64,000 nt of DNA, taken from contig NC_063023.1 of assembly GCF_020509005.1 (NCBI RefSeq), forward strand, positions 1-64,000, given 5' to 3'. The first letter of the stretch is position 1. Each line of letters starts with the position of its first letter. Of the stretch, positions 1 to 64,000 are shown piece by piece. The stretch is from Fulvia fulva. Its lineage: Eukaryota > Ascomycota > Dothideomycetes > Mycosphaerellales > Mycosphaerellaceae. The translations under genes and the position numbers were made by a program. The notes below the pieces were generated by a model. It searched no databases, was not told where the DNA came from, and saw only the letters and a program-made list of their open reading frames with translations.

Positions 1-48
1 AACCCTAACCCTAACCCTAACCCTAACCCTAACCCTAACCCTAACCCT
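1..48. repeat. Telomere repeat (AACCCT)8
   Basis: Eight perfect tandem copies of the hexamer AACCCT begin at the first base, which is the C-rich strand of a TTAGGG telomere read from the chromosome end inwards. The array ends sharply at 48 and the next bases are already RIP-damaged retroelement sequence, with no recognisable subtelomeric spacer or helicase gene. Confidence 0.97.
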
Positions 49-1314
49 CCGGCTAGTCTCGACCTTTAGTTCTTTCTTCGTTCGACGCGCTAGGCGCTTA
101 AGTATTTCAATCCTGTCGGCGGGTAGTAGCTAGCGGACGTAGTAAGACGGTTCCGGTTTATTATAGGTATCGACGGTATGTCGTATTACTACTATCGTCG
201 TATACGTCTCCTATACTACTATAGGTTCGTCTTTATCCTCTACGTAGGGTTTAGCGTAATTAGATAGAGCTTAAGGTCGCGAACTCTCTAGTACTAGTAT
301 CTCGGTCTAAAGAACGCCTCTTAGTATAATATCCTTATTATTAATAGACTATACGTATACTAGTTTAGTTCCTAGTATACAGTTCTGTCGATAATATAGT
401 AAGAATAGGGTTATAGTTCCTAACGTATAGTAGAACGTAGATTAATGCTCGTCCTACTAGGGACGGCTAAGGACTATATCGTATTCTAGTACTACGTAGT
501 AGCTAGACCTAGTCTCTACGTAGTTACCGATCTAAGTCTATACCGTTGTTCTATAAGTAATAAGGTTACTAGTAGGTCGGCTATCTACTAATATTAGCCC
601 TAACAGATTAGGTAGCTATATTATATTAAGGTTGTTCTTATACGTAAAGTCTATATTAAAGTACGTAGAGTTAGCACTACTATTATAAAGGGTTTAAGTA
701 GGGATCTTTCTATTTACTATATATAGTATAACTAGATAAGAAGCTATTACCGGATTGTGTTTATCTATAGAGTAGTTTATAGCTAGTAGGGAGTATACTA
801 ATATACTTAAAACCTTACCTCCCTTAGGAGGCCTATATTTATGTTTATACTTTTTCTCGTTTTCTCGTAACTCTAACTCGTACGATCTACTACGTATTAC
901 GCTTACGGAGTGGACTAGGCGTTTCCCGCGCCGCCGGTAATATTAGCGTTACTACTATTACTACCGTTACGGCGGTTATTACTTAGGTTATATCCTAGCG
1001 TAAATAGGCGGCGGGCGATATCTCGAAGGGGGTACTAATCGGTGTCGATACGGCGGTGCCCTTCTTATTCGTATTTTAAGCACCGATTCTAATCGATATA
1101 TTCCTAGGCTCGAGTAGTATCTAAAGGTTAGATATACTAAAATACCTAAGGTCGATTAGCCTACTTAGTCTTCGCGTTCGGGTTAGTATTATTACCGCTA
1201 CTACTCGAAGCCGTATCCTTCTTATCGTCGTTACCCTTAGTAGTCTTCTTATTACCTTAGGTCTTATTACTATTACCGGTCTTACCGTACTTAAGGTCGA
1301 ACGCCTTAAACTTA
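49..1314 (-). mobile_element. RIP-decayed LTR retroelement, gag C-terminus and protease part
   Basis: Nearly every CpA and TpG is missing while CpG is kept, the signature of saturated RIP. Read on the minus strand with TAG/TAA treated as former Trp/Gln codons, the segment continues the gag seen at 6862-8700. It then shows a decayed zinc-knuckle-like CLK...H stretch near 1060-1080, a possible aspartic protease active site (DSxxTSNLI near 580) and, near 440, a YDIVLSRPW-like block resembling the DxxLGxPW motif that follows Ty3/gypsy proteases. No reverse transcriptase follows: the telomere begins first. The Ty3/gypsy assignment rests on these decayed motifs only. The copia element at 1320-6856 interrupts it. 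Confidence 0.5.
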
Positions 1315-1319
1315 TCCTC
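1315..1319. repeat. Target-site duplication TCCTC, left
   Basis: TCCTC directly precedes the left LTR and is repeated exactly at 6857-6861 after the right LTR. A 5-bp duplication is standard for Ty1/copia integration and defines the element ends to the base. Confidence 0.95.
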
Positions 1320-1553
1320 TGTTAAATAGGTACGAGTTGCGTAGTAGTGGAAGACGGCGGATCACACAAAAGACGAAGAAGGACCCAATAGGATAGCGTG
1401 TATCTACATATAGTATCGCCGGTGTTGGTGTAGGTAGATGCTAGGTGTCCGGATGTTGGCTAGCCTATAGGCTGGCAAACCCTAGTCACGTGATCTAATC
1501 ACATGACACACCCACACCTACATGCTTGTCCTGCGGCCTGTATGTTCTCAACA
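1320..1553 (-). repeat. Copia 3' LTR (234 bp)
   Basis: Starts TGTTAAATAGG and ends TTCTCAACA on the plus strand, the same as 6623-6856. Five of the eight differences from the other LTR are RIP-type changes in this copy, none is a transversion, and there are no indels. Confidence 0.93.
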
Positions 1554-1564
1554 CTCCCACTCAG
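1554..1564 (-). other. Copia polypurine tract
   Basis: Directly upstream of the 3' LTR on the coding strand the sequence is CTGAGTGGGAG, a purine run abutting the TGTTGAG of the LTR. This is the usual plus-strand priming site in copia elements. Confidence 0.75.
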
Positions 1565-1588
1565 GCCACATGGTCTCCTACAATCCCT

Positions 1589-4500
1589 TTACGCAAGCTG
1601 GAGCTGCCTTACAAAGTTTTGGAACTGCTGGCCATTGAGGGGCTTTGTTAACCTATCAGCAGCCATGTCCTTTGTATGGCAGTAGTCCACTGCAATCTTC
1701 TTCTGCCACCAGAGATGTCTGACATAGTTATATGCAACATCAATATGCTTTGACCTTTCATACACATGGGCATCTTTGACAAGTGTCAAAGCGGCTTGGT
1801 TGTCACCCATGAGCTTGACTGGCCTTAGCTCGTCAACAGTGCCCTTGCTTGCCCTTACACTCGGCTAGAAAGAGCTCTTTCCCACCAGTTCTGGGCACCC
1901 CATTTCCCTGAGGACAGCAGCAAGAAATTGTGACTGCTTTGCGGCTGCGTTCATAGCCATGAACTCAGCTTCCATTGTTGATGTTACAACAGACTTCTGC
2001 TTCCTACTCATCCAGGACACAGGTGATCCACAAAGGAACCACACGTATCCCAGAATTGAGACTCTATCCACTTTGTCCATAGCGTAGTCAGAGTCCGAGT
2101 ATCCCTGGAGATTGCCCCCTCCCTTTCTATACATAAGACCTAGGTCTGGGTACGACCGCAGGTATCGGGAGAGCTTCTTCAAAGCCTTTATATGCTGCTG
2201 CGAGGGATCAGCAACAAATGAGCTAATTCTTCCAAGGGGGAATGCTAAGTCTGGCCTTGTCATTGTCATTGGCCACATCCAGGTACCATTGTGGCTCTGG
2301 TAATCCTGTTTGTTGCACCTCTCATCCATAGGTGCCGTAGGCACTAAATGCTCGTAGCTCTCCATAGGTAAGTGGGTTGGCGTAGCCTTCTCTCTAGCCA
2401 TGTTCATCTTGGCTAAGTTAGCGTGGACATAGTGTCCTTGATCAAGCTTCAAAGTGCCTTGGGACCTGTCTCTTGTAATCCTCATTCCAAGGATCTTCGT
2501 AGGTTCACCAAGATCTTTAATCTTAAACACTTTTCCAAGCTCAGCCTTAAACCACTGAACATCTGACAGCTTCGGAGCTGCAATGGGTATGTCATCCACA
2601 TGGGTAAGGACCATAAGGTCTCTATCCGTATGGATAAGTAGGCATGGATCTACCTGGGACTAGGTAAATCCAATCTTCTCTAGCTTCGTAACACAGAGCT
2701 TGTTCCAGTCTCTAGCTGCTTGCTTAAGCCCATAAAGGCTTCGTAGGACCTTGAACACTATGTTTGGAGCTGCTTCAACTCCTGGGGGTGGGATCATATA
2801 GATGTCTTCAAGAAGGCTGCTTTAGGTAAAAGCATTATTCACATCCACTAGGTGCATCTCGAGATCTCTCTCACATACTACTGCCATGAATACTCGGAGA
2901 GTATCATGTCTAACAGTAGGTACAAAGGTCTCTTCGAAGTCAACCCCATATTTCTGTGAAAACCCTCTTGCAACTAGTCTTGCCTTGAACTTCTCAATGG
3001 CTCCACTAATCATTCTTTTCACATCAAAGACCCACCTAGAAGTAATTAGATTCGCACCCTTTGGCGGTACAACTGCTTCCTAGGTGTTGTTGCTTGCTAA
3101 GGCAATAAGTTCGTTCTCGATTGCCTCTCTCCACATATGTCCCCATTCGGGGTCTCCTACGGCTGCCTTATAGGACTTTGGGATTGGCACTTCCTGCTGA
3201 TAGGCTATGGCCTGCCCAATAGCAGCAAATGCATGTTCTTCCACGTCGTTCAGAATCTCCTCTACCCAGCTCATTGTAGGGTCTAGATGGAACATCTGGG
3301 CGATAAGAGCCTTATGGTGTTTAGCCTCATGCTCTTCAGAGTTATCATCTCCGTCCCCCCTTGACCTCTTGTTACCTACAACCTGAGGTGGCGCTAGGTG
3401 TTCGGATAGGTCGAACTGAACGACATCTTCTTTTTCTTTCATTGGAGTACCCTGATCTCCAAACTTCTAGTATTCCCCAATGTCCTTTGGGGGAGGGGGA
3501 AGTTGCACAAACAGCGGTTGCTGTGGTGTTGATGACTTGGGTAGGTTCTGTACAGATCCACCGTTATCGGCCTTCGACAGTGTTGAAACCGCCTCAATAT
3601 TTTCTCCTGGCCTTCGTAACGGTGTCTCTGATAATCCCCTATCGGAAAATTTCGCCCCAAAGGGCTTCCTCCCAACAGGATTGCGCTGTGGCGCTCGACT
3701 CGGCTGGTTAGTGAAGGTGATACCAAGATCCATATCTCCCCCCTTCTCATTCTCAAACCAGTCGACGTGACTATGCGCTTTTATTACTTTCATGTCGGGA
3801 TCCCAGAACAGCCATTGTTTTGTGGTGTTTTCTGAGTAGCCCACAAACACGGCTTCTTTTCCTCGGTTCATCAACTTGTCTCTCCTCAAGCCTTGAGGTT
3901 GGGCTCTTGGGTCTACATAGACCACAGCTTTGCATCCCTAGACGCGGAAATGGTCGACTGACGGTACTTGGCCAGTAAAGGCTTCTTCTAGTGAAAGAGC
4001 AATACCATCAATGATCGGACCATTAGGCAGTCTGTTTCTGATCACAGTCTGTGCTTGCAAAGCTTCTGGCCAGAACTCAACTGGCATGCCAGAGTCTTCA
4101 AGCATAGCCCGGACTGTGTTCTCAGAGGCTTGAATTGACCTTTCTATAGGTCCATTTTGAAGAGAGTTGTAGGCATCAGTTGTGTCCATCTGAGTGCCAA
4201 ACTCCTTCTCCCACTCTTTTAGCAAGGCGAGAATTTCCTTTGCACTATCACTGCGGATCGTAGACAGAAAGCACCTTGACTGCCGTTCTGCCTAGACCTT
4301 CCAATCCCGTAGGGCTGCAGGAGCGTCGCTCCTGGCCTTCAAAGGGATTACCCACTTCTTCCTAGAGAAGTTGTCTACAATCTCAAGCCAATATTTGTAT
4401 CCTAGCCTAGAGACTGCGCCCTGAAAAGGCCCACAGATGTCAATGGAGATGAGGGCCAGCCTCTCCCCTTTCCTCTCTGTGGCAGGTCCTTTGAACTTCC

Positions 4501-6115
4501 TCATGTTTGCAAGGGAGCAGACCTTGCAATTCTGGTGTTCAGAAGGAACAGGAATGGGATCTTTCTTGTCAGTGACTCTATGCAGGTTTCTTAGCAGTCC
4601 CTTGCCAAGGTGTGCACATCTTCTATGCCATAGCTCCCACTGATCTTCGGACTCAGTGTTAGCCATAGCGGTACCGTCACGTTCTTGAGAGAGTATGCCA
4701 GCATGCTGTGGCTCAAGAATTTCCGAGATCGAGTGGATAAAAGGTACTCCTCCTCGAAGTTTGGTCTGGACAACGGGTTTACTAGACAAGGATTTTAGGG
4801 TGAAACTGGGTGGTTGGACAGCAAACTGTTGGCTGAACTGATTCCACGAAACAAGACTAACTCCAAGGCCAGGAACAAACAGGACATTTTCTAAGACAAT
4901 TTGCTTTCCAGAAGGACCACCCATTACTACACTTCCCATATATGTAGCTTGTAGATAGCCACCCCTAACCTTGATCCACTTCCTCTTTTGAAGAGGCTTC
5001 AGTGTCCTGAATAGTGAATCTTGGTCAGTCATATGTGATGATGCACAAGAGTCAAGCAACCACTCGGACGAGGGGTACTTGCCTTTGGCTTCCATAGTGG
5101 AATGGGCAACCTCATCAACATCATCATCTTCTGATGGTATCTCAGGGTCTGATGCGTCTTCCTGGGTCGCATAGGCCCTTGCAGGCTTACTAGAGGAGGC
5201 CTTTGGCTTGCGGCTCTCCTTCATCTGCTTTGCAAGGTCCGTCATCACCTTGAGGACATCACGAAGGTTTGGTGATGATGACCTCCTACGAGGTGGTGAC
5301 GGTTGTCTCTTAGCAGGGTAGGTAATCCTAGCTAGTTTGTCCTTGTTCCTAACAGCCTGCTGAGCTGCAGAAAGGTGTGGGCACTTGCTCATAAAATGGT
5401 CACCACCGCAGAGATGGCACGTGAGCTTGCCCTGGAAACCCTTCTTAGCGAACATGGCTGTCCCTTGATGAATCATTGATTCTTGCTTCTCCCTAAGAAT
5501 TGCAAGAATGTCTTGTGGTGAGAGATTCACCTGGGCATCAATTGCATCGCGAATTGAGCCAAATGAGTCTGGCAGAGCTGCTAAGAGTTGCTGGATCTTT
5601 CTGTCCTTAGTCTTGATGTCTTGGAACTGAGGCGAGATTGAAACAGCCCTCCTTGCAATTGAGCTAAGCTCCTGCCAGGCGTCATCTATAGACTGGTCTT
5701 CTGTCATCACGAAATTGGTGTATTGCTGAAGCAAACTTCTTCCAGTAGCGAGAAGTCTTCTCTTATATTTAGCTTCAGCCCATTCCTACAACTCCTTCGC
5801 ATGCCGGATCTCGTATGTCATCTCTTGGTCATCTGTCGACAGACAGATGTACATCTTATACAGGGCCGTTGCATTGTGCCGTCTGTACGATGCCTTCCTT
5901 ATCGCTTGATCCAAAGGAAGGGATGACTCCGATGATGTAGAGGGTGTCGCTATAGATAGGGTTGCAGCGGGAATGTCCGTGATGATGTCTTCGAGGACCT
6001 AGTCAACCTGCTTTGATACCAGGTGTATTCTTATCAGCTTGAACCATGTTTCGTGGTTCTCTCTTGTCAGAAGAGGTGCTGCTCTCTTTCTTATGAACCC
6101 AGTCTCGTTCTCCAT
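1589..6115 (-). pseudogene. Copia Gag-Pol polyprotein, broken by stops only
   Basis: From the ATG at 6115 to the TAA at 1589 a single frame of about 1,508 codons can be followed with no frameshift. In order: UBN2-like gag, zinc knuckle CX2CX3HX4C (5394-5432), protease WLLDSCASSHMTD (Cys in place of the usual Gly after Asp-Ser), GAG-pre-integrase/HHCC zinc finger, integrase core (DICGPF), reverse transcriptase (KARLVARGFSQ; LTHVDD for the YVDD box) and RNase H (SDSDYA, MGDNQAAL, SKHID). At least nine in-frame stops interrupt it: TAG at 5999, 5786, 4292, 3938, 3467, 3080, 2660 and 1865, and TAA at 2822 (lowest coordinate of each codon). All fit Trp or Gln codons changed by CpA-to-TpA. Confidence 0.9.
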
Positions 6116-6610
6116 TTTTTGTAAGTTGAGGGATAGGTTGGCTGCCCTTAGGTAAAAGGATGTATTCGGTCGTACGCGATCGGATCGAAATGGGATAAAC
6201 CGAACGCGAGGTTGATAGCGGAGAGGATAGCTATCCGCCGGGAAGAGGAGGAAAGTCGGTCGGTAAGGATCGTGTTAGTGCTGAGACACTGTAGCGTAAC
6301 TCTCTTAGCAGAGGGGGTTTCTGAGACACTGCGGCTCTCTTAGATAGAACAGTTAGTCGATGCGAACGCGATGTCCGGAGAGCGACTCTTCTCAGTAAGC
6401 TCGCCCACTTGTCTAAGGTATTGGCACAGGCTCCCTAACTCGGAGTCTGACAGTGCCTCACTAGGCTCTTTCACGTCTTATATACACCTACAGCGCGGCT
6501 ATAGCTTCCTGTGCAATGCGGGTGCGGCCTCCAGTCTGCCTTCCTTTTGTTCTGAAGAGGAATAACTCCAATACGACTTTGTCGAGGGTGAAACACCGAG
6601 TTGCTAACCC
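6116..6610 (-). other. Copia 5' leader between primer site and gag
   Basis: About 500 bp of leader between the primer-binding site and the gag ATG, containing a few short ORFs (for example 6371-6565 plus) that look incidental. Such a leader usually carries dimerisation and packaging signals, but none can be recognised here. Confidence 0.5.
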
Positions 6611-6622
6611 GGGCTCATAACC
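6611..6622 (-). other. Copia primer-binding site, half initiator-Met tRNA type
   Basis: Immediately inside the 5' LTR the minus strand reads GGTTATGAGCCC, complementary to GGGCTCATAACC, the anticodon stem-loop (CAU) of initiator methionine tRNA. Drosophila copia and yeast Ty5 prime from a tRNA-iMet fragment cut in the anticodon region in the same way. The match ends exactly at the LTR boundary. Confidence 0.8.
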
Positions 6623-6856
6623 TGTTAAATAGGTACGAGTTGCGCAGCAGTAGAAGACGGCGGATCACACAAAAGACGAAGAAGGACCCAATGGGATAGC
6701 GTGTATCTACATACAGTATCGCCGGTGTTAGTATAGGTAGATGCTAGGTGTCCGGATGTTGGCCAGCCTATAGGCTGGCAAACCCTAGTCACGTGATCTA
6801 ATCACATGACACACCCACACCTACATGCTTGTCCTGCGGCCTGTATGTTCTCAACA
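6623..6856 (-). repeat. Copia 5' LTR (234 bp)
   Basis: Direct repeat of 1320-1553. It differs at eight positions by my alignment, all transitions of the CpA/TpA or TpG/TpA kind; three of the changed states lie in this copy. It contains CACGTGAT and promoter-like sequence but no element I can assign with confidence. Confidence 0.93.
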
Positions 6857-6861
6857 TCCTC
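6857..6861. repeat. Target-site duplication TCCTC, right
   Basis: Second copy of the 5-bp duplication flanking the copia element (first copy 1315-1319). Removing the element and one copy restores a continuous RIP-decayed gag sequence. Confidence 0.95.
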
Positions 6862-9233
6862 GTAGTTATTTAGCGTAGATACGACTTGCTTAAGGGTCAT
6901 TTTGACTATGTCCTCGTTTATAATACTCGTTTATAATACGGTTGTCGTAGCGCGAGTTTAACTTACGGAGTAGGAAGTCCTTCTCGAGTTTCTTTTCCTT
7001 CGCGCCGTTATTAAGGTTAACTATATCGGCGTTCTTACGGAAGGATAGGTAGAAGTCACTAAACTTCTCCTTATTACCCTACTATAGACTATTAAGCTTA
7101 GTTATAGCATTAGTATAGGTATTACGGGTACCGTAGCTCCGGGCTAGATCTTCTATTATCTTATCTATAGAAGCGTACTAAGTAGTCGTACCTTCCGTAG
7201 ACTTAGTAAGACTAGGGATTCTTAAGTCGACATAGGTCTATATACCGTTCTTTAACTAGCTCTAGACGTTATAAAGGGAGTCCTTTATAGTACGGTACTT
7301 TAAGGCTTAGAGCTTAGCTTCGGTAGTACGCTACTACTCTTAGAACTTAATATCGTCGCTCTTTAGGTCGAACTTAGTAGGGGCCTTTAGCTCGTTAGAG
7401 GACTTAATACTAGTAGTTATATCGGCGTCGTAAGTCGTATATACGGAGATAGGGTTACTATCTAAGTCGGTACTCGGGCGATTCTTCCTACCCTTACGAC
7501 TACCGTCCTTACGGCTATTCTTACGGCCCTTATTACCGTCGTCCTCGTCGTCTAATAAGTCCGATAAATCCGGGTCCGACTTCTTCTTATTAGGTTTGCC
7601 TCTATTTTACCGACGCTCTAGTGACTCTTTAGACTCGGTTCGCTAAGGTAGTAGGTCTTACTTCTCCTTAGACTAGCTACGGTCTATCTCTTACTTCTTA
7701 AGCTTAGTAATACGCTTCTCGGCTACTATAAGCTTAGTCTCGGTCTCTACTAGCTTACTCTCCGCTACCTTATACTACGTACGATATACCTTCTTTATAT
7801 CTTTAGCCCTTATAAGCTCGTCTAGGTCGATAATAATAGTATTACCGTACTTAGCGAGCTCCTCCTTTAGTCGCGTGACCTCCTCTTCTAGGGACTATCT
7901 AGTCGCCTATTCCGTATCAATTATATCCTCGAGTCGGTCTATCTAGTCCTTAGTATCTTACGCCTTACGGAGGTTAATACGGTTAGCTATATCGAGCGTA
8001 GTATTAAGTTTATACGTACGTTAGTAATCGGACTCGATATTATAGAGGATCTTATAGATCTACTAGGGATAGTTATTGACCGTCTTCTTGAACTTGTCTA
8101 TATTTAACCCGTTTAACGAGTCGAAGGCTTCCTAGAAGTTGTCGATAGTAACCCTCCTCTTCCTTAGTACCTTAGTACCCTTATCTTCTGTCTTATCCTC
8201 GATAAACTCCGCCCTATATAGGTTAGCTAAGTTTAGCTCTATCTCGACCTCCTCTTCCTTAATCGCCTTAAGTTAGTCGAACACCTTCTTATACTACTTA
8301 CGGTACTAGTTATTCTCGTCGAGGAGCCTATTTACGATATCCTCTTTACGTTCTTAAGTCTATATCGCCGGGTTCGCGCTATCGTTATTAGGTAGACCGG
8401 ATAGTAGGGTAAAGAAGGATAATCTATTAAGGGACGCGCGATAAACGCGTCTATTAGTATTCTCTATACTTACGCCTAGTACGCCGGTACCGGTCTGTCT
8501 CGCTATTATTACTATATTAGCTAAAATCTACTTTAAGGTACGACTTAGCGAGTACGATACCTAATCTTAGTACTTCTTTGTATACTATTGCGGTTTCTCT
8601 ATAATCTCGCGAATATAGCTTCTCGTATCTCTCTATACGTTAGTAATAATCTATTCGAGGTATTATAAGTAGGTATAAGTACGTAGTCGGGTAAGGTATA
8701 AGTCGAATAGATGTTCTATCTAAGGGAGGCGCGGAGGGCGCGAGAGTTATATACGGGCGCTAAGCCGCTAGTCGGATTAGTTAGCGGGCGCGAGGTCTAG
8801 GTACGTACCCGCGGATTTAAGTAAATATACGCCGGTACGGTAATATAGGTAGGCGTAACTAACTATTACGGGCGAGAGTACTATAATAGGATCGGGTAAA
8901 GATATATATAGTTACGCGAGCTATCTAAGAGAGCGCGAGAAGCGCGAGAAGATAAAGTCGCGCGAATCGAGCTAGCGGGTACTAGCGGCCGCTAGCGCGC
9001 GGGCGTACGGCCGACGATACTATATTACGAGGCAGTTCGTAAGAAAGGCTATCTCGTAATAAGTAGCTATAACTATAAAATAGGTTATAGGCTAGTAAAA
9101 GTTCTACGCCGGTTTACTAGGTCTAGGGGGTACTACTATACTAGTTATAGTAGTAGTACTATAACGATATAAACTCTACTTTAGGGCTTCCTTATTAAAG
9201 CGAATATTAGTAAGCGCTAACCGGGCTTATAAC
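6862..9233 (-). mobile_element. RIP-decayed LTR retroelement, gag part and 5' end
   Basis: This is the other side of the element split by the copia insertion; the flanks join at the duplicated TCCTC. The minus-strand reading frame is gag-like: a lysine/glutamate-rich coil (about 7600-8400), then a conserved helical block around 6900-7100 (FRKNADIVNLNNGAKE) resembling retrotransposon capsid. All stops fit CpA-to-TpA decay. At 9223-9233 the plus strand reads gggcttataac, which is the half-initiator-tRNA primer-site core of the copia element (gggctcataac) after one CpA-to-TpA change, so the 5' LTR of this element may begin near 9234. LTR limits cannot be fixed because the 3' LTR lies beyond the telomere. 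Confidence 0.5.
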
Positions 9234-9389
9234 TATTACGTTAGAAGTATAGGAAGTTATTATACGGGCTAAGACTATCGATCTCTACGCCAAAACACGA
9301 CATATTCGAAAGCTCTTATTAAGGCTATTCTAACGATATATAAAGTAGGCCACTACCCCTAGGACTAAGGGAGTTCTACCTTATTCAAT

Positions 9390-11082
9390 CTAGATAGCTT
9401 AAAGCTCTCTTCACCCCGTTTCTTCAGCTCTAAACGCCGCGGAGGTGCCTAGCTATATTAGGCAACTCCTAGGTAATAGTAGCCTAGGCTACGGTACTAA
9501 CGGCGCCTACGGCCCTATAGGCGAAGCCCCCCTAAGACAAGTAGTAGCAACTTATAGAGGACGTAAAAAGTATAGAAACTAACGATCAGCTCCCTTACCG
9601 GTCTCTATAGGTAATGATCACTTAGCTACGCACGGCGCTTGTACTATCGTATTACCGAGGGTAATAAGAAATAAGGACGACGTCCTAGGCGATTAGTAAG
9701 GCCACCCGGAATCAACACCCCTATAGCTAGGCATCGGTCGCGGCATCGATACTAGGCCCCCGCCTAACGTACGATGTAGTTACGATCCGTATTATAGCAA
9801 AGGAAGACTAGGCCGAAGTTACGAAGCTATCGAATAAGGAGCTCGCCTAACGAATTAACTAACTAGGGGTAGTCGTAGTGAACTAATAGTCTAACGGCAC
9901 TCTATAGATCTATACTAGCTCTACTACTACTAGGAGGCACCTAGAGGCATAGCTATAGTAGGCATCTAAGGTTACGGTATTAGCGAAGGTCTTAACGAAA
10001 CAATTTACGATCCTAGTCTACGATATACCTAAGGAGTTTGACCTAACTAACTAGGGTCACCTACGCGCTCTCTAAGAGGACAACCCGGTCACTCTTAACT
10101 CTCTAATCTAGAAGGCGACTTGGCTCTATAGGAAATGGCTAGAAGGCAAGAAGGCCTCGGCGCTAATAGTATCGCTATAAGACGCGAAAGCGGCGGATCT
10201 AGCGATAGAACAAGGCCTAGTCTAGTAATATAGCCTTAAGATAGTAGAAAAGTACTCCTTATCCTTTCGTGTCCTCTAATGCTTCAAATGCTAATAGTAT
10301 AGACACTAAACCTACACGTATATAAACAAGTAGGCCTACTCGAACTATATAGGAGACTATATATCTAGGGACTATATATCGACTACAAGACGGTACGCGA
10401 ACTGTCCGGGGTACTACCTATCGTATAGTACGGAATGCCTATAGCGGAAACTAGCGAAAAACAAGGCAATCACAAACAGAACCGTCGCCCTAAGATTCTA
10501 CGGCGACCGTAAGGCTAGCCTATACCGGAACTAACTAGCGGCGGTCGGGTATAAGCGCCCTAGGGCCGAGAACAATATAAAGGATACGTAACCTAGGGCG
10601 TACGGGAGGCTACGTGCTCTACTAGCTACGGCGAGGGAATCTAACTAGGCCCGGCTCCCCTTTAGTATATAGCCGATACGCGTAGACTAGGACGCGCTAG
10701 GTAATAGGATATAGGACATTATAGAGGAAATAATTGTCGATAACGATAACTAGCCTCGATAGGCTTAGTATTATCTAGTATAACGTTAACTATAGTAAGG
10801 ATATAGTACAGAACTATTTCCTATACGAGGCGGACCCGTACGTCTACTACGTCCTAGTAATCTAGGAGCTATAGATTAACCCGTACTATAAGAGGCTAAC
10901 GACCTATAAGTTACTAGGCTATACGATATATCTACGAAGCGACGGTAGACCCCGTACGTGCTTCTATATTAGTAAGGATATACTAGCCCCCGAATAGGAG
11001 GTAGTGTACTACGTAGACGAAGAAGGCGGGGGAAATATTACCTCCCTCTATATAGGTAGTACTTGAATACACAACATATATA
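9390..11082 (+). mobile_element. Tad-like LINE copy B, 5' part: ORF1 and start of endonuclease
   Basis: RIP-decayed plus-strand sequence. ORF1 ends in a zinc knuckle at about 10280-10321 whose cysteine, histidine and spacing (CX2CX4HX4C) are recognisable once TAA/TAG/TAC are read as decayed Gln/Cys codons. From about 10790 the frame matches the N-terminus of a LINE apurinic-type endonuclease: QYN, then a VLVIQEL block, RTCFYISKD and an IHN motif at about 11070. The match stops there because another LINE is inserted; it resumes at 12771. The left boundary is approximate. Confidence 0.7.
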
Positions 11083-12757
11083 TAGATAGATAGATTTGTC
11101 ATTCCCCTGTTCTAGGACCCTATCCGGCCTATATAGGTATATATCTATTATTATATATAAAGGGAAACCCGAATAGGTGAAAACCCTTCCCGCCCCCGAC
11201 TACTCCTTATCTAGTTTAGCTTTCCCTCTAAACGTACGTAGTCTATGTCACTACCCCGTTAGCCCCCGCTCCTAGCCGGTCTTATCGCGCTACGTCGTGT
11301 CCTCTCTTCCTACACTATTCCTACTAGGCGGTACTGTTCTAGCTAGCCCTTCTTTAGTATCTAGTTCGTAATGCGCCGTAGGTCCTTAGCGTTGTTAAGA
11401 AGTGCCCTAATCGTCCGGTTCCTCGCCTTTGCTATCTAATCCCCCCTTCCTAGCGACTACCTCGGACAGACGAGGAGTACGTACCGTACGTTCTAGGAGC
11501 GATAGCCGTAGGGGTAGCTAGTATTTGTGTATCCTAGAACCTTCCTCTATAATAGGTACCCCTAGAGGCCGATATGTTCGCTTCGTAGTTAGGTTGCTAT
11601 ACTACTCTATGCCCTCGTAAGGCGGTAGTAGATAAGCTTCGGGGGGTGCTTAACCGCGGATTTTGTAGCTAACTATTCCTTAGGTTATCCCGCTAGCTAA
11701 GGGCGTCCACTATACCCTACAACCTAGTTGTTCCACCTCTCTTTCTATAGTTGCTCTACAAACGATTTCTTACCTTCCTATTATGTTACTAGCTATTCGT
11801 CCCTTACCCGGTAGTTCGGCTCGTTTCCGGGTCGAATGCCCTTATACGCTAGTACTGATTCGCGGGCCCTTACGACTACACTAGCGATAACCTTCTATAC
11901 TAGGTACTGTGCCGACTTGCCTAAGTAGGAGGTCCGTAGTCCCTAGATATATAGGTCGATCGGCGGTATAGCGGTCTCGTACTTAAGCATCCTTATTAGT
12001 ATCGACTTGTATACCCCGGTGACCTTCCTTAGGCATTAGTTTTAGATCTTCGCTAGCGGCGCGACGAGTCCCTTCGATAGGCAGGCCCTCTCGCCTAAGG
12101 ACTACACTTAGCTACTATAGGTAAGGACTGGCCGTATAATAGCCGTATATAGAAGTCGTAACTACCGGAAGTCCGCCCCCTATATAGACGTAGTGAGCCT
12201 CTAGTATGATGCTATATTCTGTTTAGCTTTCCGTAATATTGCCTATACGTACTTCCTCTACCGTAGCGCCGGGTCTACCTATAGTCCGAGGATCCTAAGC
12301 TAATTTGCCGGGTTAGTCGTATGCCCCTATATCTAGATAGAAGCTTACATATTGTGGAACCGTGGCCGGCGCGTAAAGTGTATCAGATTGTACTTTTCTG
12401 GGGCAAACCGAGCCCCGTGCCTCCTAGCCTAGTCCTCGTAGATCTTGTGCTTCTCTTCTAGTAGCCTATAGTTCTCCTTAGTCGAGGAAGACTACGCTAG
12501 GATATTTATGTCGTCTACGAAGCCGCTCGTAGCGGTGTTCTGGGATTCTAGGGCTAGGAGTAGCGTCGCTATAAAGAAGAGGAACAGAATAGGTACTAGC
12601 GTTAAGCCTTACGGGATTCTAGTATAGACTACTTAAAATGGGCTTCTATACTAGCCGACTAGGATCGACGTACTACGGTTTTAGAGGTAGGACCGTACGA
12701 AGTTAATAAGCCACTTAGGGAGTCCTTTCGACCTTAGGATATAGAGTAGCCGCGGAC
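11083..12757 (-). mobile_element. Tad-like LINE copy A, 5'-truncated, inverted, nested in copy B
   Basis: Reverse complement of copy B's 3' part (about 14252-15923). It begins at the left with the element's 3' tail, a short tetranucleotide run (AGAT on this strand), and ends where the homology stops within the reverse transcriptase after a CCGCGG shared with copy B. Being 5'-truncated with a tail is typical of target-primed reverse transcription. It splits the endonuclease of copy B in an AT-rich spot. It is heavily RIPed and holds no ORF. Confidence 0.85.
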
Positions 12758-12770
12758 AATATATATATAT

Positions 12771-15700
12771 ATAACCGCTAGCCTCGAGGTCTAGCCGCGA
12801 CCTTAGGGTCTATAGATACCTAGACAGTACGCTTAAGAGACAAGGCTATTATATCGTAGTAGGAGACTTTAATATATACTACCCTTCCTAGGAAAGCCTT
12901 ATATAGCCGTACCCTATAGCCGACGAAGTAATCGACTTAATAGCGAGTAACGTAATTGCCCTTAATACCCTAAAGGACCTAGGTACCTAGAAGAGAGGGG
13001 GACTCTAAGGTACAATCGACCTCTCCTAGATCTTAGATAGCTACTACTATATAGTAACCTACTATAGGATCGAACATAAACTCGAGGCGTCGTTAGACTA
13101 TATACTAGTTAGGACCTCTATTACGATATAGATATAATATATACTAGCGAGAACCCCTAAGCTAAACTAGGGAAAGGCCTACTAGGCTAATATCTAGGTA
13201 TACCTCGACGACTCCGAGAGGCTAGTCTAGATCGCGTAGTAGTAATATAATAGTAAAGACGAGATAGACAAGGTAGTCTAAGGGTTAATAGACGAAATAA
13301 GAAAAGCGACCTTACTCTACGTTCCGCTTATCTAACTAATAATATAGTCTAAACTATACTAGACGCTAAAGTACACTACGATAGTAAGAGAAGTAAGGAG
13401 AGCCCGCCGGGTATAGACGAGTAGCTATAGCGAGGAGGCCTAGAACGTATATAGGGAGGCATACTAATAGAAGAAAGCTATAATACGGAGGGAGAAAGTA
13501 GTCGGCTAGAGAGCTATAGTAGAAGAAATCGCCGACAAGCTAGCGAGGATATAGAGGCTAGCGAAATGGGCCCGATAGGACCCTATATAGGGCCCCTCCT
13601 TCTCTATCCTAGCGCTATAGTCGCCTAGTAGCCCGGTTAGCGACCCCGCGGCTAAGGCGCGTCTACTAGCTAGTAAGTTCTTCCCGCCCCTAGTCGAGGC
13701 TAATCTAAGCGACATAAACAGCTCTACTCCCCTAGCCCCTAGTATAGCGGTCTAATAGAATGTGTCCGAGGGAGATGTTACCGCTATACTTAGGAAGTTA
13801 CCGGCGAAGAAAGCCCTAGGGCCGGATAGGATCCTAAACGAACTACTAAAGAAGTATAGAGATCAACTAGCCCTAGTAGTCGTAGCGATCTTTAACGCCT
13901 GCCTATAGACCGGATACTACCTAACGGTATTTAAATAACCGATAATAGTAGTCCTACGTAAGCCGTAAAAGGAAGACTATACGTAGGTAAAGTCGTACCG
14001 CCTAATTACGCTCCTTAACACTCTTAGGAAGGCGCTTAAGAAGCTAGTTATAACGAGACTCTCCGAGGCGGTAGAGGAGTACTCCCTACTCCCGGACACC
14101 TAGATAGGTACGCGCTTATAGCGGTCGACGCTATCCGCGATAGAACTTATCACCTCTTAGGTAAAGGCTATCTAGTATAGGAATAGGGACAAGGTAGTAT
14201 CCTTACTTAGTCTAGATATATCGGGAGCCTTCGACTACGTATTATACCCGCGGCTACTCTATATCCTAAGGTCGAAAGGACTCCCTAAGTAGCTTATTAA
14301 CTTCGTACGGTCCTACCTCTAAAACTGTAGTACGTCGATCCTAGTCGGCTAGTACAGAAGCCCATTTTAAGCAGTCTATACTAGAATCCCGTAAGGCTTA
14401 ACGCTAGTACCTATTCTGTTCCTCTTCTTTATAGCGACGCTACTCCCAGCCCTAGAATCCCAGAACACCGCTACGAGCGGCTTCGTAGACGACATAAATA
14501 TCCTAGCGTAGTCTTCCTCGACTAAGGAGAACTATAGGCTACTAGAAGAGAAGCACAAGATCTACGAGGACTAGGCTAGGAGGCACGGGGCTCGGTTTGC
14601 CCCAGAAAAGTACAATCTGATACACTTTACGCGCCGGCCACGGTTCCACAATATATAAGCTTCTATCTAGATATAGGGGCATACGACTAACCCGGCAAAT
14701 TAGCTTAGGATCCTCGGACTATAGGTAGACCCGGCGCTACGGTAGAGGAAGTACGTATAGGCAATATTACGGAAAGCTAAACAGAATATAGCATCATACT
14801 AGAGGCTCACTACGTCTATATAGGGGGCGGACTTCCGGTAGTTACGACTTCTATATACGGCTATTATACGGCCAGTCCTTACCTATAGTAGCTAAGTGTA
14901 GTCCTTAGGTAAGAGGGCCTACCTATCGAAGGGACTCGTCGCGCCGTTAGCGAAGATCTAAAACTAATGCCTAAGGAAGGTTACCGGGGTATATAAGTCG
15001 ACACTAATAAGGATACTTAAGTACGAGACCGCTATACCGCCGATCGACCTATATATCTAGGGACTACGGACCTCCTACTTAGGCAAGTCGGTATAGTACC
15101 TAGTATAGAAGGTTATCGCTAGTGTAGTTGTAAGGGCCTACGAATTAGTACTAGCGTATAAGGGCATTCGACCTAGAAACGAGCCGAGCTACCGGGTAAG
15201 GGACGAATAGCTAGTAATATAATAGGAGGGTAAGAAATTGTTTATAGAGTAACTATAGAAGGAAAGGTAGAACAACTAGGTTGTAGGGCATAGTAGACGC
15301 CCTTAGCTAGCGGGACAACCTAATAAATAGTTAGCTACGAAATCCGCGGTTAAGTACCCCCCGAAGCTTATCTACTACCGCCTTACGAGGGTATAGAGTA
15401 GTATAGTAACCTAACTACGGAGCGAACACATCGGCCTCTAGGGGTACCTATTATAGAGGAAGGTTCTAGGATACACGAATACTAGCTACCCCTACGGCTA
15501 TCGCTCCTAGAACGTACGGTACGTACTCCTCGTCTGTCCGAGGTAGTCGCTAGGAAGGGGGAAGTAGATAGTAAAGGCGAGGAACCGGACGATTAGGGCA
15601 CTTCTTAACAACGCTAAGGACCTACGGCGCATTACGAACTAGATACTAGAGAAGGGCTAGCTAGAACAGTACCGCCTAGTAGGAGTAGTATAGGAAGAGA

Positions 15701-15923
15701 GGATACGACGTAGCGCGACGAGACCGGCTAGGAGCGGGGGCTAACGGGGTAGTAATATAGACTACGTACGTTCAGAGGGAAAGCTAAACTAGACAAGGAG
15801 TAGTCGGGGGCGGGAAGGGTTTTCACCTATTCGGGTTTCCCTTTGTATATAATAATAGATATATACCTATATAGGCCGGATAGGGTCCTAGAACAGGGGA
15901 ATGACAAATCTATCTATCTATTA
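12771..15923 (+). mobile_element. Tad-like LINE copy B, 3' part: endonuclease, reverse transcriptase, C-terminal zinc motif
   Basis: Continues the endonuclease with NPLASRSSRDLRVYRYL, then VVGDFN (about 12855-12872) and a GTIDLS block, as in LINE endonucleases. The reverse transcriptase follows: GPDRILNELLK (13821-13853), RLITLLNTLRKALKK, LDISGAFDYV and FVDD (14479-14493). Downstream a cysteine/histidine stretch typical of the LINE C-terminus lies at about 15450-15540. The 3' end is an (ATCT)n tail at about 15908-15923. Stops are nearly all TAG/TAA of RIP type. Family placement: I/Tad1-type non-LTR element. Confidence 0.85.
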
Positions 15924-15966
15924 TACGGGCTTATATAGGGTGTTTTAAAAGCAGGTTATATATTAT

Positions 15967-16037
15967 ATAACGTGCTTTACTACCGAGCGGGCTATACTAC
16001 CGAGCGGGCTACTTTTACTAAGAACTATACTACTTCT
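15967..16037. repeat. Terminal inverted repeat, left (71 bp)
   Basis: Identical to the reverse complement of 17035-17105. Inside it the motif CTACCGAGCGGGCTA occurs twice in tandem, so each terminus carries a direct duplication that could be a doubled transposase site. Confidence 0.9.
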
Positions 16038-17034
16038 ATAGATATAGCTATATAACTACTATTATAGCGTATATTGTCCTCAAACGAGGCTAAACTGACC
16101 TTAGCTGTCTAGGCCACGAAACGCGACGCGACAATTACGAATCGACTTGCTATAAAGGTATACGACGCGTCTCGAACTATACTAGGGTATCGATTGAATA
16201 GACGACCTCCTCGGGGTGACTACGAGCCTAATTCGAAGAAGCTTATAGAGCTAGAAGAGAGGATGATACTTGAGTATATACTCGAGCTAGATTTTAGAGG
16301 TTTCCCGCTATTAAAGGCTAGTATACGAGTAATAGCAAATTTATTACTATAAGAGAAGGGTCTTAAGCCCGCTAGTCTCAATTAGATAGACAGGTTTATT
16401 AGGCGGCATCGTGAGCTAAAGGTTCGTATAACACGTAGATACGATCGTTAGCGAGCCCTAATAGAAGATCTAGACGTTATCGAGAAGTAGTTCATACTTA
16501 TACGTAATATAAAGGAGAAGTATAGCATCCTTAACTAGGACACCTATAACTTTGACAAGACAGGGTTTATAATAGGTGTTATTACGTCTTAGAGCGTCGT
16601 TACGGGTTTAGAAAGGCGTAGTAGAAAGAGGAAGGTCGTTTAATAGGGCAATAGAGAGGGAGTAGAGAGATAGCGTATTAGATAGCTCTTATACGAAGCG
16701 AGATTAGTAAGCTACGTAAGTCTAACGAGGCCCTTATATAGCAGAAAGCACGAAAGCGTAAGTATATTCAGTCTAGAGGGTCTCTAACCTTTGATAAGGC
16801 GTCGTAATTGATACCTCTAGAGGATACTAGGAGGTAGGAAGTGAGTAGAGAGTCGCTAGATAGTGTTCGGCTAGTACTAAGGCTACGACGCTATAAGAGA
16901 TATAGCGAGTCGGGGCATAACGTACGTACCTATTAAGTAGACTTACTAGATAGCAAAGAATCTGAAGAGAAATTGTCCTCCTAGTAACAATTCTATAGTA
17001 TGTCGTCGTGTTAAGATACCGTCGTAATCAAAGT

Positions 17035-17105
17035 AGAAGTAGTATAGTTCTTAGTAAAAGTAGCCCGCTCGGTAGTATAGCCCGCTCGGTAGTAAAGCAC
17101 GTTAT
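17035..17105. repeat. Terminal inverted repeat, right (71 bp)
   Basis: Exact reverse complement of 15967-16037, including the internal duplicated motif. Confidence 0.9.
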
Positions 17106-17143
17106 GTCTATCTAGAATAGATAAGTGTTGCTCTTAAAGAGGC

Positions 17144-17325
17144 TATAGGTGACTAATTAGTCACCTAATTCTTAGCGTACGTAGCCTTAAGTTTTAATAA
17201 TAGGATATTACCTATATATACGCTCGGATCGCGATATAGGTAACTAATTAGTTATCTAATTCTTTACGTACGTAGCCTTAAGTTTTAATAATAGGCTATT
17301 ACCTATATATACGCTTAGACGCGAT
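17144..17325. repeat. Two 91-bp tandem repeats
   Basis: Unit 1 (17144-17234) and unit 2 (17235-17325) align base for base with only a handful of differences, mostly CpA/TpA or TpG/TpA. Each unit contains a short palindrome-like stretch around CTAATTAG. It lies in RIPed sequence just outside the Fot1-like element; no coding potential. Confidence 0.8.
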
Positions 17326-17600
17326 ACTATAAGCTCTTTACGCTAGTGATACGATTAAGCTATATAAGCTTTAAGGCTAGGTTAAAGGCGTTATATATTA
17401 TATAGACCGCTTTTTAAAACGTTATTATGTCGGCCTTTATAACACTATTAAGAGAGGTCGCTAACGCTATATATGTCGAGTCTACTAGGATGAGATTCGT
17501 AGCCGAGTCGCTTTTGGCTAGCGTGGTGCCTAGGTCGTATCGGGCCTTGTGTTTTGATGTCGATATTCCTACTGTAAGGACTTTCTAGAGTATCAAGCAA
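17326..17600. other. Last RIPed sequence and boundary to normal DNA
   Basis: RIP-like composition (TA-rich, CpA/TpG-poor) persists to roughly 17,500-17,580, then changes within about 100 bp to balanced sequence with normal CpA/TpG. No element family is recognisable here. Confidence 0.6.
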
Positions 17601-18044
17601 ATGTCAGGTAGGAGGAAACATGAGTTTGAACAGGATTCTTAGTATATGCAGCAGTTTTGCTGTCTGATTAATGGCAACGTTGCGATATGTCCCGTCTTTG
17701 CTAGTATGCTTTCGTCTGGGAGCAGACCTACCTTCAACCAGCCTCTCCATTGATCTTACCTGCTGACCTCCTACGAAGAGGCGTAGGTGAAAGTCGCCTA
17801 GTAAGAGCATATAGTTGCTTGATAGGATAGGTCTGTTGTTCATCATAGGACTTCTCACAGCCAATACTACAACATTATCAATAACACGGCCAGCTCTTCA
17901 AACAAGAAGAATGAACTTCCCCACCCACCTCCCTCCACTCTTCACCCCTCACAAGAGAAATAGTTAAGGTCGTTGACACAGTTCGTGAAGTCCTCAGCAA
18001 TGAATGTCAAGCCGTTCGTGAGATACGACATGTAACACTATCCC
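17601..18044. other. Intergenic, no supported gene
   Basis: An 86-codon minus ORF at 17604-17864 has an isolated LLGDFH string but no other endonuclease or helicase motif and no clear start context. It may be a remnant. Nothing else seen. Confidence 0.4.
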
Positions 18045-18415
18045 TCATACGTCAGCCTCACCCAACAGCACCCTCGCCTCCGACCGAGTGACTCTTACAT
18101 TAACATAATCCCCTCCAGTTTCAATTGACACCTGCAGAGGACCAAACTCATTACCTTTGCCATTATATTTGGAGATCATCTTTTGACAGCATGACTTCGT
18201 TGCACTTGGGATATTGTGGCTCTGGCAATTGTCATCGCAGTCCAGGGCTGTGGCGCCGTTGAACAGGTCGCAAGCCCAGAGGTCGTTAAAGGCATAGGTG
18301 CTGGTGGAGGTGTTATGTTAGTCATGATATGTATGGCAGACACGACTAGAGCTTTTGTAGAGGAGACTTACGTAGAGGTCAGGGCCGCGAGAAAGAATTG
18401 CGATTGGAAACGCAT
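18045..18415 (-). CDS. Small secreted protein, two exons (effector-like)
   Basis: Exon 1 is 18372-18415 and exon 2 is 18045-18300, joined across a 71-bp intron with GTAAGT donor, a TGACTAAC branch-like site and CACCAG acceptor. The join keeps frame and gives 99 residues. The N-terminus MRFQSQFFLAALTST is a short basic-hydrophobic signal peptide, with cleavage plausible after TYA near residue 18. The mature part has five cysteines (WAC, LDC, DNC and a CC pair) and no family I recognise. It sits about 450 bp from the RIP boundary, a typical place for rapidly evolving secreted proteins. The gene is split so that neither exon stands out as an ORF. Function unknown; 'effector-like' is inference from size, secretion and location. 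Confidence 0.6.
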
Positions 18416-19388
18416 CTTTGAGAAGGCGAGTTGGATAGAGAACAGTGCCGGATAATGATGTATGGGCGATGCCAGCACTACTTTTATCATAATTGCTCCT
18501 CGATTAAAATGTGTCAAGGGTATCCCTTTCCACCTGCTCTCGGTCAGAGTCTAAGCGTACCCTGTCCGAAGTCTCCGCGTCGACAGGGCTTGAGCAGGGC
18601 TGCCTATTCTGCAGCGCTGACAGTGACAAGGGCATTGCACGGACTCGAATAATCTTGAACTTGCCCCTCGAAGAGGTATAATGAGGCTGAAGTTAGATGC
18701 TGAGTTTTGTCGACTAAACGTCAAAGGAATCTTACAAGCCTGCTAGAATACCATGCGGAAAGCGTGGGTAGAAACTGCATACTTACGAAAGTACCGTAAG
18801 AGTAATGACCTAAATGAGAGACTGCGAACTCAGTGACGCCTTTTAATGATATTATTGCAGTAGCCAAGAAGATGAGTGAACCATCCCTGTTAGCAATTTA
18901 AATTGCAAAGATTAAATTAGCCCGAGGCATTTGCTAGACGACGAGTGTTAGGATTGCGGCTTTCGAGGGACCGGGACGTGGATAATGAGGAAACCCAAAT
19001 GGAGTCTAAATGTAAGCTCTCCCGATCTTGTAATTTACCTCTATCCGCCCTGTAGCGGTGGTTCCATGCACGTGGCAGATCGCGCTAAGACCTTTACAGG
19101 CTATACGGCATTACAAGACTAAGAGAAGAGGACAACGGAAGATGCACAATCGAGAGAATCGGTGTTAAAGGCGTGGAATTGGCCACCGAGGGCAGATCGC
19201 TACGAGCGGCTACTGAGAGAATGGTGGAACGGAAGGCGGATGTGAACAGTAGCGAAATCCAAGCAACGTGCCCTGACGAATGAAGAGAAGGCCACTACTG
19301 TCTGGAAGTCAGCTCCATTCTAATATATGTCATGCCTTTGGAATCCTGCTTTTGTCGTGAAGGAACTCATCTTCGTCCAGCTTGGCCA
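18416..19388. other. Intergenic, no supported gene
   Basis: About 970 bp with only short overlapping ORFs on both strands. No motif, signal peptide or repeat was recognised. Confidence 0.5.
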
Positions 19389-20669
19389 TTAACTCCCGAC
19401 CGCCGCTGCATCTTCTGCGCCGTCCTCCGTGTGATGTCTATACTTCACCCTTCTCAAAGCTGTGCTGTCGAAGTCGTAGTAGTTGGGCGAGATCTCGAGC
19501 AACCACTTCGGCTTCACCATGACGCAGCGATCAGTGGTCGCACACTGGTTTATGCAATCTGCGAAATTCGTAGTTGCCACAGACCTGGTCAAGTCGGATG
19601 GCGAGTAGCCGAAGACCATGTTTGTGGCGACCTGGAAGGCGAATTCACTGTTCGGCGGGTTGTATGCGCCAGAAGCATCGAGTGGCAATGAGGCAAAGGA
19701 GCCTCCGGTATTGAGTTGTGCGGAATCCGTGTCATCGTTTGCGCTGGATATACCAGACTTGTCCTTGAGCAAAGTGCAAGTGCTGGTCCGGCGGAAGTAA
19801 TTAAGTGCCACGCAAGTGGTCGTGCTTGAGCACCTGGCAGTGCAGCTCTCGAAAACTGCAACGTTCGCCATCGTACCGAGGGTCTTCGCAGCTCGGCTGG
19901 GGTCAAAGCCTGTTTGTAGACGTGTTATATTGCTTGCAGTCTCGGCTGACACTGCTGTCGGTGTACGGGCTCTTAACATTGGGGCATGATCCGGGTCCGG
20001 CAGATACAGTGGCCAGCGCATTGGCTGTCTTAGTGGTCGGTCCATCGAAGACCAGCGTGACTGCGGTATACCTTGTTGTCGTCGAAGTCGACTTTACTAC
20101 GCCCCTCCTGGCAGTCACCATTGCTATCACCTTGACTGGAGTTAGCAAATGCTTCTAGCAGACTCTTCCTAGACAGGGCTTGCATACCTTCTTCGCAGTC
20201 TGGATGCATGAGCACGCTGTACTGAACACCCCTGGACCAGGCGGCGAAAACGCAGATGAGGCACTCTTCCAGTACTCCGACTGGCTCCACCTCGGCAAAG
20301 GAGCTGTAGCTGGCGTAGCTTCTCTTTTGTTCAGGTAAGTCGTCCCCGTTGTTTTGGTGACAAGTCTAGTCACGGTCGATGCAGATAGGACTGGTCTTGT
20401 CCGAAGCACAGTCAACACTTGTAATGAAGTCGACGTTGGTGTATCTGTGCAGTCATATTCAACAGTGGCCACCTCTCCCACTCACAAGTTGTTGTTTGCG
20501 TAATGGCAGCGACAGCGTAACGCTGCTGACAATACTCCGATGCAGCAGTATTTCTAGCAAAAGGACTGAGGACGTTGAAGGCGGACTGAGCGCACACGGG
20601 CGTCTTCACAGGAGCCGGACTTGCCACTGCGAGGCATCCTAGCCAGCCAAGTGCAAAAAGGTACTGCAT
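19389..20669 (-). CDS. Secreted Cys/Thr-rich protein with PAN/Apple-like region
   Basis: Start chosen at 20669, where MQYLFALGWLGCLAVASPAP is a textbook signal peptide; the upstream ATG at 20714 would bury it. My exon model is 20486-20669, 20188-20417, 20008-20091, 19389-19940, with introns of 68, 96 and 67 bp. All junctions keep frame and give 349 residues. The first exon has the AFNVLSPFARNTAASEYC-type start seen in many Dothideomycete extracellular proteins. The middle is Thr/Ser/Pro-rich and likely O-glycosylated. The C-terminal exon has paired cysteines (ESCTARC, TTCVALNYF, STCTLL, then DCINQCATTDRC), as in PAN/Apple domains that bind protein or sugar. The first three exon ends are less certain than the last exon. 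Probably cell-wall or extracellular; no enzymatic motif. Confidence 0.6.
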
Positions 20670-21980
20670 AGTGAGGTTTGCGAATGAGGAAACGGTGTCA
20701 GGCAAGCACCTCATCGGACGACTCTTGCTTATCCATTGTCGAAACCATTGTCGCTAAGAGACGCCCAACCTCTGAAGGCGTCAAGCCAGCTTTGCAGATT
20801 CTTCATCGTCAGCTCGTACACTGGGTGTAGTTCTTCTTCGAGACCTTCTGCCAAGACGGAGGTGAAAGATACACATGCCACGTGACTGCCATATGGGTCT
20901 CTAGCTGCAGAAGTAGATGCTCGTTGCCAGTCGCGGAGAGTTGTTCGACATGCCTCTTGGCCGGAAGGTGCTTAGTGCAGTTTTGGCTTTCGATATAGTT
21001 CGATGCTGCATGACCAGGCGTGCTCGAGACGTCTCTGTGCAAGCCACAGCACTCTGATCACCGCTGTGAACACCCCATACTTATCAACTTGATTGCATAT
21101 CTGACGGTGTCGCCGAGATGGCAAAGTGTATGTAGCCATTAGAGAAGAGCACGACTAGCTGACAGGCTCTGGCACGACACAGCCATCTACTAGCTCGCGC
21201 ATGCGACGAAGGCGTCGGATCGTACTTATGCTGATGGGCTGAGCTCGAAGGGGGTCTGCAGCTCGTATCGCCACGTGGTGCCCATGTCGTGATCAGCCCA
21301 TCCGCCAGCACTTGTGCAAGGCACTGCAAGCTTGTTGCAACCGGGCCTCAGCAGTAGCAACGATTCTCTGTGTAAGGGTTCTGTGCGAAAGGACCAGCCA
21401 CATGTGTCTATTGCCGATCGTTCGGACCTCTCGTCTGATGGCTCCATTCTGGCTTCACTCCCAAATTGACCGCTTGCAGCAGATTTCTAAGCTCCAGAGC
21501 ATCTTGCAATGCGAGGATGTATATCGTCAAGATCCTATGGTCGAGATAGTCGCACGTGCTGTCAAGGTCTTGATCCATGGTTCTCATCGATGGGCGCATT
21601 GCCGGCGGTACTAGATACCAGCCTTGGAACCAGAGCAGTTCATGACTTGCCATCCAATGCCTGGTCCGTGTGAGTTGTTAGCCAAGATAGAATGGCAACC
21701 AGATCGTGGGCCTCGCAGACCTAAATTTGCAGTGCAAATACTTCGGTCTCATCCTCTCCAGGCGCAGTAGACTCGGCTCACCAGGCGCGAACGCCCTAAA
21801 TGTCAGCAAGTCATACAGCTGCCTAACCGTGGCTCTACTCGGCATTATGCACTGCACGCATGCCAAGCTGAGCTGGGTGCGTTCTGCTTGCCAGCTCTCT
21901 GCTCACGCGAGCTTCCATCGAGCAAAGCTTCAACCCTCTGGACATGATTGGGCCCATATTTCAACACCCATGTGTATCCC
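20670..21980. other. Intergenic, no supported gene
   Basis: About 1.3 kb with many short overlapping ORFs on both strands, none with a signal peptide, domain motif or plausible splice partner. Confidence 0.5.
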
Positions 21981-22550
21981 TCACACGACGCCAGCATTAA
22001 CAGCATTCCCCCTCATACCATGGAACCTCAAAATCTCCCACCTCCCATCGTCCTGCCTCATCCACCTCATCCACCTCATCTCCGTGAACGCCTTGAGATC
22101 CACACTCGCCGTGAAGTTCCTGTCCATATCAAAATGCACCGTCGCATAGCCCATCTCTACGTCCACATCGGCATGCGCATTGTTCAGAGACAGCCGGGCC
22201 TCAGGATAGTCCACAAGCTCTTGTCACTAGATCTCTTGTAGCTGTTTCCAAGTGTATGTGCCTGGGTAGCCGTCGAGGACGGCTTCGAAGCCAAGGGAGA
22301 TGCAGGATGCTATAAGCTGTCCGGCTGGGGTGCGGAAGTCGATGTCGCGTTGGGAGAGGACCTCGGGCCATGGGGAGACGATTCGTTTGAGGTGCTCGGC
22401 GATGTTGGTGGTTGTTCGCTCATGCTTGGACATCGGGGCACCATGCGTAACGCCAGACATTGCCTCGAAGCAGCGGATGTTGAGGGCGCGTCGTGCATCG
22501 CAACAACGTTCGGGTCAAGGGTCCTTGCGGAAGATGACGGAGTTTGCAGT
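21981..22550 (-). pseudogene. NTF2/SnoaL-like protein, decayed
   Basis: One continuous minus-strand frame reads through RRALNIRCFEAM (about 22490), then IAEHLKRIVSPWP, and on to MGYATVHFDMDR and DGRWEILRFHGMRG at 22010-22040. This pattern of paired helices and an antiparallel sheet ending in a WEILR-type strand is typical of small fungal NTF2-like proteins. The frame holds two adjacent stops (TAG TGA at about 22224-22229) in the middle and a further TGA near 22515, upstream of the conserved part; all could come from single transitions. No GT-AG intron removes them. A three-fold 9-bp repeat (ccacctcat) lengthens the C-terminal part. It may also be an active gene with unrecognised splicing, but decay is simpler. 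Confidence 0.5.
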
Positions 22551-22844
22551 TGCAGCTGCGTGCCGACCTGCGACCGACCGCGGAGAGATGGACATGACGT
22601 GAGACATAAAACGCGGAGTAGCAGCAAGCAAGAGACGAGAGAAAGGAAGTGGAAACATGTTACGAGAAGACTTAGCGAGACTTTTACTCCTGCCAATACA
22701 CGGCCTGGCTGGACCCAGACCATCCCATTGCGTCACGCTCTGGCCCTCAGTCAATGGGCAGTCCATCATGATCTTGCGAGGCCTTGCGTGCACATAATCA
22801 GCTGTAGTAAAGCCTGCCAAAAGGCACTCTTCGAAGCAGACCGC

Positions 22845-23416
22845 TCAGAGCCCTTGCCTCACGGCACTCTTGAACGGGAAGATCCGGATCTGTAGCGGGT
22901 CAGCAACAGCCCCATGGGCCATGGAGAGTGGCTGTAGTGTGTATGCAGCTTTTGTATGCTCTCGCGCTTACCTTTTCTTTATCCCACACACCAGTCCTGT
23001 AGTAGATGTCACTCTCAATGATCTCCCTGACCTCCTGCTCCGTGTCCGCTTCCGCCATCATGACGCTACCATTGATCTTCATGGGCGATCCTTCTTTTGC
23101 TGGTTCGTCTAAGGATGCTCCGCCGAGGACGACTGTGCCGGCTTGCACGCGCGGTTTGATGGCTTCGAGGTGTTGTCTATCGTGTGTTTGTCCGTCGGCC
23201 TGTCGTTCATGGTCTGTGTGGCATGGAGTAGGCTTACGGTCTGACCTCCATACGTTTCTCAAGAGCGCCCGGGTAGTCGGGGAGGATGACGATCCATTCT
23301 TGCTTGCCCATGATGCTGGCTGTGTTGGTCAAGGTGCGGAGGGTGGCGGGACTGCGGCACGGGAGAAGAGAGGAGTGTGCTTTCAAGGAGGTGAAGAGAC
23401 GACGAGGTGTGAGCAT
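22845..23416 (-). CDS. YCII-domain protein, possibly mitochondrial
   Basis: Three exons, 23238-23416, 22972-23176 and 22845-22889, are joined by 61- and 82-bp introns (GTAAGC...ATAG and GTAAGC...CTACAG with GCTGAC branch). The joins keep frame and give 142 residues. The body matches the YCII-related fold: EWIVILPDYPGALEKR, QHLEAIKPR, VVLGGASLDEP, ESDIYYRTGVWDK and a final FPFKSAVRQ. YCII proteins are small ferredoxin-like-fold dimers, often with dehydratase- or isomerase-like activity, but the fungal members have no settled function. The first about 35 residues are rich in Arg, Ser and Leu without acidic residues, which suggests a mitochondrial presequence; a second Met (MGKQEW) could instead start a cytosolic form. 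Confidence 0.85.
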
Positions 23417-24890
23417 TGAGGGTGGAGGTGAGATGTTGGGACAGGCGTTGGCTTCATTTCGTGGGCAAGGAAGATGGATGGAGTTGTTGATGCAGGGTCG
23501 GGGTTGCTCGGCTTTGTGGGTGAACGTTTACGCGAAATCCGAGACAGGCATCGGGAAAGCGGGATGGACTTCATGTTGACGTTCGTTGTTCATCTTCGCA
23601 TGCCGTATGTACAAACTTCTCCATCAACCCACTTCGGGCTATAGCAAGGCTGACGCTACCGACCAGTCCTCATGTTCCATCAGGCAGATGTATGGATGCC
23701 ATCTACACGAGGCCGCGGCAAAGACGTGGCCGCTCACACAGCAGCAGAATCCATTGTTGTTGGCCACAACGATAGCTTCATAGCGCAGTGTCGGCCTACA
23801 AAGGAGAAGCGCCGAAGCGCGCTCCTCTCATTATCCCATGTCGGGCCTCTTACCACTGCCAAACAGCGTTGAGGCCAATCGCCACAGCTTCAACCCCCAT
23901 CAACCACGCTGTCAATCGACTCAGTTTGTCGATCTCGATTCTCCCAGTGTTCGAGTTCCTAAGCGCCTTGCTATCGTTTGCAGATCCGACGTGGCAGCAC
24001 ATTCGCTCAGTTCAAGGCCCGGACGTCGACCTCCCGCCCGATCGGTCACACAGGACACACGACACACGACACACGACACTCATGGAGGAGGCGCTACTAT
24101 CGTGAAGGATATAGTGAATGGTATCAGGTGGATCCAATGAGACCAACTGCTGAAGCATGGTGAGCAGAAAGGGCGTGTCATGCCATACTTTATGGTCATA
24201 ACGCTTGATGTTTGGCAAGACATACCTACTGGATGGCCGGTCCACTGCGCTGTAGTCTCACCAATTATCGACAGTTATAAAGGGTTGTAATGCAGACTTC
24301 TCCACAAAGCCCTTGGCCCTCGTTAAGGTAGTGCGGGACAGAACACAGAACAACACTATTAACGACAAAGGATTTCAGCATCACTTTGTGTGCCTGCGAG
24401 ATACCGATAACTATACCTGCAGGAGGGTATACAGAAGGACTACAGCTTATTGATCAAAGACGAAATCGAGTAAATTCACAAGCCGTATGCTCAAACAGCG
24501 TATCATGGATGTCCGCAAGGCTTGCGCGACAAATCACTGGCTAGGGCAGGACGACGCCTATCTCAAAGGCCTCCAAGACATCTTCGAACCCCATCCCAAC
24601 GACGGTACCACGATCGGGTTGATCGATTGTCAGGAGGAAGGGCTTGAGGACGGCTATCCGGTCTCCAATAACATTCAGTTAGTCTACGCTAGTAAAGGCA
24701 TGTTTAGCATGATCCAATCATCATCGCTACTCGAGCGTGGTGGCCAAATCTCATGCGAGGAAGTCTTGCACGATCTGGCAGGATCTTCAACTACCATGGC
24801 CTTTGGTCATAATCGCTTTTCCCTGCGGTTCTTGCTTCCTGGGATCCTCGAATCTTGTCATCATCAATTCCAATACTACCTTCACTCACT
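23417..24890. other. Intergenic; short CACGACA-type repeat
   Basis: About 1.47 kb. Four near-perfect copies of an acacacg-type heptamer lie around 24050-24080. A 135-codon plus ORF (24487-24894) ends 4 bp into the F-box gene from the other strand; it has no recognisable motif and I do not call it a gene. No other feature seen. Confidence 0.5.
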
Positions 24891-25727
24891 CTAGCCAAAC
24901 ACCGCCTTCATTCCGACCTTCACACCCTCCGTTCCCATGAACCACGCCGTGTTTCCTTGAAGCTTGTAATCCTCGAAGCGGTTGGTAATGGGGTTCCTGA
25001 CAGCCTTGAGAAGGTTCTTCGGTGCGAACACCACCTTTTGCATTGGATGGGCCGACTCGCGGACCTCGGTCAGATATATGCGCTTCAATCTGGACCCATC
25101 ACCGGTGAAGACTCGCAGAAGGCTTAGACCGCCACCCTGCAGCATGCTCTTCTCGATGTCGAGACGCTCCAGACTGGTCTTCTGGGCTTCGAAGAGAGCT
25201 TGAAGCAAGCTGTGGTCGACGCCGACGTTGGAGAGTGTCAGGATCGAAAGCGACTTCCCGGAAGTGCTGAGTGCACGGATAAGTTGGTACGGGGCCGTGG
25301 AAAGTACCGTGTCGCCCTGGGCCCTTGACGAGTCCCCAACGATGCTCACCCGCTCCAGCGAGACGCGGATCTTGCCCATGACTTCCACGAAGAAGTCGTG
25401 ATCGCGCTCGGCATCGACAATGCTGCTGCTCGAATGCACAAGGCGCAGTACTTTGACCGTGTTCGCCATGACATCGCAGCCAAGCAAGCGCAACACCATC
25501 TCCGACGCCTTGGTATCGCTGCTGGTCTCGATAGTAAGGCTGCGCGTGAACTTCTCGCTGAAGCTCTTGGTGGTCTTGGCATGGATAGTTCTATTGACTA
25601 GGCGCAGCTTAAGAACGTCGGTGGAGTCAAGGTGGTCTCCGAACTTCTCGAAGAGCTCCGAGGGAAGGGCGGTGAGTCGATCGGGCCCTTTGTAGGGCGG
25701 CTTGCGGGAGGTCTTCTTCTTTGCCAT
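24891..25727 (-). CDS. F-box-like protein, paralogue 1
   Basis: 278 residues, single exon. A lysine/arginine-rich start is followed by an F-box at residues 16-50 (LTALPSELFEKFGDHLDSTD, then LKLRLVNRT), the Skp1-binding motif of SCF ubiquitin ligases. The remainder resembles the irregular leucine-rich substrate region of fungal F-box proteins, with a C-terminal KAVRNPITNRFEDYK...AWFMGTEG block shared with the gene at 28048. It is the downstream-most of three same-strand F-box paralogues in 4 kb. Likely nuclear or cytosolic; substrate unknown. Confidence 0.8.
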   Translation of the reverse strand: MAKKKTSRKPPYKGPDRLTALPSELFEKFGDHLDSTDVLKLRLVNRTIHAKTTKSFSEKFTRSLTIETSSDTKASEMVLRLLGCDVMANTVKVLRLVHSSSSIVDAERDHDFFVEVMGKIRVSLERVSIVGDSSRAQGDTVLSTAPYQLIRALSTSGKSLSILTLSNVGVDHSLLQALFEAQKTSLERLDIEKSMLQGGGLSLLRVFTGDGSRLKRIYLTEVRESAHPMQKVVFAPKNLLKAVRNPITNRFEDYKLQGNTAWFMGTEGVKVGMKAVFG

Positions 25728-26454
25728 AGATGCGATACGATGAAATTCGAACGAAGTCTGTGCTAACGAGGATGTTTACTGCAGCTTCTGACTGATCTTG
25801 AATTGTGGGATGATAGTAGATCTCGGAACGGAGCTGAAAGTGTGAGCGGGTCAGAAAGAAGTCCGAGGGCAGCGACCACCAATTTATCCTCGCTCCCAAC
25901 ACACAACGCACGAAGCGGAGACACCATCGAATTTGAATGAATATAGTGAATGACGAGAGTGTATAGAAGAGCGCTGCCTTCTGGGTCCTAGTGAACAGAA
26001 GAGCTTCTTATGCAACGCCTCATGGCTGTTGTATGGCTAATGGGAGTCCAAGACGTGTATGTAAGTCAGCTCGTAGAACAAACAATTACTGACAGATGAC
26101 GTGCAGATGTGTCGGCAGCACATGAACCACGCTAATCATGGTACACGGCTTTGAGCAACGCTACCGCCTACAGAGGATTGCAGCATGGGTCAAATATCAT
26201 TCAGTGCGTCGATTATGATATTCTTCAAAAGAGTTGCGAGATGATAAGATAATTTGAAGGTCAGAGACTGACGGATCACGACACCTTCAATGCTGATACC
26301 GAGCATGGATTGCAACGTGCATTCCATAATGTGATGACATGACTAGCTAGCTTACAGCAAGGTCGACTTTGAAACGCTCCCAGCACATCTGACAGCCGCC
26401 GTCTTTTGCTCGTCTTCCGCGCTCTGGCTACATTCCCGCCTGCACCTCATAGCC
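25728..26454. other. Intergenic between F-box genes
   Basis: 727 bp. It presumably includes the promoter of the downstream minus-strand F-box gene (25300-25850 side). No motif or ORF supported. Confidence 0.5.
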
Positions 26455-27390
26455 TTACTCCTTGAAGATCTTCTTCAATCCCTTCCTAACACACTTGGGC
26501 CCCTTGAGCTGCGCCATACCAAGTCCGAGCTTGATGTTTCCGATCTCCTCTCCCTGCTTGTTCTTGATCGAGCGGTCGGTGAGTATCCTAGAGGCCAGCA
26601 CTTGTTCCTCCGGCTCGGTCGCCACTTCGAGGTGGAAGAAGTAGAAGGAGTCTAGTTCTCCGTCGACGAAAGTCCGCAACAAACCACCCCAGGACCCATA
26701 CTGCAACACCAACATCTGAAGGTCGATGCTTCGGAGGTACGGCTTCTGCGCAGCGAACAGAGCCCTCAAGCGGGTGGTCCCGAGGAAGATGTAGGATATC
26801 TTCAGTGAGGAAACCTGCTGCGAAGACTGTGCCAGAGCCTGGAGGAAGCCATCGGCGGCTGCTGGGACCTCTGTGTCGTCCAGTCCGATTGAGTTGGAGC
26901 CATCGATCTCGACATCAAGCTGGACCGGAAGCTTCGAGAGGATCTTGCTGAAGGTTTTGGTGTAGTACTTGAAGCTGCCGCAGCTGGGGCCAAGAACAAC
27001 GAGTTTGACCTTCTTCACGGCGACAGCGAAGTCGTCTGTGGTCAGGAGACCGAGGATGGCTTCAAGCTCGTCTTCTCTGCTTGGTTGGATCTTGATGAGC
27101 AAGCATTCGACGTATCGCTTGTTGAATGCAGTTTGCACCACTACCTTCGCAAAGTGGCAAGTCTGGCGTAGCGCGAGTTGATCCTTGTCGTCTAGCATCG
27201 ACGCCACATTGGCGAACATCTCCGTGGGTATCGCAGTGAAGTAGTCTTCTTTGTTGTCCTTGGTGGGAGGATCCTTGCCGGTAGCAGGCGATGACATGGT
27301 GGTTTGATGACGGTCTGGCATGCTGCTCGCTGATGGGAAGAAGGTTCGCAGTTCGAGGCTGGAAACCCGAATATAATGCTCCAGCGACAA
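26455..27390 (-). CDS. F-box-like protein, paralogue 2
   Basis: Up to 311 residues, single exon. The F-box is about residues 50-85 (FTAIPTEMFANVASMLDDKD, then LALRQTCHF). In-frame Met codons at 27321 (MPDRHQ) and 27297 (MSSPAT) would place the F-box nearer the N-terminus, as in the neighbouring paralogues, and are more likely starts than 27390. A long region of alternating Leu/Val strands follows (KVKLVVLG, VQLDVEIDG, LRSIDLQML), as in leucine-rich substrate domains. The C-terminus is basic (GLKKIFKE). It shares architecture but little identity with paralogues 1 and 3. Confidence 0.75.
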   Translation of the reverse strand: MSLEHYIRVSSLELRTFFPSASSMPDRHQTTMSSPATGKDPPTKDNKEDYFTAIPTEMFANVASMLDDKDQLALRQTCHFAKVVVQTAFNKRYVECLLIKIQPSREDELEAILGLLTTDDFAVAVKKVKLVVLGPSCGSFKYYTKTFSKILSKLPVQLDVEIDGSNSIGLDDTEVPAAADGFLQALAQSSQQVSSLKISYIFLGTTRLRALFAAQKPYLRSIDLQMLVLQYGSWGGLLRTFVDGELDSFYFFHLEVATEPEEQVLASRILTDRSIKNKQGEEIGNIKLGLGMAQLKGPKCVRKGLKKIFKE

Positions 27391-28047
27391 CTCACGACAC
27401 TATCGCATGACATCGTCGAAGACTTGAATGATAACAGTTTATAGTGAAGAGTACAGAGGACAGGGCTTATGAGTCGGCAAATTCACTACTTCGAGTGAAA
27501 GACGACTAGATATGGGAAGGGAGCGTGCTGTCGAGGTTAGTGGACAGACTTAGGCGACCGGAAGTAATGATGGGTCGACGAGTTACCGATAATGGAAGGT
27601 TTGTAGGTACTCCCTGAGGCGACAAGTGTTTGCTAGCGATCGAAGATGTTTTGTACACTAAGTGATTGACGTCGAAATGTCTCAGTGGCTTACAACGAGC
27701 ACTAGCAGTTATTACTAGTGGCCAAGCCTCGGGGAATCACTGTTATGCGCAAGAGATGCAGCGACTTATGTTCAACTGTTGCAAATGGCTCATACAATCC
27801 TCATTACTGTGCCAGGAAAGTGTCAAGCTGCTGCGAGCCACGAGCTATTCTGAGCGCTCAACTCTCACGACTGTCGTCAAGCCTGAATTCCTCCCTTGAG
27901 GCTTGGCGGTCTCCTTCATGCCCTTCAGAGCTCTCACCATCAAGCAACTCTACCCAAGGGGTATCCATGCCCAACTTTGGATGATCAACCAACATTCTCT
28001 ACTGGCTTGTGCTCATCTGTGTTGATGCGTTGACTTGCAAAGTCACC
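27391..28047. other. Intergenic between F-box genes
   Basis: 657 bp without supported coding sequence; short plus ORFs at 27666-27984 overlap each other and show no motif. Confidence 0.5.
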
Positions 28048-28965
28048 CTACTTCACGATCGCCTTCAGCAAAAGCTCGATAGCCTCGCCGCCCATACCCC
28101 AAGCTCTATACCGATGAATTGAATAAGTCTCAATTTTCCGAGTCGCGGGGTTCCTGACGGCCTTGGCGACACGTTCTCCGAGACAGAATACGTGTATATT
28201 CTTGTCGAGCCGTTCTCTCACGTTGTTTGGTATCGCCCGTTCGAAGCAGTTGAGATCGCCGGTGTACAGGGAGCTCAGCGCAGGACACGTCTGGCACGCG
28301 CGGAGAATTCGGTCCCATGTTCCTCCTATCACTATGGTGGATTCAAATTCAAGAGATGCGATGTTGTCCTTCTGAGCTAAGATGAGTTCCTGCAAGGAGG
28401 TGACATCTAGAGCGATGCTGTGCAGCCGGATCGCAGCAATTCGAAGGTGGGACAGTGTCAGCTCACGTACACATGCTGTCACGTACTTGAGGTTTGAGGA
28501 GGTGTAATGGTTGTAGCTAGTGTCGCCACTCCATAGAATCTCAATATCCAGGGTGAGGCCTTTGGGCAGCTTGCTAAGCACTCTTGAGAATAGACCTTGT
28601 TCATAGGTATGGTCGGCGGTCTCCATTAGATTGCAATGGATACGCAGTGTCTTTACTGCGCTTGCAACGTCCTCGAAAGTCAGGAAGTAGAGGAGCATAT
28701 CAAGCCCTCCTCCATGTTCGCCAGATGCAGTGTTAAAATCCAGGGTGTGGAAGAATCGCTTGCTGAAAGCTGGCAGAGTTTTCTCCTGTAGTGCTCTGCA
28801 GGATGCTCGAAGCCGACAGATATCGTAGGCAGCGTGGTCGGAGGGTGTCTGATGGGTAAGGTATGATGCGATGGTACTGACGATCTCAGTTGGAAGAGCA
28901 GCCAAGGGAGAGAACGATAGGTTGGCTTCGGTGCCTGCGAGGCTAACGGCAGTCTGTCGTGTCAT
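28048..28965 (-). CDS. F-box-like protein, paralogue 3
   Basis: The open frame extends upstream to 29307, but the first 114 codons are low-complexity Ser-rich sequence over a GATGAAA-type microsatellite. I place the start at the ATG at 28965 (MTRQTAVS), giving 305 residues like its neighbours. The F-box is near residues 20-60 (FSPLAALPTEIVSTIASYL ... ICRLRASCRAL). Leucine-rich strands follow, and a C-terminal KAVRNPATRKIETYS...AWGMGGEA block is clearly homologous to paralogue 1. Probably an SCF adaptor; substrate unknown. Confidence 0.75.
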   Translation of the reverse strand: MTRQTAVSLAGTEANLSFSPLAALPTEIVSTIASYLTHQTPSDHAAYDICRLRASCRALQEKTLPAFSKRFFHTLDFNTASGEHGGGLDMLLYFLTFEDVASAVKTLRIHCNLMETADHTYEQGLFSRVLSKLPKGLTLDIEILWSGDTSYNHYTSSNLKYVTACVRELTLSHLRIAAIRLHSIALDVTSLQELILAQKDNIASLEFESTIVIGGTWDRILRACQTCPALSSLYTGDLNCFERAIPNNVRERLDKNIHVFCLGERVAKAVRNPATRKIETYSIHRYRAWGMGGEAIELLLKAIVK

Positions 28966-29150
28966 GTCGGTTCGTTGTGCTTTTACGGACCGGTCGATAG
29001 ATCGTGCTGTGTGGTGTTCGTCTTCACAATTTGCAGAGGCGCAGCTTTGGGAGCAGCTGCAAATCGCAATTTTGGTCGGTGGAAGGCAATGGCCACACTT
29101 CTCTAGAATAGGATATAGTGTTGTGTATCGGGAAGTCGTTATGAGATTGT

Positions 29151-29202
29151 GAAGAGATGATGAAAGAGATGATGAAAGAGATGATGAAAAAGACGATGAA
29201 AG
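29151..29202. repeat. GATGAAAGA microsatellite
   Basis: Four imperfect copies of a 12-bp GATGATGAAAGA-type unit just upstream of F-box paralogue 3, on whose strand they would encode Ser-rich repeats if translated. Confidence 0.8.
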
Positions 29203-29865
29203 AAATTTGGATACTAGTAGTGAGCTGTCCTCAGCGGGTCGTGCCGCATTGAAACATGAGAGCAACGACATCAGCAGAAGCTGTGCTGACCAGCGTGGGT
29301 CACACACAATTTTTTCTTGATTGATGACTCAGACGGAGACTTTTGATGTCTGTCACCGCGAAGTATAGCTTGACGACGGCGAATTTGCATCGCGCTACGC
29401 ACATGAGCGCCAAGACAACTGATTGCAGCTGTCGCTGAAGGACTATCTTGGAAGTCGTGGGTCCGCGGTCCACATTCAACAGTCTCCTTCGAACTTCGAA
29501 ATTGCGGAAGGAAGACATCAAGAGTAGCTGCTGGTGCTTGGTACCAAGGGTCTTGTCATAGTCTTGTCACTAGCATCTGTCTAGAGCCTGATACTTGCTG
29601 CAGACTTGTGCCTTTCTTAGGGGCTTTTCCAGCTTACCAGTATGGAGTTCATGACCGGCTATCTCTCATTGATTTCTTGGTAGTATCGTTCTAGTGTCGT
29701 ACAGAGCTCCCGCATCAGATCCTCTATCTTCGTCTTGAATGTCCAGACGTCTGCTCTCAGCATCCACATGTCCTCTTCGAGTGACCCTCTGAACACCGTC
29801 GCTACGGAAAGTCTCTCTAAATGGACCATCTCCCTGAGCCAAGGATCAACCAATCCAGCTCAATC
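29203..29865. other. Intergenic, no supported gene
   Basis: About 660 bp. A 64-codon minus ORF (29659-29853) overlaps the downstream side of the secreted peptide gene and has no motif. Confidence 0.5.
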
Positions 29866-30112
29866 TTATGCTGAACACTCTGAGTTCGTGCAACCAAGTG
29901 GGTCTGCCGCGCAGATGAAACCTGCCGGTAGATTATGACACCATCCGCAAGAGATTACATATCAGTACTATGCCCCAGATATGGAAGTTACGGATACGTC
30001 TTACACAACAACAGTCGCAAACCTTCTTGCCCGTGCAGAAATTGACTCCTTGGGCATTGGTGGACTGGATGAAGAGGTAGAATCCCAATGACAAGATAGA
30101 GAGGAGCTTCAT
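29866..30112 (-). CDS. Cys-rich secreted peptide, 53 residues, two exons
   Basis: Exon 1 (30007-30112) encodes MKLLSILSLGFYLFIQSTNA, a strong signal peptide, followed by a short start of mature peptide with FC, KKVC and a DCCC cluster. Exon 2 (29866-29921) adds three more spaced cysteines and stops at TAA. The total is eight cysteines in about 33 mature residues, consistent with four disulfides. The 85-bp intron ends CGGCAG; the donor is ambiguous. GTGTAA at 30006 keeps the Cys-rich frame, while the stronger-looking GTAAGA two bases downstream would switch to a frame lacking cysteines. I prefer the former for that reason. Too short for routine gene calling. Resembles small disulfide-stabilised fungal effectors or antimicrobial peptides; no family recognised. 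Confidence 0.55.
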
Positions 30113-31814
30113 GGCTGTTCAGAGCTTCAGACTGGATTGATGTAGAGTACAATAAAAATGGCATGAGAGAAAGGAGTACTCTAAGAAAAGTTTGTACATC
30201 CGGTAGTGCCACTACAACCGCCCGTGCAGCTTTGCAGTGACCCGACTGCACCGGAGCAAAGACAGCATTACCAATTTGAAGTCAAGCCCACCGACTGCGA
30301 GCCGCAGTGCGCTGTCTCAGGCGGCGGACAGCGATCAATCCGACTGGAAAGGTTTCAGAAAGGGTCGCAATTGACTGCAATGTGTCGCTGGCCTCGCTGC
30401 TGTGAATCTGTAAGCTGGGCATGTGAGACAGGCGGCAATGGCAGTAATATACAAGAGAGCTTTGATGAGAAAACTGTCAGACGAGCTGGCTCAATTACTT
30501 TCCACATCGTTCAAATTCTGGGGTCGCCGAGAATGCTCGCATTGCTCGGTCGGTCCCCGCACGGGCGTGAGTGAATGACCGGACTTGTCCCGACGCACGT
30601 CTCAGCGAACTTCGAATCTATGTACAGCACCACCTCTACAGTCTTTGACGCTGTGAAGCTGTTCCCGAAGCAAAAATGTACACTTTGCTAGCCAAATTCG
30701 GATCATCCACTCAGTCCGCACAGACCACCCCACAAGCAAGATTTCTGCAAAAACATACAGCACGAGGGATTCCCACGTGGTCACCCACCGTAGTACTAGT
30801 CTCGCGGTTCAGTGCTTGAGTTCGGCAGAGCAGACGGGATGCCCTATATTCACTGACCTGTGGCCGTATGTATCTTGTGCCGTCAAAACGGAATCTATGT
30901 TGTCTCAAACTTGGCTAAAAGATAAGCTGCTCGACGCAAGCAGGGCTTTCTAGGAGACTGTAAGTACTAGACGTGAGCTCAAGGCAGAAACTTGACATGG
31001 ACGATGCATAATTACAGCGCCTTATCCGATGAGCGGTCGTCATGAGTAGAGAGAGCTTAAAGTGCACGGTGGACCAGCAGCATCGAAGGCTGCAAGCTAG
31101 GATCGCAAGACATCCGAACAGCACGGTGTTGACGCCCCCTCTTCTATCGACGATCCCAAGCTTCCAGCTGCGACACGTCTTGCCTCATTGACAAGGGTTA
31201 CATATATCTGTCTTTCAGCTTTGCTGCTTATTCTCGCCGATCCAGACGGCTCCTAAAATGGTACTGCGCGGCGCTGTGAACGTGCGCCGTGAATGCAGCG
31301 GTGCGGTGCTGCTCACATATAAGCTAGAAAGCAGTGTACTGTGTCGCGACACTGCTCGGACAATTTGTTTCTATATTGCGCAGTATAGTAGCAACCATAG
31401 TCGGAGAGCCGAGGCTAATTGTCTTGGCCAGAACTTTTCAGCCAATCATTTTGGTCACGTGCTGACAAAGTTGTACATTTAGCTCCCTTGTTGTAATTCA
31501 GCAGCTTCGCTGCAATTAGCACACTGCTTGGCATAGTCAGTCAGAGGGCTAAGACAGGACCAGTGAACGGGATCCTTACCTCTCAGCTGAGCGTCGGTTC
31601 TTGTTTCGGACCTAGCTGACCAGACTACGCATTACTTACCACCGTTGTTCCACGGCATTCTGAGCCTGCAGCTTTCCACTCCTGACACTGCACGGCACTG
31701 TCACGCGAGCTCCAGTAAGGCTGGCACCGCTGGCCGGACAACATATTAAGCAAGCTGTCTTCCCTCCTTCATCGGACGGAGTCTTCGACATCTTCAGTCT
31801 TATCTTGACAATGA
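30113..31814. other. Intergenic; one dispersed-repeat fragment
   Basis: About 1.7 kb with no supported gene on either strand. It contains one copy of a dispersed sequence at 30551-30610. Confidence 0.5.
30551..30610 (+). repeat. Dispersed repeat, copy 1
   Basis: About 60 bp, including the shared core gtgaatgaccggacttg, that recurs in the same orientation at 58755-58816. Flanks diverge quickly. Probably relics of an old transposon or its terminal region; no end structures visible. Confidence 0.6.
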
Positions 31815-32735
31815 ATGGCTGACCCATCTTCAGAGGCTATGGTCGACGAAACCCTTGATAGATCTGCAGACCATGAGACCTACAAGTACATCCAAACAGC
31901 TTTCAACAAAGCTGTACTCCAATGGAAAGCTACCGCCGAGACGCCTGAAAAGGAGACTTATAAAGAGCTTAAAAATCGCACGGAAGATCACTTCATCCAG
32001 GCAAGAGCTGCCCGTGACCTGGCTGATATGTGAGTTTCTACGTCATGAGACCTGGCCTTGTCCGCTTCGCAGCTGTCTGTGAGTAACGAAGCACAGCACA
32101 GTGAGATACAGTGCAGAGAGGCTTGGATCCGCAAATACAATTGATACCACCACGATAGTGTGATGGAGCAAGTCCATCTGAGGAAATAGTCCGTGAAGAA
32201 ACTAGAAGCTGCCATCGCTGAAATCCGGCAAGTCATGTCATGTCTATGCACGTCAGCCGGGAGTCAGCTAATAGGCTTCATCTCAGAGGAGAGCTCCAGA
32301 TCTGGAATAAGCACGAGAAAGCAACTACTAGATCTGGCCAAGGCGGAGACAGCTGAAGCAGAAGACTTAGCCACCAGGATACGCAAAACGGCCCTCGATG
32401 CACTTGACAAGATCCACGAAGACAAGGGTCCTTTGATCAACTTGGAGCTTCTGGTCATGAATTCCTCGTCTGAGGATGTTTCCAGCGATCTACCCAGCCC
32501 AATGGAACTGAGCGACTACACCGCTGGCTGGGATTGGAAATCCTGGAATCAAGATCCCCCCACACACTCAGACTCCACCCAAGTATCCCGTATTCCCCAG
32601 CGACGAGGCAGAAGGACAAGACGCCGAGACCGCAAACGATGCAGCGGAACTTCGGTCCCGAATCAAGAAAGATTTTTTTTTTCAAAAAAAAAAGAAAACT
32701 GGAGAGGTCCCGCATCAGAGCCATCCCATCCCTAA
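31815..32735 (+). CDS. Hypothetical protein with helical coil, at least two exons
   Basis: The first exon starts at 31815 (MADPSSEAMVDETL) and reads open to a GTGAGT donor at about 32032. A second coding block at 32191-32735 (KKLEAAIAEIRQ, LDLAKAETAEAEDLATRIRK) is rich in Ala, Glu, Lys and Leu with heptad spacing. The frames of these blocks do not join with the acceptors I can see at about 32158 or 32189, so a small exon or other splice site is missing from my model. The end is uncertain too, because a poly-T/poly-A run at 32671-32696 makes the C-terminal frame ambiguous. No domain recognised. Confidence 0.4.
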
Positions 32736-33177
32736 CGGAGACGCTTAATGCCATCTGTCAGAGGAGACACACATCCTAAAACACCTTACTAAATAACAAA
32801 CCCCCCCTTTACCCCCCGAATAGAACCCTCCAACCCTCCAAACCATCCATTACACCTCCCCAAAGCCCCCTCCAAACCTAGCTATACGCCCCCCAGAGCA
32901 GAACAACACAAGTACCATACCCAATCCACGACATCCTCCTCCGGCAGCTCAATCGTACCCCCACCTCACCTCCTACACCGCACCAGGACCTCGACATTGC
33001 CTAAAACTGTAGTCGGAATTGATACGCGGGACGGGAGTGTATCGTCAGCAATACGTGTCGCCGCCTTGAGCGAGCTTCGTGTCCTTAAAAGGCCGTGGCC
33101 GTGGGAAAATGGGCATGAAAGAAGGTCGGTCGGATCATCATGCATCCATCTACACAATACGCCCCCCCCCCCCCCCA
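32671..33177. repeat. Homopolymer tracts: T11/A10 and C15
   Basis: A run of T followed almost at once by a run of A (32671-32696) forms a small near-palindrome, and a run of about 15 C lies at 33163-33177. The DNA between (32780-32990) is C-rich without coding signal. Such tracts are prone to length error in assemblies. Confidence 0.7.
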
Positions 33178-33296
33178 ACAGCCCATTCCGGTGCTCAAAA
33201 ATCCCGACCCAACATTCATCGTAATGCATGCATGCCCCAGAACTCATATACTCATAAATCCCCAATCTCCATCCCTATCCGCTCTCTCCCATCTCA

Positions 33297-36233
33297 CTAC
33301 ATCTCCTCGACGATCTTCCCATACCAGCCCCCATGCCCCTCCCAATCAACCACTCTGACCCTCTCCAACACCTCCACAATCCCCGCGACCTGACTTGTGA
33401 ATTCCGCCATTCCACATGCTGCTAGCTTCTCGCTCGCCGAGGAGGCAGCCCGAACCCTGTCCGCGGAGGTCTCTGCAGAAAGGCGTGATAGGACGTGGCT
33501 TTTGAGGCGCTGGAACAAGACCTTCAGGACCGGATCTGTAAACTTCTCACCGCTCGATGTAGCGGCCGCTGCTTGGGAGAAGAAGCGGGAGATGGTTGAG
33601 TAGATGTGCGATTTCGTTGAGGGCGGCATGTTATGTGCCGTTTCGAGGACTGAGAAAGCTTTCGCGGCCGTGAATGGTTCGCTCAACGAAGAAGTGGAAT
33701 AAGGTTCCGTGCTGAGGAGCTGCCAGAGACGACCTGCTTCGGTTTTCCATTGGCTACGGACGTCGCGTTTGAGCATGTTCTTGGTGGTCAGGAGTATAGC
33801 ACCGACGACTGCGACTCTGATGGCTTTGGTCCTGATGTGCTGCAATCTTTCGAGGTCCAGGAGAAGAGTCTCCGGTACGGCATCTTTGTCAAGCTCGCCT
33901 TGGCTGATGGCTGTCTCGACCAAGGCGTGGGTATAGATCTTCTGTGGACTTGGTCGATCGGATGGATGCCTGACGCCTTCTGGGTCTCGGCGATCGGCTT
34001 CTGCAGTCAGTGATGTGTACGACTCCTGCCACCATCGCCTTGTGCGGATCAAGGTGACGACGTGGGATTCGAGGTCTTTGGCGAACATGCGTTGCTCGTA
34101 CCCTGGCGCTTCCTTGATGAGTTGAGGCGCAACATTCATGATCATGAAGTTCGTGTAGTCAAGACTGAGGACATCGACCATGCGCAAAAGTCGGAACAGC
34201 TTCTCAATCATCGTGTTGAGTTCGTCGCCATTCTCATCTGACTTGAGATAATCTGTCAAGGCCTTCACCTCCTGATCTCTGAAGGGAGCGCAAAGTTTCG
34301 GCAGAACATTGGCCATGAAGTTGAAGAAGCCCGAGTATGAGAAGACGCCCCGCTGACACTGTTGATTGATGTTGTCCAGGTCCAGTGCTTCCGAGATCAT
34401 GGTGTACATGTTGTTACCAGGCTTCAGCATCCGCAAAAGCTTCTCCTTGACGTTCTCAGCAGCCGAGACTGTCCAGACGGCACCGTTCCCGGCTTCAAAC
34501 CCAGCCTTCATGCTGTCGCAGATGCTCCGGTACAGCTGGTGTCGAAGGTCGCCGTTCCTGTCTTCGAGCTTGTAGTGCTTGTCGATGGCCAATTCATGGG
34601 TCAAAACGCGGTTGCTTGGCATTGATGTAAAGAGCTTGTTGATCTCGCCCGAGCCAACTGCGAAGGTTGGCAATGCTTCATCAACCACTTGTTCGGATGG
34701 ACCTGAATCACTCGAAGCAGCTTCAACACCACGCGGCCTGACCTCTGAAGCTGGTCGTTGCTTGGGCCTCTTGCGACGACTTTCCCTAATAGCCTTCTTG
34801 ATGAGCATGTCTGCTCGGTCTGGACCGGCGAGCTTCCTGATCCTGCTCAGAAGCATGACTTGATTGTCGCGAATGCCCTGACGGTAGTCGCTAGCTACCT
34901 CACCGCGACTGTCATCCTTGACCGTCTGCCAGATCGCGTCCAACTCAACAAACGAGGCGACCATGCCGTCCACGAGTACGCTAGAGTCTTGTAGTCGCCA
35001 AGCTGCAAAAGCGGAGGTGTATGCTGTGTACGACTGCGACAGTGTCTCCAGCTGCATCGGGTTGGCAGTGTAGTCGTTCCAAGGTGCCAGACGCTCAACA
35101 GATGCTTCGAACTGGCTGATCAGGTCCGAGGCTTTCGAAATCAAGTCTTGCTCTTGCGCACCAGTCTTGTTGAGCAGCACGGCCACCGGATGGGCACATA
35201 TCATATACGCGCTGAGGAAGGTTCTCGTGTTCAGCGAGGCATTGGCGTCGTTTGGCTCCTGCAGACCAAGGTGTGTGAGCATGGCTGTTGTCGCATCGAT
35301 GACTTGGGTGTCAGCTACAAGAGCTGTCATCTCCTCGAAGACCGTATTCTGCGCGCGATGGGCCGAGAGATAGAGCTGTTTGAAGGCAACGACTGGCTTT
35401 CGTCGTTGGTACAAATGCCATGCTCGCTGAATGCGCTTCGCAGCGACTTCGTCTACTTGTCCTTCCACTTCTACGATCTCATCGATGATGGCCTCTTCGT
35501 CCAGTACATCCACCTCTTCCAGCACCGCCAGCTTCTTCTCCGCACTCATAGCCCGTCGAGCACGCCTAATCTGCAGATTGCGCTGGTACTCTGCCCGTCT
35601 CTTCTCAGCTTCGGCATGGCGCTCCTCCATCTCCAGTCGCAAGCGTGTCTCCTCGGCCAGCTTGCGATCTTTCACCTCTTCTGCAATACGCTTTGCGCGC
35701 GCCACCTCTTCCGCACATGCTGCCGCAACCTTGGCCAAGTACTTCTCCTTCGCCAATTGCGCTGCGACCGCGCGCTCTTCACTCTGATTGTTGCCTCGTG
35801 GTGTTGCCTTGGCAAGCGCCGCTCGCAGTCGCACCTGCTCGGCGTGGGCAGCGCGATCAGCCAGGCGGGCCTTTCGCGATTCGATTATAGACGCTCGTCG
35901 CAAATGCTGTGCTATGTAAGTACTCTGGCATCCTGTCGAGCCTCGGCGATGCGATCGGCTGGATGTGTGTGATTGCGCCGACGACAGCGAGTTTCGTCGT
36001 GACGATGCCGCTGAAGACTTGCGACGTGTGAGTGCGTTTCGATAGAAGCGCGCGGCGATGTGTGCTGGCGGTGCGAAGAATGTCTGTTGTTGCTCGGCCT
36101 CCTCGGGGACGCTTTCGGCCAGCTCGCTCTCCCAGTTGCGCGTGGGAATGTCGTGGGCGTCGTTGCCCTCGTCTGATTGCGACATGGTGGGCGTGCGATA
36201 GTATGGCGCGTAGGACGGTAATAAGGGTGTCAT
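33297..36233 (-). CDS. Sok1/TCP11-family protein with IQ motif
   Basis: 978 residues, single exon (alternative start at 36185, MSQSDEGN). The N-terminus is Ser/Arg-rich (RRKSSAASSRRNS), followed by a long Ala/Glu/Arg coiled coil (about residues 120-240) and an IQ-like helix AAKRIQRAWHLYQRR at about 265-280. The T-complex-11 domain fills roughly residues 540-970: an HELAIDKHYKLED block, then VWTVSAAENVKEKLL, NFMIMNVAPQLIKEAPGYEQ and KNMLKRDV. In yeast, Sok1 is a nuclear suppressor of protein kinase A loss, and family members are linked to cAMP signalling. The length and complete domain suggest a functional core gene, one of the few likely conserved loci in this window. Confidence 0.9.
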   Translation of the reverse strand: MTPLLPSYAPYYRTPTMSQSDEGNDAHDIPTRNWESELAESVPEEAEQQQTFFAPPAHIAARFYRNALTRRKSSAASSRRNSLSSAQSHTSSRSHRRGSTGCQSTYIAQHLRRASIIESRKARLADRAAHAEQVRLRAALAKATPRGNNQSEERAVAAQLAKEKYLAKVAAACAEEVARAKRIAEEVKDRKLAEETRLRLEMEERHAEAEKRRAEYQRNLQIRRARRAMSAEKKLAVLEEVDVLDEEAIIDEIVEVEGQVDEVAAKRIQRAWHLYQRRKPVVAFKQLYLSAHRAQNTVFEEMTALVADTQVIDATTAMLTHLGLQEPNDANASLNTRTFLSAYMICAHPVAVLLNKTGAQEQDLISKASDLISQFEASVERLAPWNDYTANPMQLETLSQSYTAYTSAFAAWRLQDSSVLVDGMVASFVELDAIWQTVKDDSRGEVASDYRQGIRDNQVMLLSRIRKLAGPDRADMLIKKAIRESRRKRPKQRPASEVRPRGVEAASSDSGPSEQVVDEALPTFAVGSGEINKLFTSMPSNRVLTHELAIDKHYKLEDRNGDLRHQLYRSICDSMKAGFEAGNGAVWTVSAAENVKEKLLRMLKPGNNMYTMISEALDLDNINQQCQRGVFSYSGFFNFMANVLPKLCAPFRDQEVKALTDYLKSDENGDELNTMIEKLFRLLRMVDVLSLDYTNFMIMNVAPQLIKEAPGYEQRMFAKDLESHVVTLIRTRRWWQESYTSLTAEADRRDPEGVRHPSDRPSPQKIYTHALVETAISQGELDKDAVPETLLLDLERLQHIRTKAIRVAVVGAILLTTKNMLKRDVRSQWKTEAGRLWQLLSTEPYSTSSLSEPFTAAKAFSVLETAHNMPPSTKSHIYSTISRFFSQAAAATSSGEKFTDPVLKVLFQRLKSHVLSRLSAETSADRVRAASSASEKLAACGMAEFTSQVAGIVEVLERVRVVDWEGHGGWYGKIVEEM

Positions 36234-36585
36234 AGGGAAGAAGGGTGTCAGGTGGATGTCGAGAGCCAGGCAGTCGTGGAGCGAGCGGAGCGGCTGGTGG
36301 GGGATGACGCTTGATTCATGGGACCCATCATCCTGGTATGACGACCAAGCCTTGCAGATCGCTGGAACCGACGATTTCTAGCCGAAGTGACTGTATTGCA
36401 CTATGGTCTCAGGTATACTGTACTGCTCTGCAAACGATGGGACTGCCATGCCATCCTACATCATAGTCCTTTGTGCAGCACACGATGTTGGCATTCCACG
36501 TGCAGCGCACTCAGCTCCACGTTGCTATTTGTGCTCACTGCCATCTTCCCACCCACCTCCAACAACAACAACAACAACATCAACA

Positions 36586-36910
36586 TCATGCACAATTCTC
36601 GTCCGTCAGGCGACAACAAGCCTCAAAATCGATGCCACAGACCGGGTCCCTCACGAAAGCGCCGTAGTAATCGGGCGTGCAATCTCTTGGCCCCGGCTTG
36701 CCATTGTCTTCACCACCTGCTGCAATGGCCGCTTCATACCATTGCTTTACCTGTTCGGCATCTGCCCAAAGCATCAGCTCGTGCCCATCTCGATAGAAGG
36801 GGATGCCATCATAGGCCAGCTCACTCTCAGCCCTAAAGGCAACATGCTGCTTCCTCCACTCCTCGACAAGTTCTACGCTCAGGCAGCAGCATTGGCGCTT
36901 TTGGTGTGAC
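36586..36910 (-). pseudogene. VOC/glyoxalase-family C-terminal part
   Basis: The minus frame contains HVAFRA, then EQVKQWYEAAIAAGGEDNGKP and DYYGAFVRDPVC, which is the second half of a vicinal-oxygen-chelate (glyoxalase/dioxygenase) protein. The canonical end ...DPxGNxIEAVC is present only in altered form (DPVCGIDFEAC). An N-terminal half should lie at about 36900-37430, but I find no frame there with the expected first metal-ligand strand, only fragments. Either an unresolved multi-exon gene or, more likely, a decaying copy. Confidence 0.5.
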
Positions 36911-38477
36911 ATGCACGATTGCAGTCGTCCATCCGACACCGCCGCTGCAGCCATGCGCGACATCAGGTACCTCTCAAATACATCACATTTCGACACACCA
37001 ACACCACAATACCCACCTGTCTCAATTGCGTTCCATCTCACAATCCCCTCCTGCCTGAGCCTGCGAGCCTTTCTGCACTCCACCACGGCACTCGCTCCTA
37101 CACACGTGCAGGCTCGGGAGCTTCCGTCTCCTACGCACACTTTGTCAGCAGCTGGAGAGTCAGCATAACACAGGCGTCGATTTCGCATACGCATGGAACC
37201 CTGCCCACATCGTTACACACCATGAAACGATCACCACGTCCCTCCACTGGGGCACCACGCGATACAATCAGCTTGACGCTCAGCCAGTAGAGCTAGTATC
37301 GGCGCTAGAGGGTCGGCTTCAACCTCGAACGCGATGGGGGTGCCGATCAAGGCTGTGAAACAGCTGTAAGGAATGAAGTCTTCATGGCTGGATGTTGTGC
37401 TGTTGGCCCTGGGGGAAGAAATCACACGAGGCTGACGATCTCGGCAATCTGGGAAAGAGCAGACGCTCGGGATTCACGCGGACAGCGAGCGACGTTTGCG
37501 GATACGCCTCCCTGAGATCGGGTTCGGAATGTGGCTGAGTTAGCTGCATGTTCTGGAGCTATCCGCCATTTCGAGTTGGTTCGACACTTGATCGTCGCTG
37601 GTCTTGATTTCGAATTGAGACCTTTCGTGGTCCTTATCGTACAAAGTCACAAGCTATCCTCAAATCTGTCGTAAAAGTCGACACTGTCACGCTGCGGCAC
37701 GCACAGGTCGGGCATCATTTGTTGGGTTCGCAATCTAGACTCGGTCGCCACCAGGCTTCAATGCCGTCCATCGCTCTATTAAGGCAACGCAAGGCTCGCC
37801 GCGAGGAAGAGCCACGGTGATACATCAGGCGCTAGAGCAGATATGGCGGCTTTCCACGATCTAGTGGCTGCAGAATTATATGCGACATGAAAGCAGTGGC
37901 GGAGAACTTCGCACACCCGGCATGCGCAAGCCGAACGGCAACTCTTTGGCTGCACTACATCGAGACTCTGTACAGACTACAGGAGTTGGGTAGGGCTCCT
38001 GAAAGATCCCCGACTCTCAGCTGATGTTGGGCTTTATGTGATACTTCATGCGCCTTCAGTACAAGTACAGAGCTGATGCGACAATGGATAGATACGCATT
38101 CGATTTTGTGGTCATAGCTAAGAAGTGATAGTCCATTGAGATGTTGACACGGCGATGAAAGTGTTTCAAGACAGCTTTGCTTCGTGCGTACGACACTACG
38201 TTCCAACATGTGCAAAGTCTGCGTTACCGGCAATGCAACATGCTTTTGTAAGCTGAGCCTTGGAGGGAGATGACCCGAAGATCGACATGGATGCATTCTT
38301 CCGTGCCTGAATTGATGCACTCCGCATCTTGAGCGACATGACGATGCAGAGGCAACGTGAGGTATAATGGAGCAAGTCAGCGAAGCTTGGCTTATTCTGC
38401 TTGTCAGACATTCACTCGATCCTGACGCTGAAGCGAGTTCTATAGCAAAGCTGTAGCTTCAACCCATTCCGCTGGCC
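36911..38477. other. Intergenic, possible VOC remnant then nothing
   Basis: 36911-37430 may hold decayed upstream exons of the VOC-like gene. 37431-38477 shows only short unsupported ORFs; the last few hundred bases must include the pectinase promoter, but no motif is convincing. Confidence 0.4.
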
Positions 38478-39785
38478 ATGAAGCGCCACAGCACTCTTGC
38501 ACTTCTTGTGCAAAGCTTGTTCACTCTCGTCAGAGCACAGAGTATATCGCACTCTACACAAGATGGACGACCAATCTGCACCGTCACTCCACGCTCAAGC
38601 AACACCACCGACGATGTTCCTACCATCCTCAAAGCCTTCGACACCTGCGGCCACGGCGGCACCATTATCTTCCCAGCAGGCAACACCTACCACATCAACT
38701 CCAAGCTTAACCCCGTGGTCAACGATGTGGAGATAGACTGGCACGGCGAATGGCTTTTCTCCCAAGACCTCGACTATTGGCGCAACAACAATTACCACAT
38801 TGAATTCCAGAACCATGCTGCTGGATTCGTTCTTACTGGTGAGCACATCCGTATCAACGGCCACAGGACCGGTGGCATCAATGGTAACGGTCAACTCTGG
38901 TACTTCGATGAACGCGGCAATGATACAGTGGGCGCAACCCGTCCAGGCCGTCCCATCCCCTTCCAACTCTGGAATGTCAGCGACGTTTCCGTGAAGAACT
39001 TCCACATCATCCAACCTCAACTCTGGGCTATCAACATCATGAACGCCACCAACCTGCACTTCTCCAACATCCACGTCAACGCTACCTCCCCCGAAACTCC
39101 GTTAGGCTACAACTGGGTCCAAAACACCGACGGTTTCAACACGATGGATACCCGTAACGTTCTCCTCACAAACTTCACCTACCAGGGCGGAGACGATTGC
39201 ATTGCCATCAAACCCCGCTCCTTCGACATCACCATCAAGAACGTCACCTGCCACAGCGGCAACGGCATCGCAGTCGGCAGCCTAGGCCAATACCTCGACG
39301 ACGCTTCCGTCGCAAACGTCTGGATCGACAACGCCACCCTCATCAAAGGCGGCGCCCAAGACAACATCGGTAACGCTGTCTACATCAAAACCTGGGTCGG
39401 CGAGCTCGTCTCCGGCGGCGACCGCGACTACGAGTCCGACTACCAGCCCCGCGGCGGCGGATGGGGGAGCGTTACGAACATGCTGTTCTCCAACTTCAAG
39501 GTCTTGGGTGCCAAGGCTGGGGGCGTGATTACGCAGAACAGTGGTGACAATGGGACTGCGGCGGGGACGAGTAATATGCTGGTGAGGAATGTGCAGTTTG
39601 TGAATTTTACGGGGTATCTTGATGGGAGGGAGACGATGGCGAGTGTGAGTTGTTCGGAGAGGCGGCCTTGCTATAATATTGATTATCGGAACTATACCCT
39701 TTATACTAGTGGTGGCGGGACGAGTACGGGGGTGGCGAGCTGTAATTGGACGGAGGCGGGAGGCGTACATGGAGTGGATTGTTGA
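38478..39785 (+). CDS. Glycoside hydrolase family 28, exo-polygalacturonase-like
   Basis: 435 residues, single exon, with signal peptide MKRHSTLALLVQSLFTLVRA. GH28 catalytic motifs are in order: NTDGFNT (first Asp), GGDDCIAIK (two Asp) and a final VYIKTW in place of the RIK of endo-enzymes. The motif usually reading GHG is GNGIAVGSLGQY, the form seen in exo-acting fungal GH28 such as exopolygalacturonase, rather than endopolygalacturonase. At least eight N-x-S/T sites suggest heavy N-glycosylation. It would release galacturonic acid from pectin ends outside the cell. The 3' third uses codons ending in G/T more than the 5' part, which is C-ending; otherwise it looks intact. Confidence 0.93.
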   Translation: MKRHSTLALLVQSLFTLVRAQSISHSTQDGRPICTVTPRSSNTTDDVPTILKAFDTCGHGGTIIFPAGNTYHINSKLNPVVNDVEIDWHGEWLFSQDLDYWRNNNYHIEFQNHAAGFVLTGEHIRINGHRTGGINGNGQLWYFDERGNDTVGATRPGRPIPFQLWNVSDVSVKNFHIIQPQLWAINIMNATNLHFSNIHVNATSPETPLGYNWVQNTDGFNTMDTRNVLLTNFTYQGGDDCIAIKPRSFDITIKNVTCHSGNGIAVGSLGQYLDDASVANVWIDNATLIKGGAQDNIGNAVYIKTWVGELVSGGDRDYESDYQPRGGGWGSVTNMLFSNFKVLGAKAGGVITQNSGDNGTAAGTSNMLVRNVQFVNFTGYLDGRETMASVSCSERRPCYNIDYRNYTLYTSGGGTSTGVASCNWTEAGGVHGVDC

Positions 39786-39870
39786 GTGCGTTTATGATTT
39801 ATGAGCCTTTGTCACATTTTGAGCACGGTTATGAGAAGCTTGCTGTACTACGTTCGTGTTAAGGCTTAAG

Positions 39871-40497
39871 TCACGGTCTAGTACTCGACTTCAGCATTGG
39901 CAGAGCATAACCTCTCGGCACTGGATTTCTACACAGCCCCTGAACACCTATCCGCAATCTGCCCACATCTCTCCTCACAGACTCGCAGCATCTTCTTGCG
40001 AATTTCTTCGTGTCCGCTATTTGCGCCTCCGATCTGTCTGTATGAGCACGAAGTTTGCTGATTTCTTCTTCGGTCACCTGGACACCCTTGACGTCGTCGT
40101 CCTCGGCAAGCTCGCCGATCAGCATCCATGGTGCCCCATGCGGATGCGTAAGGTCTTCATACACGCCCAGAGGCCTGCCCTTGCCGTTTAACGGGTACGC
40201 ACCGTTGCTGTGGAAGTAGACGGGCCTTATGTAGTAGACAGGTTCACCTTCTAGCTCGACGTCGAGGAGTTGAAACTATATCCCATTGTCAGTTCGGTAC
40301 CGTGCTGATAAATTAGTCTATCATGGACTCACATAATCCGCCAACTTCGGTTGGAGGCCTCTGATCGGGTCTTCTCGCGTGCCCTCGCTAGTATTGGAAC
40401 TGCTGAAGGTAGTTACTGCCTTAAGTCGCAGGTTGATCTCGCTACTCTCGGCGAGTATGTATAGCTTCAGTTTGATTAGAATGATGGCAACTCTAGG
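39871..40497 (-). pseudogene. Gene B1, C-terminal fragment (module 1)
   Basis: Reading leftwards, an exon ending KLADY at 40333 joins across a 57-bp intron (GTGAGT...CTGAC...ATATAG; 40276-40332) to an exon at 39871-40275. That exon carries the SNG-Y domain (VYFHSNGAYP, then VYEDLTHPHG and MLIGEL) and a helical end. B2 and B3 have the same intron position after a Tyr and the same domain. Upstream the homology stops at about 40.5 kb where RIPed transposon DNA begins; the missing N-terminal half is found at 43.18-43.6 kb. Compared with B2/B3 the charged C-terminal coil is short. Not expressible as one protein. Function of the family unknown. Confidence 0.7.
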
Positions 40498-40726
40498 TAT
40501 AACACTACCTCCTTCTCAGGCGCTCGCTGTTCAGACCCAGGGCTACCCGATCAGGTAAAGCGGGCTTAGGGGTCTTCTAGCGAAGCGCCTAAGGACAAAC
40601 TGCGCTATTCGGTCAAATCTGTATTCGTAGCCCGCTAAGACAGCGACAACATCTCGAATAACATAATAACGTAAACAGATATAGCTAATCGTAAGAAACG
40701 GTTCCTAAATAATATATATAAGAACG

Positions 40727-42820
40727 TGGGATCCCAAACGAGCTACTAAAGAAGTGTAGAGCTCAACTAGCCCTAGCAGCTATAGCGATCTTCAACGCCT
40801 ATCTATAGACCGGATACCACCCGATAGCATTTAAACAATCGACGATAGTGGTCCTACGTAAGCCGTAGAAGGAAGACTATACGTAGGTAAAGTCGTACCG
40901 CCTAATTACGCTCCTTAATACTCTTAGGAAGGCGCTTAAGAAGCTAGTTATAACGAGACTCTCCGAGGCGGTAGAGGAACACTCCCTACTCCTAGACACC
41001 TAGATAGGTGCGCGCCTATAGCGATCGACGCTATCCGCGATAGAACTTATCACCTCTTAGGTAAAGGCTATCTAGTATAAGAATAGGGACAAGGTAGCTT
41101 CCTTACTTAGCCTAGACATATCGGGAGCCTTCGACTACGTGTTATACCCGCGGCTACTCTATATCCTAAGGTCGAAAGGACTCCCTAAGTAGCTTGTCAA
41201 CTTCGTACGGTCCTACCTCTAAAACCGTAGTACGTCGATCCTAGTCGGCTAGTATAGAAGCCTATTTCAAGTAGTCTATACTAGAATCCCGTAAGGCTTA
41301 ACGCTAGCACCTATTCTGTTCCTCTTCTTTATAGCGACGCTACTCCTAGCCCTAGAATCCTAGAACACCGCTACGAGCGGCTTTGTAGACGACATAAACA
41401 TCCTAGCGTAGTCTTCCTCGACTAAGGAGAACTATAGGCTACTAGAAGAGAAGCACAAGATCTACGAGGACTAGGCTAGGAGGCACGGGGCTCGGTTTGC
41501 CCTAGAAAAGTACAATCTAATATACTTTACGCGCCGGCCACGGTTCTACAATATATAAGCTTCTATCTAGATATAGGGGTACACGACTAACCCGGTAAAT
41601 CAGCTTAGGATCCTCGGACTATAGGTAGACCCGGCGCTACGGTAGAGGAAGTACGTATAGGCAATATTACGGAAAGCTGAACAGAATATAGCATTATGCT
41701 AGAGGCTCACTACGTCTATATAGGGGGCGGACTTCCGGTAGTTACGACTTCTATATACGGCTATTATACGGCCAGTCCTTACCTATAGTAGCTAAGTATA
41801 GTCCTTAGGCGAGAGGGCCTACCTATCGAAGGGACTCGTCGCGCCGCTAGCGAAGATCCAAAACTAATGCCTAAGGAAGGTCACCGGGGTATACAAGTCG
41901 ATACTAATAAGGATGCTTAAGCACGAGACCGCTATACCGCCGATCGACCTATACATCTAGGGACTACGGACCTCCTACTTAGGCAAGTCGGCACAGTACC
42001 TAGTACAGAAGGTCATCGCCAGTGTAGTCGTAAGGGCCCGCGAATCAGTACTAGCGTATAAGGGCATTCGACCCGGAAACGAGCCGAACTATCGGGCAAG
42101 GGACGAACAGCTAGTAACGCGATAGGAAGGTAAGAAGTCGTTTGTAGAGCAACTATAGAAAGAGAGGTAGAACAACTAGGGTGTAGGGCACAGTGGACGC
42201 CCTTAGCCAGCGGGACAACCTAAGGAATGGTCAGCTACGAAATCCGCGGTCAAGCACCCCCCGAAGCTTATCCACTACCGCCTTACGAGGGCATAGAGTA
42301 GCATAGCAACCCAACTACGAAGCGAACACATCGGCCTCTAGGGGTACCTATTATAGAGGAAGGTTCCAGGATACACGAATACTAGCTGCCCCTACGGCTA
42401 TCGCTCCTAGAACGTACGGCACGCACTCCTCGTCTGTCCGAGGTGGTCGCTAGGAAGGGGGGAGTAGATGGCAAAGGCGAGGAACCGGACGATTAGGGCA
42501 CTTCTTAACAACGCTGAGGACCTACGGCGCATTACGAACTAGATACTAGAGAAGGGCTAGCTAGAACAGTACCGCCTAGTAGGAGCAGTACAGGAAGAGA
42601 GGACACGACGTAGCGCGACGAGACCGGCTAGGAGCGGGGGCTAACGGGGTAGTGACATGGACTACGTACGTTCAGAGGGAAAGCTAATATAGACAAGGAG
42701 TAGTCGGGGGCGGGAAGGGTTTTCACCTATTCGGGTTTCCCTTTGTATATAACAATAGATATATACCTATATAGGCCGGATAGGGTCCTAGAACAGGGGA
42801 ATGACAAATCTATCTATCTA
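40727..42820 (+). mobile_element. Tad-like LINE copy C, 5'-truncated, with target duplication
   Basis: Closely similar to copy B from its GGATCC...CTACTAAAGAAG block (about 13828) to the (ATCT)n tail. It starts within the reverse transcriptase and retains the FVDD box region. It is flanked by a 12-14 bp direct duplication ending ATATAAGAACG (40713-40726 and 42819-42832). It keeps more CpA/TpG than copy B at many sites, but stops are still present at the same places, so it is RIPed and inactive. Confidence 0.9.
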
Positions 42821-42832
42821 TATATAAGAACG
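42821..42832. repeat. LINE copy C target-site duplication, right (left copy 40715-40726)
   Basis: TATATAAGAACG occurs directly before the truncated 5' end of copy C and directly after its tail. This shows that copy C arrived by its own retrotransposition rather than by segmental duplication. Confidence 0.85.
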
Positions 42833-43181
42833 ATTGTACGTAGCTATCTCGCCGATAGCCCATAAGCTATAGGCTCGAGGGACAGTGTCCTTCGAAAGCT
42901 ATCGCGTATTCGTAGAACTAACATAGAATTGCTTGCCCTCCGACCCTATAGCGAGGCAACAACGCGTATATTCGAATATCGTAAATATCGGCGCTCCGTC
43001 TTCTCGACGCGACGAGGAAGCTCTAAGTGTTTATTTCAATATATATGCGTTAGATATTATGTTTTAACCTTCGAGGGCACGCGAGTGCGAGATTAGCCGA
43101 ATTTCGCGTTTTGCCCTTAGACCCTCGTAAGCGAGTACCCACCAACACCACAGTACGTACGAGCGACTAGCGAGGCGTCTG

Positions 43182-43652
43182 AACCGGAGATAGGTATGAC
43201 ATGCCAGTTGAGGCACTCCTCGGCTCGGTCTGATCAGCCTTGAAGACGATCCAGACCACAAGAACGATCATGCCAAATCACCCCTCCTTCTTACTTTTCT
43301 CGGCATCCCGGATCTACTCGCCGTTGTGAGCGGGTAGATGGTCGACAGGCTTTTGGACGTAACCACGAAGGAACCTCTCTGGCACTTGGACCTGCTCAGG
43401 CGTCATGTTGTCGAAGTAGTCGGTCGGGAAGGTCGATATGCTTCGTTTAGCTCGTTCTGGATCGCTCTGAGGACAATGCAGAACACGAGATCGATCAAGT
43501 CGACCTTGGTCTACATCAAGGGTGTCGCTGTTGTGTTTTCCTGATGAGAAGCTTCTGAAGAAGAGCAAGCTGAGGTGAATATTCGTGACAACTAGCGACG
43601 TGGTTCGTGCGTCTGTTAATGGCAGCGTGTTGCAGCTACGTTTACTTTGCAA
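43182..43652 (-). pseudogene. Gene B1, N-terminal fragment (module 1)
   Basis: The minus frame reads STFPTDYFDNMTPEQ and RFLRGY, matching DYFETM...RAYF in B2 and DHFVRM...RAYAGEL in B3. Further left, in another frame, comes EECLNWHVIPISGSD (about 43180-43220), matching NWIPLISGD in B2. Homology ends there at the transposon. An in-frame TAG at about 43314 and a frame change add to the damage. The start codon is unclear (43652 is TTG; an upstream exon is possible). It lies head to head with gene A1. Confidence 0.65.
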
Positions 43653-43876
43653 GCCGTTATGGATGAATCTCGTGTGCAGGTATTCTCAACTCGCCGTCAC
43701 GTGCGCGAAGAAAGCCGCGCTATGACCATTTGCTTGTGTAGGTGAGTGTGGCTTTGTCTGTGCGTTATACTGCCAACACTTTTCTTTGATACGTCCTTTG
43801 ATAAACAAGGATTATTCTTTGTTACCAGGTCGTGCTAGCAAAACCATAATTTGTGCAACAGTCATCCGATAACAAC
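43653..43876. promoter_or_regulatory. Shared intergenic region B1/A1
   Basis: About 220 bp between divergently oriented genes B1 and A1. Equivalent regions exist in the other two modules, so it is inferred to be a bidirectional promoter. No conserved motif across the three could be established by eye. Confidence 0.4.
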
Positions 43877-45556
43877 ATGGACAATATGTCAGTAACTGGG
43901 CGAGAAGGATCTCCTAAGCGAAGGCTGTCACAGAGTAGCCTAGCTACCGATGTTGAGAACTCACCGCGGCGGCGTAGGAAACCAAATACCGCAACGCTCA
44001 CGGGCCCCTCAGCAAAGCCCAGCGAACCACCTGACAATATCCTTGGAGAGACGACAAATGTTCTGCAACCGTTGCCAGGATCTTCATCTGAGAAGTATGG
44101 CGATAGTTCCTCTGCTGAATTTCAGAAGATCCAGGCGAAGGCTACCTGCGAGTCTTGGGAGGCGGGATTTGAAATTCTCCAGGACAAGCGTGGGCCTTCC
44201 GAGAATGGCGGTGTCATCGCTCTCCAAGAGCGGGCAGAAAAGCTTCGCTCTAGTGGTCCCAGACGACATCGACTGGAAATGGATGCTTTGGAGAAGCGCA
44301 TTGAGATACTCAAGCAGGACGTTGAGCAAGCGCAGCAGCAGCAGGATGACTCGACCATCGAGACGAACCAGGAGTTCGCTGCACTGATGCGTAAAGCGCG
44401 TGAGATCTACACGATGTGCAGTGCGATCGACATCCGGGGCTACCTGACCTCTTGGAATCTTCCCGACCCGATCTTCGAGCAGTTCGACCGATGTTCGGAG
44501 CTCGAAAGCCAGAGTAAAGAGCTCCGGCGTGAAAGAATACGGCTACAGGCGGAGCAGATCGGCAAAAGAGACGAGATCCAGGTTATTCTGGCTCGCATCT
44601 TTGAGCTGCGCAGCTCGTGCAGTCCTGGTCATGAGCCCGATACATCGGAACTGGAAACGCAGATCAAGCAGCTTCGCGAATCGCCGGAGCTCCTGACTCT
44701 AGACAAGGAGTGCCAATGGTACAGTGCTGAGCTTGATGCTGTCGAGCTTGATCAGTCTCGAGCAGAGAACACACTGTACCAGACCCTCGAAGGCTATTTC
44801 TTGGCGAGAGAACTCTTGGTAGATAAGACGGTACCAGATCTTGGACCAGAGAACAGTCCGCAGGATATCTCTGTAATCAACTCCAGAGTTTGCTGCACGC
44901 CGGCCGCGGGCAGCTTAGAAGAAGCAGACGGGACGCAAGACTTCGCCACGCAGTTGACAAAGCGACTCGCTCCAATATTGAAGGCTCACTTCCAAGAAGC
45001 CCGGCAGGAGCTCGAAAGCTCTCAGTCCAGACTCGAAGCGTTGCGGGATGCTGGTGATATCGATCCAGCAGAGCGTGCACTGGCTGAGTCTCCGGATCAT
45101 GCCATCTTCCTAGCCAAGCGAGAGCGGACGAGGGAAGTCATCAAAGCCGAGGAGAAGTTCAATGATGTCTGCAAGCGTGCGCAGGACGCAGGTATCGCGG
45201 GGGTTCCGGCGAGATCTACCGGATTCAGCGACCACCCTAGCGATGGTTACGGTGCGGACACTGTCGAGGCCCACATAAAGTTAACGGATGTCGCCGGTAT
45301 CGAGAAGTGGATTGATACCGAGACATCGTCCAAAAAGAGAGTTCTCTTCGCTCAAAGCGATATCGTCCAGATGCTCGAGCCTAGCGAGCCAGAAGAACGA
45401 CCAGATCTTGAGCCTCTGGTCCTTGGCGAGAGCTACAGCACCATCGCTCAAGCGAGGCAGAGGGGCCATATTGATGTGTGGTTACGCATGCAGACGCCGC
45501 AGATAGTGAGCGAGAAGGATGTGTTCAAGAGCAGAGGGTGGCGGATGAGTGTGTAG
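43877..45556 (+). CDS. Gene A1: coiled-coil protein, conserved RMSV C-terminus (module 1)
   Basis: 559 residues from the ATG at 43877 (the frame opens slightly earlier, but only with GTG). Single exon, intact. The N-terminus has Ser-Pro sites and basic clusters (GSPKRR, SPRRRRK) like a nuclear localisation signal. Most of residues 90-430 is heptad-rich helix (LEMDALEKRIEILKQDVEQA). The C-terminal third is the best conserved part of the family: AERALAESPDHAIFLAKRER, PARSTGFSDHPSDGY, WIDTE, LGESYSTIA, then a terminal WRMSV. It is homologous to A2 and A3. No known domain recognised; probably a nuclear structural or scaffold protein, by inference only. Confidence 0.8.
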   Translation: MDNMSVTGREGSPKRRLSQSSLATDVENSPRRRRKPNTATLTGPSAKPSEPPDNILGETTNVLQPLPGSSSEKYGDSSSAEFQKIQAKATCESWEAGFEILQDKRGPSENGGVIALQERAEKLRSSGPRRHRLEMDALEKRIEILKQDVEQAQQQQDDSTIETNQEFAALMRKAREIYTMCSAIDIRGYLTSWNLPDPIFEQFDRCSELESQSKELRRERIRLQAEQIGKRDEIQVILARIFELRSSCSPGHEPDTSELETQIKQLRESPELLTLDKECQWYSAELDAVELDQSRAENTLYQTLEGYFLARELLVDKTVPDLGPENSPQDISVINSRVCCTPAAGSLEEADGTQDFATQLTKRLAPILKAHFQEARQELESSQSRLEALRDAGDIDPAERALAESPDHAIFLAKRERTREVIKAEEKFNDVCKRAQDAGIAGVPARSTGFSDHPSDGYGADTVEAHIKLTDVAGIEKWIDTETSSKKRVLFAQSDIVQMLEPSEPEERPDLEPLVLGESYSTIAQARQRGHIDVWLRMQTPQIVSEKDVFKSRGWRMSV

Positions 45557-46382
45557 TCAGTGCTTACATCCCAGACTACGCTTGGCCGATGGAGTCGTGA
45601 TCATAGAGTAAAGTTCCAGAAGTTTGATGCCAAGATGTCAGCGTAGATTCCAAGTCGTGTCTCGTGTCAAAAATTTGCTCTTACTTACCAGAAATGCGCT
45701 GCCGCATAGCTGAATGATGCTTTCAGCGCAAGATAAGGGTACTCCACGTCCTCTGTCTTCGGTTGTGTAGTACGCCAGTAGTTCTGTCGCGTTCAAAGAG
45801 ACCTCGAGATCGGGGCAGCGTTCTCGCTTGGCCATGTCCGCGCAAGTCGCCACGCAAACACGAGTCCGAATCGCCTTGACTAGCCAGGAGCCGATAGCTT
45901 ACTTCTATTGGCGCCTTCTGTGAGTCTCAGCCAGGGAAGGGCGGCGTGGGATGTGTATTGTAAGTTCGTAGTCACCCAGGTCGTGCTGACAGAAGAGGTT
46001 GAGCTGTTGCATTTATGCAAAGCTCCGCTTACAAAGCTTCAAATCCTGTCCGTGGAGCCGGAAGTTGTGTACGAAGTCAGTTCGAGGCAGGATCGCTACA
46101 ACATTACATGTACCTGAGTGCTCTCGTATGTGACGGCCTTGCCTTGAGTCTTCGGAAGCGATGTTGCAAGCTGTGATCCGTGAGCTGTAACAAGACGTCC
46201 ATATATTGAGTAGCACGAAGTGAAAGCGTCAGCAGACCATCCATGTATGCATTACTCGTACCTATCATGGCGCACCCATCCAAAGCAAACCCAGAACGCC
46301 GAGCAAGTTTCTCCATGCCTCCCATCTCACTCATTACCCAAACGCTACCAGACCCAAAGGGAAATCGTGCACCAGTACCCAG
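45557..46382. other. Intergenic, weak minus ORF
   Basis: 826 bp between A1 and the end of B2. A minus ORF (45638-45853) ends in a possible GTAAGT donor but has no recognisable partner exon or motif, so it is not called. Confidence 0.4.
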
Positions 46383-48297
46383 CTACGCATGTCGAGCTTC
46401 CACACACTTACACTCACAGCTTCCTTCGTTTTGTTGCGTCCCGATTCTCCTTGTCCTCGTCAGCGTGCTTCCGATTGACGTCGTGCCCTCGCCGAGACAG
46501 CCAGCCAAGGTGGAGGGGCCCATGTCTTTTCCGAGACGCTCTAGCAGTGAGGGCCGGTTGGTTCCCGCCTTGCGCTTGTTGGAGGTCCCGTTGTTGCTCG
46601 AGGCAACTGGTGGGGTGGTGTTTGTGCCGTCTCCGAGCGGTGGTCCTGCATCATGTTCACGGCCGGTTATGTTCTGACTGCGTTCGTTGGGGGGCTGGTT
46701 GTTCCGCATGTTCCGCAGCTGTTGTCGAGCATGTTCTAGAGTCTCTGCGGCCTGCGGTCGCTGTCCTTCGCACCTGTCCCCCTCTTTTTGTTGCTCATTG
46801 GCGAGCTTCTCCTCCTCCGCCTTCTGCTTCTCCGCTTCTGCTTTCTGCTTTCCTCAAGTCTCTCTTTGTCCTCACGATCGAAGCGCGCCTTCCTGTCTGC
46901 CTTCTTCTGCTCTTCCTGGATGTTCTTTCGTGATAAGTTGAGCTTACGAACGCTGGCAGCGGCTGTGATCTGGTGCATAATATGAAAATCTTGGATGCCC
47001 TTCACATGGCCAATGATCATGTAAGGTGAGTTCGACGGGTGAGGATAGGTCTTGTGAATATCGATGAAGCGGTCCTCCTTGTTGCAAGGATATCTGCCGT
47101 TTGAATCGAAGAGGATGCGAGGAAACTTGCAGGCCGGCTCCAATGGTGTGTTGATCTCATCAGTCGCCTCGTGGATCTGAACCTAAAAGCCACAGTCAGT
47201 GCGGTACATAGCGACGGTAGTGCTGTACTCTACTTACGTAATTGTTCAGAAGCGGGATTCTTCCCAAGAGGCTGTCCTCCACGGTAGCAGTCCTGGAGTT
47301 GATGGTCCCGCTGATGGTTGTAAGCAGAGACAGGTCCGTGCTCTGTGCAGTAGGTTCGCGGACAAGCCCGCCTGAGGCTTCGACATTGCGATGTCCCCAG
47401 AAATGAGGGGAATCCAGTTGGTGTCATCCTCGTTGGGATCCTTGCTATCACCTCGCACGTTGTTCATGTAAGCCAAAATGATATTGCCGGGGCGAAGCGT
47501 TGGCTTATCCTCATCATCAGGAAACACCCAATGCTCACTTTCGTACGTTCTTCGGCCCAGACGATCACACAGCTTACGGAAATATGCTCTGGTAAATTTG
47601 TATTCCTTCTCGGCTTGGGGTCTACTCATCGTCTCGAAGTAGTCGCGGGGGATGTTGACATCTTGAATGGTCACATTGGTTTGTGCGGTGTGCGGTGCTT
47701 GAGTATTGGCGTTGATGGGCGCGCGGTTGCTCATCGCAAGCCTATTGTCACCCTGTGGGACCAGGAACTTGCTACCCGAGCTAGCTGATGGGGTGTGTTG
47801 CTGTTGGGGCGGTCGAGCGACCGGCTGTTGTCTTGCTGGCTGTGCTGGTGGAGCTCGAGGTTGACGTACAGCCCAACCTTCGCCATTGCCAACTGGATTG
47901 TGATTCCTCGGTGCCCGTGTCGCTCTACGGTCTTCCTCTCGAGGTCGATAATAGTCTCCTTGATCTGCGGGTCGAGGATCACGTCGATGCCAGTAGTCGT
48001 AGTGGTGTCCATCGTGATATTGGTTGCCGTAGACATGCTGAACGCCGATGTTTTGCGTGCCGGGATTTTGGTTGCCATAGTAGTTATCACCACCCTGCGG
48101 AGCGGTGTATCTGCGGTAGTCACCCCCTCGAGTATCGCGTTGTCGGTCGGGGCGTTGCCGGTCATGGCGTTGCTGGTCGTCGTAAGGGCGACCCCCGTTT
48201 CGCTCGTTCTGGGGATCCGTGTCGGACACAGGTAGTTTTTGGTGTGGCAAATGGATCTTGTTGATGAAGCTGGATGAGACGGAAGCTGTCTGGACCG
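46383..48297 (-). pseudogene. Gene B2: DYF/NW and SNG-Y domain protein with coiled coil (module 2)
   Basis: The first block (from about 48297 to 47390) has an Arg/Gln/Pro/Tyr-rich N-terminus, then IPRDYFETM, RAYFRKL and GNIILAYMNNVRGD, ending NWIPLISGDIAMSKP. After a frame change near 47390 it continues to LLGRIPLLNNY. A clean 55-bp intron follows (GTAAGT...CACTGAC...TTTTAG; 47183-47237), then VQIHEATDEI, ILFDSNGRYP and YMIIGHVKG. In the following Lys/Glu/Arg coil the frame shifts at about 46860, after which KAEAEKQKAEEEKLANEQQ is the obvious coiled-coil reading down to a stop at 46383. No ATG opens the N-terminal frame (48250 is TTG). The two frame changes suggest a decaying gene, though unknown splicing could rescue the first. 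Confidence 0.65.
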
Positions 48298-48732
48298 CGA
48301 TTCAGTTCCGCTCGTTGTCGAGGTAGCGAGTCTTCCTCACGACGGCGACGAGGTATTCCGCATCCGTTGATAGGTATCGCGTTCGGCAATGGAGTCCAGC
48401 GGTGGTGGTCAGAGCGGAGGTGATGTCAGTCTTTGCGATCTGATGTTGTTGGTCGGGATGTCGAGCAGAAGATAAGAAATGAATTGGATGAGCGAGCTCT
48501 GTGGAGCTTTGAGTCATAAGTGGTGAATGTTTGTGTCGATTGTGGCTGGTGAACGATGCCGGTGAATGATTTCGCGGCATGTGTCATGTGTTAGCGGACA
48601 AAGCCACTGTTGAAGTAAGGGTCCAGAACAATTTCCTTTCCTCTACAACTTCAGCAAACCTGCCTTCTCTTCCCAAGTTTCACCACACTCGACTCAACCA
48701 CTTCAACAAGACAAAACGAAAGACCGTCCAAG
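48298..48732. promoter_or_regulatory. Shared intergenic region B2/A2
   Basis: 435 bp separating the divergent B2 and A2 frames; it may also hold an unrecognised first exon of B2. CT-rich pyrimidine stretches and CAAC repeats (48640-48730) directly precede the A2 start, as in many fungal promoters. Confidence 0.4.
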
Positions 48733-50667
48733 ATGTCTTCAACGCCGCCAACATCGCCACGTGGGTCTGGAAAGCGCAAGTCATCGGACGATGATCTCGC
48801 TTTTCAGGTGTCGCCAACCAGAAGGCGCAAATTGACGCACGATCTTGACATTCCCCAAATGTCAGCAGAGAATGCTGCAGTCATCGCCACTGACGCTGGA
48901 CCAAGTTCGCCTGATGCGCACGCCATAAGCATGCAGCATAGCGGAGATGACAGGACGGATCCAAAAGACGTCATGTCTTCAGGGCATGCTAGACACAATG
49001 GTCTTCCATCTTGCGGAGACTGGGAAGACTCTCTGCAAAGCGCTGATGGGTCCTCTTCGTCGAGTGATGTTTCGACAATACACCCGGCTGAGGAAGCGGC
49101 GACCGAGATTGTGCTGGAGACTTCATCGAACCTCGAGTATAGCCGCCAGCCTACTTGCCACGAGGACTGGGAGGACAACTATGTGCAGACTGAGACGACC
49201 CAAAGACTCGTCGAGCTTTTGGGAGCACACGTCGAGCTCCGCCGCTGGGTAAAGGAGCAGTTTGTCCAGATCCACAAACGAGAAGACATCTTGGATACTC
49301 TGACCAGGCACGGAATCAGGCTTGAGGCGAGGATTGACCGCCTGACGGATCGACGAGGTTCGCAAGAGCGGCAACATCCCGAGATCGAGCATCTTCTGGA
49401 CAAGCTCCACCATCTGCTAAGCGTTATCCGGTCGAAGCAATCCGAGCGGAACAAGTTGGTACTGGGTGCGAATGAAGGTGCGAGTACGCTAAGCCGGAAA
49501 GCGTCTGCAATATGCTCGTTGTTCGATAAGATTGATGTCGAGCAGTCTCATCGTTTTGCAGGCTTTCCATGCTACTTCTTTGACGACCTCGCCGAGTGCC
49601 AGTACCTTCACTGGCGTCGCACGCAGCTTGAGATAGCGTTGGAACATAGTCGGAAAGAACAGACCATGAAGAGGGACGAGATCTTCGAAGCGATCGTCGC
49701 TGTGTTCCGCGCACGGCAGCAGCCGCATCAAGACGGCAACGTCCCTCTGGCAATCTTTGAGGAAGGACTGCACAAGCTGAGGACATCGGACGCCCTTCTC
49801 GAATTAGACCAGATCTGCGATAATGCAGCAGCAGACCTGCAAGAGCTTGGGCCTCAACTCCGGCAAGCTGAGGTACGCCTCTACGACACTGTCGAAGATT
49901 ACTTCGTGGCCAAGAATATGGTTGATCCTGCTATGTTGCCGAGCGATGATGACGATGATGAGCTGGACTGGATATGGGACGGTGGAGAGATGCCTTCCAC
50001 GCCGTTGCAAGACCCTGACATGCCCATAGTAGACGAGGCCAGTCTCGCGGCAGAATTGAAAGGTCGTCTGGCGGTTGTATTAAAGGAGCGATACAACGCC
50101 GCTGTCGATCAACTCGATTGGTGCGAGGAGCGTCTGGATGCCATTCGGCGGACTGAAAATCTCGACGACAGTGAGAAAGCACTAGCAAAGGCTCAAGATC
50201 AAGCCTTCTTCTTGGCAAAGCAGAAACGCACTCGTGAGCTTTCTGATGCTCAAGCCGAATACGAGAGGGTACTTAGAGACGCACAAGATGCCGGTGTATC
50301 GCGGGCTCCGGCCAAGTCGACAGGTTTCAGCAGCCAAGCCAGTGATGGCTATAGTCCCAGCATCGTCGAAGCCCATAACAGACGGACCGGTCATCTCGAT
50401 GTGAATGACTGGATCCCGCCCCACACAGCATTCGAGACGGCGAATGATCTCGATCTCATCACAGGTCGTCCCGTGGAAATGCTTGCGCCTAGTGAGCCAG
50501 GTACGGGAGAAACAGCAGCTGTCGGGCTCCTAGACCTTGGCGAGAGCCACAGTACAGTTGCTGCCGGGAAAAGCAGGGCTCGGATAGATGGTTGGCTTGC
50601 GGTGCAGAAGCCACTTGCCAGAGAAAAAGATGTGTCCACGCCGCGTCGGCGACGAATGAGCGTGTAG
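48733..50667 (+). CDS. Gene A2: coiled-coil protein, conserved RMSV C-terminus (module 2)
   Basis: 644 residues, intact single exon. It starts MSSTPPTSPRGSGKRKSSDD with Ser-Pro and basic clusters (SPTRRRK). The central region is largely helical with an FPCYFFDDLAECQ block shared with A3 (FPAKFFADFAACQ), LYDTVEDYFVAKN, and an acidic SDDDDDELDWIWD insert. The C-terminal family signature is complete: EKALAKAQDQAFFLAKQKR, PAKSTGFSSQASDGY, LGESHSTVA, DGWLAVQKP and final RRRRMSV. It is the longest of the three A proteins. Head to head with B2. Function unknown. Confidence 0.82.
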   Translation: MSSTPPTSPRGSGKRKSSDDDLAFQVSPTRRRKLTHDLDIPQMSAENAAVIATDAGPSSPDAHAISMQHSGDDRTDPKDVMSSGHARHNGLPSCGDWEDSLQSADGSSSSSDVSTIHPAEEAATEIVLETSSNLEYSRQPTCHEDWEDNYVQTETTQRLVELLGAHVELRRWVKEQFVQIHKREDILDTLTRHGIRLEARIDRLTDRRGSQERQHPEIEHLLDKLHHLLSVIRSKQSERNKLVLGANEGASTLSRKASAICSLFDKIDVEQSHRFAGFPCYFFDDLAECQYLHWRRTQLEIALEHSRKEQTMKRDEIFEAIVAVFRARQQPHQDGNVPLAIFEEGLHKLRTSDALLELDQICDNAAADLQELGPQLRQAEVRLYDTVEDYFVAKNMVDPAMLPSDDDDDELDWIWDGGEMPSTPLQDPDMPIVDEASLAAELKGRLAVVLKERYNAAVDQLDWCEERLDAIRRTENLDDSEKALAKAQDQAFFLAKQKRTRELSDAQAEYERVLRDAQDAGVSRAPAKSTGFSSQASDGYSPSIVEAHNRRTGHLDVNDWIPPHTAFETANDLDLITGRPVEMLAPSEPGTGETAAVGLLDLGESHSTVAAGKSRARIDGWLAVQKPLAREKDVSTPRRRRMSV

Positions 50668-51351
50668 CTTCAAGCACAGCTTTTTCTCGTGGATTCCGAA
50701 GGGCGTCAAGCTTGTGAAATCTGGAGGGAGTTGCTCTTGGGTGAATGGCGCTGTCTAGAGATTGTGATGTTCTGGAGCAGACATTTCGATGTATATATGG
50801 TTGTGATCTTCGCATATACTGCCAGAGATCCCGAAAGAACGCATTCGATAATCCTAACACTGCCCGCTGCCGAGAATGGCGGATTTTGATGAGTCTTCAA
50901 TGGTTTGTCGTGCTGGATGGAGATGATGAGTTGCTCTCTTTGGCGAGACTTTGTGAGATTGAAAGACGGCAGGAAGCTTCCCGCCGCGCATCGTCCATCA
51001 TAATGTAGTCCATACACATCGTCTGGTTTGCGTAGATCCGACATACGACGCCCAGTAACGTCCAGAAGAGCGATTCTCTGGATCTGGCATGATCAATCGT
51101 CCATTATGCGGGAGATCCAGGGGACAGCAAGGCGCGCATGGCGGAGACCCGCAGAAATCATGGTGGGCTCTGACCACACAGCCATAGGACGGACTGCCTC
51201 GGAAGAGATATAATAGGCGTAAAATGCTTTTCCGATGATATTGATGCCGTTCTTGATGATTGTCGAAGAGGTGAAGTGCAGCTGTCACATGTGAAGACCG
51301 CGGTACCCCACATTCTGCATCCCTGTCATCCCGCAGTGAACCCCGATATCA
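50668..51351. other. Intergenic, no supported gene
   Basis: 684 bp between A2 and the DUF3984-like gene; only short overlapping ORFs. The last 100 bp carry C-rich promoter-like sequence. Confidence 0.5.
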
Positions 51352-52773
51352 TTGATCTCAACTTCAAAACACTCACATGCCTACCACCACGCCCACGCCC
51401 ATATCGCTGAAGATTACACATCGATAATGGTATGCATAGCCCTCCCCACTGACCATGACCGTACTCACCACTCGCAGTCCAACCCTAGCACCCCTCGATC
51501 CCGATCCCGCTCCAAGCGGTCAACCACAAACCTATCGAACCTCCGCCTCGCACCACTATCCACCAAGTTCGCTGAACCTTCCGACGACGTCGGCAAAGGC
51601 CCGAAGACCCCAAAGAGCCCCTATGCCGACGACGACGCGACTTTCACACGCCAACACCCCTCCTACCTCCAAGGCCGCTCCGCCCCAACAACACCCGGTA
51701 TCCTGTCGCGAAGCTCAAGCCGGAAACACCTTGGCGGAGGTTTGAGCAGGAGGGTGTCGATATATGACGATGATAATGCCCTCGCCGATGGCGACGCTGA
51801 TGCAGAAGACGAAGTACAATACACCTACAATGCCAATGCTCGCAGTCTCGCGCAGAATCGAGGAAGAGCAGACTTCGGTAGTGGAAACATCCCCAAAGCT
51901 AAGAGTGAGGCTGCCATCACTGCGCAACGGCATGGGCTATCGGGTCAAGGCGTGCCGTTGCGTAAGCATGGCAATGTGAGACGGCCAAAGAGCGGTATCG
52001 CGACACCAAGACATCTAGACGATGATGATTGGCTACGACACACAGGCTCTACCGCTGCAGCACTGGTCCAGGAAGGCAAGGGACAAATATGGCGGAGCTC
52101 GACAAACCTCACTGTGCCTGAGAGTGAGGATGACGAAGACGATGATCGATATGAGGAGATGGCGAGACTCAGCGCAAGTACAGCGAAGCTTCAACTAGGA
52201 CAGTTTGAGGGACCTGGAAGTCCAGTCCTCGCAAGGAGTGGACGATCGGCATCAAACTGGGGAAGTAGATATGGAAGTCGTAACGCAAGCCAGCGGACTA
52301 GTAGAATCGCAAGTCCAGTTGGAACAAGAACGCCGAGAAGAGCGCAGGATGTGCCAGGCTACTTCGATACACCCGTCCACGAGGCTCCAGCAGAGGATGA
52401 GGTCGCCTTTGCGAAGCCCCGGGAAGAATCAGACGAATACGAAGACCGAGCTGAAGTCGACAAACTATCACAATCCAACAGCTTTGGATTGGGCAGTGTG
52501 GTGGACAAGCTCATGAACTTCAACCTTTTCAAAAATGACGAAGGAGCTGAGACGACGGATGATGATCTCGGGAGTGCGAGGAGGAGCGAATCGCCTGACG
52601 AAGCTCGAAACCGTATGACCGCTGAAATGGAACGAAGACGAGAGGAGAAGGAACGCTTGGCGGCGCAGCCACGCCCTGCGCCGATGGGGGATGGGAAGGA
52701 TGGGAAGGGTGAAGTGGGAGGATGGACGGATGCGGCATGGTTGCTGAGTGTGGCGAGTAAGGCGATGTTCTGA
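51352..52773 (+). CDS. DUF3984-like fungal protein
   Basis: 473 residues, single exon; the ATG at 51427 (MVCIALPTD) is an alternative start. Low-complexity, Ser/Arg/Asp-rich, probably disordered, with conserved islands: LSNLRLAPLSTKF, HPSYLQGRSAPTTPGILSRS, SSRKHLGGG, then DDDDWLRHTGSTAAAL. It ends GGWTDAAWLLSVASKAMF. Those islands and their order fit the fungal DUF3984 family, which has no assigned function. It stands between modules 2 and 3 and has no visible link to them. Confidence 0.7.
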   Translation: MISTSKHSHAYHHAHAHIAEDYTSIMVCIALPTDHDRTHHSQSNPSTPRSRSRSKRSTTNLSNLRLAPLSTKFAEPSDDVGKGPKTPKSPYADDDATFTRQHPSYLQGRSAPTTPGILSRSSSRKHLGGGLSRRVSIYDDDNALADGDADAEDEVQYTYNANARSLAQNRGRADFGSGNIPKAKSEAAITAQRHGLSGQGVPLRKHGNVRRPKSGIATPRHLDDDDWLRHTGSTAAALVQEGKGQIWRSSTNLTVPESEDDEDDDRYEEMARLSASTAKLQLGQFEGPGSPVLARSGRSASNWGSRYGSRNASQRTSRIASPVGTRTPRRAQDVPGYFDTPVHEAPAEDEVAFAKPREESDEYEDRAEVDKLSQSNSFGLGSVVDKLMNFNLFKNDEGAETTDDDLGSARRSESPDEARNRMTAEMERRREEKERLAAQPRPAPMGDGKDGKGEVGGWTDAAWLLSVASKAMF

Positions 52774-53513
52774 TAGACTGACCTGGTATCTGTACAGTCC
52801 CGTCGCAAGAGTGTCCCCCTCAGAACACGTACAGCAGGCCTTTCTCCATTCTGTGGGATGACAGAAACAACACACTTGCAGGCATTTGGCAGGCAGAACT
52901 GATGCTAACATGTCTCCATAGCAAAACTTTCGCCCCGTCTGTCGACGAAGACAGGCATGCTCCAATCTTCATTCATCTCGCAACTGCTTCAATATTACAA
53001 GGATGGGCCATATCACCCCACAAACGCCTCATGAATCATCGCGTAGAACAGCGTGTGCTTGACACATCTGTCTCTACTCCCGAGTCTGACACACCAGCAC
53101 ACCAGCAACAAAAATCACATACTTTCATGTCAACCAACGTGACAGAGAGAGTCTCCCAAAGAGATTGATTGATGCTGACCAACGCAGCAGAGCAGGTGTG
53201 AAGGGTATCAAACCACTCCCCCCTCCGACCGAAGTCCCCCGGGCTTGTGGTTGATGAGTCATGAAATTTGGTGGTCACTTATATAGCTTAATCTGTGGCG
53301 TCTTGGCGCACATGTGAAAGTGCCCCGCCTCAGACGAGCCTGGATGCAGCGTTTGCAAGCAAAGCATCGCACTTTGAGATGCTTCGCGAGAAGTCGAGTT
53401 TGAGAACGTTGCCAGCTGGATACGGAACTATGTATGCTCCTGTGCATTCCAGACGTCAACTTGGCTTCGAGCTACATACGCTACCAAGCACAAGGCCACA
53501 CAACCACCGTCAA
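52774..53513. other. Intergenic, no supported gene
   Basis: 740 bp between convergent genes (DUF3984-like and A3). Short ORFs on both strands without motifs; a small acaccagc repeat occurs near 53090. Confidence 0.5.
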
Positions 53514-55283
53514 TTATATACTCATTCGGCGGCTACTCGGTGTACTCTTCCGGCTGACCACTCGCGGCTTTTGCACTGCCAACCACCCATCGATGCGATC
53601 CTTATCTTTCCCAGTCGCGATAGTACTGTAGCTCTCGCCTACATCCAGAGACTGCAGTACTGGACGCTCTGCGTTTCCCGGCTCGTCAGGCCCATCCATT
53701 TGAACGATTTTGCCATCGGCATAGTCCACTTTGCTCTTCGCAGACTCCTCGTTGTCGACCCACTGTTGCACGCAGTCCAGGTCCGTCCGGCCGACGTACA
53801 ACTCGATGGTTCCGGAAGTGTAGCCGTCACTCGCATGGCTGCTGAAACCGACGGATTTGGCAGGAATGCCTGACACACCCGCTTCTTGAGCGCTGCTTAA
53901 GATGTCGAGACATGCTTCTTCGGCTTCAACAAGCGCTCTCGTGCGTCGGGACTTGGCCAAGAAGAACGCATGGTCTACGCTTTCCGCTGAAGCACGTTCC
54001 TCAGGTGTCAGATCGCTCATGAGTCGTAGTGCCTCAAGGTGCAATCGGCAAGCTTCCACCTCGCGCGCGGCAGCTTTGTACCTTTGACGCAGAACATTCT
54101 GGAGTCGACGATCTACCTGTCGAGACATGTGATCTTGGTCAAAGGGCTTCGCATCTCTCTCCTCTAGTGGTGTTGAGAACTGTTCCCTGCGACCTCCCTC
54201 AATCGCATCAGCATCGACAGGATCGCTGATGACGAAGGCCTCCAGACGCCCCTCTGCTACGAGGTGTTCTTCGATGGTATCGTAAAAGATTACCTCGATG
54301 GCGCTGAGCTTCTTTTCGACCGCGTCAAGCTCCTCTGCTAGATTGTCGCAGCTCCTTTCAAGGTCCAGAAGATCAGGAGCTGCTTTCAATTCCTCGAGTT
54401 CGTCTTCAAGCGCCGAAAGGGCCCTCTCGGCTTCCTCGCTCAGCTCGGAATTGCGGGCTTGGATGACCTGTACCACCATCTGATGGATCTGATCTTGCCT
54501 AGCATCCACTTCCAGGCGTGAAGCTTTGAGTTCTTCCTCGATCTCCTGGAGTTGCAGGTCCAAATCTTGACATGCTGCGAAGTCGGCGAAGAATTTGGCT
54601 GGGAACCCCCGGAATACCGCGAACCGTTTGATGTTCAAGCCTTCCACAAGTCGATACACCGCGCGGACATGACGAGTCAACGCATTTGCTTCGTTATTGA
54701 GTCGAATGGTGGCATCATTCTGTTGGTCCTGTTTGGACCTGATCAACACCTCTATGTCTCGGATCTCGTACTCAAGTCGGTCGATCTCCCGGTCATCGTG
54801 CAGCTCCCTCGAAGACGGGATTTCTTCCAACTGCTGCCGGCGATGCTTTAGACCTTCTCCATTGGCCAAAATTGCGGCTTCCGCTGCGTATTCTGCGACT
54901 TTAGCAGTACCACGCTTCAGATTTCTACGGATTTCCACGTTCGCTTCGATGTCTTGGAGCATTTTTGCTGCATCACTGACATCTTCGAAGCTGCCTTCCC
55001 AATGCTGCCAGCACGATGTGTCGCGATCTGTGCGCTCGCTTACAGGCTTGGACTTCTCGACATCGGCGCTCACTAGAGCACTTGACGCGAGAGGCTCCTC
55101 AGCGGACTGTGGTACTGGAGGCAGTCCTTCTCCGGTAGATTCCAGGCAATTCGGCATACTGATACTTCGCGGCTGCTCGCCGTGTACCTTTTGACGTCGT
55201 GTTGGCGAAGAAGACAACAGACCGTCATCTGAACGCTTCCGCTTCAGAGGACTCGAGCCAGACGCCTGTGATCCGTCCGACAT
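53514..55283 (-). CDS. Gene A3: coiled-coil protein, conserved RMSI C-terminus (module 3)
   Basis: 589 residues from the ATG at 55283 (MSDGSQAS); the frame is open 42 codons further upstream, but that part is not conserved. Single intact exon. The N-terminus SSPLKRKRSDD and SPTRRQK are NLS-like. The centre is almost continuous charged helix (EIDRLEYEIRDIEVLIRSK) with the FPAKFFADFAACQ block. The C-terminal signature is intact: ERASAESVDHAFFLAKSRR, PAKSVGFSSHASDGY, LDVGESYSTIA, DGWLAVQKP, terminal SRRMSI. A3 lies head to head with B3, with the module inverted relative to modules 1 and 2. Function unknown. Confidence 0.82.
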   Translation of the reverse strand: MSDGSQASGSSPLKRKRSDDGLLSSSPTRRQKVHGEQPRSISMPNCLESTGEGLPPVPQSAEEPLASSALVSADVEKSKPVSERTDRDTSCWQHWEGSFEDVSDAAKMLQDIEANVEIRRNLKRGTAKVAEYAAEAAILANGEGLKHRRQQLEEIPSSRELHDDREIDRLEYEIRDIEVLIRSKQDQQNDATIRLNNEANALTRHVRAVYRLVEGLNIKRFAVFRGFPAKFFADFAACQDLDLQLQEIEEELKASRLEVDARQDQIHQMVVQVIQARNSELSEEAERALSALEDELEELKAAPDLLDLERSCDNLAEELDAVEKKLSAIEVIFYDTIEEHLVAEGRLEAFVISDPVDADAIEGGRREQFSTPLEERDAKPFDQDHMSRQVDRRLQNVLRQRYKAAAREVEACRLHLEALRLMSDLTPEERASAESVDHAFFLAKSRRTRALVEAEEACLDILSSAQEAGVSGIPAKSVGFSSHASDGYTSGTIELYVGRTDLDCVQQWVDNEESAKSKVDYADGKIVQMDGPDEPGNAERPVLQSLDVGESYSTIATGKDKDRIDGWLAVQKPRVVSRKSTPSSRRMSI

Positions 55284-55774
55284 ATTGGAGGTCAAGTCGT
55301 TATGGTGAAGATCGGAGGTCAGCGGGATCTGGATTGGGTTCAAATGGGATAAGTAGCAGGCTTTGTCACTTGTTTTCGGGACAAAGCAGAAGAATAAAGC
55401 GAGAATCATTCACCAACCAGGACCACGTGACCGAAAGTGAAGGACTCACAGTCGGTCTTGCCCAATCGGTCGCGAACGCCTTCGATCCATCTCAATATGA
55501 GAGTCGGAACGCTTCTCGCGTTGCGCGCACAGATCATTATGCGCCCGACTACTGCAACGAGACTGTTCATTCACGTCGTCCTACGGCTCGTCAACAACCA
55601 CAACTTCGTCCGAACCTCATCGCAACTCTGCTCATTCGCAATCTTAACCTCGATCACCTTGGAATACCACCAACATCCGTGGCGGATGACCTCGACCACC
55701 ACACCGACAGACAATACATCCAGACACACATAGCTCTTCCAGGACAGTCCACAAACATACAATTGCAAAGTATC
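55284..55774. promoter_or_regulatory. Shared intergenic region A3/B3
   Basis: 491 bp between the divergent starts of A3 and B3. A CCAAT is present at about 55460. It is inferred to drive both genes. The plus-strand frame of B3 is open through much of it, but without an ATG near the conserved part. Confidence 0.4.
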
Positions 55775-57404
55775 ATGGCGAGTCAGCCAACGCAGGGAAG
55801 CCAGAGGTTACAAAGATGGACGGGACAAGCAACCGAACCGCAGTTGACCCAAGCAGCACCGACACAGCAACAGCCAACGATGACCCAGCCACCACAAGTA
55901 CCTGTATCCGCTGTGCCCTCAAGGGTGTTCGATCCGGATGCAAGTCGCAGTAGGCTCGTGATGAGGGCAGGCCAGTCCGCAACGCTGAGTACGACTTTGT
56001 CTCCTACGGCAGCACCGTCACAGGGAGTCCCAGCGGCAGCGACAGCAACCCCGAGTACCGTGTCCATAGGCCATATCATTGTCAATACGGACCATTTCGT
56101 CCGCATGGAGCTGGACGAGGCGAGAGAGGAGTATCGAATGGTCAGGGCGTACGCTGGGGAGCTCATGCAGACGTTGTCTCGTCATCATTTCCCTGGCAGA
56201 GGTTGGGAAAGTGGCCCTGACCACGTCCGTGAGGGTGATATCATCTTGAGCTATGTGCTTGAGTATCGAGGCAACACGACCGAGCCAGATGCGGATGCCA
56301 TCAACTGGATGTTTGTGCTTGGGGGCGTTCTCATGATCAAACCAAGACCGCCTCCGATGCCACGGCTCGACCACCTTTGGCGAGTCGGATCTCGAGAACA
56401 TCATTCTGGAGGATGATATTCGTCGCAGAAGATCCAAGCTCGCCGACTACTTAAGTTCCACCGAGCTGATTCTCTAGTATTGCTAACAGATCAATTAGGT
56501 CCAATTCCAGGATATGGACAATGAACGAGACATGCGTATGATGTGGCAATGTCAAACACCTACCATTTGGTTCGAGTCGAATGGCTCCTACAACTTCCTC
56601 AAGGACGGACAACCCGTTGAGCGCTACATCCCGCTGTACGAAGACTACATCCACTGCTTCAGCATTCCGTACAAGGTCATCGGCCGCGCCATCAGCCTGG
56701 ACGCCATCGACGGAATGCGCTTCATCGAAAAGGAGAAAGCCTCATACCGCTTGAAGTATCTCGACGAAGCGCGCCGTAAGCGCGTGCTTGAAATGAGAGA
56801 AGAGGATAGGCTGAGAGCAGAGAGGCAGGCAGAAGAGGACAGACGTGCCGCAATTTCACATCAACGTCGGCGGCGTCGTCAATGTGGGCAGCAGAGACAG
56901 GATGGCCCCTTGGACTACGGCGATGAGCTCCCTGAGGATCGCGACACACGTCGAACCGCACGCCAACCGCGTGATGCCCCTGCAGCACCGACTGCTCGCC
57001 AGAACAACCGCGCCGCTCGTGCTCGTCAAATTCCAGCAGGCAATCAGGCGCAGGTCCCAGGAGCCCAGCCTGCGGACATTAGACAGGACGGCATGACCCA
57101 GCACCGACCACTTCAAGCCCGCCAACAAATAAGATCCGAGATCTATGTTGACCCCAACGCTGTTCAAGCTGCGCCACCGGCCCCCAACCTCGGATTGCGC
57201 CCAGGTACCAAGCGTCAAGGCGAACCTGCAGAGAACCCACACACGAAGCGAATCCGCGAGGCAAATATCGGCATGTCCACTCCGGCCGGTCATGTCAAGC
57301 GAGACACGGACTTGAACAAGGTCCCCAAGGACGACAATGAGGGCGACAAAGAGAATCGCCAAGTCGAGAACGATGATAAGGAGGAGAATGACAGTGGCGA
57401 GTAG
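55775..57404 (+). pseudogene. Gene B3: DYF/NW and SNG-Y domain protein, splice donor altered (module 3)
   Basis: From the ATG at 55775 (MASQPTQGSQ) comes a Gln/Thr/Pro-rich start, then VNTDHFVRM, RAYAGEL, EGDIILSYVLEYRG and NWMFVLGG. Just after this the frame changes by one (about 56330-56390) to reach ESDLENIILEDDIRRRRSKL and ADY at 56450. B1 and B2 have a GTGAGT/GTAAGT donor exactly after this Tyr; here the sequence is TTAAGT. Branch (GCTAAC) and acceptor (CAATTAG, ending 56498) are intact. The second exon (56499-57404) has WFESNGSYNF, IPYKVIGRAISLD, a charged coil and a basic, Gln/Arg-rich, then acidic tail. Either decayed or spliced in a way I cannot see. Confidence 0.65.
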
Positions 57405-57650
57405 ACTGCTGTAAGAGACTTATCGATTAGTGCTCGCACAGTGTTGGAAATGGCCTTCGAATAGTACTGCTTTGCGTTGGATTTGGCATGTGACTGTCTT
57501 TTTGGTGTTCTGTACGTACTATCCTGAGTACGGTTCGGATGTTGGATCGCATTGGATATGGCATGTGATGATGTGCTTGGCGTTCTGTGCGTAGTGCCCG
57601 CGATACCGTTCTGGCTTTTCATTGCTGCGAGTGTCGATAGGGTAGATTCT

Positions 57651-58413
57651 TCAATACTCAGCCTCTTCATAATCCTCCTCGTCCACCGCGTCACTCTCAG
57701 TACCACCAACAATAAACTCAACCTCCTCCTCCTCAGACTCCTCCCCATCAGTCTCCACTGCAGACTCCTCATAATCCTCCAGCTTCCCATTAGCCTCCAG
57801 CTCCTCATTGAGAAGCGCCATCTTCAGTAGCGTCCTCTCCAAGTCAAGCTTCTCCATCTCTGCCTCCTTCTGTGGTCAAAAATCTCTCAGCTGCTCCCGC
57901 CACTTTGCAGCTTTAATGCGACGCAGCTTGTCTGCTTTGCAAATGTGGTTACTCTTCGGAAGCTTCAGAGCCCCTGCTTCTCGCGCGCCTTGAGGTGAGC
58001 TTTGAGCTTGGGCTCTTCTAGCAGTGTGGCCATGATGGTGATTCTTGTTGCTGCTTAGTAGAGGTGACACGCTTGAGAGCTTTCTCGACGGATCTAATGT
58101 TCTTCTCTTGGCGGCACTCCTTGCATGATCCGGATGGGACGAGCCCATCGTCTTAGTCCTTCTCTTCCTCCTCCTTACATTCGTACCCGCTTCTCTTTCT
58201 CTTGCGGGCCTCGGACTTGTGCTCTTTGTCCCCCAGGGAGATGTTGCAGACATCATCCGGGGCCTTCACGTTCTTCTGCAGGAGTTGTCGGTTAGCCAGT
58301 GTGTTTTTATCGAGACGAGAGATGTTGCAATGTAGCAGAGATGGTGGTTTATGATCCTTGCGATAAGAAAGCTTTGAAGGGTACATATTTGTAGTGCCCC
58401 CACAAGCGTACAC
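57651..58413 (-). pseudogene. Degenerate ORF with basic then acidic regions
   Basis: Two minus-strand segments share one frame: 57876-58256, basic and ending KLPKSNHICKADKLRRIKA and WREQLRDF, and 57651-57857 (MEKLDLERTLLKMALLNEEL, then an acidic DEEDYEEAEY end). A single TGA (about 57873) separates them. A third segment (58153-58413) in another frame is also Lys/Glu-rich. The composition is that of a charged nuclear protein, but no domain is recognisable and a start is unclear. Could be a gene with an intron or a fragment; low confidence. Confidence 0.3.
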
Positions 58414-59195
58414 CTCGTTTGCGGCGCCCTAGGTGCGTCCGGTAGGAGTAAGTGAGGCATCTGCACATATGGAGTTAGGCCTGCCGATTGCTAGTCAGTC
58501 GTTATCGTCCGCCTAACCATTCAGCCTGATTATTGGGATTCTCCTAGGCGTGTAGGAGTGGCCTTGGACTTAACCGCTAGGTTCGCTGCGATGATGTCTG
58601 GAATCGAGTATATAAGCCTGGCAACAGTGCTCTGAAAGAGGAGAGTCCATATCATGCATGAGACGAGGTGTGCAGATGATTGATCATGCGAGAGATCGTG
58701 AAGAGATCAGTGATCATATCGCCGGAATCCTGGGACCGCCTGGGGTCACTTGATCGGTCCCCATCCGTGCGGCTTGAGTGAATGACCGGACTTGACCCGA
58801 AGCGAGTCTGGCGAACATGTGCTGCTACAACATCGCAGAGTTCCTTGTCTATGTTAGACAGACCACACGTGACTATTTCCTACGTATCTTGGCGTATACT
58901 GTAGGCCCAGCAGCTGTGTGTATACTGAAGCTTATCTCATCTCGTCGTCTCTCATCAGAGGTCCTGTAGCGATGTTGGAAAAGCGCTTGTCGAATGGACC
59001 ATCCTAGCTGCCACTCTTTTTTGAACGTCGACACCAGGGGTTGACACCAGGGTGGCCTCCTATAGTTGACTCGGCGTGAATGTGTAATCAGCAGGCGACT
59101 CGGAACGAACGGCGAGTCAGCAGCAGTAGCCGAGGAGCTTTCATGATTGTCTGCGTGGAACGCAAAGTGTTAAGAGTGCCGTGTGGCCTTTAAAG
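58414..59195. other. Intergenic; one dispersed-repeat fragment
   Basis: About 780 bp without a supported gene. Contains copy 2 of the dispersed sequence (58755-58816) and a small tandem ttgacaccagg repeat near 59030-59050. Confidence 0.5.
58755..58816 (+). repeat. Dispersed repeat, copy 2
   Basis: Same orientation as 30551-30610, sharing cggtcccc, gtgaatgaccggacttg and a gcgaac end. Loose similarity extends a little on the left. Confidence 0.6.
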
Positions 59196-61029
59196 TCAGA
59201 CTAAGCAGAAGTTTTCCAACGGCTGCTCACTAGCTCGCCACTCTTCCAGGACTTCGCCTTTCATGATACCATGCACATAAGCCTCGCCAATCACTTCAAC
59301 CCCTCCTGTACAAGGTCTCAGTACCGTTGGACACCATGTACCCTCAATCCAAACAACGATATCATTTTCACGCGTGACAAACGGCACTAATTCTGGCCTC
59401 CCTGCTGTGGTCGCGGCGATGATCCTGCCCCGGCAAGCGTTTGACACGGATACGATAGCAGTCTCCGAATCCTCGATCTCCTCTGAGAATAGCGGCTCAG
59501 ATAGCAGACACTTTGTCAGATTTTCAGCGTTGAGTGAGCTCAAACCCTCTTCATTCATCCAAGTGTCTGCGGTGAGTACGCAGGATCTAGTGTAGTCTTC
59601 GGCTGAATGTCTTGTCTTGGAAAGATAGTTTTGCAGTGGGATGACATAGTCCCTCGTGAAGTTGGGCCAGCTCCACTTGGGCCCTGGAGAACGCTTTTGT
59701 ACAACTTCGAAGATCATGTCGATGCGGAATCCTCGTACGTGCCATTCGAATGTGTTATTCCCTTCGAATGGACCATTTTGGGCCACATTGTCAGAGAATC
59801 GATAGTATTCTCGAAGCGTTCTCGAGTCTTGCTCACCGTCCCAGCTCCGATGCCAACGGGGTACCCAAGATGGCAGACCATCAATGTGAAGGTCCTCATC
59901 TGAACGATGCGAAGTCTGTGTAAGCACAATGGCTCCCACGTCCAGGTTTGATGGCCTGGACACCCACTTCGCAGCCGAAGTATAGACCTCCGAAACGGTT
60001 CGCGTGTAATCGGGCGTGAGCTCGGTGGGGATACCGCCGTTCGGTGACCAATCTATAAGACCAAGCACACCAAAGATCTTGTCGCGAGGACCACTGCATA
60101 CTGCATCGCGACTTACACGCAAGATCCACGACATGGTCACATCGAATTTGTCGGAGACGAATAGAGAATGCGGCGAGTCCATGAGGTTGGATTATCTGTA
60201 GCCCGACTCAGCCCTTTGCAGCGTAGACTAGACATCAGCATGGGTCTCTTGTATTATAGCCACTTCGCTACCATGCAAATGTCGAGCAAGGCGAACTCCT
60301 GGTCGCCGCAAATACAGATGCTTCGTTTGGCGAGCGCCGCTTCTTGCAACACCCACAGGCAGCTGTCCACTGTCAGCGCAATTCGGAGCACCTTCAGCTG
60401 ACTCACCTGAACCAGGGATTCGAGAATAGATCCAGCAGAGCTGTCTGGTCGACATCCACGGTGATTCTGGCTGTGGAGAGTCGAGTCTGTCCAGAGGGGT
60501 CGTGCATAAAGTCTAGAAAACTTCGACCTTCGGCGATAGCATCGGCTATCTCTGTTCGAAGCAGACTTCGAGCACTAGACAAGGCAGCATCCAGAGTACG
60601 ATCATGGTTACCCAGGTAGACGATGTTTTGGCTCCCGGATCGGTAGATATCAGCCATGATGGCAACCTGCTGCGATCTTTCGACAAGGTCCGACTGGTTG
60701 ATACAGACAGCATCGATCCATATGGTTCGAGGTCTGTCGGATCTTCTGACTGACCTCAGCACCTGCTCTGAGCTCCAAGGAACACTGACGAGCTCCCTGT
60801 CGAGGTATATGAATGCACGTCGGTTCGCATCGCCCCAAACGTAGGATACCGTCTCGTACTCGATGGAAAGATCCAGCCCATCCGGAGAAGCGGACGGCAG
60901 GGAGGTGTGCGTCAGCGCACATTCAAGAGTATCGTCGTTGAGCGTCTCAGTTAAGCCTGGTGCCATAGTGACCAGTCGGATCTCTCTAGAGCTGGGACTC
61001 AGTGGACTGTAGTGAAATTGACTCGCCAT
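59196..61029 (-). CDS. HET-domain protein, possibly broken
   Basis: Exon 1 (60407-61029, MASQFHYSPL) carries the HET domain: LSIEYETVSYVWGD, IWIDAVCINQSDLVERSQQV, MADIYRSG and YLGNHD, ending NPWF. A 44-bp intron (60363-60406) joins in frame to exon 2 (60272-60362), CLWVLQEAALAKRS, matching the usual RVWVLQE block. A large last exon (59196-60182) has CSGPRDKIFGVLGL and the HET tail EGTWCPTVLRP, EAYVHGIM. No acceptor I can find joins exon 2 to it without an in-frame TAA just upstream of 60182. HET proteins trigger cell death on fusion between incompatible strains and are often pseudogenised. An unrecognised intron could restore the gene. Confidence 0.75.
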
Positions 61030-61828
61030 CCTGGCTAAGTGCAAAGAGTGCAGTCAGTGACTTAAAATTGTGGCAAGGGGCCGAGTCTGAGACAACAAGC
61101 AATGATCCGGATCGCTTGTCGTCGGAGTGTGAGGTCGGTCGCACGATGCGGCACTGCCGCGTGGGGTGTGCGTCTCCTGTCGAGGAGCATCGGCATTAGA
61201 CCAGAGATGAAGTCGTGACGGTTCGTCCAACCTTGGACCTATACGAAGAGACTTCCAGGCTGTCTGCGTCAGAACTGATCACATCATGAAGCCTGTCATT
61301 TATGACACTGCGGACGCTCTGGGTTGAGTCCAAAGGTGAAAGTAGTCATTTAATGTGAATCACATCGTGCGGCGGATTTGCAGCAAGGGTTACTGCGACT
61401 GTACGTGATCTTGATCTGAACATACCTGGCAGCCGGCGTTGTTGATGGTGTTGAGTCGTGGCCTCGATCCGAGATGCGACGTGGCGGCCTCCGAGTCATC
61501 TTCGCTTTCGCCCCGGAGCTGTGGCTGCAAGCTCTACTTATAGAGCTTCAGCCGTGAACAGTCGTGACCAGCTGACCGGTCGATACAACAGCATCTCACC
61601 ACAATGAGTCGAACATGTCCGGCCTCAGTAAATGATGCTCACCTGCGCATCGTTTTCAGGAGCCTGTGTGCATGCACCATCCTCAAACACCATCTTGATC
61701 AAGATCAACAGCGCTGGACGCCACAACCAAAGCCGTAGCATAGATCCACGCCCCTCAGCCCCACCCCCCAATCGGTCCGCGAGCATACCCCCACTCATCG
61801 TCTTATGTCAGTCTAGACGCAGACAACG
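61030..61828. other. Intergenic, divergent promoters
   Basis: About 800 bp between the divergent HET and zinc-finger genes; no supported ORF. Confidence 0.5.
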
Positions 61829-62350
61829 ATGTACGTCTGCACCTACTGCACGACCCTAAACCAAGACTCCGACCAAACCTGCTGGACCTGTGGCGTCCTC
61901 TCCTGCTCCCACTGCCGCCTAACCCACGGCAGCGAATGGCTCACCCACACCCGCGGGCTCTCCACTCTCCTCGCCTTCCAATCCTCTCAAACCCGCGGCT
62001 GCCTGAAAGACCTGCAAATGGAACTCCCACCAATCCGTGGAGACTTCGCTCCACCGGACTGGATCGACGTAGACCACTTCGAGCGCTCCTTGACGAGGAC
62101 GGCGTTTGATCATTCGAATGCGTGTCCTGGGGAAGGATGTACAGAGTATGATGGGCATGAAGATAAGGAGGAGGGGGAGTTTCAGGTTCCGACGTGGTTG
62201 AGTGATATGGCGTTGAAGTTGGTGTTGGCGGAGTGGCATAGGATAGGGGATCCGGATTTCGACGATGAGGAGGAGGATGGTGATGAGGGAGCGCAGGATG
62301 CGGTGGACGTGTGGTATTATTTCTCGGAGCTCGAGGCGGTGGATTGGTGA
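61829..62350 (+). CDS. Small protein with RanBP2-type zinc finger
   Basis: 173 residues, single exon. The first residues form a zinc ribbon: CTYC, an Asn, then CWTCG, spaced CX2CX3NX6CX2C as in RanBP2/Npl4-type fingers that bind ubiquitin or RNA. A second CSHC pair follows. The rest is acidic with ordered-looking stretches (VPTWLSDMALKLVLAEWHRI) and an acidic DDEEEDGDEGAQD loop before a final WYYFSELEAVDW. The usual Trp two residues before the first Cys is Tyr here. Lineage-specific by appearance; function unknown. Confidence 0.6.
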   Translation: MYVCTYCTTLNQDSDQTCWTCGVLSCSHCRLTHGSEWLTHTRGLSTLLAFQSSQTRGCLKDLQMELPPIRGDFAPPDWIDVDHFERSLTRTAFDHSNACPGEGCTEYDGHEDKEEGEFQVPTWLSDMALKLVLAEWHRIGDPDFDDEEEDGDEGAQDAVDVWYYFSELEAVDW

Positions 62351-62468
62351 GGACGGGTAGCTGGCACGAGGTCAGTGCGGAGGAGAAGGGGCGGAAGGAG
62401 ACTGGCTCGTCGGTTTGTTGGCTTGTTGTCCTCCAGGAGGAAGTTCTCAGCTCAACCAAAGCCCTTCA

Positions 62469-62877
62469 CTACCCGACGTTCGCTACTTTATTCCAGCACC
62501 ACTGGTAATACGTCTTCCCGTTATTCGTCGTTTTCGAGTAGTCATTGCACTCATCTTCCCAACCACAATTCTCTGCGTGATCATCAGCAAAGTCGCTGCA
62601 TGTGCGCGCGCGATCAACCGTACGAACTCCATCGCCGCCCTTGTTGCATTGATGATGTGGTACATCATTGAAGGAGGCACCAGAAACTCTGCCGCAAGCA
62701 TGTTGAGTGGCAGCACCATCTTGCTGGCTTGTGGCTGTATCGTGGCATTTGCAGTCATCCGTGAGTTCAAGCGTTAGTGATGTTGGAGGACAGTGGCTAG
62801 AGGTCCTTACTGTAATACTGGCAGGCGTTTGCGCTGATGGCAGCGGTCAGGAGCAGGAATATCTGGTGAAGCTGCAT
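62469..62877 (-). CDS. Cys-rich small secreted protein, two exons
   Basis: Exon 1 (62811-62877) encodes MQLHQIFLLLTAAISANACQ, a clear signal peptide with likely cleavage after ANA. A 76-bp intron (GTAAGG...CACTAAC...GATACAG; 62735-62810) joins in frame to exon 2 (62469-62734). The total is 110 residues. The mature part is polar with seven cysteines spread evenly (HAC, HHQC, ARTC, ENC, DEC, QWC and one at the mature N-terminus), several His and Asn/Gly, and ends NKVANVG. A hydrophobic 120-codon ORF on the other strand over the same bases looks like a two-helix membrane protein but is only a shadow. No family recognised; effector-like by size, secretion and position. Confidence 0.65.
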
Positions 62878-63645
62878 GTTTCGAGGGTTGTAGGAGTCGA
62901 CAACACCGGCGTCAGGTTCGAACAGTGGCGTCTGGCCTCTGATCTATCATGATACGCTCGTAAAGCTGGCCATAGTGTCCTTCTGGGTAAATGCAGTGCC
63001 GGAGATTACACTGCGTTGGAGTTGCCCAACGTCGTTAAGCCTGAGCGCTACATACCATACCGTCCTGGAGATGGAGTAACAAAGATTACACCGAAGGTAT
63101 AACTTGCCATAAGCCATCAAGTCTGGCGCTATAGACCGAATCGCTCTCTGCATACGAGATGGGTATCCGAGGCAGCCAATCGTGCACAGCGTGGTGGCTT
63201 CTTGCGAAGGCATGGCCAAGTGACTGCCTTGCGAGATCCGACATCAAGTCCTGCAGGTCCCGAGAAGGCCATCTTTCCTAGAGGCTACTGCGACGAAGTG
63301 GATCCTACATGGCGAGGGATCTCTATTCCTAACCATCCGAATCAAGTCGTTCGTCGTGCCGGACGCATATCCACGGGGGAATATGGTTGTTTCGGTATTG
63401 ATCGCGGCTGGCTATTAATTTCCAGAGTGCGAACGGCTGACACAGCCAGTCTCGACATGACACCTGCATCGCGTTCCTTGCGCTGGCCGCTTCGAGGATG
63501 CCGTTGCTCGATAAGAAGCCGAGCTACATCATCACATTGTCCAGCACGTCTGGTTTCCGAGCGATGAGCCATACAGTGGTACTTGCTGCTCAGCTAGGCA
63601 GCCGATCAAGATGTATCAAGCTCCAGCATCACCACTGCATCCTGT
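62878..63645. other. Intergenic, no supported gene
   Basis: About 770 bp. ORFs at 63202-63567 (plus) and 63342-63572 (minus) overlap each other and show no motif or signal peptide. Confidence 0.45.
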
Positions 63646-64000
63646 TCAAGCCCCCTTCAACCCATACCGCGCCCTCTGCAACTCCTCCAAATCCAACGGC
63701 GCAAGCAGCTGCCTCGCAGCCATCGTCAACCCAAAAATAATCCCCGGCAACGCCTGCCTCCACGCATCCTCACCCAAACCCCTCCTCCAACTCAACATCG
63801 CTGCAACCACCAACAACCCCGCCAACCCAGCATTCAAATACACCAAATACTTCTCCACCGGCCCCTTCCCAGCCTCAACCTGATAGACCGGCCTCTTTCC
63901 CTTTTTATCAGGCGCCTCGATGGGCTGGTAGTGCAGGATCCAGGCTGTTGCTGCGAGGGAGGAGACGGAGAGGAGGGCGATCAGGCGCTGGCGAGCGGTG
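63646..64000 (-). CDS. Membrane protein, 3' part (runs off window)
   Basis: The minus frame is open from the window edge to the TGA at 63646. It shows one membrane segment near the edge (LIALLSVSSLAATAWIL), a loop with PDKKGKRPVYQVE, then two more segments (YLNAGLAGLLVVAAMLSW and ALPGIIFGLTMAARQLL). It ends in a charged DLEELQRARYG tail. The layout resembles small fungal organelle-membrane proteins, but no family is recognised. The N-terminus lies outside the window. Confidence 0.65.
   Translation of the reverse strand, partial: TARQRLIALLSVSSLAATAWILHYQPIEAPDKKGKRPVYQVEAGKGPVEKYLVYLNAGLAGLLVVAAMLSWRRGLGEDAWRQALPGIIFGLTMAARQLLAPLDLEELQRARYGLKGA

Follow-up and report, generated by a model that had tools for sequence, protein, structure and literature searches.

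A divergent gene pair in three diverged copies at a chromosome end of Fulvia fulva, with one partner apparently in decay

The HD1/HD2 mating-type loci of basidiomycetes consist of dissimilar genes in divergent arrangement, with such pairs repeated along a locus. Toxin-antidote pairs are another class of linked genes, and the fungal spore killers are an example of these. Eukaryotic toxin-antidote pairs such as sept-1/zina-1 are described as two tightly linked lineage-specific genes (PMC13411925). Subtelomeric lineage-specific families, for example in Candida albicans (PMC9713401), combine a site at the chromosome end with duplication, divergence, and gene birth and death. The locus described here, a pair of genes called A and B, resembles the Candida family in these respects by description, and differs from it in that the duplicated block is a divergent two-gene unit. 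It resembles the toxin-antidote pairs in its tight linkage of two apparently lineage-specific genes, likewise by description, being known here from sequence alone, and differs from them in having one partner in decay and the other intact. With the HD1/HD2 loci it shares the repeated divergent pairing of two dissimilar genes, but its host is an ascomycete. A homeodomain mating-type pair was rejected: the five matches to the homeodomain (PF00046) in the genome include none on C12 or in the window (the whole stretch of 64,000 nucleotides that was analysed), and there was none in eight pieces of A and B.

In Cladosporium (Fulvia) fulvum Race 5, the tomato leaf-mould fungus and a pathogen with mostly asexual reproduction, the window forms the left end of chromosome 12. 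An AACCCT repeat occupies positions 1-48, and the A/B modules lie ~40-57 kb from the chromosome end, which places them near the telomere. There are three diverged copies of the back-to-back pair (Table 1). Every A lies head to head with a B-family sequence, and module 3 is inverted relative to modules 1 and 2; the preliminary description had claimed both, and both are seen across the three modules. It had also spoken of a two-gene module present three times, which is right for the three pairings, but B1 is a pseudogene and a DUF3984 gene sits between modules 2 and 3. The gaps had been put at 0.2-0.5 kb. This fits A3-B3 (491 bp), and A2-B2 if measured to the edge of the open frame (431 bp) but not if measured to the first in-frame ATG of B2 (998 bp), while the A1-B1 gap is undefinable, the start of B1 being lost.

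Table 1. Features of the A/B locus and its surroundings, in positions of the window.
Feature	Position	Strand	Remarks
B1 second half	39871..40440	-	last part of exon 1 and exon 2 (SNGAY domain), joined by the GTGAGT intron
High-copy RIP-mutated repeat	40729..42831	.	~2.1 kb, between the B1 halves
B1 exon-1 remnant	43160..43450	-	internal stops and frame break; pseudogene
GGCTTTGTC in A1-B1 spacer	43750..43758	+	suggestive only
A1	43877..45556	+	intact 559-codon ORF; NLS-like N-terminus, conserved C-terminus
B2 exon 2	46383..47182	-	SNGRY domain followed by charged tail, where the coding frame switches near 46.85-46.9 kb
B2 exon-1 open frame	47249..48301	-	first in-frame ATG 47734; DYF..RAY..GNIILAY..NW domain
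GGCTTTGTC in A2-B2 spacer	48597..48605	-	suggestive only
A2	48733..50667	+	intact 644-codon ORF; nearest to outside relative P0002 (52%)
DUF3984 gene	51340-52770		between modules 2 and 3
A3	53514..55283	-	intact 589-codon ORF; Met at 55283
GGCTTTGTC in A3-B3 spacer	55359..55367	+	inverted GCTTTGTC ~20 bp off; suggestive only
B3 exon-1 open frame	55775..56413	+	DHF..RAY..GDIILSY..NW domain; clear homology, weak coding signal
B3 exon 2	56499..57404	+	301 codons with SNGSY domain and tail; coding signal strong
HET domain coding region	60406-61053		3.0 kb past the end of B3

Each of the three A genes scores best for coding in its true frame, at 1.4-2.7 bits per 100 nt, with the other frames at -6.8 or less. 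Pairwise identity between A1, A2 and A3 is 31.4-35.7% across 541-580 aligned residues, and the copies find one another in a genome search at E 3e-81 to 1e-52. In an alignment of four A sequences, the block that holds the NLS-like stretch has seven invariant columns out of 40, and the GES.ST.A block has 15; the C-terminal signature named earlier for the three genes is real in the sequences. The coiled-coil body also claimed for A holds in part. A periodicity of 3.5 residues, like that of coiled coils, is clear for A3 and for the outside relative P0002. It is marginal for A2, and A1 lacks it, with 66 of 300 shuffles reaching the observed value. A stricter coiled-coil test (0/118, 0/133, 0/50 and 4/99 windows passing) is little informative, its threshold being passed by almost nothing. 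Based on the conserved bipartite-NLS-like N-terminus and the heptad periodicity in most copies, A would be a nuclear, partly helical protein, and its conserved C-terminal segment of ~150 residues most likely binds a partner; both the location and the binding are predictions from motifs alone.

Three B genes had been claimed as well. Their homology is real, but B1 (39871-43685) is not one gene: it is two parts split by a RIP-mutated repeat, which has at least 40 other ~2.1 kb copies, 94-96% identical among the matches listed. B1 as a single gene with a 3-kb intron was rejected, since the gap consists mostly of this repeat and exon 1 carries stops. With its stops, its frame break and the repeat between its halves, B1 is a dead gene. 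Similarity among the B copies, to be judged by profile-profile comparison, had been named as a point on which the earlier reading could fall; pairwise BLASTP did not refute it, with E 3e-18 for exon 1 of B2 and B3, and for exon 2 5e-11 (B1/B2), 1e-8 (B1/B3) and 8e-7 (B2/B3, a score helped by the charged tails). Exon 1 of B1, with stops masked, matches that of B2 at E 8e-4. The intron that all three were said to share after a Tyr has canonical donors in B1 (GTGAGT) and B2 (GTAAGT), whereas a GT is missing from this site in B3. The exons of B3 can be joined by an alternative 115-nt GT-AG intron, and the view that B3 is certainly broken was dropped for this reason. In B2, the coding signal switches frame within exon 2. 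The exon-2 frames of B2 and B3 score 7.7 and 6.8 bits per 100 nt, higher than the A genes, and from this strong signal it follows that B was under selection for long and may still be. The exon-1 frame of B3 scores -1.3, barely over another frame at -1.6. The B protein would be a small folded domain encoded over two exons, followed by a basic, charged tail.

In six-frame searches of the 67.17-Mb genome, in which only the best candidates were scored, two A searches matched the three A genes only, and four B searches matched B1, B2 and B3 plus three places elsewhere at E 0.37-0.74, which we take as chance. Some single B searches missed one or more of the three, and across these searches A and B are tightly linked. 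The preliminary description recognised neither protein family, and this is consistent with Pfam, where the eight A and B pieces gave nothing over cut-off, toxin or other (the best, CsgE to A3 at E 0.0078, was under it). Solved structures gave no match over cut-off either (best E 0.074). P0002, from a 3.7-kb ENA contig, is the single relative found outside, by a search that missed A1 and A3 although both were in its own query, so that misses are to be expected. A2 and P0002 are 51.7% identical, as against 30.5-35.7% for the remaining five pairs. Since A2 is closer to P0002 than to A1 and A3, its branch looks older than the split from the organism bearing P0002; this unrooted comparison of four sequences suggests that the A2 lineage predates that split. 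The A2 cluster represents two contigs and the A3 cluster five. For B, a set of 5.8 billion proteins yielded 17 candidates and none at E <= 0.1, with one diverged exon as a weak query. A bacterial or viral origin of A was rejected, as tblastn confirmed no relative among 12 pattern matches in viral contigs and 60 in prokaryote genomes (two short peptide patterns per scan). The same applies to a prokaryotic origin of B, for which the exon-1 profile, also with two short peptide patterns, gave 509 pattern matches in prokaryote genomes and none confirmed by tblastn. Among the open-access papers listed in literature searches for such a pair, none dealt with this one, and no locus tag in passages of PMC11694984 could be matched to this locus.

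The reading we prefer, with a probability of about 0.5, is a lineage-restricted subtelomeric orphan pair with a bidirectional spacer, twice block-duplicated, in which A is maintained and B is decaying. A divergent A/B pair would have undergone two block duplications at this chromosome end, with one block now inverted, and these probably preceded the split from the P0002-bearing organism; the common spacer probably co-expresses A and B. The decay of B would take a different form in each module (B1 dead, B2 frame-switched, B3 without GT at the shared donor and perhaps spliced otherwise) beside A frames that are all intact. An intact A beside a decaying B implies that A works, or came to work, without B in cis, and that at present A and B do not make up an obligate one-to-one system. 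In view of the same observations, A1 intact beside the dead B1 among them, the earlier argument that the pairing points to joint work is not supported, and duplication of whole blocks is by itself enough to leave neighbours side by side. The pairing did outlast the duplications, the A paralogues at 31-36% identity being further apart than A2 is from P0002 (52%), and a working two-part system in which A and B function together is possible. A doubtful but possible alternative is that A and B are unrelated neighbours copied as one block, their adjacency preserved passively by the short divergent spacer with no functional link. Pairing in three of three modules follows from block duplication alone, and A persists while B decays; against this, A and B lasted in each block until the proteins fell to ~30% identity, in a host whose gene order is described as poorly conserved compared with D. 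septosporum (PMC9453070). At the other extreme, A and B could be the two parts of a nuclear system of Mycosphaerellaceae that has not been described, acting either as a selfish driver or as paired regulators of sexual development. Such a system would now be losing its B half in a mostly asexual pathogen; we consider this improbable.

Other functional readings are weaker still. A decaying toxin-antidote (meiotic drive) element of the selfish kind, with B as the present or former killer and A copies kept as antidotes, would suit a subtelomeric, diverged, duplicated orphan pair in which one gene has become a pseudogene in one module while the other survives. The ordinary birth and death of subtelomeric genes gives the same pattern, however, the old divergence and the relative elsewhere are unlike a recent sweep, and the Pfam result names no toxin family; this reading is very unlikely. 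Even slimmer is the chance of a mating or sexual-stage module, in which the spacer element with ACAAAG would serve as an HMG-box site, so that sexual development is when the A/B pairs would be expressed. Each A-B spacer holds one copy of the 9-mer GGCTTTGTC (reverse complement GACAAAGCC), and these three are its only copies in the window; PaHMG5, an HMG-box factor of P. anserina, binds (A/G)ACAAAGAA (PMC3730723). The spacer site leaves this consensus after ACAAAG, though, and that source reports much weaker binding at non-consensus sites. Some common 9-mer was also found by chance in 117 of 2000 random genome triplets (~6%) and in 49 of 2000 Markov samples, and the shared 9-mer is suggestive, weak evidence. 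Least likely of all is a non-self recognition (het) locus in which polymorphic A and B act with the nearby HET-domain gene; this gene lies close to B3, but HET genes are abundant in filamentous ascomycetes.

In the preferred reading of a maintained A and a decaying B, two families without an entry in the libraries searched stayed paired through at least two block duplications, after which one partner is being lost. The A/B locus is thereby a compact natural test of gene pairing as joint function versus passive linkage. If the pairing fails in sister species, ordinary subtelomeric birth and death would be indicated; if it holds there, this would point to an undescribed nuclear system.

The genome of this fungus contains two orphan gene families, A and B, which are always paired in it and have diverged strongly since duplication. 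The three modules, each one A gene head to head with one B gene, lie in the order B1(-)A1(+), B2(-)A2(+), a DUF3984 gene, A3(-)B3(+). The strand order thus bears out what the preliminary description had claimed, that every A is divergent from a B (3/3 modules) and that module 3 is inverted relative to modules 1 and 2. The modules are not contiguous, as the DUF3984 gene intervenes before the third.

The A gene is intact in all three modules, with uninterrupted frames of 559 (A1), 644 (A2) and 589 (A3) codons. Scored with a coding model, for which 23 ORFs (300 codons or longer) from 20 stretches of this genome served as training set, each of the three does best in the true frame. Pairwise identities are low (A2-A3 34.3%, A2-A1 31.4%, A3-A1 35.7%), and A2 and A1 used as whole-genome queries match at the three A loci only. 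In a protein-set search with only 8000 candidates scored, A2 and one outside protein were found, while the query members A1 and A3 were missed; the C-terminus of A3 as query recovered A3 alone. Both searches are weak evidence for absence. The outside protein, P0002 (621 aa, ENA, on a 3,714-base contig), is nearer to A2 (51.7% identity) than to A3 (35.1%) or A1 (30.5%). This makes P0002 a probable orthologue or close co-orthologue of A2, and A2 then probably parted from A1 and A3 before F. fulva and the source organism of P0002 separated. The best-conserved stretches are PA.S.GFS...SDGY (PP instead of PA in P0002), GES.ST.A, ID.WL..Q.P and a terminal RMS(V/I). All four sequences have KR or RR clusters at the N-terminus, with seven invariant columns, a pattern which we take to resemble a bipartite NLS. 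Hydrophobic residues recur with a 3.5-residue periodicity that is above block-shuffled sequence in A3 (reached in 2/300 shuffles) and P0002 (0/300), marginally so in A2 (14/300), and not in A1 (66/300). No Pfam match of A passes its cut-off, the nearest being CsgE to A3 at E 0.0078; among solved structures nothing scored below E 0.07. The A proteins would be nuclear and partly helical.

In the B family, exon 1 carries the signature D(Y/H)F..M...RAY..L...G(N/D)IIL.Y...RG....P..D..NW and exon 2 F.SNG.Y......P(Y/W)..IG followed by a charged tail. Exon 1 of B2 matches that of B3 at E 3e-18 (3.6e-14 in the genome search); exon 2 is matched in all three B pairs by BLASTP and also in a genome search with B2 exon 2, and B3 exon 2 as genome query has B1 as its only match (E 0.019). 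With these matches among B1, B2 and B3, the homology of the family stands, as judged from sequence comparison. The rest of the genome, searched with the B exons, gave no good match, only three further rows at E 0.37-0.74.

The B genes have fared worse than A, with one dead (module 1) and the other two damaged or doubtful. In B1, a remnant of exon 1 (43.45-43.16 kb), whose frame is broken and contains internal stops, is followed by a repeat (40729 to about 42830), the LADY stretch, a GTGAGT intron and exon 2. The repeat is a ~2.1 kb portion of a longer one, with at least 40 other copies of ~2.1 kb, 94-96% identical, on at least 10 other contigs. It is strongly RIP-like: TpA/ApT is 2.13, the longest ORF has 68 codons, and transitions make up 73-76 of the 80-82 differences from four other copies. 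B2 has a GTAAGT..TAG intron after LLNNY and possibly an earlier one of 53 bp with a weak donor. Within a purine-rich repeat its coding signal clearly passes from one frame (7.7 bits per 100 nt) into another (6.9), and the introns able to account for this are either very short (38-47 nt) or have no CTNAY branch motif within range. In B3 the exon-1 frame stops short of the LADY stretch, and GT is absent at the shared intron position after it. Expression of B3 is still possible through an alternative 115-nt GT-AG intron (56384-56498, weak donor), which would fuse the 203-codon exon-1 frame directly to exon 2; the coding signal is strong in exon 2 (6.8) and not in the exon-1 frame (-1.3).

The A-B spacer presumably serves as a bidirectional promoter. 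Within the 64 kb, the 9-mer GGCTTTGTC has three occurrences, one per spacer (0.09 expected in spacers); in other stretches, 200 kb in total, it is seen a single time. This sharing was noticed after the fact, and the chance of any common 9-mer was then sampled: 49/2000 Markov-model and 117/2000 random genome triplets had one. The 9-mer includes ACAAAG, which forms the core of HMG-box sites in fungi, but it does not match the full form of the P. anserina site, (A/G)ACAAAGAA (PMC3730723).

The genome comprises 67,169,167 bases in 14 contigs, and the window takes up positions 1-64000 of contig C12. This is the left subtelomere of Chr12 in the tomato leaf-mould fungus, Cladosporium fulvum Race 5. 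Eight copies of the telomere repeat stand at the window start, in agreement with Table 2 of PMC9453070 for the left end of Chr12. The first 18 kb look RIP-mutated (TpA/ApT 1.8). A 91-bp unit in two tandem copies (17144-17326) lies near the border with gene-rich DNA. Three adjacent ORFs follow at 24894-29328 (-), one with a weak F-box-like match under the cut-off (E 0.0024), the other two F-box-like by eye only and with no Pfam match. The HET-domain gene probably extends into the neighbouring ORF 59199-60191 (-), for which a Pfam search gave no match.

Further features, with positions in the window
Feature	Position	Strand	Remark
Copia-type retrotransposon pieces (RVT_2, gag, Pol_BBD)	1868-5785	-	inside RIP-mutated telomere-proximal 18 kb
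GH28 (polygalacturonase-type) gene	38457-39782	+	single frame; directly past B1 end
Repeat in B1	40729-42831
DUF3984 gene	51340-52770	+	between modules 2 and 3
HET-domain gene	60406-61053	-	PF06985, E 2e-24; 3.0 kb past module 3

The loss of B beside an intact A1 suggests that A1 can do without a B in cis, and trans-complementation by B2 or B3 is possible. A toxin-antidote system in which B, the toxin, was lost and A, the antidote, kept would be compatible with this pattern; we consider it quite improbable. That both genes survived until identity had fallen to ~30% argues for a past link between A and B, and the decay of B counts against a link that is still obligate.
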